DNA from: Candidatus Peribacteraceae bacterium
GTDB lineage: Bacteria; Patescibacteriota; Gracilibacteria; Peribacterales; Peribacteraceae
Direction: 5' to 3'
Length of the DNA stretch: 37,012 bases
Assembly (NCBI GenBank): GCA_030750465.1
Contig: JASMHZ010000012.1
Span: forward strand, 1-37,012
Within the stretch, counting starts at the first letter, position 1, and every line of letters begins with the position of its first letter. Of the stretch, positions 1 to 37,012 are shown piece by piece. The position numbers were made by a program, and so were the translations under genes. The notes beneath the pieces were generated by a model that worked only from the letters and a program-made list of their open reading frames with translations, was not told the DNA's origin and did no database searches.

Positions 1-278
1 AAACCCATTACAGCGATAAATGGTGCATCAAACTTATCGCTGGTATTAAGCATCATTAGCAAGCTTGTTGAATTAATAAATATCTGAAGAATGACGAAAA
101 ATATCGTTCCACCAGCTATGTAATTCAAAATCGCATAACCCAACATACATAAGCCACCTATCGCAAATAACCAGTTCTTAACTGATTTAGCTGGATGCGA
201 TACTTTTTCAATTGGATAAGCAGCCCCGCTTACCAAAATCAGAGAGCCGATTATGCCAACAATGAAGGTTGTATTCAT
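1..278 (-). CDS. Partial multi-pass membrane protein (C-terminus beyond window)
   Basis: An open frame starts with ATG at 278 and runs off the left edge without a stop, giving about 92 residues. I see three hydrophobic stretches that look like transmembrane helices: about residues 4-22, 37-53 and 56-75. The first segment reads FIVGIIGSLILVSGAAYPIE. The ATG is separated from the stop of map by one base (279), so it is probably translated by coupling to map. In many bacteria infA follows map, and this is clearly not infA. I do not recognise the family, and the short repeated helices could belong to a small transporter-like or SemiSWEET-like fold, which is a guess. Confidence 0.6.
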   Translation of the reverse strand, partial: MNTTFIVGIIGSLILVSGAAYPIEKVSHPAKSVKNWLFAIGGLCMLGYAILNYIAGGTIFFVILQIFINSTSLLMMLNTSDKFDAPFIAVMG

Positions 279-279
279 A

Positions 280-1026
280 CTAAGCGATTATTTCACACCC
301 ATCAGTCTCAATCAACAACGTATGCTCAAAGTGTGCACAAAGTGCCTTATCAGTCGTCGAAAGCGTCCAAGCGTCATCCCCTGCTTCAACGCTGTCGCTT
401 CCTGCAGAAATGATCGGCTCTATTGCAAGAAGTGTACCTGCAGGAATCTTTGGACCTGTGCCTGCATCTCCCAAGTTTGGAATGTCCGGAAACTGATGAA
501 GATTTTTTCCAAGTCCGTGTCCAGTCAACGCTTTCACCGGATGAAAACCTTCCGCCTCTGCGGTTTCCTGAACTAATGCTGAGACATCCCCTACTCGTAC
601 TCCCTCCCTAAGCAATTCAACTACTTTTTCCAAACATAACTTCGTAACGCTCATTAGCTTCCTCGCATCTGAACTAATCTCTCCCACAGCCGCAGTAAAA
701 CACGCATCAGTATAAAGACCATCGTAAATAACTCCGCAATCGACAGAGATTATGTCGCCTTCTTTTAGCTGACGCTCTCCGGGAATTCCATGTACACATT
801 GTTCATTGGCTGACGTGCATAGTGTTGAAGGAAAATTTCTGTACCCCTTGAATCCAGGAACCGCACCCTGATCTCTAATAAATTTTTCCGCTGCCCGGTC
901 CAGCTCTAGCGTGGTTACTCCCGGCCCGACCATGCCTTCTACTAGATTTAGACAAGACCTAAGAATCTTTCCGCCCTTTCTAAGAGAATCTATCTCCTGC
1001 TCCGAGAATATTTGGAACTTAGACAT
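280..1026 (-). CDS. map: Type I methionine aminopeptidase
   Basis: The enzyme removes the initiator methionine from nascent cytosolic proteins using two divalent metals. The 248 residues match the usual length of the bacterial type I enzyme. All five metal ligands are visible: Asp96 (SVDCGV), Asp107 (YTDACF), His170 (TGHGLG), Glu203 (AIEPII) and Glu234 (FEHTLL), and His79 in CVHGIP is the usual substrate-side histidine. It lies 6 nt after adk, the normal secY-adk-map order, and is followed after one base by a membrane-protein gene rather than infA. The start at 1026 gives a normal N-terminus with no extension. Confidence 0.97.
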   Translation of the reverse strand: MSKFQIFSEQEIDSLRKGGKILRSCLNLVEGMVGPGVTTLELDRAAEKFIRDQGAVPGFKGYRNFPSTLCTSANEQCVHGIPGERQLKEGDIISVDCGVIYDGLYTDACFTAAVGEISSDARKLMSVTKLCLEKVVELLREGVRVGDVSALVQETAEAEGFHPVKALTGHGLGKNLHQFPDIPNLGDAGTGPKIPAGTLLAIEPIISAGSDSVEAGDDAWTLSTTDKALCAHFEHTLLIETDGCEIIA

Positions 1027-1032
1027 ATTTAA

Positions 1033-1596
1033 TTACAAGTTTAGCGATTCTTTGAGCCTGCCGTAAATTTCTTCTATTTTTCCCTCCCCGTCAACCTCAA
1101 TCATCTTGTTCCTAGATTTGTATTCTTCGATAACCGGCATTGTCTTTTCCTCAAACACAGACATTCTTTTGCGAATAACTGCCTCGTCCGCATCATCTTC
1201 TCTGCCTTCAGTCTCTGCTCGCTTTAGAATACGTTTAATACAAGCTTCTTTATTAACATTGATTTCAACACACTTAAAGTCACGACCAACTTCACTCATT
1301 ATTTCGTTAAATCCATTTTTCTGATCCTCATCTCGCGGGATGCCATCAAAAAGAATTTTTTGGTCAGCAGGATAAGATTCAATCGCTTCTTTTACCACCC
1401 GCATAATAATCTCAAGTGGAACCAATTTTCCTGCACTCATATACGACCTTACTGTTTCTCCCAATTCTGAGCCAGTTGCCTGTATTTTTCTAAGCTCTCC
1501 ACCTGCCTCAAAAATATTGTAGCCAAACTCCTCAGCTAATTTTTTTGCTTGTGTTCCTTTGCCTGACCCCTGTATTCCAAAGAAAACTAGATCCAT
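1033..1596 (-). CDS. adk: Adenylate kinase
   Basis: It interconverts ATP + AMP and 2 ADP in the cytosol. I chose the ATG at 1596 (187 aa) because it begins directly with the core strand MDLVFFGIQGSGKGTQ, whose P-loop is at residues 7-15. The frame stays open 23 codons further up, but that extension is translated heptamer repeat. FDGIPRDEDQ near residue 83 is the conserved kinase segment. The LID region (about 128-145) is short and has no Cys4 zinc site, so this is a short-LID form. The gene sits between secY and map as in the standard spc operon. Confidence 0.95.
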   Translation of the reverse strand: MDLVFFGIQGSGKGTQAKKLAEEFGYNIFEAGGELRKIQATGSELGETVRSYMSAGKLVPLEIIMRVVKEAIESYPADQKILFDGIPRDEDQKNGFNEIMSEVGRDFKCVEINVNKEACIKRILKRAETEGREDDADEAVIRKRMSVFEEKTMPVIEEYKSRNKMIEVDGEGKIEEIYGRLKESLNL

Positions 1597-1603
1597 ATGA
1601 CGA

Positions 1604-1680
1604 GGTGGTAGATGGTAGGTGGTAGGTTGTAGTAAAAAGTCCTCAATCATATTACCAACTACCACCTACAACCTACAACC
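1604..1680 (-). repeat. Heptamer tandem arrays in inverted pair, secY-adk spacer
   Basis: On the plus strand four 7-nt units (ggtggta, gatggta, ggtggta, ggttgta; 1604-1631) are followed after 21 nt by four 7-nt units (taccaac, taccacc, tacaacc, tacaacc; 1653-1680). The right units are reverse complements, or near ones, of the left units, so the spacer can fold into a long hairpin. The last base of the array is part of the secY stop codon. This could act as a processing or attenuation signal between secY and adk, but no U-tract follows. Confidence 0.85.
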
Positions 1681-2957
1681 TAAACTAACTTTTCATAATC
1701 ATGCGCGAGTAATTGCGCGTTGATCTGACGAATCAGTTCCATAACAACTCCAACCACAATAATCAGTCCTGATCCAGAGATTATCAGATCCTGTGAACTA
1801 AGCGCGGAATACTTTGTGAATATAAGAGGCATAATCGCAACTGCGCCTAGGAATGTACCTCCCCATAAGTTGAGTCTGTTTGAAGTTTTCTTTAGAACTG
1901 CTGCTGTTTGTTTGCCTGGTCGAATTCCGGGAATGAACCCCCCGCGTTTTTGAATAGTATCTGCAACATCATCCGGCCTGAAGGTTACGGATACATAGAA
2001 ATACGTAAAGCCCATCACAAGCAAGAAGTATATGATTATGTACGGTATAGACGGACTTGAAGGATTGACATAGGTAGTTATAAGTCCAACAATTTTGCTG
2101 AAGCGTGGAGCTGTGGACAAGAACTGGGCAATGATCGCCGGAAGTGTAATCAAAGAAATTGCAAAGATGATTGGAATCATTCCGGCTTGGTTTAATCTAA
2201 TCGGGATACCCCCCTGAACACCTCTGCCTGCTCCTTGATTCGCGTAAGTTATTGGAATCAAACGGTGAGCATCTGTGAATAGGACAACTGCAACAAGCGT
2301 CGCAAGAGAAACAATGCAGAATAGATAGAACGCACCCATTTTTCCTTCGCCTGCTATGAAGAGTGAACTTAAGACTGCAGGAATACCAGATACGATCCCT
2401 GTGAAGATGATGAGTGAGATTCCATTTCCGATTCCCTTTTCTGTAATCAACTCTCCTAGCCACATAATGAAGAGTGAACCGGTTGTGACAAAAAGCATCG
2501 GTGCAAGTACCGCTGGAAAACTGAGGTTAATCAGATTTGCTCCGCCACGGCTGAGGAGTATCAGGAATCCGTAGCTTTGTACAAACGCAAGTGGAACAGT
2601 TAGATAACGTGTATAGCGGTTGATCTGTTGCTGACCCGACTGACCTTCCTTTTGCATAGCCTCAAGTTTCGGGAAAATAACCGTGCTTAACTGCATTATA
2701 ATTGAAGCATTGATGTACGGAGAAAGCCCGAGAAGTACTATCGAAAAGTTGTCGATCGAACCTCCTGTAAGCGCTGCAAAGACTCCAACCACTCCAGATC
2801 CTCCACGAGAACCCAGGAATTCACGCAAAGCAAAAGGATCTGTACCGGGGACTGTAATGTGCGCCGCAATGCGGTAAATAAGTAATATCCCTAACGTAAA
2901 CAGGATTCTCTTTCGTAGGTCTTCTGAATGCCAGAGTTGTTTCAAGTAGGTAAACAT
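1680..2957 (-). CDS. secY: Preprotein translocase subunit SecY
   Basis: This is the channel-forming subunit of the Sec translocon in the cytoplasmic membrane. The 425 residues and about ten hydrophobic segments match the family. Diagnostic stretches include the N-terminal LRKRILFTLGILLIYRIAAH, the plug/TM2 region ending YINASIIMQL, EKGIGNGISLIIF, and the cytosolic loop around RGVQGGIPIRLNQAGMIP. The C-terminus ELIRQINAQLLAHDYEKLV is also typical. It follows L15 and precedes adk, as in most bacteria. The flanking spacers on both sides are made of heptamer repeats. Confidence 0.97.
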   Translation of the reverse strand: MFTYLKQLWHSEDLRKRILFTLGILLIYRIAAHITVPGTDPFALREFLGSRGGSGVVGVFAALTGGSIDNFSIVLLGLSPYINASIIMQLSTVIFPKLEAMQKEGQSGQQQINRYTRYLTVPLAFVQSYGFLILLSRGGANLINLSFPAVLAPMLFVTTGSLFIMWLGELITEKGIGNGISLIIFTGIVSGIPAVLSSLFIAGEGKMGAFYLFCIVSLATLVAVVLFTDAHRLIPITYANQGAGRGVQGGIPIRLNQAGMIPIIFAISLITLPAIIAQFLSTAPRFSKIVGLITTYVNPSSPSIPYIIIYFLLVMGFTYFYVSVTFRPDDVADTIQKRGGFIPGIRPGKQTAAVLKKTSNRLNLWGGTFLGAVAIMPLIFTKYSALSSQDLIISGSGLIIVVGVVMELIRQINAQLLAHDYEKLV

Positions 2958-3005
2958 TGGGCGTATTGTGGTTGCTTACAAGCTAATGGTCAACGAAAGA
3001 AATGT

Positions 3006-3060
3006 ACAATTGACAATTGACAATTGAATCAAATTGTCAATTATCCATTGTTAATTGTCA
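3006..3060 (-). repeat. Heptamer tandem arrays in inverted pair, L15-secY spacer and L15 3' end
   Basis: Three perfect copies of acaattg (3006-3026) face four units attgtca, attatcc, attgtta, attgtca (3033-3060). The arms are complementary. The right arm crosses the L15 stop codon (3041), so the last residues of L15 (KLTINNG) are encoded by repeat units. Confidence 0.88.
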
Positions 3061-3487
3061 ATTTTACAGAACCACCAGCTGCCTCCACCGCTTTCTTTGC
3101 ACTTTTTGACACAGCGTTAACTGTCAAAGCATATTTTCCTTCCACTTCTCCTCTGCCAAGTAGTTTAACGGGCTTTTTTGTTCTGATGAGTCTGGCCTTC
3201 TTGAGTGAAGAAATGTCATAAGAGCCTGCTGGTATCTTTTTCAGGTCTCCCAAATTAAAAACTTCGTATTCCTTTTTGTTAGGATTTCTAAACCCTCCGA
3301 GCTTTGGTTGTCTTAGCAAAATTGAAGTCTGGCCTCCTTCGAATCCAAAATTACGTCCTCTGCCCGCTCTAGATTGCTGGCCTTTTGTTCCACTACCTGC
3401 AGTTGTGCCTTTTCCGGCGCTATTGCCCCTTCCTACACGCGTACGCTTCTTTCTGGACCCTTTGGCGGATGAAAGCTTATTAAGCAT
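3041..3487 (-). CDS. rplO: Ribosomal protein L15
   Basis: A large-subunit protein that binds 23S rRNA late in assembly. The 148 residues show the typical Gly/Arg-rich N-terminus (GSRKKRTRVGRGNSAGKGTT, then GSGKGQ-type segments and FEGGQTSILLRQPKLGGF). L30 normally precedes it and is absent, as in CPR genomes. It is cut off from S5 by two foreign genes, so it probably has its own promoter in the 69-bp gap shared with the divergent CAP-domain gene. The last seven residues come from a repeat array, so the natural C-terminus has been remodelled. Confidence 0.96.
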   Translation of the reverse strand: MLNKLSSAKGSRKKRTRVGRGNSAGKGTTAGSGTKGQQSRAGRGRNFGFEGGQTSILLRQPKLGGFRNPNKKEYEVFNLGDLKKIPAGSYDISSLKKARLIRTKKPVKLLGRGEVEGKYALTVNAVSKSAKKAVEAAGGSVKLTINNG

Positions 3488-3543
3488 CTAGAAGATGTTA
3501 GTGAGTGAAGTGGGGAGATACAAGTAAATATGTAGTTTTTTGC

Positions 3544-3549
3544 TACAAT
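3544..3549 (+). promoter_or_regulatory. Extended -10 promoter element giving a probably leaderless transcript
   Basis: TACAAT preceded by TGC forms an extended -10 (TGnTACAAT). Seven bases separate it from the ATG at 3557, so transcription would start at or next to the A of the start codon. There is no Shine-Dalgarno sequence. A clear -35 is not visible, which is acceptable with an extended -10. Confidence 0.5.
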
Positions 3550-3556
3550 ATCATAC

Positions 3557-4708
3557 ATGCAAAAGTGGTTTGTTGCCGTCCTTGCAACAATAGCCTTATC
3601 TGCCGGCGTTCTAAGTACAGCATACGCTGCTTTATCTACACTTAATTACCTTACTCGAGCTGAAGCTTGCGAGCTTTTGCTTAGAGCAAGTAGAGAGAAC
3701 GTGCCAATTCTTGATGAAGATACTTATGATTTTCCTGACGTTTTTGGAACTCCAGAAGAAACTAAATATATTTATTATGCCGCCGAGGTTGGAATGATCA
3801 ACTCAAATCCAGAAAGAGGTCTTATATTCCCCTACAGATCCGTATCCAGAGCTGAGTTTTTGAAAATGATGACAATAGCGTTTGGACTTAAGAAAAATTT
3901 TCAGCATGAGTTCACTGATATCGAATCCGATGCTTGGTACAAAAAATACATAGGAATTGCCAGCTACTACGATATGTTTGTAGATGCTACTACGCAGAAG
4001 ACTCTTAAACCCAATTTGCGTGTTTCTGAGGGTACTGCGAGGGTTGCATTAGAACAATTTTATAAAGAAGAGCCCTCCCGTAAGCCAAAAAACTTCTCAT
4101 TCAAAAAGTCAAAAACACCATCTAATCAAAAGTCCGTTTCTTCTCCTAGGCTCGTAAAAATGTCTGTAAGAAACCTCTTCAAGAAGAAAGGAGGAGTACG
4201 CCCAGAAAAAGCCCGTCACGAAATAATAGATATGGTTAACGAAGAACGAAAAAAGGCTGGATTAGATCCACTTGGTTCCAATCTAAGGCTACGCAGATCT
4301 GCACAAAAACATGCAAAAGATATGCATGAACGCCGTTACTTTAGCCACATGACTCCGGAAGGAGTTGATTACATAGACCGAATAAAAGCCGCAGGTTATC
4401 TGGATCTCGACCAATCTGAATGCGGATGTACTGATGTGTTTAATTTGCGAGCTTTGATCGAGACGAATAGAACAGAAACCACTCCAAACAGTACAATTGC
4501 AAAAACTGAAATTTGCCGATGCAGACCCAAATTTGCTGTTGGGGAAAATATTGCAGTAGGGCAATTAACTCCGAAAGAGGTAATACAAGATTGGATGAAT
4601 TCACCGGGGCACCGCAAAAACATTTTGCATTCGGAGTTTGCAGAAATTGGAATTGGATTATTCGGGGATTATTGGGTACAGAATTTTGGAAGGATGGATG
4701 TGGACTGA
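3557..4708 (+). CDS. Secreted SLH + CAP (SCP/PR1) domain surface protein
   Basis: 383 aa. A signal peptide covers residues 1-25 (basic start, hydrophobic core, cleavage near AYA). Two S-layer homology-like repeats follow at about 28-95 (LTRAEACELLLRA, then YIYYAAEVGMIN) and 96-170 (VSRAEFLKMMTIAFG, WYKKYIGIASYYDM). A basic linker at 172-215 leads to a CAP domain at about 218-380, recognised from IIDMVNEERKKAGLDPL, FSHMTPEG, VGENIA and MNSPGHRKNIL. A Cys-containing insert (CGC about 288-290, CRC about 317-319) may form disulfides. It lies on the opposite strand between S5 and L15, with its stop one base from the convergent DJ-1-like gene. It probably anchors to the cell surface; the CAP activity is unknown. 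Confidence 0.88.
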   Translation: MQKWFVAVLATIALSAGVLSTAYAALSTLNYLTRAEACELLLRASRENVPILDEDTYDFPDVFGTPEETKYIYYAAEVGMINSNPERGLIFPYRSVSRAEFLKMMTIAFGLKKNFQHEFTDIESDAWYKKYIGIASYYDMFVDATTQKTLKPNLRVSEGTARVALEQFYKEEPSRKPKNFSFKKSKTPSNQKSVSSPRLVKMSVRNLFKKKGGVRPEKARHEIIDMVNEERKKAGLDPLGSNLRLRRSAQKHAKDMHERRYFSHMTPEGVDYIDRIKAAGYLDLDQSECGCTDVFNLRALIETNRTETTPNSTIAKTEICRCRPKFAVGENIAVGQLTPKEVIQDWMNSPGHRKNILHSEFAEIGIGLFGDYWVQNFGRMDVD

Positions 4709-4709
4709 T

Positions 4710-5219
4710 TTACAAAGACGCAAGCGTTCTTCCAAACTCCTCCGCCGCTGGAGGTCCGTTCGCAGTAACTATTTTTCCGTCTACCGTGATGTCCTGACCT
4801 GTATAAATTGCGCCATATTTTTCGAGCTCCCCTTCTTGCTCATTATCACCATTCCAAACAGTGGCTTTTTTGCCTCCAAGCACTTGCGACTTGGCAAGAA
4901 TTAATGGAGCTATGCAGATTGCCCCGAGTGGCTTGAGAGCCCTTGCTGTTTCATGCGCGATTCTTCGCGCTTCCGGATCGTCGAAAAAATTCCTGGCACC
5001 GCTACCACCTATGAATGCAATACAATCATACTCATCAGTTTTTACATCTTTAAGTGCGACCTGAGCTTCTTCTGTTCCGCCTAACTTTCCCGCGCATGGA
5101 CCGGCTTCTGAGCTTCCAAGTACAATTTCAAAACCAGCATCAACTAATCCGTCCCGAGTGCCTTTGAGTTCTGCATCGTGATAGTTTTCTTGGGCGATGA
5201 TTAATAAGGCTTTTTTCAT
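4710..5219 (-). CDS. DJ-1/PfpI family protein
   Basis: 169 aa, the full length of the DJ-1/PfpI/ThiJ class I glutamine amidotransferase-like fold. The nucleophile elbow is GAICIAPL with Cys102, and Glu17 (HDAELKG) is in the place of the conserved acidic residue next to that cysteine. FIGGSGARNFFDD is the conserved glycine loop before it, and NGPPAAEEFG is the C-terminal motif. Members act as deglycases, chaperones or proteases, and the substrate cannot be read here. It lies 23 nt downstream of S5 in the same direction, so it may be cotranscribed with the ribosomal genes and its presence there is unusual. Confidence 0.85.
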   Translation of the reverse strand: MKKALLIIAQENYHDAELKGTRDGLVDAGFEIVLGSSEAGPCAGKLGGTEEAQVALKDVKTDEYDCIAFIGGSGARNFFDDPEARRIAHETARALKPLGAICIAPLILAKSQVLGGKKATVWNGDNEQEGELEKYGAIYTGQDITVDGKIVTANGPPAAEEFGRTLASL

Positions 5220-5242
5220 AAGCCAATTATATCAATTTCCAA

Positions 5243-5914
5243 CTATTTAACCAGATTACCCTCCTGATCTATATCCTTCTTGCTGACTTCGGTTACGCCC
5301 AAGCCCTCTTCCTCCAAAACCTCTCTATCCTGCGCTGCACCGGCAAACTCTTTATCCAGATCCTTGATCGTCTTTTTCTCCTTTGCGCTCTTTGCTTTTC
5401 CTTCTTCAGACGAAGCATCAACATCAACTGCCGTGCCTCTAAGTCTTTTAAGAGCTTTTATGGTCGCTTGCGCGTTTACCAGCTTGTTGGAAGTACCATA
5501 CTGCTTGGAAAGAACATTCTGAACACCTGCATGTTCCAAAATAACACGCAAAGCTCCTCCTGCAATTATTCCGGTACCTTCACGCGCAGGGACTATTCTG
5601 ATTCGCGCGGCTTTGAACTTGTGATCAACTTCATGCGGAATGGTACCGTTAATAATTGGAATTTTGATCATATTTTTCTTTGCCGTAGAAGCTGCTTTCT
5701 GTACTGCTGACTGAACCTCCGAAGCCTTCCCTGTTCCCAAGCCTACTTTTCCCTTTTTATTTCCAGTAACAACAACTGCACGGAATCTGAGCCTTCGTCC
5801 TCCTTTTACAACACGTGTAACACGATCAACGCTGAGCGTTGTTTCTTCGAACTCTTTCGGCTCTCGCTTGGAACGATCTTTTCTTTTGCGGTCTGGACGG
5901 GAAGTCTTTGGCAT
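5243..5914 (-). CDS. rpsE: Ribosomal protein S5 with charged C-terminal tail
   Basis: A small-subunit protein involved in decoding fidelity. The S5 N-domain (VVTGNKKGKVGLGTGKASEV, about 48-67) and the C-domain (GGALRVILEHAGVQNVLSK, about 117-135) are both clear. The protein is 223 aa against about 166 in E. coli; the extra is a charged Glu/Lys/Asp-rich tail after about residue 160. It is the last gene of the upstream block before the operon is interrupted. Confidence 0.96.
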   Translation of the reverse strand: MPKTSRPDRKRKDRSKREPKEFEETTLSVDRVTRVVKGGRRLRFRAVVVTGNKKGKVGLGTGKASEVQSAVQKAASTAKKNMIKIPIINGTIPHEVDHKFKAARIRIVPAREGTGIIAGGALRVILEHAGVQNVLSKQYGTSNKLVNAQATIKALKRLRGTAVDVDASSEEGKAKSAKEKKTIKDLDKEFAGAAQDREVLEEEGLGVTEVSKKDIDQEGNLVK

Positions 5915-5918
5915 AGAT

Positions 5919-5960
5919 TAGTGAGTAGTTGGTAGTAAGTAGTAAGCAGTTGATTGTTGA
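5919..5960 (-). repeat. Heptamer tandem array, L18-S5 spacer
   Basis: Six consecutive 7-nt units on the plus strand: tagtgag, tagttgg, tagtaag, tagtaag, cagttga, ttgttga. After an 18-nt stretch (5961-5978) the sequence gattgttga (5952-5960) recurs as a direct repeat at 5983-5991. Unlike the other spacers, I see no fully complementary second arm. Confidence 0.8.
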
Positions 5961-5994
5961 AAGCGAACGAAGTGAGCGTGTCGATTGTTGAGTG

Positions 5995-6339
5995 TTAGAA
6001 TTTGAGGCCTCCTTCTCTTGCTGCCTCAGCAAGCGCTTTTACTCGGCCATGATAAGCATAAGCATTGCGATCAAATACAATTTCGGAGATTTTCTTAGTT
6101 CTGGCTTTCTTCGCAATCAACTCACCCAGCTTCTTTGCCCCGTCAGAATTCGGCTTAGCCTTTGCCTCTTTTGTACTTGCCTGCAGCACAGTCTTTCCGG
6201 ATGTATCATCAATTAATTGAACTGTAATTCGAGTCATTGAACGATATACGGACATGCGCGGGCATTCTGCGGTTCCACTGATTTTGGAACGAATACGATT
6301 CTTTCTTCTTAGCCGATCCTGTAATTTTTTGGGTAACAT
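5995..6339 (-). CDS. rplR: Ribosomal protein L18
   Basis: A 5S rRNA-binding protein of the central protuberance. The 114 residues match the family. The basic N-terminus RLRRKNRIRSKISGTAECPR and the core SVYRSMTRITVQLIDD, with the closing FDRNAYAYHGRVKALAEAAR and GGLKF end, are standard. It follows L6 by 20 nt and precedes S5 by an 80-nt repeat-rich spacer. Confidence 0.96.
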   Translation of the reverse strand: MLPKKLQDRLRRKNRIRSKISGTAECPRMSVYRSMTRITVQLIDDTSGKTVLQASTKEAKAKPNSDGAKKLGELIAKKARTKKISEIVFDRNAYAYHGRVKALAEAAREGGLKF

Positions 6340-6359
6340 AGCAATTTAAGTGACAGATT

Positions 6360-6911
6360 TTATTCAGCTTTGGCGGCTGTTTTACCGACCTTGCGAATTA
6401 TAACTTCATCTATATATTTGACTCCTTTTCCTTTGTAAGGTTCCGGTGGACGATATGAACGGATAACTGCGGCAGATTGTCCTACCAACTGCTTGTCTAT
6501 CCCTTTTATAATAAGCAGATTTTTGTTCTTCTCGTCCTGAGTAATTTCAATCCCTTCCGGAATCTGGTAATCAATTGGATGAGAATGACCGAGATTCAAT
6601 GTTAGAACCTTGCCCTTTGCCTGCGCTTTGTAACCAACCCCGATAATTTCAAGCCTCTTCTCGTATCCTTCACTAACCCCTTGGACCATATTAGCAACCA
6701 ACTGGCGAGTAAGACCGTGACGAGCTCTAGACTCTGAATTATCGACCTTGCGGTCTACAATTACATTATCTCCGTCAACTTTTACAGTAACTTCTGGTAG
6801 ATGTGCGTAACTGAGTTCTCCTTTAGGCCCTTTGACCTTAATTGCATTCCCAGAGATCTCGACTGTTACGCCGGATGGAATCGCCACTGGTTTCTTACCA
6901 ATTCTTGACAT
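6360..6911 (-). CDS. rplF: Ribosomal protein L6
   Basis: A large-subunit protein near the factor-binding site. 183 aa with two tandem L6 domains. The start MSRIGKKPVAIPSGV and the C-terminal signature YRPPEPYKGKGVKY (about 153-166) are diagnostic. The gene is separated from S8 by a 152-nt spacer holding two heptamer arrays, which is unusually long for this cluster. Confidence 0.97.
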   Translation of the reverse strand: MSRIGKKPVAIPSGVTVEISGNAIKVKGPKGELSYAHLPEVTVKVDGDNVIVDRKVDNSESRARHGLTRQLVANMVQGVSEGYEKRLEIIGVGYKAQAKGKVLTLNLGHSHPIDYQIPEGIEITQDEKNKNLLIIKGIDKQLVGQSAAVIRSYRPPEPYKGKGVKYIDEVIIRKVGKTAAKAE

Positions 6912-6946
6912 AAATTAGAGTAGTAATAGTAATAAGTGCAACTTAC

Positions 6947-7028
6947 AGTCGCTGGTCGCTAGTCGCTAGTCGCTGGTCCACTGCAGTCTGACTAGTGACG
7001 AGTGACAAGTGACCAGTGACCAGTGACC
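6947..7028 (-). repeat. Paired heptamer arrays, S8-L6 spacer
   Basis: Four 7-nt units (agtcgct, ggtcgct, agtcgct, agtcgct; 6947-6974) and five units (agtgacg, agtgaca, then agtgacc three times; 6994-7028) lie either side of a 19-nt centre containing ctgcag. ggtcgct and agtgacc pair with one mismatch per unit (a G-T wobble on the plus strand), so the block can form a long imperfect hairpin. The period is exact across both arms. Confidence 0.9.
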
Positions 7029-7063
7029 CCCAAGCCGAAAAATGAATGAAAGAATACATAATA

Positions 7064-7453
7064 TTACGAAACAGTACATAACACTTCTCCTCCGATTTTC
7101 TTTTCACGCGCTTCCTTATCAGTCAAAAGTCCTTGGCTGGTTGTAATAATTGCCATTCCGAAACCTCTGAGGACAGGCTTAAGCTCAGATACGTTTTGAT
7201 ATACCCGTCTTCCAGGTTTGGAAATGCGCTTGAGTTCGAGTGTTGGCTTATCGGGAACAAAACTAACTGTCATTTCCTTGTGTGGGTCATCTCCACTAAC
7301 AATTATATCATTGATCCATCCATTGTCGCGCAAAATTTCACAGAGCTGTTCTTTCATTCTGGACCAAGGAATGCAACATTCTGAATGTCTAGCTTTCTGA
7401 GCATTGCGCATTCGGGTTAGTAAGTCGCCTATGGGGTCGGTTACGTAAGTCAT
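7064..7453 (-). CDS. rpsH: Ribosomal protein S8
   Basis: A 16S rRNA-binding assembly protein. I start it at 7453 (MTYVTDPIGDLLTRMRNAQ, 129 aa), which is the family N-terminus; the frame is open further up but that part overlaps S14 and is not conserved. The C-terminus (GFGMAIITTSQGLLTDKEAR, then GGEVLCTVS) is standard. It begins 4 nt after the S14 stop. Confidence 0.96.
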   Translation of the reverse strand: MTYVTDPIGDLLTRMRNAQKARHSECCIPWSRMKEQLCEILRDNGWINDIIVSGDDPHKEMTVSFVPDKPTLELKRISKPGRRVYQNVSELKPVLRGFGMAIITTSQGLLTDKEAREKKIGGEVLCTVS

Positions 7454-7457
7454 ATTA

Positions 7458-7682
7458 TTACCAGGAAGATTTCTTAACACCGGGAATATGGCCTTCGCAG
7501 GCCAATTCCCTGAAACAAATACGGCAAATTCCAAAGAAACGCATGTATCCATGGCGTCTACCACAAAGCTCGCAACGATTGTATACGCGCGTAGAGAATT
7601 TAGGTTTTCGTCCATCGGCTTTAGCTCTCAGGTAAGCCTGGAGTTTTGTTCGTTGCTTGTGCTTTAGGGCTGTGCGGGCCAT
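7458..7682 (-). CDS. rpsN: Ribosomal protein S14, zinc-binding (type Z)
   Basis: A small-subunit head protein. 74 aa, slightly longer than the usual 61-residue zinc form because of a basic N-terminal extension. The zinc ribbon is intact: CELC (about 37-40) and CRIC (about 53-56). The end [16 protein letters not shown] is the normal C-terminus. Zinc-type S14 fits Gram-positive-like and CPR lineages. Confidence 0.96.
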
Positions 7683-7694
7683 AAGAAAAAATGA

Positions 7695-8408
7695 TTAAGT
7701 AGATTCGGGGGGAGAATTTTCGGGTTCGGGTTCGGGTTCGGAATTAGCTTCTTTCTCTTCTTGCCCTTCTTCCTCTTTCTGTCCTTCTTCCGCCTCTTCT
7801 TTTGCTACCTGAAGTGCTTCTGCTTTCTCCTTTTTCTCCTTTTCCTCATTTGTCTCCTTTGCCTCCTTTTTAAACGGCATACCAATAGCTTTTAGTAGTA
7901 CTTTCGCCTCCTTATCGCTATCTGTAGTAGTGGTTATCTGCACTTGCAACCCGAAAATTTGCTTTGCGTCTGGCAAGGGAACCTCTGGGAAAATGGAATG
8001 GTCTTGGATGCCGATTGCATAATTGCCGTGTCCATCGAAATTGGTTGTAACTCCCCGGAAGTCACGGATGCGCGGTAAAGAGTAGCTGATCAAACGATCC
8101 AGAAACTCTTCCATTTGCTTGCCCCTTAGAGTAACCATCGCACCTACAACCATGCCTTCTCTTGTTTTAAAGTTGGAAATAGCAACACGCGCCTTGGTTA
8201 CAACAGGCTTTTGTCCTGTTATCTGTGCTAGTGAATCAATGACATATTGATGCATTTCTTTGCTATCCATTTTCGATTTATTAATTCCAACATTCACAAC
8301 AACTTTCTCTATGCGTGGGAGCGCATAAGTATTTTTGATTCCAAGATCTTTTTTCAAGTCTTTTGCAATTGGTCCTCTTAGCCGATCATGGAGTGATGCG
8401 TAAGCCAT
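7695..8408 (-). CDS. rplE: Ribosomal protein L5 with Glu/Lys tail
   Basis: A 5S rRNA-binding protein of the central protuberance. Core residues about 1-180 are clear: KVVVNVGINKSKMD, ITGQKPVVTKARVAISNFKT, RDFRGV and GNYAIGIQDHSIFPE. At 237 aa it exceeds the usual ~180 by a tail rich in Glu/Lys that ends in PEPEPE, encoded by a 6-nt gggttc repeat (7722-7740). Its start overlaps the L24 stop by one base. Confidence 0.96.
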   Translation of the reverse strand: MAYASLHDRLRGPIAKDLKKDLGIKNTYALPRIEKVVVNVGINKSKMDSKEMHQYVIDSLAQITGQKPVVTKARVAISNFKTREGMVVGAMVTLRGKQMEEFLDRLISYSLPRIRDFRGVTTNFDGHGNYAIGIQDHSIFPEVPLPDAKQIFGLQVQITTTTDSDKEAKVLLKAIGMPFKKEAKETNEEKEKKEKAEALQVAKEEAEEGQKEEEGQEEKEANSEPEPEPENSPPEST

Positions 8409-9004
8409 TATTCTCCGCGCTTGTGGGAAAATGAATCAGTATGTTTGCCTTGATCAGGTACAGGTCTATCTTCTTTTGATTTTGTTCCTTCTTTGTCATC
8501 CAATTCATCCATTGCTTCTGCACCGAATTTAAGGCCTTTCCAGAATGCTTTCTTGTCCGGCGCATCCACTCGCTCCGTCTTCTTTTCTTTCTTCACTTTT
8601 TCTTTTTCGGGCACAGCATGCTGTGCCCCTACAGAAGAATCTTTTGACTCCTTTTTGCCCTTTATATCCTTTTCGCCCTCCTTCTTCTCCGGTATCTTTC
8701 CAGCCTTAACTTCCTCACCGCTTCTCTTCGCAATCCTCTTCTTTCCGTTCTCTGTAACTTCGAAACCAATTCGTGTTCGCTTGTTGGATTTTGGATCAAC
8801 GAGCATCACATTGCTTGAATCTAATGAGGCTTCATACTTGATAATTTGCCCCGGTTTATTCACGCTTCCACGTATGTGCTTAGTTCGCATGTTGGCATCA
8901 CTAACTACCAAACGTCCATTGCCGAGTACCCTGAGCACACGCCCGGTTTTCCCTTTATCTTTGCCAGTTATGACTACGACTTGATCGCCGCTTCTAATTT
9001 TCAT
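8408..9004 (-). CDS. rplX: Ribosomal protein L24 with long charged tail and an in-frame palindromic insert
   Basis: A primary 23S rRNA-binding assembly initiator. The KOW motif is at the N-terminus ([20 protein letters not shown]), followed by [20 protein letters not shown] and the [12 protein letters not shown]-like segment. At 198 aa it is nearly twice the usual ~105. The tail after about residue 95 is Lys/Glu-rich, and residues about 125-132 (VGAQHAVP) are encoded by a perfect 20-bp palindrome that looks like an inserted repeat element. Four-base overlap with L14 and one-base overlap with L5. Confidence 0.94.
8609..8628. repeat. Perfect 20-bp palindrome inside the L24 coding sequence
   Basis: The 20 bases are fully self-complementary with the centre gcatgc, flanked on one side by cctac. 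The insert keeps the reading frame and encodes GAQHAVP in a tail that is otherwise almost only Lys, Glu, Asp and Ser. This resembles small palindromic elements that insert in-frame in proteins (the Rickettsia palindromic elements are the known example). Confidence 0.8.
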
Positions 9005-9369
9005 AATACATCAGGAGCAAGTGAAATAATCTTCTGAAAACCGCTGGCACGCAGTTCTCTCGCAACCGGTCCAAATACGCGTGTTCCTTTGGGTAGACGA
9101 TCTCCACCAATTATTATGCACGCATTGTCATCGAATCTGATTGCACTGCCATCCTTTCTCTTAACCGGCTTCTTTGTGCGAACTACAACCACCTTTTCTA
9201 TTGCCTTCTTTTTAACTATACCACGCGGAGCCGCCTGCTTTACTGCAACAACCACAACGTCTCCTACAGATGCATAACGCCTGCGAGAACCTCCCAGAAC
9301 TTTGATGCACATTACCTTTTTTGCACCAGTATTATCGGCCACATTTAGGACGGTATTATCCTGAATCAT
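9001..9369 (-). CDS. rplN: Ribosomal protein L14
   Basis: A large-subunit protein at the subunit interface. Exactly the usual length (122 aa). The start [20 protein letters not shown] and the end [13 protein letters not shown] are family signatures. It is one of the few proteins of this cluster with no extension. Four-base overlaps (ATGA type) on both sides suggest translational coupling with S17 and L24. Confidence 0.97.
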
Positions 9370-9779
9370 GAATTGGAATTATCGGTAGTAGAATTAGAAT
9401 CTTGTGAAGGGGACTTGGGATTCGGGACTTGGGATTCGGGTTCTTTATCTCCCTGATCCCCGATCCCAGATCCCCCTTCCCTTTTTTCCCCATGAATCGC
9501 CTCTTCAATTCCTTCCTCTTCCTTAATGTCGCTAACTCGTGGAACGCGACCAAGCACTTCAATTACTTTAAACTTCTTTAGCTTGCTGATCGGTCTGCAC
9601 TCGGTGATTACAACCGTGTCGCCTTCGATCAAATCATCCATTCCTTTTGCATCCGCCAAGAACTTTTTGCTCTTGCGAAAACGCTTTTTATAAATAGGGT
9701 GGAAAGCATGACGGTGTACAGTCACTGTCACAGTACCTGTCATCTTGGCCGATGTTACAACTCCTTTCTTTTTTCTCAT
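9366..9779 (-). CDS. rpsQ: Ribosomal protein S17 with repeat-encoded tail
   Basis: A 16S rRNA 5'-domain binding protein. Residues 1-85 are the OB-fold core ([40 protein letters not shown]). The protein is 137 aa against about 85 usually; the extra C-terminus ([17 protein letters not shown] and upstream Gly/Asp-rich part) is translated from heptamer arrays. The overlap with L29 is four bases and with L14 four bases. Confidence 0.94.
9410..9477 (-). repeat. Heptamer arrays inside the 3' end of S17
   Basis: Units gggactt, gggattc, gggactt, gggattc (9410-9437) face tccctga, tccccga, tcccaga, tccccct (9450-9477). The arms are partly complementary (gggattc against gatccc-type units). The arrays are wholly within the coding sequence and produce the S17 tail. 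Because 7 is not a multiple of 3, the same DNA unit is read in shifting frames. Confidence 0.88.
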
Positions 9780-10054
9780 GATTTTTTGGAGGAAACAGAA
9801 GAATCAGAAGAAACAGAAGAATCAGAGGAGATATTCTTTTGACTCCTTTCACTCTTTTGTCTCTTTTCATTAAGAATCGTCTTCATCCTAGCAAGTTGCT
9901 TCTTCTCTTTCTTGTACTTTGCCGAATCTTTTTCTTTATTCATTTTTACACTGAGTCTGAGCTTTGCACTTAGTGAAGATTGCTCTTTGACCTCTCTGAG
10001 GAGATCCTCTATGGGCATGTTCATAAGCTCTTTAATGGAAATTTTGGCAGGCAT
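9776..10054 (-). CDS. rpmC: Ribosomal protein L29 with Ser-rich tail
   Basis: A small two-helix protein at the peptide exit tunnel. The helical core (MPIEDLLREVKEQSSLSAKL and KKEKKQLARMKTILNEKR) is clear over residues 12-65. The total of 92 aa is longer than the usual ~65 because of a C-terminal Ser/Val/Asp tail made by a 9-nt repeat also found in L4 and L22. It lies 171 nt after L16, the largest gap within the S10 part. Confidence 0.93.
   Translation of the reverse strand: MPAKISIKELMNMPIEDLLREVKEQSSLSAKLRLSVKMNKEKDSAKYKKEKKQLARMKTILNEKRQKSERSQKNISSDSSVSSDSSVSSKKS
9789..9830 (-). repeat. 9-nt tandem repeat encoding the L29 Ser-rich tail
   Basis: Plus-strand units gaggaaaca, gaagaatca, gaagaaaca, gaagaatca follow one another exactly (9789-9824), then gaggag. 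Read on the minus strand in this frame they give repeated DSS/VSS. Confidence 0.9.
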
Positions 10055-10225
10055 CTCAGAAAATATACAAATTGGATAAAGTTATATCAACAATAAGCCT
10101 AATGAAAATCGGATCATTTCCTTGTCTCCTCTCCACCCTCAGGGGGGAGAGCCTGCCTGCCGGACAGGCAGGGGTAGGGTGAGGGGGGCCTAAGTTTGTG
10201 ATCAATGAATGCATAATGTTAAATA
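10055..10225 (-). repeat. L16-L29 spacer with large GC-rich hairpin
   Basis: 171 nt without a gene. An inner stem cctgcctg (10152-10159) / caggcagg (10165-10172) with a 5-nt loop is nested in an outer stem caccct (10134-10139) / agggtg (10176-10181), with G-runs on both sides. No T-tract follows in the direction of transcription, so it looks more like a mobile palindromic repeat or an RNA processing site than a terminator. The remainder is AT-rich with no ORF. Confidence 0.7.
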
Positions 10226-10645
10226 CTATCTAGCGATTTTGGTTACAACACGGGTTTTAATTGGCATTTTATGTCCTGCAAGACGCAAGGCTTCGCGAGC
10301 TGCCGATTCGGAGATCCCATCCATTTCGAACAGAATAGCACCGGATTTCACAACAGTACCGAAATATTCTGGTGCTCCTTTTCCGGATCCCATAGGAACT
10401 TCGGCAGCCTTTTTGGTTACAGGAGTATGTGGGAAAATTCTTACCCAAATCTTTCCCCCTCGTTGAACAGAATGTGTCATTGCTCTTCTAGCTGCCTCGA
10501 TTTGTCTCGCAGTTACTTCTCCATTTGATTGTGCTTTTAATCCGATGAACCCATACGCAAGCTTGTGCCCGCGATAAGCTTTACCACTGAACGCCCCTCG
10601 GCGCCTATGGTGTTTCCTGTGCTTTAGTTTTTTGGGCTCTAACAT
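10226..10645 (-). CDS. rplP: Ribosomal protein L16
   Basis: A large-subunit protein near the A-site tRNA. 139 aa, normal length. The start MLEPKKLKHRKHHRRRGAF, the segment LKAQSNGEVTARQIEAARRA and the motif KIWVRIFPHTPVTKKAAEVP are diagnostic. GSGKGAPEYF is the conserved loop. Two nt separate it from S3. Confidence 0.97.
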   Translation of the reverse strand: MLEPKKLKHRKHHRRRGAFSGKAYRGHKLAYGFIGLKAQSNGEVTARQIEAARRAMTHSVQRGGKIWVRIFPHTPVTKKAAEVPMGSGKGAPEYFGTVVKSGAILFEMDGISESAAREALRLAGHKMPIKTRVVTKIAR

Positions 10646-10647
10646 AA

Positions 10648-11319
10648 TTATAATTCTGATTCGGACAAAGAAGTAGTATGAATATGTTCGACCTTCTTAA
10701 AGACCATTCCTTTATAGACCCAAACTTGTACTCCAATGGTTCCATAAGTGGTTACGGCACCACGTTTGGCGAACTGAACGTTCGCACGCAAAGTCTGCAA
10801 AGGAATGTTCCCGTCTTTGAAAAGTTCTGACCTGGCAATGTCTGCCCCATTCAAGCGCCCAGAAACACGGATCTTTATACCAACTGCACCGGCCTGCATT
10901 GCTTTCTCGAGCGACATTTTGGCAGCCCTTCTGTATGGCATGCGCCTTTGAATCTGACCTTGAATTGTTTCCGCAATCACTGCGGCATCCGAATCGGGGC
11001 TTCTTATTTCCTGTATGTTTACCTCGAAAGAACCTCCGAATTTCTTTTCCAATTCTTTTCTTAAGGTTTCGATCGCCACTCCTTGTTTCCCAATAATAAC
11101 TCCTGGCTTGCTTGTATGAATGGTAAGTGAAATCTTCTTGCTCCTATCAATATCAACCCCGCTAACCCCTGCATCTTGGAATTTCTCTGTTATATACCTT
11201 CTGATCTTCATATCCTGAACAAACAGATCTCGGTATTTCTTTCCGGAAGCAAACCAAGTACTTGGCCATGAGTACGTCATGCCTAGTCTGATGCCGTTGG
11301 GATTAACTTTTTGACCCAT
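10648..11319 (-). CDS. rpsC: Ribosomal protein S3
   Basis: A small-subunit head protein at the mRNA entry. 223 aa, normal length. The start MGQKVNPNGIRLGMTYSWPS, a KH domain (about 60-110, with SKPGVIIGKQGVAIETLR) and the C-domain motif RMPYRRAAKMSLEKAMQAGA are present. Three nt after the L22 stop. Confidence 0.97.
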   Translation of the reverse strand: MGQKVNPNGIRLGMTYSWPSTWFASGKKYRDLFVQDMKIRRYITEKFQDAGVSGVDIDRSKKISLTIHTSKPGVIIGKQGVAIETLRKELEKKFGGSFEVNIQEIRSPDSDAAVIAETIQGQIQRRMPYRRAAKMSLEKAMQAGAVGIKIRVSGRLNGADIARSELFKDGNIPLQTLRANVQFAKRGAVTTYGTIGVQVWVYKGMVFKKVEHIHTTSLSESEL

Positions 11320-11322
11320 AAT

Positions 11323-11874
11323 CTAAGAGGAAACAGAAGATGAAGAAGAATCAGAAGAACCAGAGGATTTTTTAGACTTAGCAGAAACCTTGGGGCTGGA
11401 GGTGGTTTTCTTCTTAGAAGAACCTTTCTCCGTGTCCGTTTTTGACTTTGAACTATCCTGTTTTACCTTGTTTTTGACCTTTTGTGAAGAATCTTTCTCC
11501 TTTTTCTCTTTTTTTTCTTTTAACTCTTTTTTCTCTTTCCCCCCAGAATCAGCAACCCCCAGCGTCAAAGATATATGACTCAAGAACTTCCTGATCGACC
11601 TAACCCTCCCTCTCGCCATTGGAATTCCTCTGTGATATGCCTGCGCCTGATTAACAATCAAAGATTTGATAACAAGCTCATCAGGATTCTGATTATCGTT
11701 ATTCTGCGCATTTGCCATCGCCGATCTTAGTAATCGCTCGAGTATTCTTGCGGCGTTTTTATTCGTACTCTCAAGAACTTCAAGCGCCTCTGGTACACTT
11801 TTGCCGCGTATCATCTTGGCAATTAGGTTTGCCTTCTTGGGAGCTATGCGCGTTGATTTTAGATGGGCTTTCAT
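11323..11874 (-). CDS. rplV: Ribosomal protein L22 with Lys/Ser-rich tail
   Basis: A tunnel-lining large-subunit protein. The core (about 1-112) includes RIAPKKANLIAKMIRGKSV, ERLLRSAMANAQNN and the hairpin RGIPMARGRVRSIRKFLSHI. The protein is 183 aa against about 110; the tail is Lys/Glu/Ser-rich and ends SSDSSSSSVSS, encoded by the same 9-nt repeat as the L4 and L29 tails. Confidence 0.95.
   Translation of the reverse strand: MKAHLKSTRIAPKKANLIAKMIRGKSVPEALEVLESTNKNAARILERLLRSAMANAQNNDNQNPDELVIKSLIVNQAQAYHRGIPMARGRVRSIRKFLSHISLTLGVADSGGKEKKELKEKKEKKEKDSSQKVKNKVKQDSSKSKTDTEKGSSKKKTTSSPKVSAKSKKSSGSSDSSSSSVSS
11327..11362 (-). repeat. 9-nt tandem repeat encoding the L22 Ser-rich C-terminus
   Basis: Four consecutive plus-strand units: gaggaaaca, gaagatgaa, gaagaatca, gaagaacca. 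Three of the four units occur identically in L4. The phase relative to the stop codon (offset 1) is the same as in L4 and L29. Confidence 0.9.
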
Positions 11875-11890
11875 AATTATTTGTTAATTA

Positions 11891-12193
11891 TTATCCGGCT
11901 GGTTTGAATCCGGCTTTAGATTGAGCCTCCGCCATTTTTCCTCCGTGTGTTTTGAACTTTGTTGTCCACGCGAATTCACCAAGCTTGTGACCAACCATCT
12001 GTTCAGTGATATAAACTGGGATAAAGTCTTTCCCATTGTGAACAGCGAAAGTAAATCCTACGAATTCCGGTGGAATATCGCAGTCGCGTGCCCAGGTTTT
12101 AATGATTTTCTTCTCTCCAGCTTCCATCATTTTCATAACTTTCTTGAGAAGTCTCTCATCTACGTATGGGCCTTTTTTGAGTGATCTGGACAT
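11891..12193 (-). CDS. rpsS: Ribosomal protein S19
   Basis: A small-subunit head protein contacting the A-site finger. 100 aa. The start [19 protein letters not shown] and the motif [11 protein letters not shown] are diagnostic. It lies between L2 (17 nt) and L22 (16 nt) as usual. The last residues (KAGFKPAG) are a slight extension. Confidence 0.97.
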
Positions 12194-12210
12194 AATAGAA
12201 ATAGGAAAAA

Positions 12211-13065
12211 TTAACGCTTGCGCTTCTTGCGCGTGCGTCTTCGAATAATTAAATCATTTGAATACTTCTTTACATTTCTAGTTTTAACACCAAGGGCTTT
12301 CTTTCCCCAAGGAGTCTTCGGCCCTTTCTTCATTCCAACTGGAGCATGCCCTTCTCCTCCACCATGCGGATGATCCGCAGCATTCATAGATTTCCCTAGA
12401 ACTTGAGGCCGCTTGCCAAGCCATCTTTGTCTTCCTGCTTTTCCAATTCTAACTAGATTGTGCTCTGGATTGGAAACAGTACCGACTGATGCGTAACAAT
12501 TGCTTCGAACTTTTCGCGCTTCTCCGCTTGGAAGTTGAATCAAAGCAAAATCTCCATCAATGCCCATAAGAGTTGCAGAAGTTCCAGCCGATCTGACGAT
12601 CTGTCCTCCTTTTCCGGGAACCAACTCGACATTGTAAACCTTGTAACCAGAAGGAATGAACTTCAATTGCATTCTATTCCCTGTTTTTACCTTTGTCCTC
12701 TCTCCACATACAACTTGATCACCAACCACGAGGCCGTCAGGTGCAATAATGTATCGCTTTTCACCATCGACATAATTAACCAAAGCAATTGATGCAGAAC
12801 GATTTGGATCGTACTCGAGAGATGCGACTTTGCCGGGGATACCTGCCTTGTCTGATCTCTTGAAATCAATATTTCGATAAAGTCGTTTATGTCCTCCTCC
12901 ACGATGCCTAACTGATATACGGCCTGTTGATGTACTTCGACCAGACAGGCTCTTTTTGCCCTTGGATAAGCGCTTTTCTGGCCTCTTCTTGGTAAGATGA
13001 TCGGTCGTCATGACACTCATGCTACGTCGTCCTGGGCTCGTTGGTTTTAGCTTCTTAATTGGCAT
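12211..13065 (-). CDS. rplB: Ribosomal protein L2
   Basis: A 23S rRNA-binding protein needed for subunit association and peptidyl transfer. 284 aa, close to the usual 275. The segments [40 protein letters not shown] and the functional loop [18 protein letters not shown] (with the key His in HPHGGGEG) are all present. It directly abuts L23 with no gap. Confidence 0.97.
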
Positions 13066-13359
13066 TTAAGTTTTGAAGGTAGCAATATCAAGCGGCTTAC
13101 TCTTTGATTCCAAAGTAACCATAACTTTTTTGAAAGGATGCCTCTTTTCCATCACTCCACCTCTGAAACTTCTAGTTTTTGCAGCTACGCACATTACTCT
13201 AACTGACACTGCCTCAACATCGTAATACCTCTTAAGTGCAGCCTTCACATCAATTTTAGTTGCCTTTTTAGCAACCCTAAGAGTGTACGTGCGCTGACCC
13301 TTAAGGCGTTCTGCCTTTTCGGTTACAACTTGGCCGATGATAACGCGAGAGAGATCCAT
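13066..13359 (-). CDS. rplW: Ribosomal protein L23
   Basis: A protein at the tunnel exit that docks SRP and trigger factor. I start at 13359 (MDLSRVIIGQVVTEKAERLK, 97 aa), one base after the L4 stop, because this matches the family N-terminus; the open frame upstream is antisense-like repeat overlapping L4. The end (KRHPFKKVMVTLESKSKPLD) is typical of L23. Confidence 0.95.
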   Translation of the reverse strand: MDLSRVIIGQVVTEKAERLKGQRTYTLRVAKKATKIDVKAALKRYYDVEAVSVRVMCVAAKTRSFRGGVMEKRHPFKKVMVTLESKSKPLDIATFKT

Positions 13360-13360
13360 A

Positions 13361-14128
13361 TTATTTAGAAGAACCAGAGGAAACAGAAGAATCAGAGGAA
13401 ACAGAGGATTTCTTTGTTTTTGCATCAACTTTTTTCGCATCATCATCGCCCTCACTCTTCTGTTTCTTCTGTTTCTTCTGACTCTCCTGTTTCTTTTCTT
13501 TTGTGCTAAACAATTCTTCGACCACCTTCAATGCATCAACAACGAAGACGATATGCCACGCACCCAATACATCTTCCGCATTAAGCCCTCCCGCCTGAAT
13601 TACTTTTACTTTTGGAATATTACTAACAGAAAGTGTAAGTGCCTTGTGATTCTGAGGCGTCACAAAGAGAATTTTTCTCCCAATATCTACAGGGAGCTTC
13701 TCCAGTAACTTCATCATATCTTTTGTTTTAATTGTATCTGGATAATTTTCGAGACCGATAATTTTTTTGTTCTGAGCTTGCATAGACAAACATGATTTGA
13801 GTGCGGCCCACCTCATTTTCTTTGGCATATCTTTTCTGTAGTTAGCGTTCTTAAGAGGACCAAAAGCTTTGTTTCCTCCTCGCAGTAGCGGGCTTCTGAT
13901 CGATCCTCTTCGAGCACGCCCTGTTCCTTTTTGAGCGAAAAGCTTGCGGGTTGATCCTTGGATCTCACCTCTTCCCTTTGTATGCGCAACAACAGTCCTG
14001 CGATTGCCTTGATGTCTCACGACTGCCTGATGCATCAGTCCCTCATTAATTGGAGCTTCGAAGAGGTTCTTCGGCAATGTTGCCGTTCCCTTCTTTGTGC
14101 CTGTGGCAGTGTAAACATCGATAGTCAT
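13361..14128 (-). CDS. rplD: Ribosomal protein L4 with Lys/Gln- and Ser-rich tail
   Basis: A tunnel-constriction protein and, in many bacteria, an autogenous regulator of the S10 operon. Core residues 1-205 include VRHQGNRRTVVAHTKGRGEI, GTGRARRGSIRSPLLRGGNK and FGPLKNANYRKDMPKKMRWA. At 255 aa it exceeds the usual ~205; the tail has a KKQESQKKQKKQK part and a Ser-rich end, made by the same 9-nt unit in opposite orientations. Its start overlaps the L3 stop by one base. Confidence 0.95.
   Translation of the reverse strand: MTIDVYTATGTKKGTATLPKNLFEAPINEGLMHQAVVRHQGNRRTVVAHTKGRGEIQGSTRKLFAQKGTGRARRGSIRSPLLRGGNKAFGPLKNANYRKDMPKKMRWAALKSCLSMQAQNKKIIGLENYPDTIKTKDMMKLLEKLPVDIGRKILFVTPQNHKALTLSVSNIPKVKVIQAGGLNAEDVLGAWHIVFVVDALKVVEELFSTKEKKQESQKKQKKQKSEGDDDAKKVDAKTKKSSVSSDSSVSSGSSK
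13368..13403 (-). repeat. 9-nt tandem repeat encoding the L4 Ser-rich C-terminus
   Basis: Four plus-strand units: gaagaacca, gaggaaaca, gaagaatca, gaggaaaca. The middle two and their flanks share 20 identical bases with the L29 tract. Confidence 0.9.
13461..13496 (+). repeat. Inverted copy of the 9-nt repeat inside L4
   Basis: Plus-strand units tgtttcttc, tgtttcttc, tgactctcc, tgtttcttt. The first is the exact reverse complement of gaagaaaca found in L29. It encodes the Lys/Gln part of the L4 tail and can pair with the Ser-coding copy 57 nt downstream in the mRNA. Confidence 0.85.
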
Positions 14129-14745
14129 TATTCTTTGGATTCAGGTGAAGATTCAACGGTAACAAAAACTGTTGCGCCGGTTGGACCCGGAACAGGGCCT
14201 TTAACGCAAATCACTCCTTTCTCCGGATCTGAGGTTATAACAGGCCTTTTACTCAAAGTTACCTTATCGTTTCCCATGCGACCCGGCATTTTTTGTCCTT
14301 TTAGGACTCTACCCGGAAATGCACACATTCCGATCGATCCTCCACGTCTGTGGCTATGTGAACCGTGGGTTTTGGGCCCTCCATGAAACCCATGACGCTT
14401 GATAACTCCCTGGAATCCCTTTCCTTTACTTATACCACTTACTGTCACAATGCTTTCTGCCGGAATTAACTTCGCTGTTAGTTCAGTTCCGGGATCCAAT
14501 CCTTCCAGAGATTCAACCTCCCACTCTTTCTGAACTTTGAATTTAGTGTGCTCTTTGCCTTTTCTTGTTTTCCATTTTTTTGGTCCAATCCCAAGAACAA
14601 CCGCATTGTAACCATCTTTCTCCTCAGTTTTGGTTCTGACAATGATATTCGGCTCAACCTCCAAATATGTTACAGGCACAGCCTCTCCTGTTTCTAGGAA
14701 GACCCTGGACATGCCGGCTTTCTTTGCAATAAGACCTTTGCACAC
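14128..14745 (-). CDS. rplC: Ribosomal protein L3 (GTG start)
   Basis: An early assembly protein near the peptidyl-transferase centre. 205 aa, normal length. GLIAKKAGMSRVFLETGEAV is the N-terminus, and the central loop FQGVIKRHGFHGGPKTHGSH is diagnostic, followed by GSIGMCAFPGRVLKGQKMPG. I keep the GTG at 14745, directly before the conserved start; no ATG fits. It is the first gene of the block: no S10 gene lies upstream, and its leader may be structured. Confidence 0.96.
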   Translation of the reverse strand: MCKGLIAKKAGMSRVFLETGEAVPVTYLEVEPNIIVRTKTEEKDGYNAVVLGIGPKKWKTRKGKEHTKFKVQKEWEVESLEGLDPGTELTAKLIPAESIVTVSGISKGKGFQGVIKRHGFHGGPKTHGSHSHRRGGSIGMCAFPGRVLKGQKMPGRMGNDKVTLSKRPVITSDPEKGVICVKGPVPGPTGATVFVTVESSPESKE

Positions 14746-14798
14746 TTGTACTGAGTGGAATCGAAGTAAATTGCTTAAACAGAATCTGACACTTGGAG

Positions 14799-14839
14799 GT
14801 TCTTGAAGTCCGGGTTGTCATAAGACGTCGGACAGGAAC
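14799..14839 (-). promoter_or_regulatory. Nested hairpin in the L3 leader
   Basis: In the transcribed strand three helices are nested: GUUC/GAAC, GUCCG/CGGAC and GUC/GAC with loop UUAU, separated by small internal loops (CU against UUCAA). The structure ends about 54 nt upstream of the L3 GTG. This position is where autogenous leader elements for S10-operon proteins occur, but I cannot match it to a known leader class. Confidence 0.45.
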
Positions 14840-14961
14840 ATAAGATTGCCTTTAGCCAGAATGGCTTACCAGGCTTCTCGCATCAGTAGAAGCACTGTAA
14901 TTGGAAATATCGTGGTGAGTCAATGATTTTGTTATAGAAATACTTTCTTGAAAAAGACCTC

Positions 14962-15018
14962 TAGATACACCCGCCCCCCACGGGGTGGGTAAAACGTTGG
15001 TGGGCGGGCCGGTATCTA
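14962..15018. repeat. 57-bp imperfect palindromic element
   Basis: Outer arms tagatac (14962-14968) and gtatcta (15012-15018) and inner arms cccgccc (14970-14976) and gggcggg (15002-15008) frame a GC-rich centre with cccc-ac-gggg. The composition differs from the AT-rich surroundings, which suggests an inserted repeat of the REP/MITE type. Confidence 0.65.
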
Positions 15019-15181
15019 ATAGTGGCATCTCGGAATTTCCCGTCAATACCATCTCAAAATTTTCCGGCACTTAAGTTCACTTTCCAGCTTGAACTAGGGC
15101 TGAAATAGGGTTTATGTGGAAAGGGAACAGTTATAAAAATGGTGGAATATATCCACAATACTAAGTTATCCTACTTAAGTC

Positions 15182-16849
15182 ATGACTAATACTTGTGCAA
15201 ACTGCTCTGCCGGCTTTGAAGTAACACAAGCTGACTTAGACTTTCTGGAGAAGGTATCACCAGAGATTGATGGAAAAAAGTATGTGTTTGCTCCGCCGGA
15301 TATTTGCCCGAACTGCAGACAGCTCAGAAGGATGAGTTTTAGGAATGAAAGAAAACTTTATTACAGAAAATGTGATGTAACCGGAAAAGATATTATTTCT
15401 ATTTTTTCTCCTGACTCTCCACACAAAGTTTGTGAAAAAGATTATTGGTACTCCGATGAGTTTGATCCACTGGAGTACGGGAGAGATTATGATTTTGATA
15501 AACCGTTCTTCCAGCAATTCAAAGAATTGGAAATGATGATTCCCCTTCCCTCAATCAGAGTTGAACGCTCGGAGAACTGCGACTTTAACAATGACATGCG
15601 CGACTGCAGTAACTGCTACATGTGCTCGCGAACTCACATGTCACAAAACCTTCTTTATACATACCGTGGCAACAAGTCATCAAACTCAGCGGACTGCATG
15701 CAAATTACAAAATCAGACGGTCTGTATCAGTGTGTTGAATGTGTGAACTGCAATAACTCAAAATATTTATATTTCTGCAGTGAATGCAGTGACTCCGCCT
15801 ACATGATGGACTGTAGAAATTGCATGGATTGTTTTATGTGTACGAATCTAAGGAATAAACGTTACTGCTTTTTGAATGAACAGCTTTCTAAAGATGATTT
15901 CTACAAAAAACTTGAGGAATTTGATACCGGAGCTTTATACATGGTGCATGCAGCAAACGAAATGTTTGCAGATATGAAAAAAAGGACAATTCGCAGAAGC
16001 TTAATGATTGTAAACTGCGAAAATTCAACAGGAGACAATCTTTTTGACTGCAAAGACTGCCATATGTGCTTTGGAACTCAGTTTTCTGAAGACGGTAGAT
16101 ACCTTTGGGATGTAAAGATTTATAAAGATTCAATGGATGCGTATAGCGGAGGACGCAACAGCGAGCTCATCTATTACACAACCGCAGTTGCAGCTTCATA
16201 CAATGTTCAATTTTGTTTGAGGACTTCCGAATGTCGAGATGTGATGTACTCGTTCTTTATTAATTCGTCTAAGAATATATTTGGATGCATAGGCCTTAAG
16301 CGCAATGAATACTGCATTCTTAACAAGCAATACAGTAAAGAGGAATACGAATCATTGCTTCCAAAAATAATTGAGCACATGCAAAGCACAGGTGAATTTG
16401 GCAAATTCTTTCCTCCTGAAATTGCACCGTACGCCTACAACGAAACAGTTGCACATGAATATTTCCCTCTCGAGAAAAATGATGCGATAGATAAAGGGTA
16501 TCGATGGCAAGATGAAGATAATAAAGAATCTAAGCCTCAAAGTTATAAAATTCCTGATAATATTTCCGAAATTGATGAATGGATACTGGAACAAACGCTT
16601 TCGTGTGAAAACTGCGGCAATAATTATCGTATCGTCCAGCAAGAACTAGCGTTCTACAAAAAATTCAATGTGATTATCCCAAGACATTGTGTTGACTGCA
16701 GGCACCTAGCAAGACTTGCAACAAAAAATCCACCTAATCTTAGAGAATCCAAATGTAAACAATGCAGTAAAGATGTGACGACAACTTTCCCGGAAGACAC
16801 TGAAATGCAGATCTATTGCAGAGAGTGTTATCTGGAGGATGTAACCTGA
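15182..16849 (+). CDS. Cys-rich multi-zinc-ribbon protein
   Basis: 555 aa with about 37 cysteines, mostly in CxxC pairs. The N-terminus has a treble-clef-like set (CANC residues 5-8, CPNC about 43-46), the C-terminus another (CENC about 476-479, CVDC, CKQC, CREC about 548-551). The middle has dense clusters such as CVECVNCNNSKYLYFCSEC and CRNCMDCFMC. A segment of type YCxLNxQxSKxxY occurs twice, at about 229-243 and 375-390, so the central part is duplicated. No signal peptide or membrane segment, so probably cytosolic. I know related Cys-rich proteins as common in CPR genomes, without assigned function. Metal storage, RNA binding or a scaffold are open options. Confidence 0.8.
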   Translation: MTNTCANCSAGFEVTQADLDFLEKVSPEIDGKKYVFAPPDICPNCRQLRRMSFRNERKLYYRKCDVTGKDIISIFSPDSPHKVCEKDYWYSDEFDPLEYGRDYDFDKPFFQQFKELEMMIPLPSIRVERSENCDFNNDMRDCSNCYMCSRTHMSQNLLYTYRGNKSSNSADCMQITKSDGLYQCVECVNCNNSKYLYFCSECSDSAYMMDCRNCMDCFMCTNLRNKRYCFLNEQLSKDDFYKKLEEFDTGALYMVHAANEMFADMKKRTIRRSLMIVNCENSTGDNLFDCKDCHMCFGTQFSEDGRYLWDVKIYKDSMDAYSGGRNSELIYYTTAVAASYNVQFCLRTSECRDVMYSFFINSSKNIFGCIGLKRNEYCILNKQYSKEEYESLLPKIIEHMQSTGEFGKFFPPEIAPYAYNETVAHEYFPLEKNDAIDKGYRWQDEDNKESKPQSYKIPDNISEIDEWILEQTLSCENCGNNYRIVQQELAFYKKFNVIIPRHCVDCRHLARLATKNPPNLRESKCKQCSKDVTTTFPEDTEMQIYCRECYLEDVT

Positions 16850-16858
16850 CATAAGTAT

Positions 16859-17428
16859 ATGAATACATCGTATTCCACAGAACAAAGACACAATGTTCTA
16901 ATCCGGCTTCTAAAAAACCGGAAAGGCAAGTTGCTTGATCTCGGATCAGGACACGGCAATTGGGCCGAAATAGCATATAGTAAAGGATGGGAAGTTACGG
17001 CAGTTGATGCACGCACAGAGAGATGGAGTGGAAAACCGGGAATTAAATGGATTAAGAGCGATGTAAGGGATTTTAAAATATTACCGGATGAATAGTGGCT
17101 CCTTTATCATTTGGAATTGCCTGATCAGATAGAACTAATTACTAAATGTAATCACACAGAAACGATTTTCGAAACACGTGTTGGAAAACCTGAATTATCT
17201 ATTGGAAAATATGAAGGACATCTATACCAAGAGTTTGCTGAGGATATGCCACAAGCAGAGCGTGTTAAGCACTTATTATCTGCCTGGAAAAATACTTATT
17301 CCTTCTGGCCAACCGAAGAATCGCTTGCGGCAATGCTTTTAGACTGCGGTTTTAAGTCTGCTGATAAGCTCCAGGAGCAACAGGTACCAGACGGTGAATT
17401 ACGTGTAACTTATAGAGCTGCTCCTTGA
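16859..17428 (+). pseudogene. Class I SAM methyltransferase gene broken by an in-frame amber codon
   Basis: The first half has the SAM-binding motif I (LLDLGSGHGNWAEIA, about 25-39), the acidic end of strand 2 (VTAVDART) and a motif II-like SDVRDFKILPDE. A TAG at 17093 ends it. The same frame continues with WLLYHLELPDQIEL, which is the expected post-motif segment, to a stop at 17426 after FWPTEESLAAMLLDCGFKSA. Compared with related methyltransferases about six residues (usually ..DLILCLG) are missing exactly at the TAG. The likeliest reading is a small deletion that inactivates the gene, or a sequence error. The 3' end overlaps the convergent ABC ATPase gene by 30 nt. Confidence 0.7.
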
Positions 17429-18178
17429 GTCTTTAATCACTGTATGTTCACAGTACTTGCCTGTCACATAATCCGTATTCCCTTCCAATATGATCTCTCC
17501 CCGCTCCAACCAAATAACATGATCACACATTTTTTTAATCAGATCTTCCTGGTGGGAAACCATAACAACAGTACAATCTCCTTTTACCATTTTTTCCATC
17601 TCTGCTCTGCTCTTTTCTCTAAAACTAGCATCCCCGGCAAAAAACACTTCGTCGAGCAGCATAATTTCAGGCTCCAAATGAATTGCAATAGCAAAAGCGA
17701 GACGGGCTAGCATCCCACTGGAAAATTGGTAAATCTGTACATCTACAAAATCTCTAAGTTCCGCAAATTCGACGATGCTTTCGAACTTGGTTTTAACTTC
17801 CTTTCTGGAAAGCCCAAATAAAGATCCTACCAAAAATATATTATCTCTCATTGTAAGCTTCGGCTGTAATCCGACTTGTAAATTAATTAGAGGAACCACT
17901 CTGCCTTTGACTTGAACGTCACCTGATGTTTGAGGATAGATTCCTGCAAGTATCCTTAGAAGGGTGCTTTTACCAGAGCCGTTTCGCCCAACTATTCCCA
18001 ATACCTCTCCATCACCCACACTAAATGAAATGTTTTTAAGTGCTGTGAACTTGCGCGGAAGCCTGAGGTGTTCCCTGAATTTGATTAAACGTGTAAGTGC
18101 TGTTTCTTCTCCACGCAATGTGAATATTTTTGACAAATCTCTGACGGTGATGACATCAGTATCAAACATATTCAGCAA
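17399..18178 (-). CDS. ABC transporter ATPase, Wzt-type polysaccharide exporter
   Basis: 259 aa. Walker A GRNGSGKST (about 64-72), signature FSSGM (about 152-156, a common variant in polysaccharide exporters), Walker B IMLLDE (about 172-177) and the switch His in VSHQ (about 209). RKFTALKNISFSVGDGEV is typical of the TagH/Wzt/KpsT branch. It lacks the C-terminal carbohydrate-recognition domain of O9a-type Wzt, so export is probably not gated by a capped chain end. It overlaps the permease gene by 17 nt; an alternative ATG at 18169 would overlap by 8. Confidence 0.93.
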   Translation of the reverse strand: MLNMFDTDVITVRDLSKIFTLRGEETALTRLIKFREHLRLPRKFTALKNISFSVGDGEVLGIVGRNGSGKSTLLRILAGIYPQTSGDVQVKGRVVPLINLQVGLQPKLTMRDNIFLVGSLFGLSRKEVKTKFESIVEFAELRDFVDVQIYQFSSGMLARLAFAIAIHLEPEIMLLDEVFFAGDASFREKSRAEMEKMVKGDCTVVMVSHQEDLIKKMCDHVIWLERGEIILEGNTDYVTGKYCEHTVIKDSRSSSISYT

Positions 18179-18911
18179 AATGAGGATAAAGTTTCCAGAA
18201 AATCAGGATACCAATAAACAACGATCCAAACGAGAAAGCAACAAGTATCAACAAAGATTTTGGATCGGGAGCTGAGCTGTATATTAAAGCATCTCGTGAG
18301 ATATCCAGAATATGAAACATTGGATTAAACATACTTACTTTCTCACCTCTTCCTCCTTCATACAATGCATAGAAAATCGGAGTTGCAAACCACCAGACCT
18401 TTGTGAGGATGGACCAGATTTGACCCAAATCGCGAAAAACAAATATCAGTGCAGAAAGTGCGTAGCTCACACCAAGTGTAAAAATGAAGTTAAGAACTAG
18501 CACAATCGGAAAAAATATAATCGTAAATGTAATAACCCCAAAATACGCCGCAATCAAAAAGAAAATTACAATTTCGAACAGATGAGATATTAGAACATCC
18601 AAGACAGTCGATATTACTAGAAGTTCTCTCCTGACCGGTAAGGACTTGATTAAACCTGCCTGACCAAAAACACAGGTAAGTGATCGTGATGTACTAGTAC
18701 TGAAGAAGTTCCATATTATGATTCCCGACAAAAGGTAGAGTGGGTAATGATCCACGTTTTCCCCTAGCCTATGCGAAAAAACAAGCAGTAGGATTATGAA
18801 AGTAAATATTGGCCCAAGTAGATACCAAAGAATCCCCAGGCAACTCCCAGCATTGCGAATTTTAAAGCTTGCTTTCGTAGTCTGATATAGGATATTAATG
18901 CCCTGTTTCAT
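18162..18911 (-). CDS. ABC transporter permease, Wzm-type
   Basis: 249 aa, six predicted membrane segments, the ABC-2 type polysaccharide-export permease. Conserved points are the amphipathic N-terminus followed by GILWYLLGPIFTFIILLLVF, YLLSGIIIWNFFSTS and the C-terminal FYALYEGGRGEKVSMFNPMF loop and membrane helix. Together with the ATPase it would move a lipid-linked glycan across the membrane. Its ATG lies only 6 bp from the ATG of the divergent glycosyltransferase. Confidence 0.93.
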   Translation of the reverse strand: MKQGINILYQTTKASFKIRNAGSCLGILWYLLGPIFTFIILLLVFSHRLGENVDHYPLYLLSGIIIWNFFSTSTSRSLTCVFGQAGLIKSLPVRRELLVISTVLDVLISHLFEIVIFFLIAAYFGVITFTIIFFPIVLVLNFIFTLGVSYALSALIFVFRDLGQIWSILTKVWWFATPIFYALYEGGRGEKVSMFNPMFHILDISRDALIYSSAPDPKSLLILVAFSFGSLFIGILIFWKLYPHFAEYV

Positions 18912-18917
18912 ATCTAT

Positions 18918-19865
18918 ATGTTACACCAAAGAATGCATCTTCCCGGCAAATTGGCTGTACTTACAACACACTTCAATTCAGTTGGATATGAAAGAACACG
19001 AAATAATTACAAAGTATTTGCCGAGAACGTTAAAAGGCAGGGAGCGGATTTGTGGGCAGTCGAAATTGTATTCGGGAATGATAATTTTTTTCTTCCCAAA
19101 AATGAAAAAACCATTCAAATACAAACATCTGATATTTTGTGGCAAAAAGAAGCAGCACTTAATGTTCTGATTAAAAACCTGCCCAAAGAATATGACAAGA
19201 TCGTCTGGGTAGATGCTGATCTAATTTTTAATAATAACAATTGGCTAAGCGAGACCGCATCGAAACTCGAAGAATATCCTGTGGTTCAATGCTTCGAAAC
19301 TCTTCTTAGTCTGAGCCAAGAAGGCAACAATTATTCAAGGGTAAAAACATCAATTGGATTTGCGGTAAAAAATTCTCTTCCATGTTTTAGCAACTTGTTC
19401 TATTACCAACCTGGATGCGCCTGGGCGGGACGAAGAGAAATTTTTGAAAAATATGAATTGTATTCTGGTCACATAACAGGTGGTGGAGATTCTCTTATGA
19501 CCATAGCCTTTTGCAAATGGAAAAAGCACCATTACATCAGAAATAATATGGGTGAATCCATGGCTATTCATTTCAACAAATGGGCAAACCGTATTTATCC
19601 CGTTGTGCGAGGAAATATATCCTACGTGAGCGGCTCCATTAATCACTTGTGGCATGGTGAATACGCTAATCGTATGTACGATCAGAGAATTCAAATATTA
19701 AAAGACAACGATTTTGATCCCGAAGTTGACATCGCAATCGGGAGCAATGGATTATTGCAATGGGCTACGGATAAACCAGTACTTCATCACGAGGTGAAGA
19801 AATACTTTTGGAATAGGCAAGAGGAGGGCATTTCAAATACTCCTGAGCTTGTTCATACCACTTAG
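18918..19865 (+). CDS. GT-A-like glycosyltransferase, paralogue 1
   Basis: 315 aa, about half identical by eye with the gene at 24538. KLAVLTTHFNSVGY forms a first beta strand; WVDADLIF holds a DAD metal motif at 99-101, at the same residue numbers as in the paralogue. PGCAWAGRREIFE and the closing HLWHGEYANRMYDQR (His and Trp about 234-236) are the conserved acceptor or metal elements shared by both. I recognise the fold class from these motifs but not a CAZy family. The ATG at 18918 gives a 6-bp gap to the divergent wzm; ATG 18933 is an alternative. The last 101 nt overlap a convergent sulfotransferase. Confidence 0.7.
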   Translation: MLHQRMHLPGKLAVLTTHFNSVGYERTRNNYKVFAENVKRQGADLWAVEIVFGNDNFFLPKNEKTIQIQTSDILWQKEAALNVLIKNLPKEYDKIVWVDADLIFNNNNWLSETASKLEEYPVVQCFETLLSLSQEGNNYSRVKTSIGFAVKNSLPCFSNLFYYQPGCAWAGRREIFEKYELYSGHITGGGDSLMTIAFCKWKKHHYIRNNMGESMAIHFNKWANRIYPVVRGNISYVSGSINHLWHGEYANRMYDQRIQILKDNDFDPEVDIAIGSNGLLQWATDKPVLHHEVKKYFWNRQEEGISNTPELVHTT

Positions 19866-20691
19866 TTGCATAACTACCGAATCTTTCGTGCAAAAGCCTC
19901 AAGTCATCAATGTACATTTCTGATAGGAATTTCCTGATTTTCTCCGGCATTTCAATTCCAGGTCCAGACATAATAACTTGGCGAGATAAAGCATGAATAT
20001 ATTTTGCATCTTCTCTGATTCCAAGAAACTTAAAGATTGACACCAACAAATCATCCGGATTCAAAGCAATATTCTCAAAATAATCTATAAAAATTCTTTC
20101 CTTAGGAAAAACTTGCATCCATCTATCTAAGTTTTGAATATGAGCACCAAGAGAACGTTGATAGGATCCTTCCAGATATGACATAAGTTCATCTTCGTCC
20201 GAGAGATTGACTGACTTACCCCAGACTTTAAACATTGTAAATACAGATGACCATGCGCGATCAACAGGATTTCTGAGTAGATAAATTATTTTTAAATCAG
20301 GCATAAGATCTTTTATATGTCTGATAGTTTCAACCTTAAGAGATGCATACTCAGGCGTTCCTTCGCCGGCAATTTGATTATTCTTTGGCCTGAATCTGGA
20401 TGAATACCATTCATCATTCATTCTCCCAAAAAGACATCTGTACTTTTTGCGAATACTTTTATATTTAAAACCAAGTTTAGAATGTAATTTTAAAAAATAC
20501 CTCCATCTCCAATTTCTTTTGTCAAAAATTCTTCCAAAAAGCGAAGTTGGAATTCCCTCCTCCATAATATTGAAATAATGCAATTCTTTAATTGTCGGCA
20601 TGTGAACTTGTGGATGTTGTCTTAGGTTTACGCTAAGCCAAGTGGTACCGGACTTTTGGGCGCCGATTATGAGGAAGTTGGGATATGGCAA
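19765..20691 (-). CDS. PAPS-dependent sulfotransferase 1 (TTG start)
   Basis: 308 aa from the TTG at 20691, which encodes MPYPNFLIIGAQ, the same N-terminus as the two paralogues. The 5'-phosphosulfate loop is GAQKSGTTWL (about 10-19), and the 3'-phosphate motif is RNPVDRAWSSV (about 141-151). It should transfer sulfate from PAPS to a carbohydrate hydroxyl or amine. The frame is open 44 codons more, but that extension is not conserved. The C-terminal FGSYATKW matches the paralogues. It is convergent and overlaps glycosyltransferase 1 by 101 nt. Sequence differs more from paralogues 2 and 3 than these from each other. Confidence 0.85.
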   Translation of the reverse strand: MPYPNFLIIGAQKSGTTWLSVNLRQHPQVHMPTIKELHYFNIMEEGIPTSLFGRIFDKRNWRWRYFLKLHSKLGFKYKSIRKKYRCLFGRMNDEWYSSRFRPKNNQIAGEGTPEYASLKVETIRHIKDLMPDLKIIYLLRNPVDRAWSSVFTMFKVWGKSVNLSDEDELMSYLEGSYQRSLGAHIQNLDRWMQVFPKERIFIDYFENIALNPDDLLVSIFKFLGIREDAKYIHALSRQVIMSGPGIEMPEKIRKFLSEMYIDDLRLLHERFGSYATKWYEQAQEYLKCPPLAYSKSISSPRDEVLVYP

Positions 20692-20744
20692 GAGAAACAG
20701 GTGTATGCTACATAGAATATGTGGAATATAGAATAAATAAACGA

Positions 20745-20750
20745 TATGCT
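20745..20750 (+). promoter_or_regulatory. Candidate -10 element of lysS (leaderless)
   Basis: TATGCT lies 6 nt before the ATG at 20757, so a transcript starting at the normal distance would be leaderless. No Shine-Dalgarno sequence is present. The preceding gtggaatata (20721-20730) recurs upstream of two other plus-strand genes. Confidence 0.35.
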
Positions 20751-20756
20751 TTACAT

Positions 20757-22853
20757 ATGGATGAATTCCGTCTGAAAAAGGCACAACAAATCCGTGACGA
20801 AGGAGGTCAGCCTTACATGGCAAACTTCAAACGGACAAAAATGCTTGCTGATGCAAAACAGCTTAAAAAGGGAAAATCGTGCTTCATAGCCGGAAAAGTG
20901 ATGTTGTTCAGACAAATGGGAAAAATGACCTTTGCGACTCTTCAAGATTATACGGGAAGAATGCAGATTGCATTCAAAGAGGACGAAGTCGGAGAAAAGG
21001 AGTATGAGCGCGCTGTCTCCCTGATTGACTTGGGAGACGTTGTTGGCATTAAGGGCGAATATTTTGAAACAAAGAAGGGTGAACCAACAATAATGGTCAA
21101 AAAATGGTCGCTTCTGACAAAAGCCTTGCGCCCGCCTCCGGAAAAGTGGCACGGAATTGCGAATCAGGAAACAGCGTGGAGGCAAAGGTATCTGGATTTG
21201 ATGAGCAACCGCGAAACGATGGAGCGCTTTGTATTCAGAAGTCTGTTTATTAAGAAATTAAGAGAATTTTATTGGAAGAATGATTTTATCGAAGTTGAAA
21301 CTCCAACGCTGACAAATACTGCTTCGGGTGCGTTGGCCACTCCATTCGTAACCCATCATAAAGCTTACGACATGGATGTGTTTTTGAGGATTGCAGCCGG
21401 AGAAACTTTTCAGAAGGAATGCTTGGTCGGAGGTTTTGACAAGACATTCGAAGTTGCAAGATGTTTCCGAAACGAAGGATTGGATCCTTCCCATCTGCAG
21501 GACTTTACGATGGTCGAACACTACTCGGCGTATTGGGATTATGAGGATAATATGAAGTTCACGGAAAAAATGCTTTCAACTCTGGTCAAAGATTTAATGG
21601 ATTCAACAAAAATCAAAATTCCTGACCGGGACGGAAAGTTGGTTGAAGTGGATTTCAAACCACCCTGGCCACGAGTTAGCATTGCAGAAGTAATCAAGCG
21701 TGATTGTGGCATTGATATCAACTCGACTAAGACTGCTGACGAGCTCAGGTCAGCTATTAAGAACAAAAAGATAAGACTTGAAGTTGATATTGAATCGCTT
21801 GGCCTTGGCAACTTGATTGATCAGTTATACAAGAAGGTCAGCCGTCCAAAGATTAATCAACCGACATTCCTTACTAATCATCCTGTTGAGCTGTCTCCAC
21901 TATCCAGAAGGAATGACGAAAATCCGGATGTAACTGATAGATTCCAGCTTGTGGTATGCGGGTGGGAAATTGTGAATGCTTATTCAGAGATTGTTGATCC
22001 GGTTGATCAGGCCAACAGATTCGAAATGCAAAGTACGGCTAAAGATGAAGGTGATAGCGAGGCGCATGGAAAAGATGATGAATTTGTTAAAGCCCTTGAA
22101 TATGGTTGCCCCCCTTGCTCAGGACTCGGAATGGGAATTGATAGAATTGTTGCTTTGCTCACTCAGCAGACAAATATTAGAGAGGTAGTACTGTTCCCTC
22201 TTATGAAACCTGAAGTTGAAGATTCTGACAAAATCCCTGCAAAGAAACCATCGAAAGATGATAAGAAATTACTACAACATGCGCAGTACGGTCACTTGCT
22301 TCCTGCTGCACATGGGCTACTGGAGGAACATGCAGATAAAATTAAGGAGCACTTGATTGCAACAGGTGCTGTGATGGAAGTGTTCGCAAAAAAATTCGGA
22401 GGCGATCCTGATACGTGGAGAGTTGCCGGCATGCTTCATGATCTGGACTGGGATCATCTGGAAAAAGATATGGAGGAGCACTGCGGGCAGACTTTGGATG
22501 AGCTTATTGGTGAGATTGAGAATAAAGATGAGCTAATGGCTGACATTCGATCGCACTATGCCGAGAAATACGGAGGTGAACATCCGCTTGAGTCGAAACT
22601 GAGGCAAACTCTTTACTGTGTTGATGAACTGACCGGATTTATCATCGCCGTAACACTCGTCAGACCAAGCAAAAAGCTGGAAGATGTAAAAGTAAAAAGT
22701 GTAACCAAGAAATTGAAAGACAAAGCTTTTGCCGCCCAAGTAGATCGCACGCAGATAAGGAAATGCGAGGAGCTACTGGAGATTGAACTAAATGAGTTTG
22801 TTGAAATTACTCTGAATGCGATGAAGGAGATTGCTGGTGAGATTGGGCTTTGA
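20757..22853 (+). CDS. lysS: Lysyl-tRNA synthetase (class II) fused to a C-terminal HD domain
   Basis: 698 aa from the ATG at 20757 (MDEFRLKKAQQIRDEGGQPY); the frame is open 24 codons earlier but runs into the divergent gene. The N-terminal OB-fold anticodon domain is at about 30-140 (RQMGKMTFATLQDYTGRMQI). Class II motif 2 is FRNEGLDPSHLQDFTMVEHY, and motif 3 is GLGMGIDRIVALL, ending at about 485. A linker leads to an HD phosphohydrolase-like domain (about 507-698) with HLLPAAHGLLEEHA, then AGMLHDLDWDHL (HD about 560-561) and YCVDELTGFI as the final metal Asp. LysS normally ends after motif 3, at about 500 residues. The added domain may hydrolyse a nucleotide, perhaps an alarmone, which is inference. 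Confidence 0.93.
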   Translation: MDEFRLKKAQQIRDEGGQPYMANFKRTKMLADAKQLKKGKSCFIAGKVMLFRQMGKMTFATLQDYTGRMQIAFKEDEVGEKEYERAVSLIDLGDVVGIKGEYFETKKGEPTIMVKKWSLLTKALRPPPEKWHGIANQETAWRQRYLDLMSNRETMERFVFRSLFIKKLREFYWKNDFIEVETPTLTNTASGALATPFVTHHKAYDMDVFLRIAAGETFQKECLVGGFDKTFEVARCFRNEGLDPSHLQDFTMVEHYSAYWDYEDNMKFTEKMLSTLVKDLMDSTKIKIPDRDGKLVEVDFKPPWPRVSIAEVIKRDCGIDINSTKTADELRSAIKNKKIRLEVDIESLGLGNLIDQLYKKVSRPKINQPTFLTNHPVELSPLSRRNDENPDVTDRFQLVVCGWEIVNAYSEIVDPVDQANRFEMQSTAKDEGDSEAHGKDDEFVKALEYGCPPCSGLGMGIDRIVALLTQQTNIREVVLFPLMKPEVEDSDKIPAKKPSKDDKKLLQHAQYGHLLPAAHGLLEEHADKIKEHLIATGAVMEVFAKKFGGDPDTWRVAGMLHDLDWDHLEKDMEEHCGQTLDELIGEIENKDELMADIRSHYAEKYGGEHPLESKLRQTLYCVDELTGFIIAVTLVRPSKKLEDVKVKSVTKKLKDKAFAAQVDRTQIRKCEELLEIELNEFVEITLNAMKEIAGEIGL

Positions 22854-23520
22854 TGAAATATACCTGGGATTTATTATCCGTATAATCTTCGCATGGAGGA
22901 ATGACGATAAATTCTTCCGGTTTGTCTGCAAAGAATTTTTCGACTGCCGGTGCAATCCCCGCAAGCCGAGGATGATTGTAGTCATCAACAATCACAACAG
23001 CACCAGGACTTAATCGGGGATAAATTGACTCGAGCGCGTGCAAAGTAGGCTTATAAAAATCAACATCTATGTAAGCAAAAGCAATTTTTTCCGGAAGTTC
23101 CTTCGGCATTGTATTTTCAATCCATCCTTGATGAATAATCGGCAATTCACCACCAATCATATTCCTAAAAACACATTTATATTTCCCTTTTTTAACAGCA
23201 AGATCGCCTTCGCTCAGCATATTATCTTCACCATCTTCTACAGAAGGAGAAGGCATACCTTTAAAAGAGTCGTAAACGTGAAATTCTTTTTTGCAATTTA
23301 AATGTCTCATCACGCGTGCAATAAACGCGGACGTGTGTCCTTCAGCCACTCCAACTTCCAGAATGGCTCCGGATACTTTTCGCTTAATAACCTGACGAAG
23401 AAGCCTGAAAAAAACGCGTCTTTGATTTTTTCCCATCCACAAAAAATGGTTCGGCATAACTTCCAGATACATCCTAGGAGATCTGGCGATTCTCTTGATA
23501 ATTACATTTTTACCAATCAT
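22807..23520 (-). CDS. TylF/MycF-like O-methyltransferase
   Basis: 237 aa. The SAM motif is ILEVGVAEGHTSAFIARVM (about 52-70), followed by FHVYDSFKGMPSP, which is the TylF-family hallmark. AYIDVDFYKPTLHALESIY and VVIVDDYNHPRLAG hold the metal-binding acidic residues. TylF-type enzymes methylate sugar hydroxyls, so it could methylate the locus glycan. It follows the GT64-like gene by 13 nt in the same direction and overlaps the 3' end of lysS by 47 nt. Confidence 0.88.
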   Translation of the reverse strand: MIGKNVIIKRIARSPRMYLEVMPNHFLWMGKNQRRVFFRLLRQVIKRKVSGAILEVGVAEGHTSAFIARVMRHLNCKKEFHVYDSFKGMPSPSVEDGEDNMLSEGDLAVKKGKYKCVFRNMIGGELPIIHQGWIENTMPKELPEKIAFAYIDVDFYKPTLHALESIYPRLSPGAVVIVDDYNHPRLAGIAPAVEKFFADKPEEFIVIPPCEDYTDNKSQVYFIKAQSHQQSPSSHSE

Positions 23521-23533
23521 TAGAGTTGTAAGT

Positions 23534-24514
23534 TTATACTAACATTGGCTCAAGTGCAGTACCGCGTAGATTATTTTTTAACTCATCGTAATTTTTAATA
23601 ATATCGCTAAGGCATGGGCTATTCAGAGCCTCTTCGTCTTCATAATACGCCTTTTTGAAGCTCTGCCCGCTATCAAATAGTTTCTTTTGCGTATTACCTA
23701 TTATACTTCCTACCTTCTCCGCATGCCTTAGAAGCTCTTCCGATTCAATCTTTACGGGCACCCCTGTTTTTCCCGCTTTATCCAGGATATATTTTCTGAT
23801 TGGATTTTTGTGCACACGAAAGATTTTAACAGAATTAGTTTTAGCTCCCAGTTTTTCTTTGTGGATAACTTTCCCAAGAATTTTCGAAACTCTTCTCTCC
23901 GCTTCTTCGGCATCTGTCCAAAAATTTTCACCTATCCACAAAGCTTCCAATCCATTCTTCCCTATTAACTGCTCAGCATTCACTTCAATCGTATTATGTA
24001 TTTGGTCTCTAAGAAGCGGAAATATCCAGTCCGCATGTTTACAAAGTAAATAATCTTCTCCAAACATATTCACATACGATTCCAGAACTTGAATCCATTC
24101 CTTTTTAAAGAATGCTCCATATCCCATATAAGCCACTTGTGCAGACCCGCGATAAAATTTTTCTTTACCCTTAAAGTGTTTACTAATAAGTCCGTGAGTT
24201 ATCTTCGAAGAATCTGAGCAAAATGCTTCGTAAAGTATATTTATATCCGAAGCAATCCAGTCATCATCTTGCGTGTATATCACATCATTTTTCGCCTGCT
24301 TAGCGCATAAATATCTTCCGTAGCCACCAATATTGCTCTCGCTTTGAATAACTCTGACATTATCCCCATCAACCGAAAGCGAAACTGAATTATTATTCCA
24401 AATGATAATTTCATCTATAAATGGCATCATTTGCAAATGATCGACAATCCGTTGCATATTGTACGGACGCTGCCAGGATAGCAGGCAAGCCGATGCTTTG
24501 ATCTGTGCTACCAT
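23534..24514 (-). CDS. EXT/GT64-like glycosyltransferase
   Basis: 326 aa. The order of features follows the GT64 catalytic domain of exostosin-like enzymes: an early strand (ASACLLSWQRPYN), then MPFIDEIIIWNNN, a DDD metal motif in VIYTQDDDWIAS (about 97-101) and YMGYGAFFKKEWI, then HADWIFPLL. There is no signal peptide or membrane anchor, so it acts in the cytosol. The C-terminal ~100 residues are not recognised. The start (24514) is 23 bp from the divergent glycosyltransferase 2. The GT64 assignment is by motif order only, and a distant GT2 is the alternative. Confidence 0.65.
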   Translation of the reverse strand: MVAQIKASACLLSWQRPYNMQRIVDHLQMMPFIDEIIIWNNNSVSLSVDGDNVRVIQSESNIGGYGRYLCAKQAKNDVIYTQDDDWIASDINILYEAFCSDSSKITHGLISKHFKGKEKFYRGSAQVAYMGYGAFFKKEWIQVLESYVNMFGEDYLLCKHADWIFPLLRDQIHNTIEVNAEQLIGKNGLEALWIGENFWTDAEEAERRVSKILGKVIHKEKLGAKTNSVKIFRVHKNPIRKYILDKAGKTGVPVKIESEELLRHAEKVGSIIGNTQKKLFDSGQSFKKAYYEDEEALNSPCLSDIIKNYDELKNNLRGTALEPMLV

Positions 24515-24537
24515 TTAACCAAGCTTAGTTTTGTATT

Positions 24538-25518
24538 ATGCACCTATTTAGTCAACAACTACCGGGAAAACTAGCAATAGTTACAACATACTTTAACTTC
24601 GCCGGATACTCCACATTGCTTAACAATTACAAAATATTCGCGGATGAGATCCGTTCGCAGGGTCTTGACCTCTGGACTGTAGAAATTGCCTTCGGAGATA
24701 AAGAGTTTGATTTGAACAAAGACAATCGAACATTACAAATCCGAACTGAGGATGTAATGTGGCATAAAGAACGCGCATTGAATGTTTTAATTAAAACTCT
24801 GCCAAAAGAATACGACACAATCGCGTGGCTTGACGCAGATGTTATCTTCGAAAACCGCAAATGGGCAGAGGAAGCCAGCGAGTTACTGAAACACTGCAAA
24901 ATAATACAATGCTTCAGCAATGTGCATTGCTATCAAGAAGGTAATATGGATTTAACAAAGAATACTCATATCGGATACTCACTTAAAAAGAATAACCTAA
25001 ACAAATATTCTACAGAAACTTCGCATCCGGGATTTGCCTGGGCAGGAAGAAGAGATTTTTTGGAGCGTCACATGTTATATGACTCTCATGTACTCGGAGC
25101 CAATGACTTTTTGATGGCGCTCGCATTTTATGGAAATTTCAAACACGCTTACGCTCAGGAAAACCTGAATGGTCCGCTCAGAAATGATTATTTGAAATGG
25201 GCAAAAAAAGTATTTGTTGAGATAAACAAAAACGTTGGCTTCATTGAAGGAGACATTTATCACCTTTGGCATGGAAAAATAGCAAATCGCCAGTATTTAA
25301 AGCGCGATGCATATATATTCGATTACAATTTTGACCCGGAAAAAGACATTAAAATTGGAAAAAATGGTTTGTATCACTGGTCGTCAAACAAACCGCGTAT
25401 GCATCAAGCAGTACAACAGTACTTTGCGGACCGTAATGATGATGGCGACTCGTCCTCCGACAGAGCACTGTGCTTTCTTAGAAATTCTGTTTCTTCTTCC
25501 AGCCATTTGGTCGCGTAG
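24538..25518 (+). CDS. GT-A-like glycosyltransferase, paralogue 2
   Basis: 326 aa, paralogue of the gene at 18918. Matching segments: KLAIVTTYFNFAGY, LDLWTVEIAFGD, NVLIKTLPKEYDTIAWLDAD (DAD at 99-101), PGFAWAGRRDFLE and HLWHGKIANRQYLKRDAYIF. The C-terminal part after the conserved HWSSNKPRMHQAVQQYF lies within the 115-nt overlap with sulfotransferase 2 and so is probably unconstrained. No signal peptide. No Shine-Dalgarno in the 23-bp gap to the divergent gene, so a leaderless or internal promoter is likely. Confidence 0.7.
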   Translation: MHLFSQQLPGKLAIVTTYFNFAGYSTLLNNYKIFADEIRSQGLDLWTVEIAFGDKEFDLNKDNRTLQIRTEDVMWHKERALNVLIKTLPKEYDTIAWLDADVIFENRKWAEEASELLKHCKIIQCFSNVHCYQEGNMDLTKNTHIGYSLKKNNLNKYSTETSHPGFAWAGRRDFLERHMLYDSHVLGANDFLMALAFYGNFKHAYAQENLNGPLRNDYLKWAKKVFVEINKNVGFIEGDIYHLWHGKIANRQYLKRDAYIFDYNFDPEKDIKIGKNGLYHWSSNKPRMHQAVQQYFADRNDDGDSSSDRALCFLRNSVSSSSHLVA

Positions 25519-26348
25519 CCTCCAAACCGCCCATGGAGTCTCTGCAAAATTCCATATGTTTTTTGCGCCAATATCACCCTTATATCATCAGGAATAATTA
25601 ATTTGGGACCACTATTAATAACTTTTTGTGCAACCGCATAGGCATTATCTTGAGTATGTTCAACACCCAGAAAATCAAATGTCTTGCGCAAGAACTCCTC
25701 CGGACAATCTTTAATCTCATCATAAAACCCTATTAATATGTTCTCCTTAGGAAACAGGTTTTCCCAATTGGACAAATGCATAAGATAATCTGATTTTCTA
25801 AGACGATCACTGCAATCACATAATTTCTTCAATTCTATATGGGGAACATCATTGAATTTATTATTGAGTACTTTAAAACTCACAAATTTAACCATTGACC
25901 ATATTTGCTCAACAGGATTTCTCATTAGGAAAATGATTTTACAATCCGGCATCAATTTGTGAATTCTTTCAACGTGTTCATAATCCAAGCAATAATAAGA
26001 AGGTGTAACCTCTCCTGATATCTGATCATTGGTGGGACAAAAAAGAGATGAATACCATTTGTCCGACCTGAATCCGAAAAAATATCTTATCATCCATTTC
26101 ATTCTTTTTATATCTTTATAATTATTCGATATGTACAACTGTTTTTTTAATTGCCTTTTCCATGTCCCGGCTTTACTGCTAAATAAACGTCCAATAAAAC
26201 CATTAGGAATACTGTCGGCTTGATTATCGAAATAATTAATCTCTTTTATATATGGCAATGAAATCTGGTTATGCCTCTTTAAATTCCAATGAAACCAAGT
26301 GGTTCCGCACTTATTTGCGCCAATGCAGAGAAAATCAGGATACGGCAC
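25404..26348 (-). CDS. PAPS-dependent sulfotransferase 2 (GTG start)
   Basis: 314 aa from a GTG (MPYPDFLCIGANKCGTTWF). The 5'-phosphosulfate loop is GANKCGTTWF (about 9-18) and the 3'-phosphate site is RNPVEQIWSMV (about 143-153). The C-terminus GGYATKWLEEETEFLRKH is shared with paralogue 3. It overlaps the end of paralogue 3 by 14 nt, so both are probably in one transcript, and overlaps glycosyltransferase 2 by 115 nt at the other end. Confidence 0.88.
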   Translation of the reverse strand: MPYPDFLCIGANKCGTTWFHWNLKRHNQISLPYIKEINYFDNQADSIPNGFIGRLFSSKAGTWKRQLKKQLYISNNYKDIKRMKWMIRYFFGFRSDKWYSSLFCPTNDQISGEVTPSYYCLDYEHVERIHKLMPDCKIIFLMRNPVEQIWSMVKFVSFKVLNNKFNDVPHIELKKLCDCSDRLRKSDYLMHLSNWENLFPKENILIGFYDEIKDCPEEFLRKTFDFLGVEHTQDNAYAVAQKVINSGPKLIIPDDIRVILAQKTYGILQRLHGRFGGYATKWLEEETEFLRKHSALSEDESPSSLRSAKYCCTA

Positions 26349-27279
26349 AGATATTATTGGAAGTTTTTTGAATATTTAAATCACACTCGGGAAGCGCTCC
26401 GTGCTTTTCAAGAAATTCCGTTTCCTCCTCAAGCCATTTGGTTGCATAGCCCCCAAAACGCTCATGAAGCCCTTTTAAAATGTCGTAGGTTTTCAGTCCA
26501 AGTAATACCCTGATGTTATCAGGAATCTCGTATTCTGGACCTTTATTAATAATTTTTCTGACTATCGGATAAATATGATCTTCGGACTTCTCGACCTCAA
26601 GAAAATCAAATATTCTTAATAACAATTGATCTGGGCAATCCCTTATTTCATCATAGAAACCTAAGAATATATTTTCTTTTGGGAAAAACTTTTCCCAATT
26701 GGCCAAATGAAATAGATAATCTGTATTATGAATCCTGTAATTATCAACACACATCTCCTTAATCTGATCCAACGAAATATCTTCAAATTCTTTTTTTTGA
26801 ATTTTAAAATTCATAAACTTAACCATGGACCAAATTTGCTCAACAGGATTCCTTACTAAATAAATGATTTTGCATTCAGGCATCATCTTGTGAATTCGCT
26901 CCACATGCATGCAGGGCAAGCAGTAATATCCAGGGGAATGCTCTCCTGCAACCTGACCTGTATCAGGATTAAAAAGCGACGCATACCACTTATCGTTTCT
27001 TGTCCTTAGTGCATAATTGAGAAGCCACTTAGCCCTTTGCATATTTTTTAAAGTAACTTTCTTAAATATTTGTCTTTTTAGGGACCTTCTCCAATAACCA
27101 ACTCTCTTGTGGAAAAGACGTCTGATAAAATCATTTGGCAAACCATGCGACTGGCCATCAAAATAATGAATTTCTTTTATATATGGCACAACAATCTGCT
27201 TGTGTCGCCGCAAATTGGCATGCAACCAGCTTGTACCGCATTTTGGCGCGCCTATGCAAAGAAAATCAGGATATGGGAT
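26335..27279 (-). CDS. PAPS-dependent sulfotransferase 3 (no standard start codon; ATC proposed)
   Basis: The frame codes IPYPDFLCIGAPKCGTSWLH, colinear with paralogue 2. The only codon at the conserved start is ATC (27277-27279). No ATG, GTG or TTG lies between it and the upstream in-frame TAG. Starting at ATC gives 314 aa, the same as paralogue 2; starting at the first TTG (27225) would remove the phosphosulfate loop. The 3'-phosphate site RNPVEQIWSMV and the GGYATKWLEEETEFLEKH end are intact. So either an unusual start, a recent ATG-to-ATC change that silences it, or a sequence error. It is the first gene of a pair with paralogue 2. Confidence 0.75.
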   Translation of the reverse strand: MPYPDFLCIGAPKCGTSWLHANLRRHKQIVVPYIKEIHYFDGQSHGLPNDFIRRLFHKRVGYWRRSLKRQIFKKVTLKNMQRAKWLLNYALRTRNDKWYASLFNPDTGQVAGEHSPGYYCLPCMHVERIHKMMPECKIIYLVRNPVEQIWSMVKFMNFKIQKKEFEDISLDQIKEMCVDNYRIHNTDYLFHLANWEKFFPKENIFLGFYDEIRDCPDQLLLRIFDFLEVEKSEDHIYPIVRKIINKGPEYEIPDNIRVLLGLKTYDILKGLHERFGGYATKWLEEETEFLEKHGALPECDLNIQKTSNNICAVS

Positions 27280-27334
27280 AAAAAATGGTTGATGTAGTAT
27301 ATATTGTTGACATCCTAAGCTAGACTAGCCCCCC

Positions 27335-28972
27335 ATGGAAGAGCATTCGTCATCAGCGGAAAAATTGCAGCAGATAATCGCAGAGAAAGAGGTTCTCATT
27401 CAAAGAATTATCAAATCTAAAAGCTGGAAATGGACCAAGTGGTTTAGAATTTTGGAAGCCAAATTATTTCGTACTCTTGGCAAAACTCAGCGTGTCACAG
27501 TACCAAGTGCAACCGTACAGACTATAGACCCTTGCTCAAATACAGCGGTCATAATTACCTGCCACAATTATGGCAAATTCTTGCAGGAATGCGTAGAAAG
27601 CGTATTCCAACAGACGTTTCTACCTGCAGAAATACTTATTGTTGACGACGCATCAACCGATGATACCGCGAAAGTCGCAGATCTGTACCGTCATCAAGGT
27701 GTTGAATACATTCGATGTAATCATCGACATCCCTCCGGAGCCAGAAATGAAGGAGCAAAGAATACCGTGTCTCAATTACTCCTTTTCCTGGATGCAGATG
27801 ATGTACTTGCCCCTGACTACATAGAAAAATGTCGTGAATGCATGGTGGACCCTTCGGTTGCTATTGCGTACACAGATATCAAGTTCTTTGGTAACGATGA
27901 TAATATTTTTGGAGCGCCTGAGTTTGATCGTGAAGCATTAATGAAACGAAATTACATCTCATCACATGCACTTATTCGCAGACAAGTATTTGATATGGTG
28001 GGCGGATACAGGATTACACCAAACACCCCAAATGAAGACTGGGATCTGTACAGAAGAATGCTTAAATTTAAATGGAAGGCTAAGAAAGCGAAAACAACAG
28101 TCCGGCAACGAAAACACAAAAATAATCGATTGCCCACATTTGATAAGGCAAAATTGAAGTATTGGCAAACTGCACGCCTGATGCATAACCCAATAACAAT
28201 TTTCACACCATTCGCGGGACGCAGAGAAGTGCTGGACAAATATATTGATGCCCTTAAGAATCTTGATTTTGATCATTCTCTGATTCGTCTCCACTGTTTC
28301 GACACAAGCAACAATGAGGAATTCGCAAATCTACTTAAAATGAAGCTATCTTTATTAGATTTCGGAAGAATAACTTATACCTCTGCTCCACTTCCTAAAT
28401 CCTGGAGCCACTCACCACAAAGTTTGATACATAATCGCGTAAAAAGCCTAACTGTTCAGTACTATCATGATATGGCTTTAGTTTATGCATATAATCATAT
28501 GATAGTTTCATGTGATACTGAATTTATTCTTGTAGTTGAGGATGATATTGCACTTTCTCCCAATTCTCTAAAAATGCTGATTGAGACAATTGAAAGATCA
28601 GAGACTGTTGCAGTTGTTGCTTCCTATCCATGCCATCTACAAGGATATCAAACCGTATGGAAACTTGGAAAAGATGATTACCCAAGCCATCCGGCCAGAA
28701 AAAGCAGTGGTATAGAAAAGGTGGATGGAGCCGGGTTTGGTTGTTCGATGATAAGAGCATCTGCTTTTGAATCTTTCCCATTCTATACCCGCAGCTACGA
28801 AAAACCCCCACATTGGTATGACTACAATGCTTTTGCGCATTTGAGAATGAAGGGTGATGTTCTATGTAACTGGGACGTAGAAGTAGACCATATGAAAACT
28901 AATCGCTCACCGTTATCCCCAAAGAAGTCTTTCCCAGGAAAAAAAGAACCCAAGCATGCAGAAATTCATTAA
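27335..28972 (+). CDS. Two-domain glycosyltransferase (GT2 plus second GT-A-like domain)
   Basis: 545 aa. A short N-terminal coiled coil (about 7-40) is followed by a GT2 domain (about 70-270): VIITCHNYGKFLQECVESVF, LIVDDASTDDT and LFLDADDV (DAD). The second domain (about 288-530) begins PITIFTPFAGRREVLDKYID and has ILVVEDDIALSP (EDD metal motif) with a later HWYDYNAFAHLRMKGDVLCN. Together they may add two sugars alternately. The gene overlaps the next one by 17 nt. No signal peptide. Confidence 0.82.
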   Translation: MEEHSSSAEKLQQIIAEKEVLIQRIIKSKSWKWTKWFRILEAKLFRTLGKTQRVTVPSATVQTIDPCSNTAVIITCHNYGKFLQECVESVFQQTFLPAEILIVDDASTDDTAKVADLYRHQGVEYIRCNHRHPSGARNEGAKNTVSQLLLFLDADDVLAPDYIEKCRECMVDPSVAIAYTDIKFFGNDDNIFGAPEFDREALMKRNYISSHALIRRQVFDMVGGYRITPNTPNEDWDLYRRMLKFKWKAKKAKTTVRQRKHKNNRLPTFDKAKLKYWQTARLMHNPITIFTPFAGRREVLDKYIDALKNLDFDHSLIRLHCFDTSNNEEFANLLKMKLSLLDFGRITYTSAPLPKSWSHSPQSLIHNRVKSLTVQYYHDMALVYAYNHMIVSCDTEFILVVEDDIALSPNSLKMLIETIERSETVAVVASYPCHLQGYQTVWKLGKDDYPSHPARKSSGIEKVDGAGFGCSMIRASAFESFPFYTRSYEKPPHWYDYNAFAHLRMKGDVLCNWDVEVDHMKTNRSPLSPKKSFPGKKEPKHAEIH

Positions 28973-30326
28973 CACCATACGCTGGCATCTTCCATATAAA
29001 CTATTTGGTTTTATTAAGAAACACTGGATTAAAGCGGATAAACCGTGCGAACGATTTGTGCTATTTGTCCGCCATAGATTACTTGGAACTCTATGGCCCG
29101 CGGAAACTATTTTTTGTCCCGACAGCCGTTTCATTCAACCAAAAGCTTTCTTATCGGACTTAAGTGTTGCAGTAATCATTCCATGTCACAATTACGCACA
29201 TTTTCTTCCTGAAGCAATAGAAAGTGTTCTTAATCAAACATTTAAACCAACTGAAATTCTGATCGTGGATGATGACTCAGATGATAATACTGCCGAGATA
29301 GCATCAACGTTCTCGGATAGAGGAGTGAGATACATAAAATGCAATCATAGAAATCTAGCCAAAGCCAGAAATGAAGGAGCAGAGAATACAAGCAGTGCCT
29401 TTCTCCTTTTCTTGGATGCTGATGACATTCTGCCGTCGCATTACATAAAACGATGTTTGAAACAAATGCAGGATCCTTCTGTTGCAATCGTTTACGGAAA
29501 CATGAAGCACTTTGAAAATGAAAGATTTATCTGGAGGACATCCGAATTCAAACTTGATCGTATTGAGCGTACGAACTTTATATCTTCCCATGCTCTAATA
29601 AGACGAAAAGCTTTTGATATGGTTGATGGATACAAAACAATTCCTGATTCTATTGCAGAAGATTGGGATTTTTACCGACGTGTTTTAAGGCTTAGATGGA
29701 AAGCAAAAAAGGCACGAACATATGTTAAATATCGAGTGCATGATAAAAGTATGACTAACACATCAACAAGGCGAAGATATATGGATGATGCATCCCTTAA
29801 GATTCAACCTTTGACTATTTTTACAATCTTTTCCGGAGATCATAAAAAATTAGATTCATATATACATCAATTAAAAACTGTTAACATCAACAAAGACCAT
29901 TCTCGCATTATTTTTGTTGATACAAGTGGAGATAAATCTTTTGAAACAAGATTAAAAGATGAGCTATCTAAACTGAAGTCAAAAAAGACCACCTATACTC
30001 GCCTCTATACAATTAAGAAAAGTTCAAGAAAACTTAATGAATTACGTGCAATAAGTGTACTAATTAATTCTTGCGACACAGAACTTATTTTTATGGTTGG
30101 CGAAGATACGACCTACGAATCTGATATTGCAGAAAAGCTGTTTGAAAAAATGGATAGCAATGTTTCCGCAGTACTTTCTGACAATAATATAAACCTCTGT
30201 CTGCTTCGACTTAGCGCGCTTAAAAATGTTCATCCTGGCGAAGACATTTTGGAGCAACTCAAAAGGAGAGGGCATGTTAAAAAATTGGATATAACACGTC
30301 ACAAGTCACAAGCCACGAAGAAGTAA
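28956..30326 (+). CDS. Two-domain glycosyltransferase, degenerate paralogue
   Basis: 456 aa, tandem paralogue of the gene before it. The GT2 domain is intact (VIIPCHNYAHFLPEAIESVL, LIVDDDSDDNT, LFLDADDI). The second domain (PLTIFTIFSGDHKKLDSYIH onward) is shorter by about 75 residues, and the EDD motif is replaced by MVGEDTTYES; the later conserved Trp/Tyr segment is missing. The second active site is therefore probably inactive or altered. It overlaps the upstream gene by 17 nt, so cotranscribed. Confidence 0.8.
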   Translation: MQKFINTIRWHLPYKLFGFIKKHWIKADKPCERFVLFVRHRLLGTLWPAETIFCPDSRFIQPKAFLSDLSVAVIIPCHNYAHFLPEAIESVLNQTFKPTEILIVDDDSDDNTAEIASTFSDRGVRYIKCNHRNLAKARNEGAENTSSAFLLFLDADDILPSHYIKRCLKQMQDPSVAIVYGNMKHFENERFIWRTSEFKLDRIERTNFISSHALIRRKAFDMVDGYKTIPDSIAEDWDFYRRVLRLRWKAKKARTYVKYRVHDKSMTNTSTRRRYMDDASLKIQPLTIFTIFSGDHKKLDSYIHQLKTVNINKDHSRIIFVDTSGDKSFETRLKDELSKLKSKKTTYTRLYTIKKSSRKLNELRAISVLINSCDTELIFMVGEDTTYESDIAEKLFEKMDSNVSAVLSDNNINLCLLRLSALKNVHPGEDILEQLKRRGHVKKLDITRHKSQATKK

Positions 30327-30376
30327 TTGATCACTTAGATCACAATTTCTGACTCCACTTTCGGCATTACAACTAA

Positions 30377-31015
30377 TCAATGAGATTGCTCCTCGAATGG
30401 CTTTTTCTGAGCCCAGCCCCACCAGCCATCGTCTTTAAAATTATGGAAATTGGGATGCTGTTTAACCAATAATGAAAATGCCTTGCCTACCTGCGCAGTT
30501 TTTCTTTCCTCTTCCGGTATTTGTTCTTTTCTGGCATCAGGTATTCTCGCACTAGATTCTATTGTCCATGCTAAATCATCAAATAATATCCAACCATTTG
30601 GCATTAAAAGTTTTTCAACCAATAAAAAACCAAAACCTGTAACATCCCAAGTATGTCCACCGTCGATGAAACAGAAATCAAATAATGGTTTACAATAATT
30701 GTTATGCGTATTTCTTTCAATTAACTTCATCAATTCCCAAGTATAAGACCTGTTGGCAAAAATTGGATCTACGTATTGTTTCAAACCTACATTTTCAAGC
30801 AAAGCGATTATATTGGGATCGCGTTCTTTGGCATTTTGTTTATCAATTGTGATGACAGAACCTCTGCCAATCTCATCTAATGCCGCCGCCATATACAATG
30901 TTGATTTTCCATGTGCAAATCCTAATTCCAAGATATTTTGCATATTAGAATCTAAAATAAACTCATACAATATTCTCCCTCTTTCTGAAGGAATGCCGGT
31001 CAAATATTTCTTCAA
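30377..31015 (-). CDS. Class I SAM methyltransferase (Methyltransf_24-like)
   Basis: 212 aa. SAM motif I is ILELGFAHGKSTLYMAAAL (about 33-51), VITIDKQ is the acidic end of strand 2, and FCFIDGGHTWDVT has the IDGxH motif typical of this group. WILFDDLAW is the later metal/acidic element. It follows the beta-CASP gene by 31 nt in the same direction. Its target is unknown; sugar or lipid-linked glycan methylation fits the neighbourhood. Confidence 0.82.
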   Translation of the reverse strand: MKKYLTGIPSERGRILYEFILDSNMQNILELGFAHGKSTLYMAAALDEIGRGSVITIDKQNAKERDPNIIALLENVGLKQYVDPIFANRSYTWELMKLIERNTHNNYCKPLFDFCFIDGGHTWDVTGFGFLLVEKLLMPNGWILFDDLAWTIESSARIPDARKEQIPEEERKTAQVGKAFSLLVKQHPNFHNFKDDGWWGWAQKKPFEEQSH

Positions 31016-31046
31016 ATTTCATACAAACTGCTTTTTAATGATATTA

Positions 31047-32459
31047 CTAAACAACAATCTCTTCCCCTCTCTCCGGCATCACAATCTCAACTCCCTTTCG
31101 TGCATTCTTAATCCTGGTTGCGAATGGCTCCATCCCCTCCGATTCCCCATGTACCAAGATTATCTTCTTAACATCTTTAACATTCATAACTAAGTTATCC
31201 AAGTCTGCCATATCCGCATGACCAGAATAGGCATTAACTGATACTACTTCGGCTTTCTTTGCAAAAATCTCATCAAATATTTTTACTTCATGAACCTCCG
31301 GATCAACTATTCTTCGCCCAAGAGTGTTTTCCGCCATGTAACCTACAGCAATAACTGCATTCTTCGGATCATCTATTCCATTTTTCAAATGATGGCGAAT
31401 ACGCCCTGCTTCGCACATCCCGGCACCAGCCATTATTACCATTGGTCCGGGCATAGTATTTAATTTTTTACTTTCATCTACTGATTCGGTGTATCTAACC
31501 AGAGAAAATTTGAAAGGATTATGTGCTTTGGCTAAGAATTTCTCGTACAGCTCCTTGTCGTAACATTCCGGATGCTTCATGAATACCTCTGTAACTCTGG
31601 TAGCTAATGGTGAATCGATGTAAATTGGTATTGCTGGAATTTCTTTGGAATCCCAAAGAACATGCAAGTCGTATACGATTTCCTGCGTTCGCTCTAACGA
31701 GAATGCGGGGATCATAACCTTTCCTCCTCTCTTAGCAGTTTTAATAATCATCTCCTTTAAGTGTCCCTTGGCAGTTGTAATATCTTCGTGCTCTCTGTTG
31801 CCATATGTGCTTTCACAAATTAATGTTTCCACTGGAGGCATTTCTGCGGGATCTCGGATTATTGGAAGCATGTTTCTTCCCAAGTCTCCCGTGAATCCAA
31901 CTCGATGCAATTTTCCTTTTTCAAGGATTTCAAAAACAAGCATGGCAGCTCCAACAATATGTCCTGCTTCTATGAACTGGACTTTTACCCCCTTGCAAAC
32001 ATCAAACCAGTCGTTGTAATTCCTTCCTTGAAATATCTCTATGCAATCAATGGCATCCTGTTGAGTATAAAGAGGGCCATCGAAGTCTATCATTGAGTCT
32101 TTTAAGTGTTTTTGAAAATATTCTTCATCCTTCTCGTGAATATATCCGCTATCCATGAGCATTACTTCAGCAAGATCTTTGGATGCATACGTGCAAAGCA
32201 CTTTGTTGCGGTAACCTTTTTTGTATAGGAGCGGAATGCGTCCTACATGATCCATATGAGCATGAGTTAATACAACTGCATCGATATCAATAGCAGGATC
32301 GAAAGGGAACTCTACATTCTTAACTGCCGCTTCTGATCGCTTGCCCTGGAAAAGCCCGCAATCTAGAAGAATGCGTTTTATACCGGAGTCGGTTTCTATT
32401 CTAAGTTCGTGGCACGAACCAGTTACTTCGCGCGCAGCACCATGGGGGATGATTTTCAT
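31047..32459 (-). CDS. Beta-CASP metallo-beta-lactamase RNA-processing nuclease
   Basis: 470 aa, full length for the CPSF-like bacterial/archaeal group. The metal site is LTHAHMDHVG (HxHxDH, about 64-70), with the later metal His in FIEAGHIVGAAM and Asp in GFTGDLGRN. The beta-CASP insertion spans about 215-395 (motif A in LICESTYGNREH, then VMIPAFSLERTQEIVYDL, GAGMCEAGRIRHHL) and SGHADM supplies the final His. These enzymes act as RNA endo- or 5'-exonucleases. There is no KH domain. Confidence 0.9.
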   Translation of the reverse strand: MKIIPHGAAREVTGSCHELRIETDSGIKRILLDCGLFQGKRSEAAVKNVEFPFDPAIDIDAVVLTHAHMDHVGRIPLLYKKGYRNKVLCTYASKDLAEVMLMDSGYIHEKDEEYFQKHLKDSMIDFDGPLYTQQDAIDCIEIFQGRNYNDWFDVCKGVKVQFIEAGHIVGAAMLVFEILEKGKLHRVGFTGDLGRNMLPIIRDPAEMPPVETLICESTYGNREHEDITTAKGHLKEMIIKTAKRGGKVMIPAFSLERTQEIVYDLHVLWDSKEIPAIPIYIDSPLATRVTEVFMKHPECYDKELYEKFLAKAHNPFKFSLVRYTESVDESKKLNTMPGPMVIMAGAGMCEAGRIRHHLKNGIDDPKNAVIAVGYMAENTLGRRIVDPEVHEVKIFDEIFAKKAEVVSVNAYSGHADMADLDNLVMNVKDVKKIILVHGESEGMEPFATRIKNARKGVEIVMPERGEEIVV

Positions 32460-32482
32460 AACAACAGAATATCAAATATATG

Positions 32483-32488
32483 TATAAT
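32483..32488 (+). promoter_or_regulatory. Consensus -10 element of the O-acetylation genes
   Basis: A perfect TATAAT at 32483-32488, 32 nt before the ATG at 32521, in the 61-bp divergent gap with the beta-CASP gene. The expected start near 32495 leaves a leader of about 26 nt. No clear -35. Confidence 0.45.
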
Positions 32489-32520
32489 TTCCCAATCTCA
32501 ACTACAATCCACCTAAATCC

Positions 32521-33892
32521 ATGCTCTTTAACTCCCTTACATACATTTACGGCTTCCTTCCGGCTGTACTGGTCGGTTATGTGATTCTTGGAAAAATAGG
32601 GAATCGCAATGCGATAATGGCATGGCTGATTGCGGCATCTTTATTTTTTTATGCATGGTGGAATCCCGCCTATCTGTGGCTTCTTCTGTTTTCAGCAACT
32701 GCAAATTTTATTATAAGCCGATATCTTAACAAGTATTCTTCAAAATTAATCCTTACTGCAGGCGTTGTCCTGAACTTGAGCCTTCTCTGCTATTTCAAGT
32801 ACGCTAATTTCTTTATTGATACCATCAACCAAAGCCTAAAAACATCGTTTAATTTAGAAACAATAATTCTACCACTTGCTATTTCTTTCTTCACTTTCCA
32901 GCAAATCGGATATTTGGTTGATTTATATAAAGGCAATGCAAAAAAACACCCATTTATGCATTATCTTTTGTTTGTGACATTCTTTCCACAACTTATTGCC
33001 GGACCGATAATCCGTCACCACGAGATGTTTCCTCAATTCAAAGATAAACTATTCGGAAAAATAAGAGGCAACAACATTGCATTAGGAATTAGCATATTAA
33101 GCATAGGTCTTTTTAAGAAAGTAGTATTAGCAGACAGCCTTGCCTTGATCGCTGATCCTGTCTTTTCAGATATAACAAGCGGAAGTGTTTCTTCTGCGCA
33201 AGCATGGCTTGGCTTACTAGCATTTTCTTTTCAGATTTACTTCGACTTTTCCGGATACACAGACATGGCTATAGGAAGCGCAATGTTGTTTGGAATCCGT
33301 CTACCACAAAACTTCAATGCTCCATACAAGTCGCTCAATGTTCGCGAATTCTGGCACAAGTGGCATATTACACTATCAAGATTCCTGCGAGACTATCTGT
33401 ACATCCCGTTAGGAGGTAACCGAAAGAGAAAATTTAGAACATTAATTCACCATGCTCCTAGGAGGGCTTTGGCACGGCAGTGCTTGGGGATTTATTTTAT
33501 GGGGAGGTCTGCACGGACTATTTCTTGTTATTAACTATGTTTGGAAGCGATCAAATATGAGGATCAACTTAAAAACACAATTATCAATTCCAATTACTTT
33601 TCTGTCTATAACACTGGCCTGGGTTTTGTTTCGCGCCGAAACATTGAACTCAGCTTTGCATTTCTATAAAACATTATTCAACTTTAATACTTTGAATTTT
33701 TTAGATATTAAGGATACACAAAATCTATGGATTGTATTTGCGATGCTAATAGTGTGGATTTTACCAACAACTGAACAGTGGATAAAAAAGCGAGAGATCA
33801 CTTTTACCTATGGATTAATAATAGGGTGCATTGCCCTATCGGCAATCGTGCAAATAACCAATATTCAGGAATTTATTTACTTTCAGTTTTAA
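32521..33892 (+). pseudogene. MBOAT O-acyltransferase (AlgI-like), frameshifted
   Basis: The first part (32521 to about 33445) gives the N-terminal membrane segments and the MBOAT core: FFPQLIAGPIIRHHEMFPQF, FQIYFDFSGYTDMAIGSAML, NFNAPYKSLNVREFWHKWHI and FLRDYLYIPLGGNRKRKFRT. Frame +2 takes over at about 33446 with MLLGGLWHGSAWGFILWG, containing the catalytic His, and continues to a stop at 33890-33892. At the join about four residues of the usual ..YINLLITMLLGGLWHG segment are missing, so a deletion of about 11 nt is the simplest explanation. Its function would be transfer of acetyl groups to an exported glycan. It is a true pseudogene or an assembly error. Confidence 0.75.
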
Positions 33893-35052
33893 TGAATAAA
33901 TTTTGTAAGTTTGCCATTGGCTTTATTATCCCATCCATAATTGTTGCGCTGTTTAACTGGGGCATAGATCCAGACAAAATCTTCCATTCAGATCCCATAC
34001 GGGAAACACCAACTCATGCCAAAAAACACAACCGAATGCACACGGCAATAGCACTGGAAAAATTTGAACCGGAATTAATAATACTTGGAAATTCCAAAGC
34101 AAGGCAAATCGATCCAGACCATCCTTCATTAAGCACAATCAATACTTACAATGCCTCACTCCCCGGAATAAATATTTATGAAACTTTCAGATATCTGCAA
34201 CATGCAAATGCAACAACTCCATTGAAAAAAATAATCATAGGCCTAGATTACATAATGTTCTTCAAGAACCCCAAACCTGATTTCGAAGAATCCCGTTTGG
34301 CTGTTTTACCTAGCGGAAAAAAAACGCCTTACATGCGCAAACAATTACAATTAATTAAAGATAAATATCATTTGCTGTTTTCCGAACAGTCTTTATTTAA
34401 TTCCATACGAGCAATATACAAAACTGCGCCCCATAGCATATCCTCCACAAAAACCCTGGAGATCACTAAGGAAATTTTTTCGCGTCGTTCTAAGATATTA
34501 ATAAAGACTGCATTGAAAGACGATAATACAAAAATGAATAATTCGCTCAATTATCTTAAAAACATTGTCAAAATAGCTGGAAATAATGATATTGAAATCA
34601 TCATAGTTTTTCTGCCATCGCATGCAATAAGTTATGAATTCTTGCATTCCGAAGGACTATGGCCTAAATATGAAGAATGGAAACGGGAAGTTTTCAAAAT
34701 AGTACAGGAAGAATCCATTAAACATTCAAGTACTAAACAAATACACATATGGGACTTCGATGGTTATAATTCAATTAATACAGAGAATATTCCCGATCTT
34801 TTTGATCCAAATATTACAATGCAATACTACAGAGATTCCGCTCATATGAAGAAAAACGCAAGTTCATTGATTCTTGATTGTATTATGAATGTCTGTGCTA
34901 CTAGCATACATAATGATTTTGGTTTATTAATCAAGGATATTGATAGCCATCTTCTGCAATTGAATAATGAAAAAGAAATATACAGAAAAAATCACCCCGA
35001 TGAAATAAGACATTTAAACAATACCATAGAACAATGGTTATACGTTGATTAA
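33892..35052 (+). CDS. SGNH-like (AlgJ/AlgX-type) protein, putative O-acetylation partner
   Basis: 386 aa. The start overlaps the MBOAT stop (TAATG). An N-terminal hydrophobic anchor (about 5-23) precedes LIILGNSKARQIDPDHPSL, where Ser68 is in the block I GxS position, and YYRDSAHM near residue 320 provides an Asp-x-x-His. These are the catalytic blocks of SGNH hydrolases that pair with MBOAT proteins in alginate-type acetylation. The remainder is not recognised. It overlaps the convergent pseudouridine synthase by 4 nt. Confidence 0.7.
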   Translation: MNKFCKFAIGFIIPSIIVALFNWGIDPDKIFHSDPIRETPTHAKKHNRMHTAIALEKFEPELIILGNSKARQIDPDHPSLSTINTYNASLPGINIYETFRYLQHANATTPLKKIIIGLDYIMFFKNPKPDFEESRLAVLPSGKKTPYMRKQLQLIKDKYHLLFSEQSLFNSIRAIYKTAPHSISSTKTLEITKEIFSRRSKILIKTALKDDNTKMNNSLNYLKNIVKIAGNNDIEIIIVFLPSHAISYEFLHSEGLWPKYEEWKREVFKIVQEESIKHSSTKQIHIWDFDGYNSINTENIPDLFDPNITMQYYRDSAHMKKNASSLILDCIMNVCATSIHNDFGLLIKDIDSHLLQLNNEKEIYRKNHPDEIRHLNNTIEQWLYVD

Positions 35053-35759
35053 AGTCCGATGGACTCAAGTAAGCTCTCCCTTTCTTTTTGACTGAGTACA
35101 CGCACCTCCCCCTCTTTCAATCTAAGATTTTTGAGTGTCATTATTCTGATTCTTTTAAGTTCTTTAACGGGACATCCGACCTTTTGACACATTCTTCTGA
35201 TTTGGCGGTTTTTCCCTTCTGTTAGGGCTATAGTGAATTTATTCTGACTGATTCTTTTGATTTTTGCGGGTTTTGTTTTGGATCCCGAGATGGTCATTCC
35301 TTTTTTGAGCTTATTTAATGCGCCGTCTGTAATCTCTCTGACTGTTATAACCTCATACTCTTTTTCATGATCAAATTTGGGGTGAGTCAGCCTGTAAGCA
35401 AGTACACCATCATTTGTCAGAAGCAGTAGGCCTGACGATTCTTTATCAAGACGTCCAACTGGAAATATTTTTCCCTGCAGCTTTTTCGGAAGTAAACTAA
35501 TTATGGTTTCTTGGGTCTTGCGCTCTGCATTAGTCGTAATAATCCCCCTTGGCTTGTTGATCACATAGTAGACTAAGTCTTTTCTGGATTCGATTACTTC
35601 ACCATCAACTTCAATATTATCTTTTTTCGGATCTGCCTTTTGACCAAGCTCCGCTACTTTTCCATTGACCTTGATCAATCCTTTTTCGATAAACTCTTCT
35701 GCTTTTCGACGCGAACAAATTCCTCTAGCCGACAATATCTTCTGTAATCTCTCAATCAT
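35049..35759 (-). CDS. RsuA/RluB-family rRNA pseudouridine synthase
   Basis: 236 aa. An S4 RNA-binding domain covers about 1-60 (LQKILSARGICSRRKAEEFI). The catalytic motif is VGRLDKESSGLLLLTNDG (Asp in GRLD, about residue 105), with the substrate loop TLTEGKNRQIRRM (as ALTEGKNRQIRRM) near 180. It isomerises uridine in 16S or 23S rRNA, and the subfamily cannot be fixed. It is convergent with the SGNH gene. Confidence 0.93.
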   Translation of the reverse strand: MIERLQKILSARGICSRRKAEEFIEKGLIKVNGKVAELGQKADPKKDNIEVDGEVIESRKDLVYYVINKPRGIITTNAERKTQETIISLLPKKLQGKIFPVGRLDKESSGLLLLTNDGVLAYRLTHPKFDHEKEYEVITVREITDGALNKLKKGMTISGSKTKPAKIKRISQNKFTIALTEGKNRQIRRMCQKVGCPVKELKRIRIMTLKNLRLKEGEVRVLSQKERESLLESIGL

Positions 35760-35779
35760 GATTTATAAAGGATTTTTTG

Positions 35780-35824
35780 GCCTGCCCACCGAAGTCCATG
35801 TGAAGCATGACGAAGGCGGTAGGC
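35780..35824. repeat. Imperfect palindromic repeat upstream of the pseudouridine synthase
   Basis: Arms gcctgcccacc (35780-35790) and ggcggtaggc (35815-35824) pair imperfectly, with an inner cgaag / gcatgacgaag region. GC-rich against an AT-rich surround. It lies between two divergent genes, so it is not a terminator, and it resembles other small palindromic repeats in this window. Confidence 0.5.
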
Positions 35825-35909
35825 GTTCTTGCATATGATAAGTATATAGGAATATTGATATCTGCATTATTATATTCAGTTATTTCTACCGTGGAATATA
35901 TCAGTAATA

Positions 35910-35925
35910 CAGTTGCGCAACTGTT
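35910..35925. promoter_or_regulatory. 16-bp perfect palindrome, putative ArsR operator
   Basis: A perfectly self-complementary 16-mer centred on ttgcgcaa, ending 25 nt before the regulator's ATG. Symmetry and position fit a dimeric winged-helix autoregulator. The sequence is not the classic ArsR/SmtB half-site, so the link is inference. Confidence 0.55.
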
Positions 35926-35950
35926 TTATTAAGAATAACGTAAAACAACT

Positions 35951-36220
35951 ATGACTGACTACCAAAACTTAGAACAAAGGTTAAAGGCTGTAGCAAGTGC
36001 AAGGCGCTTAAAAATCCTTGCATTTATTAAGAAGAGAAAGAGTGTTGCAGTTTATGAAATAGCTAGAGAATTTCGTATTTCGAAGCACGCTGCCTCTCAA
36101 CATCTTCGAATTCTTCGATCAGCTGGAATTGTTAAATATAACAAAAGATGGAAATATGTATTTTACCGTCTATCTCTCCCACAAAAAGAACCAATTCAGA
36201 AAGTGATTTCTATGCTTTAA
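35951..36220 (+). CDS. ArsR-like winged-helix transcriptional regulator
   Basis: 89 aa. The whole protein is a winged-helix domain: LKAVASARRLKILAFIKKRK, the recognition helix region REFRISKHAASQHLRILRSA, and the wing IVKYNKRWKYVFYRLS. There are no cysteines and no metal-binding cluster, so it is not a classical metal sensor. The ATG is preceded by an AT-rich leader without a clear Shine-Dalgarno. It is convergent with the SLH gene (3-nt gap). Confidence 0.88.
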   Translation: MTDYQNLEQRLKAVASARRLKILAFIKKRKSVAVYEIAREFRISKHAASQHLRILRSAGIVKYNKRWKYVFYRLSLPQKEPIQKVISML

Positions 36221-36223
36221 CCT

Positions 36224-37012
36224 CTACTCAGAAAGCGCTACTTCTTTTCTTACTTCCTCTTTCATTCTATGAAAAATGATCTTCGCAGTTTCTGCTCTAT
36301 TTATATAGTCATCTGGGCGAAACGTCCCGACTTCAACTCCATTTGAATTCGTATCTCCGCTAACGATGCCGAATACGGTCGCATAGGCAATATCTGCTTC
36401 ATACGTATGTCCGGATGTATCATTGAAAGTCGCATACATAGGAAGCACCTCATCTCCAAAAGCATCGTGGATAACAGTAAGCATTTCTGCACGTTTAGCA
36501 TGCTTATTCAGTTCCAAATATGGATCTCTGAAGAGCCTCACATCCATTTCTTCCGCACAAGATACAAACTTGCCAGCCCAGTGGCTAGTAGCCGCAACAT
36601 TCTCGGGAGATGTAACACAATTTGTCTCGTCGACTCCTGCAGCACGCATAGACATCTTTAAAACTTCTGCAATTGTTACATTATTTCCCGGCTTATACTG
36701 TCCTGTGAATTTCCCATCACTGTCTTTGAAGCCGGAAACAATATCCCACTCAGTTAACGATGATACATAGGATGCGTACCAATCTTTTTCTCCTACATCC
36801 CGATATACAGGTCCTGTGATGTCATCAAGTTGTCCGATAACACCGGAAAAATCTTCAGCATGCGCTTCTTCCCAGACCTGGAGCTCTTCTTTAAGCTGTG
36901 CGATTTCATCGAAGAAGAGAAAATTATTAAAGAAAAACTGAAGAAGAAATAGAAGGAAAACGGGACGACATCCAACATGTATATGAGCAAGCGGATGACC
37001 AAGAAGCCATTG
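36224..37012 (-). CDS. SLH-domain protein, partial (N-terminus beyond window)
   Basis: The frame is open from the right edge to the stop at 36224, about 262 residues. No ATG, GTG or TTG occurs in frame before the conserved region, so the start is outside. A hydrophobic stretch (about residues 19-34 of the visible part) is followed by a helix (DEIAQLKEELQVWEE) and then SLH repeats: WYASYVSSLTEWDIVSGFKD with NNVTIAEVLKMSMRAAG, then FRDPYLELNKHAKRAEMLTV and TYEADIAYATVFGIVSGDTN with YINRAETAKIIFHRM. SLH modules anchor proteins to the S-layer or cell wall. Confidence 0.75.
   Translation of the reverse strand, partial: QWLLGHPLAHIHVGCRPVFLLFLLQFFFNNFLFFDEIAQLKEELQVWEEAHAEDFSGVIGQLDDITGPVYRDVGEKDWYASYVSSLTEWDIVSGFKDSDGKFTGQYKPGNNVTIAEVLKMSMRAAGVDETNCVTSPENVAATSHWAGKFVSCAEEMDVRLFRDPYLELNKHAKRAEMLTVIHDAFGDEVLPMYATFNDTSGHTYEADIAYATVFGIVSGDTNSNGVEVGTFRPDDYINRAETAKIIFHRMKEEVRKEVALSE

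Follow-up and report, generated by a model that had tools for sequence, protein, structure and literature searches.

The Candidatus Peribacteraceae genome analysed here (GenBank assembly GCA_030750465.1) is small, yet it carries a real gene set for a surface sugar that is best read as sulfated. The sulfate-activation step, for which the genome has neither Sat nor CysDN, appears to be done by a previously undescribed small enzyme encoded elsewhere in the same genome. The window, that is the whole stretch of DNA analysed, consists of 37,012 nt (contig JASMHZ010000012.1, positions 1 to 37,012). A first-pass annotation of the window had described a Wzm/Wzt exporter, at least five glycosyltransferase genes, three PAPS sulfotransferases and sugar-type methyltransferases, with an O-acetylation pair nearby, and had left open where PAPS comes from. 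We examined these genes by profile searches, and the features are given in Table 1. The observation stands, with a correction to the O-acetylation pair, which is a single MBOAT gene split by a frameshift plus an unassigned protein.

Table 1 Features of the glycan locus and of the candidate PAPS pair. Coordinates are those of the window except where contig C61 of the same genome is named. G200 denotes a congener; percentages are protein identities to its orthologues.
Position	Strand	Assignment	Basis
17399-18178	-	Wzt-type ABC-2 polysaccharide exporter ATPase (short form, no room for a C-terminal carbohydrate-binding domain)	PF00005 1.6e-24; best NCBIfam NF050108 (galactan ABC exporter) 4.6e-56, below its equivalog cut-off; 74% in G200
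18162-18911	-	Wzm-type exporter permease	PF01061 2.5e-10; NF050109 3.2e-16, below its equivalog cut-off; 82% in G200
18918-19865	+	Divergent GT2-like glycosyltransferase (gtA), 3' end overlaps ST1	PF00535 3.8e-4, below cut-off; 72% in G200
19765-20691	-	Sulfotransferase ST1 (listed ORF starts at 20823; true start probably near 20691)	PF13469 9e-20; QKSGTTW / RNPVDRAWS; PDB relatives HS 3-OST, NDST; 76% in G200
20685-22853	+	Lysine-tRNA ligase (housekeeping; landmark of the locus)	PF00152 4.5e-80; G200 orthologue passes the lysS cut-off
22807-23520	-	TylF-type O-methyltransferase	PF05711 5.5e-24; 91% in G200
23534-24514	-	Divergent glycosyltransferase (gtB)	PF00535 0.0015, below cut-off; 77% in G200
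24538-25518	+	Divergent GT2-like glycosyltransferase (gtC), paralogue of gtA, 3' end overlaps ST2	PF00535 0.0093, below cut-off; 46% to the G200 gtA orthologue, 72% to its own orthologue
25404-26348	-	Sulfotransferase ST2	PF00685 2e-14; NKCGTTW / RNPVEQIWS
26335-27279	-	Sulfotransferase ST3, tandem paralogue of ST2 (listed ORF starts at 27225; domain begins further upstream)	PF00685 4e-13, whole domain 1.4e-16; PKCGTSW / RNPVEQIWS; PDB HS 3-OST-1
27335-28972	+	Glycosyltransferase gtD, GT2, two matched stretches	PF00535 4.3e-39
28956-30326	+	Glycosyltransferase gtE, GT2	PF00535 2.7e-37
30377-31015	-	Methyltransferase	PF13578 4e-15
31047-32459	-	RNase J-like beta-CASP hydrolase (housekeeping; landmark of the locus)	PF10996 6.5e-42; 94% in G200
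32521-33892	+	MBOAT (DltB-like) O-acyltransferase, frame broken near 33450 (ORFs 32521-33534 and 33452-33892)	PF03062 2.5e-29; TIGR04091 4.6e-42, below cut-off
33778-35052	+	Protein of unassigned family downstream of the MBOAT gene, possible partner	No Pfam match; position only
C61:1927-2304	+	125-aa HxGH nucleotidyltransferase (NT), candidate sulfate adenylyltransferase	HxGH fold and ISxTxxR motif; no match to PF01747
C61:2301-2831	+	Short-lid APS kinase, start codon overlaps the NT stop	PF01583 1.2e-25, 90.7 against a cut-off of 21.1 bits

Damage to the PAPS sites had been named in advance as something that would count against the annotation. We inspected the three sulfotransferases in sequence, and each has an intact 5'-phosphosulfate loop followed by an intact 3'-phosphate motif; structural modelling of these proteins was not done. 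They are the only Sulfotransfer_3 matches in the genome, and their nearest solved relatives include heparan-sulfate 3-O- and N-sulfotransferases, although PAPS-dependent transfer to a glycan was not assayed. Of the five glycosyltransferases two are firm and three match GT2 only below the curated cut-off. The exporter pair is of the polysaccharide-export ABC-2 type, and both methyltransferases are confirmed. The cluster is not chance, since its order is conserved in G200 with 60-95% protein identity. The lysine-tRNA ligase lies inside the cluster and the RNase J beside it.

The interpretation in the first-pass annotation, a locus for an exported sulfated glycan in a CPR bacterium, is supported and, with methylation added, is the best reading. 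The CPR assignment is supported by close relatives that are Ca. Peribacteria/Peregrinibacteria. The existence of the polymer, its sulfation and a functional O-acetylation were not shown, the MBOAT gene being frameshifted in this assembly. The annotation saw no sulfate activation gene and held that PAPS must come from elsewhere in the genome or from a host. The lack of any route to PAPS, together with the absence of sulfate on surface material, had likewise been set out beforehand as a ground for rejection. We found that a likely route is present on contig C61, where an APS kinase overlaps the end of the NT gene, and a host supply is thus not needed.

In order to assess the relationship between NT and sulfate activation, we searched 44 genomes of the family for APS kinase, NT, CysD and Sat. 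The 23 genomes with an APS kinase each have exactly one of NT (17), CysD (4) or Sat (2), with no overlap and none left over, and the other 21 have none of the three (Fisher 5e-13, exclusivity 1e-5, neither corrected for kinship). A weak APS-kinase match in genome G164 is a zeta-toxin-like P-loop protein and not an APS kinase. In a kinase tree, the kinases of four relatives, G269 (CysD+CysN), G263 and G275 (Sat) and G104 (kinase fused to the C-terminus of CysN), fall inside the NT-paired clade (support 100/99). CysD, CysN and the G263 Sat pass curated cut-offs, while the G275 Sat was identified by PF01747. Within the genus of the present organism, G269 keeps the order kinase-GT4-epimerase, but NT is absent upstream of the kinase and CysD+CysN are on another contig. 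Although the present assembly is only 82% complete, so that a real ATP sulfurylase could lie in the missing part with NT in an accessory role, sixteen further NT genomes of 92-100% completeness also lack Sat and CysD, and we consider this explanation very unlikely.

NT and kinase genes overlap or lie within 3 nt of each other in 15 of 17 family loci. Outside the family, NT is coupled to APS-kinase-like genes in Microgenomates, SAR11, Reyranella and phages. The two are fused in Daviesbacteria, Roizmanbacteria, Woesebacteria and genome G525 with NT first, and in Reyranella with the kinase first; one natural fusion has about 260 residues. An automatic count of kinase adjacency gave 64 of 76, which is a lower bound because masking caused some fused proteins to be missed (loci L139, L142 and L158 are fused by direct reading).

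We then examined the link to sulfation. PF03567 alone missed most of the small KTGG-type sulfotransferases, and a custom profile was used to find them. A sulfotransferase lies within 10 kb of the kinase in 16 of 23 genomes, and one is found anywhere in 21 of the 23 kinase genomes against 1 of the 21 without. In three relatives (G196, G208 and G147) NT-kinase, sulfotransferase and Wzm/Wzt share the lysS-RNase J locus, and a SAR11 operon reads kinase-NT-pyruvate kinase-like-sulfotransferase. Not all genomes follow this pattern, as G115 and G258 have NT-kinase but no sulfotransferase that we detected, and G200 has sulfotransferases but no detected PAPS genes in a 95% complete assembly. In most phage contigs with a kinase-NT fusion no recognisable sulfotransferase was found within the flanks retrieved, so the family may have other substrates there. 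A test for CysQ (PAP phosphatase) did not discriminate, since PF00459 occurs in kinase-positive and kinase-negative genomes alike, and no weight was given to it. CPR cells depend on partners for many metabolites, and in this genome the pair lies on another contig than the sulfotransferases. However, given the shared locus in the three relatives and the strong link between kinase and sulfotransferase presence, uptake of PAPS from a host with NT and kinase unrelated to the glycan locus would seem a remote possibility.

The NT protein itself resembles NMN adenylyltransferases. A first structure model built with 17 close sequences was poor in the motif region (pLDDT 73.8) and was replaced by a 54-sequence model (pLDDT 86.7), which matches NMN adenylyltransferases. 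Profile and fold searches found NMNAT and CoaD as nearest, not Sat, and glycerol-3-phosphate cytidylyltransferase, of similar size, matches weakly. These matches leave room for an NMN or nicotinate mononucleotide adenylyltransferase, or a small cytidylyltransferase such as TagD for a wall polymer, that merely sits beside the APS kinase while sulfate is activated by something undetected. We consider this unlikely. The motifs GRFQPFHxGH, GRxVG[Y/W] and IS[AG]TxxR are invariant or nearly so, the second being private to NT, and 0 of 76 motif-positive sequences keep the Trp pattern that is found in 95% of the 76 motif-negative ones. In addition, NT is absent from relatives without APS kinase and from the congener G269, unlike a housekeeping enzyme, and it is repeatedly fused to APS kinase in both orders.

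The kinase has the P-loop, the DGD and the conserved central motifs. The whole clade, including the copy fused to CysN, lacks the KGLYxKA part of the canonical APS-kinase lid, and the kinase scores 100 bits with TIGR00455 against a cut-off of 138.7. This shortened lid is compatible with another possibility, namely that NT and the kinase make a different 3'-phosphonucleotide-activated group, which the sulfotransferase-fold enzymes transfer instead of sulfate. A cytidine diphosphoramidate kinase is known from Campylobacter jejuni (Taylor and Raushel 2018, cited in PMC10919079), where phosphoramidate decorates the capsule. That enzyme is of the APS-kinase fold. A nucleotidyltransferase plus APSK-like kinase pair of another type also occurs in the class (genome G274, locus L016). 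However, this reading, although the least improbable of the alternatives, is unlikely, as it explains neither why the same kinase clade works with CysDN or Sat in four relatives, nor the linkage to sulfotransferases, nor the absence of NT whenever a known ATP sulfurylase is present.

Our preferred explanation, held with fairly high confidence, is that the window encodes synthesis and Wzm/Wzt export of a methylated glycan that three PAPS-dependent sulfotransferases sulfate, probably in the cytoplasm, with PAPS made inside the cell in two steps. In this view NT adenylylates sulfate with ATP to give APS and pyrophosphate, and the kinase phosphorylates APS at the 3' position. NT would be an undescribed family of ATP sulfurylase, probably derived from an NMN-adenylyltransferase-like ancestor that lost the nicotinamide-side segment. 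The genes, their order, the intact motifs, the mutually exclusive replacement of NT by CysDN or Sat and the physical linkage to sulfotransferases come directly from the sequences, whereas the substrates, the order of steps and the sulfated surface polymer as product are our inference. No enzyme activity is known for any NT, and APS formation, which was not measured here, is supported only indirectly by the slot replacement.

We consider it likely, though somewhat less so, that NT is a third, independently evolved family of sulfate adenylyltransferase after Sat and CysDN, spread over Patescibacteria, SAR11, other Alphaproteobacteria and phages, so that many genomes counted as unable to activate sulfate can in fact make PAPS for sulfation. 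Only two enzyme types are generally recognised for making APS, the entry of sulfate into biology. A third, very small one would change genome-based statements about who can activate sulfate, here for CPR bacteria, SAR11 and phages. It would also explain how cells with 1-Mb genomes decorate their surface with sulfate, and could be a compact tool for PAPS supply in making sulfated polysaccharides. We found no description of it in the open-access literature searched, which did not cover most subscription papers or any preprints, and searches for a NadM-like ATP sulfurylase or for sulfotransferases in Peregrinibacteria returned nothing. The Peribacteria genome paper does not mention sulfate or PAPS in its main text.

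Compared with known systems, Sat occupies the same slot before APS kinase, belongs to the same HxGH nucleotidyltransferase superfamily and presumably catalyses the same reaction. However, Sat has about 400 aa, and NT is closer to NMN adenylyltransferases; the only PF01747 match to an NT was a sub-threshold one (7e-4) in a SAR11 NT. CysD/CysN also takes the same slot, being present instead of NT in G269 and G104, but it has an unrelated fold (PP-loop plus EF-Tu-like GTPase), two subunits and GTP coupling. As no Sat or CysD/CysN model matches in the present genome and NT itself does not match, we do not file NT as a member of either family, only as working like them. NadM-type NMN adenylyltransferases share the fold and the HxGH and ISxTxxR motifs and are the best structural match, whereas NT lacks their Trp-containing segment, is about 40 residues shorter, has its private motif and is coupled to a kinase. 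In PAPS synthetases (PAPSS1/2, CysNC, Sat-APSK fusions) an adenylyltransferase is likewise fused or coupled to APS kinase, but the adenylyltransferase half is a different family here. The Campylobacter cytidine diphosphoramidate pathway also pairs a nucleotidyltransferase with an APSK-like kinase for a capsule decoration; its nucleotidyltransferase is of another family, and it does not use sulfotransferases or swap with ATP sulfurylases. The phage proteins of phrog_10255 ('kinase') are fused kinase-NT proteins with the same NT motif, of unknown function and mostly without a nearby sulfotransferase. Finally, gene clusters for sulfated capsular polysaccharides are found in other bacteria, for example Vibrio KMM 8419 (PMC11641403) and Cobetia (PMC11766843), whereas here the cluster belongs to a reduced CPR genome with a new candidate sulfate-activation route.

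First, in order to assess whether the glycan locus is as the first-pass annotation had described it, with a Wzm/Wzt exporter, at least five glycosyltransferases, three PAPS sulfotransferases and methyltransferases, we examined each gene in turn, and the stretch does contain what was described. The three sulfotransferases match Sulfotransfer_1/3 well above cut-off and are closest among solved structures to a bacterial sulfotransferase and to heparan-sulfate 3-O-/N-sulfotransferases. Broken PAPS sites on structural modelling had been named beforehand as grounds for rejecting the reading; both PAPS motifs were found intact in all three sequences, whereas structural modelling of the sulfotransferases was not done. 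No other Sulfotransfer_3 gene was found in the genome. Wzm and Wzt are adjacent. Two glycosyltransferases are unambiguous, whereas three are divergent GT2-like proteins below the curated cut-off, and two methyltransferases are confirmed. The MBOAT gene just outside the stretch is broken in this assembly by a frameshift, either from sequencing error or from decay. A lysine-tRNA ligase and an RNase J lie within or next to the set as landmarks. The same order is present on two contigs of the congener G200, where one sulfotransferase stands in place of the tandem ST2-ST3 sulfotransferases, so ST2/ST3 look like a recent duplication. In addition, the gtA/ST1 and gtC/ST2 glycosyltransferase-sulfotransferase genes are paralogous convergent pairs whose 3' ends overlap by about 100-115 nt, an arrangement kept in G200 (loci L085 and L086), and it looks like a duplicated glycosyltransferase-sulfotransferase module. 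Coordinates of these and the other features can be seen in the table below.

Coordinates of features in the window and in loci (L) of other genomes.
Sequence	Coordinates	Feature
Window	17399-30326	stretch described in the first-pass annotation
Window	3557-4708	SLH-domain protein
Window	15182-16849	555-aa cysteine-rich, zinc-ribbon-like protein of unknown function next to the glycan locus, 89% identical in G200
Window	18918-20691	gtA/ST1 convergent pair
Window	24538-26348	gtC/ST2 convergent pair
Window	32521-33892	MBOAT gene, frameshift near 33450
Window	36224-36655	SLH-domain protein
L081 (G075)	6739-7002	second, truncated NT copy (87 aa) upstream of the intact NT-kinase pair
L139 (Daviesbacteria)	3619-5649	sulfatase domain fused to a PAPS-reductase/CysD-like domain
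L326	8294-9736	pyruvate kinase gene directly following the NT-kinase pair
L141	8333-9370	pyruvate kinase gene directly following the NT-kinase pair
L140		pyruvate kinase gene directly following the NT-kinase pair
L144		pyruvate kinase gene directly following the NT-kinase pair

The window is contig C3 of a 1.0 Mb assembly that is 82% complete, and its SLH-domain proteins point to an S-layer. We then searched the genome for a route to PAPS, the absence of which, together with an absence of sulfate on surface material, had also been named in advance as counting against the reading. The genome has no PF01747 ATP sulfurylase and no CysD, but it has an APS kinase on another contig, C61. Immediately upstream of the kinase, and overlapping it by 4 nt, is a 125-aa HxGH nucleotidyltransferase (NT), next to a divergent GT4 glycosyltransferase and a nucleotide-sugar epimerase gene. 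Close relatives of this NT occur in Candidatus Peribacteria/Peregrinibacteria.

In a sample of 288 genomes of the class, the full-length NT was found in 17 genomes, all of them in the window's own family and all with the kinase next to it. We then compared 44 genomes of that family. Twenty-three have a real APS kinase, while a 24th, weak match is a zeta-toxin-like protein. Of the 23, seventeen have NT, four have CysD (G104, G168, G269 and G284) and two have Sat (G263 and G275). No genome has two of these, no kinase genome has none, and none of the 21 kinase-free genomes has any (Fisher 5e-13; the chance of no overlap among 23 is 1e-5). Although kinship inflates such figures, both solutions occur within single genera: genus g1 contains NT (G000, the genome of the window, and G254) and CysDN (G269), and genus g13 contains NT (G093 and G247) and CysDN (G104). 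A possible case of both lies in the Daviesbacteria locus L139, where a sulfatase domain is fused to a PAPS-reductase/CysD-like domain a few genes away from the fused NT-APS kinase; if that domain is a CysD, this genome would carry both NT and a CysD-like protein, although CysN was not looked for there.

A maximum-likelihood tree of the kinases groups all family kinases except the two canonical CysNC fusions at 100/99. The CysDN- and Sat-associated kinases of G269, G263, G275 and G104 lie inside this group, and the fused NT-kinases of Microgenomates and of genome G525 lie just outside it. Hence NT is probably ancestral to this kinase clade and was replaced several times by known ATP sulfurylases. 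In G104 the same short-lid kinase, which in the whole clade lacks part of the canonical lid, is the C-terminal domain of CysN, preceded by CysD and followed by a sulfotransferase. In G269 the kinase-GT4-epimerase order of our genome is kept, but NT is absent and CysD plus CysN lie on another contig.

In order to assess the relationship of the kinase to sulfation, we searched the 44 genomes for sulfotransferases of two types, Sulfotransfer_1/3 and a small HIPKTGG type related to Sulfotransfer_2. These occur in 21 of 23 kinase genomes and in 1 of 21 others, and they lie within 10 kb of the kinase in 16 of 23. However, two kinase genomes (G115 and G258) have no sulfotransferase that we could detect, and G200 has sulfotransferases but no detected PAPS genes in a 95% complete assembly. 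In G196, G208 and G147 the chromosomal stretch between lysS and RNase J, the counterpart of this window's locus, holds sulfotransferase, Wzt and Wzm, with NT and kinase within or right beside it. Outside the family, a SAR11 contig reads kinase-NT-pyruvate-kinase-like-sulfotransferase. The pyruvate kinase gene that directly follows the NT-kinase pair in unrelated lineages is full length in genome G403 and of a truncated form in SAR11, and its role is unexplained. Reyranella has a PF13469 sulfotransferase within about 4 kb of its kinase-NT fusion, and G525 has sulfotransferases near its fusion. One viral contig, L244, has NT, a kinase and a sulfotransferase in a row, and the viral locus L266 also carries a sulfotransferase.

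We next compared the NT sequences themselves. Fifty-four sequences from Patescibacteria, SAR11, Reyranella and viral contigs share GRFQPFHxGH, NP, GRxVG[Y/W] and IS[AG]TxxR with few exceptions. In a survey of 152 superfamily loci, 76 had the GRx.G[Y/W] motif; none of these had the Trp pattern of NMN adenylyltransferases, and at least 64 had a P-loop kinase fused or adjacent. Of the 76 without the motif, 95% had the Trp pattern and one had a kinase beside it. A tree separates the two groups by one branch with moderate support (85/83). Kinase and NT are fused in either order in different lineages.

The genes, motifs and distribution described so far were read from sequence, whereas what follows on mechanism is inference, as no activity was measured here. 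In this view, loss of the nicotinamide-side segment would leave an adenylyltransferase with a small anionic acceptor site; sulfate is the acceptor that explains the replacement by Sat and CysDN, and the kinase would pull the unfavourable reaction by consuming APS. The PAPS would feed ST1-ST3, which probably act on glycan chains in the cytoplasm before Wzm/Wzt export, although which sugars and positions are sulfated is not known. The finding of the first-pass annotation is real, and its interpretation as a locus for an exported sulfated glycan is supported. The more interesting result is a candidate new ATP-sulfurylase family, which, with literature coverage limited to open-access full texts, we consider likely.

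With respect to known systems, the predicted structure of NT (pLDDT 86.7, pTM 0.78) is closest to NMN adenylyltransferases. Phage versions belong to phrog_10255, annotated as 'kinase' and of unknown function. Many phage contigs (viral loci L235-L312, and phages DLP_6 and Bhz60 at L315 and L316) encode the kinase-NT fusion; what phages use it for is not known, and the phage members may act on other substrates. An APS-kinase-like gene of genome G274 (locus L016) directly follows an NTP_transferase-type nucleotidyltransferase, an arrangement that resembles the Campylobacter phosphoramidate pair and is different from the NT family.
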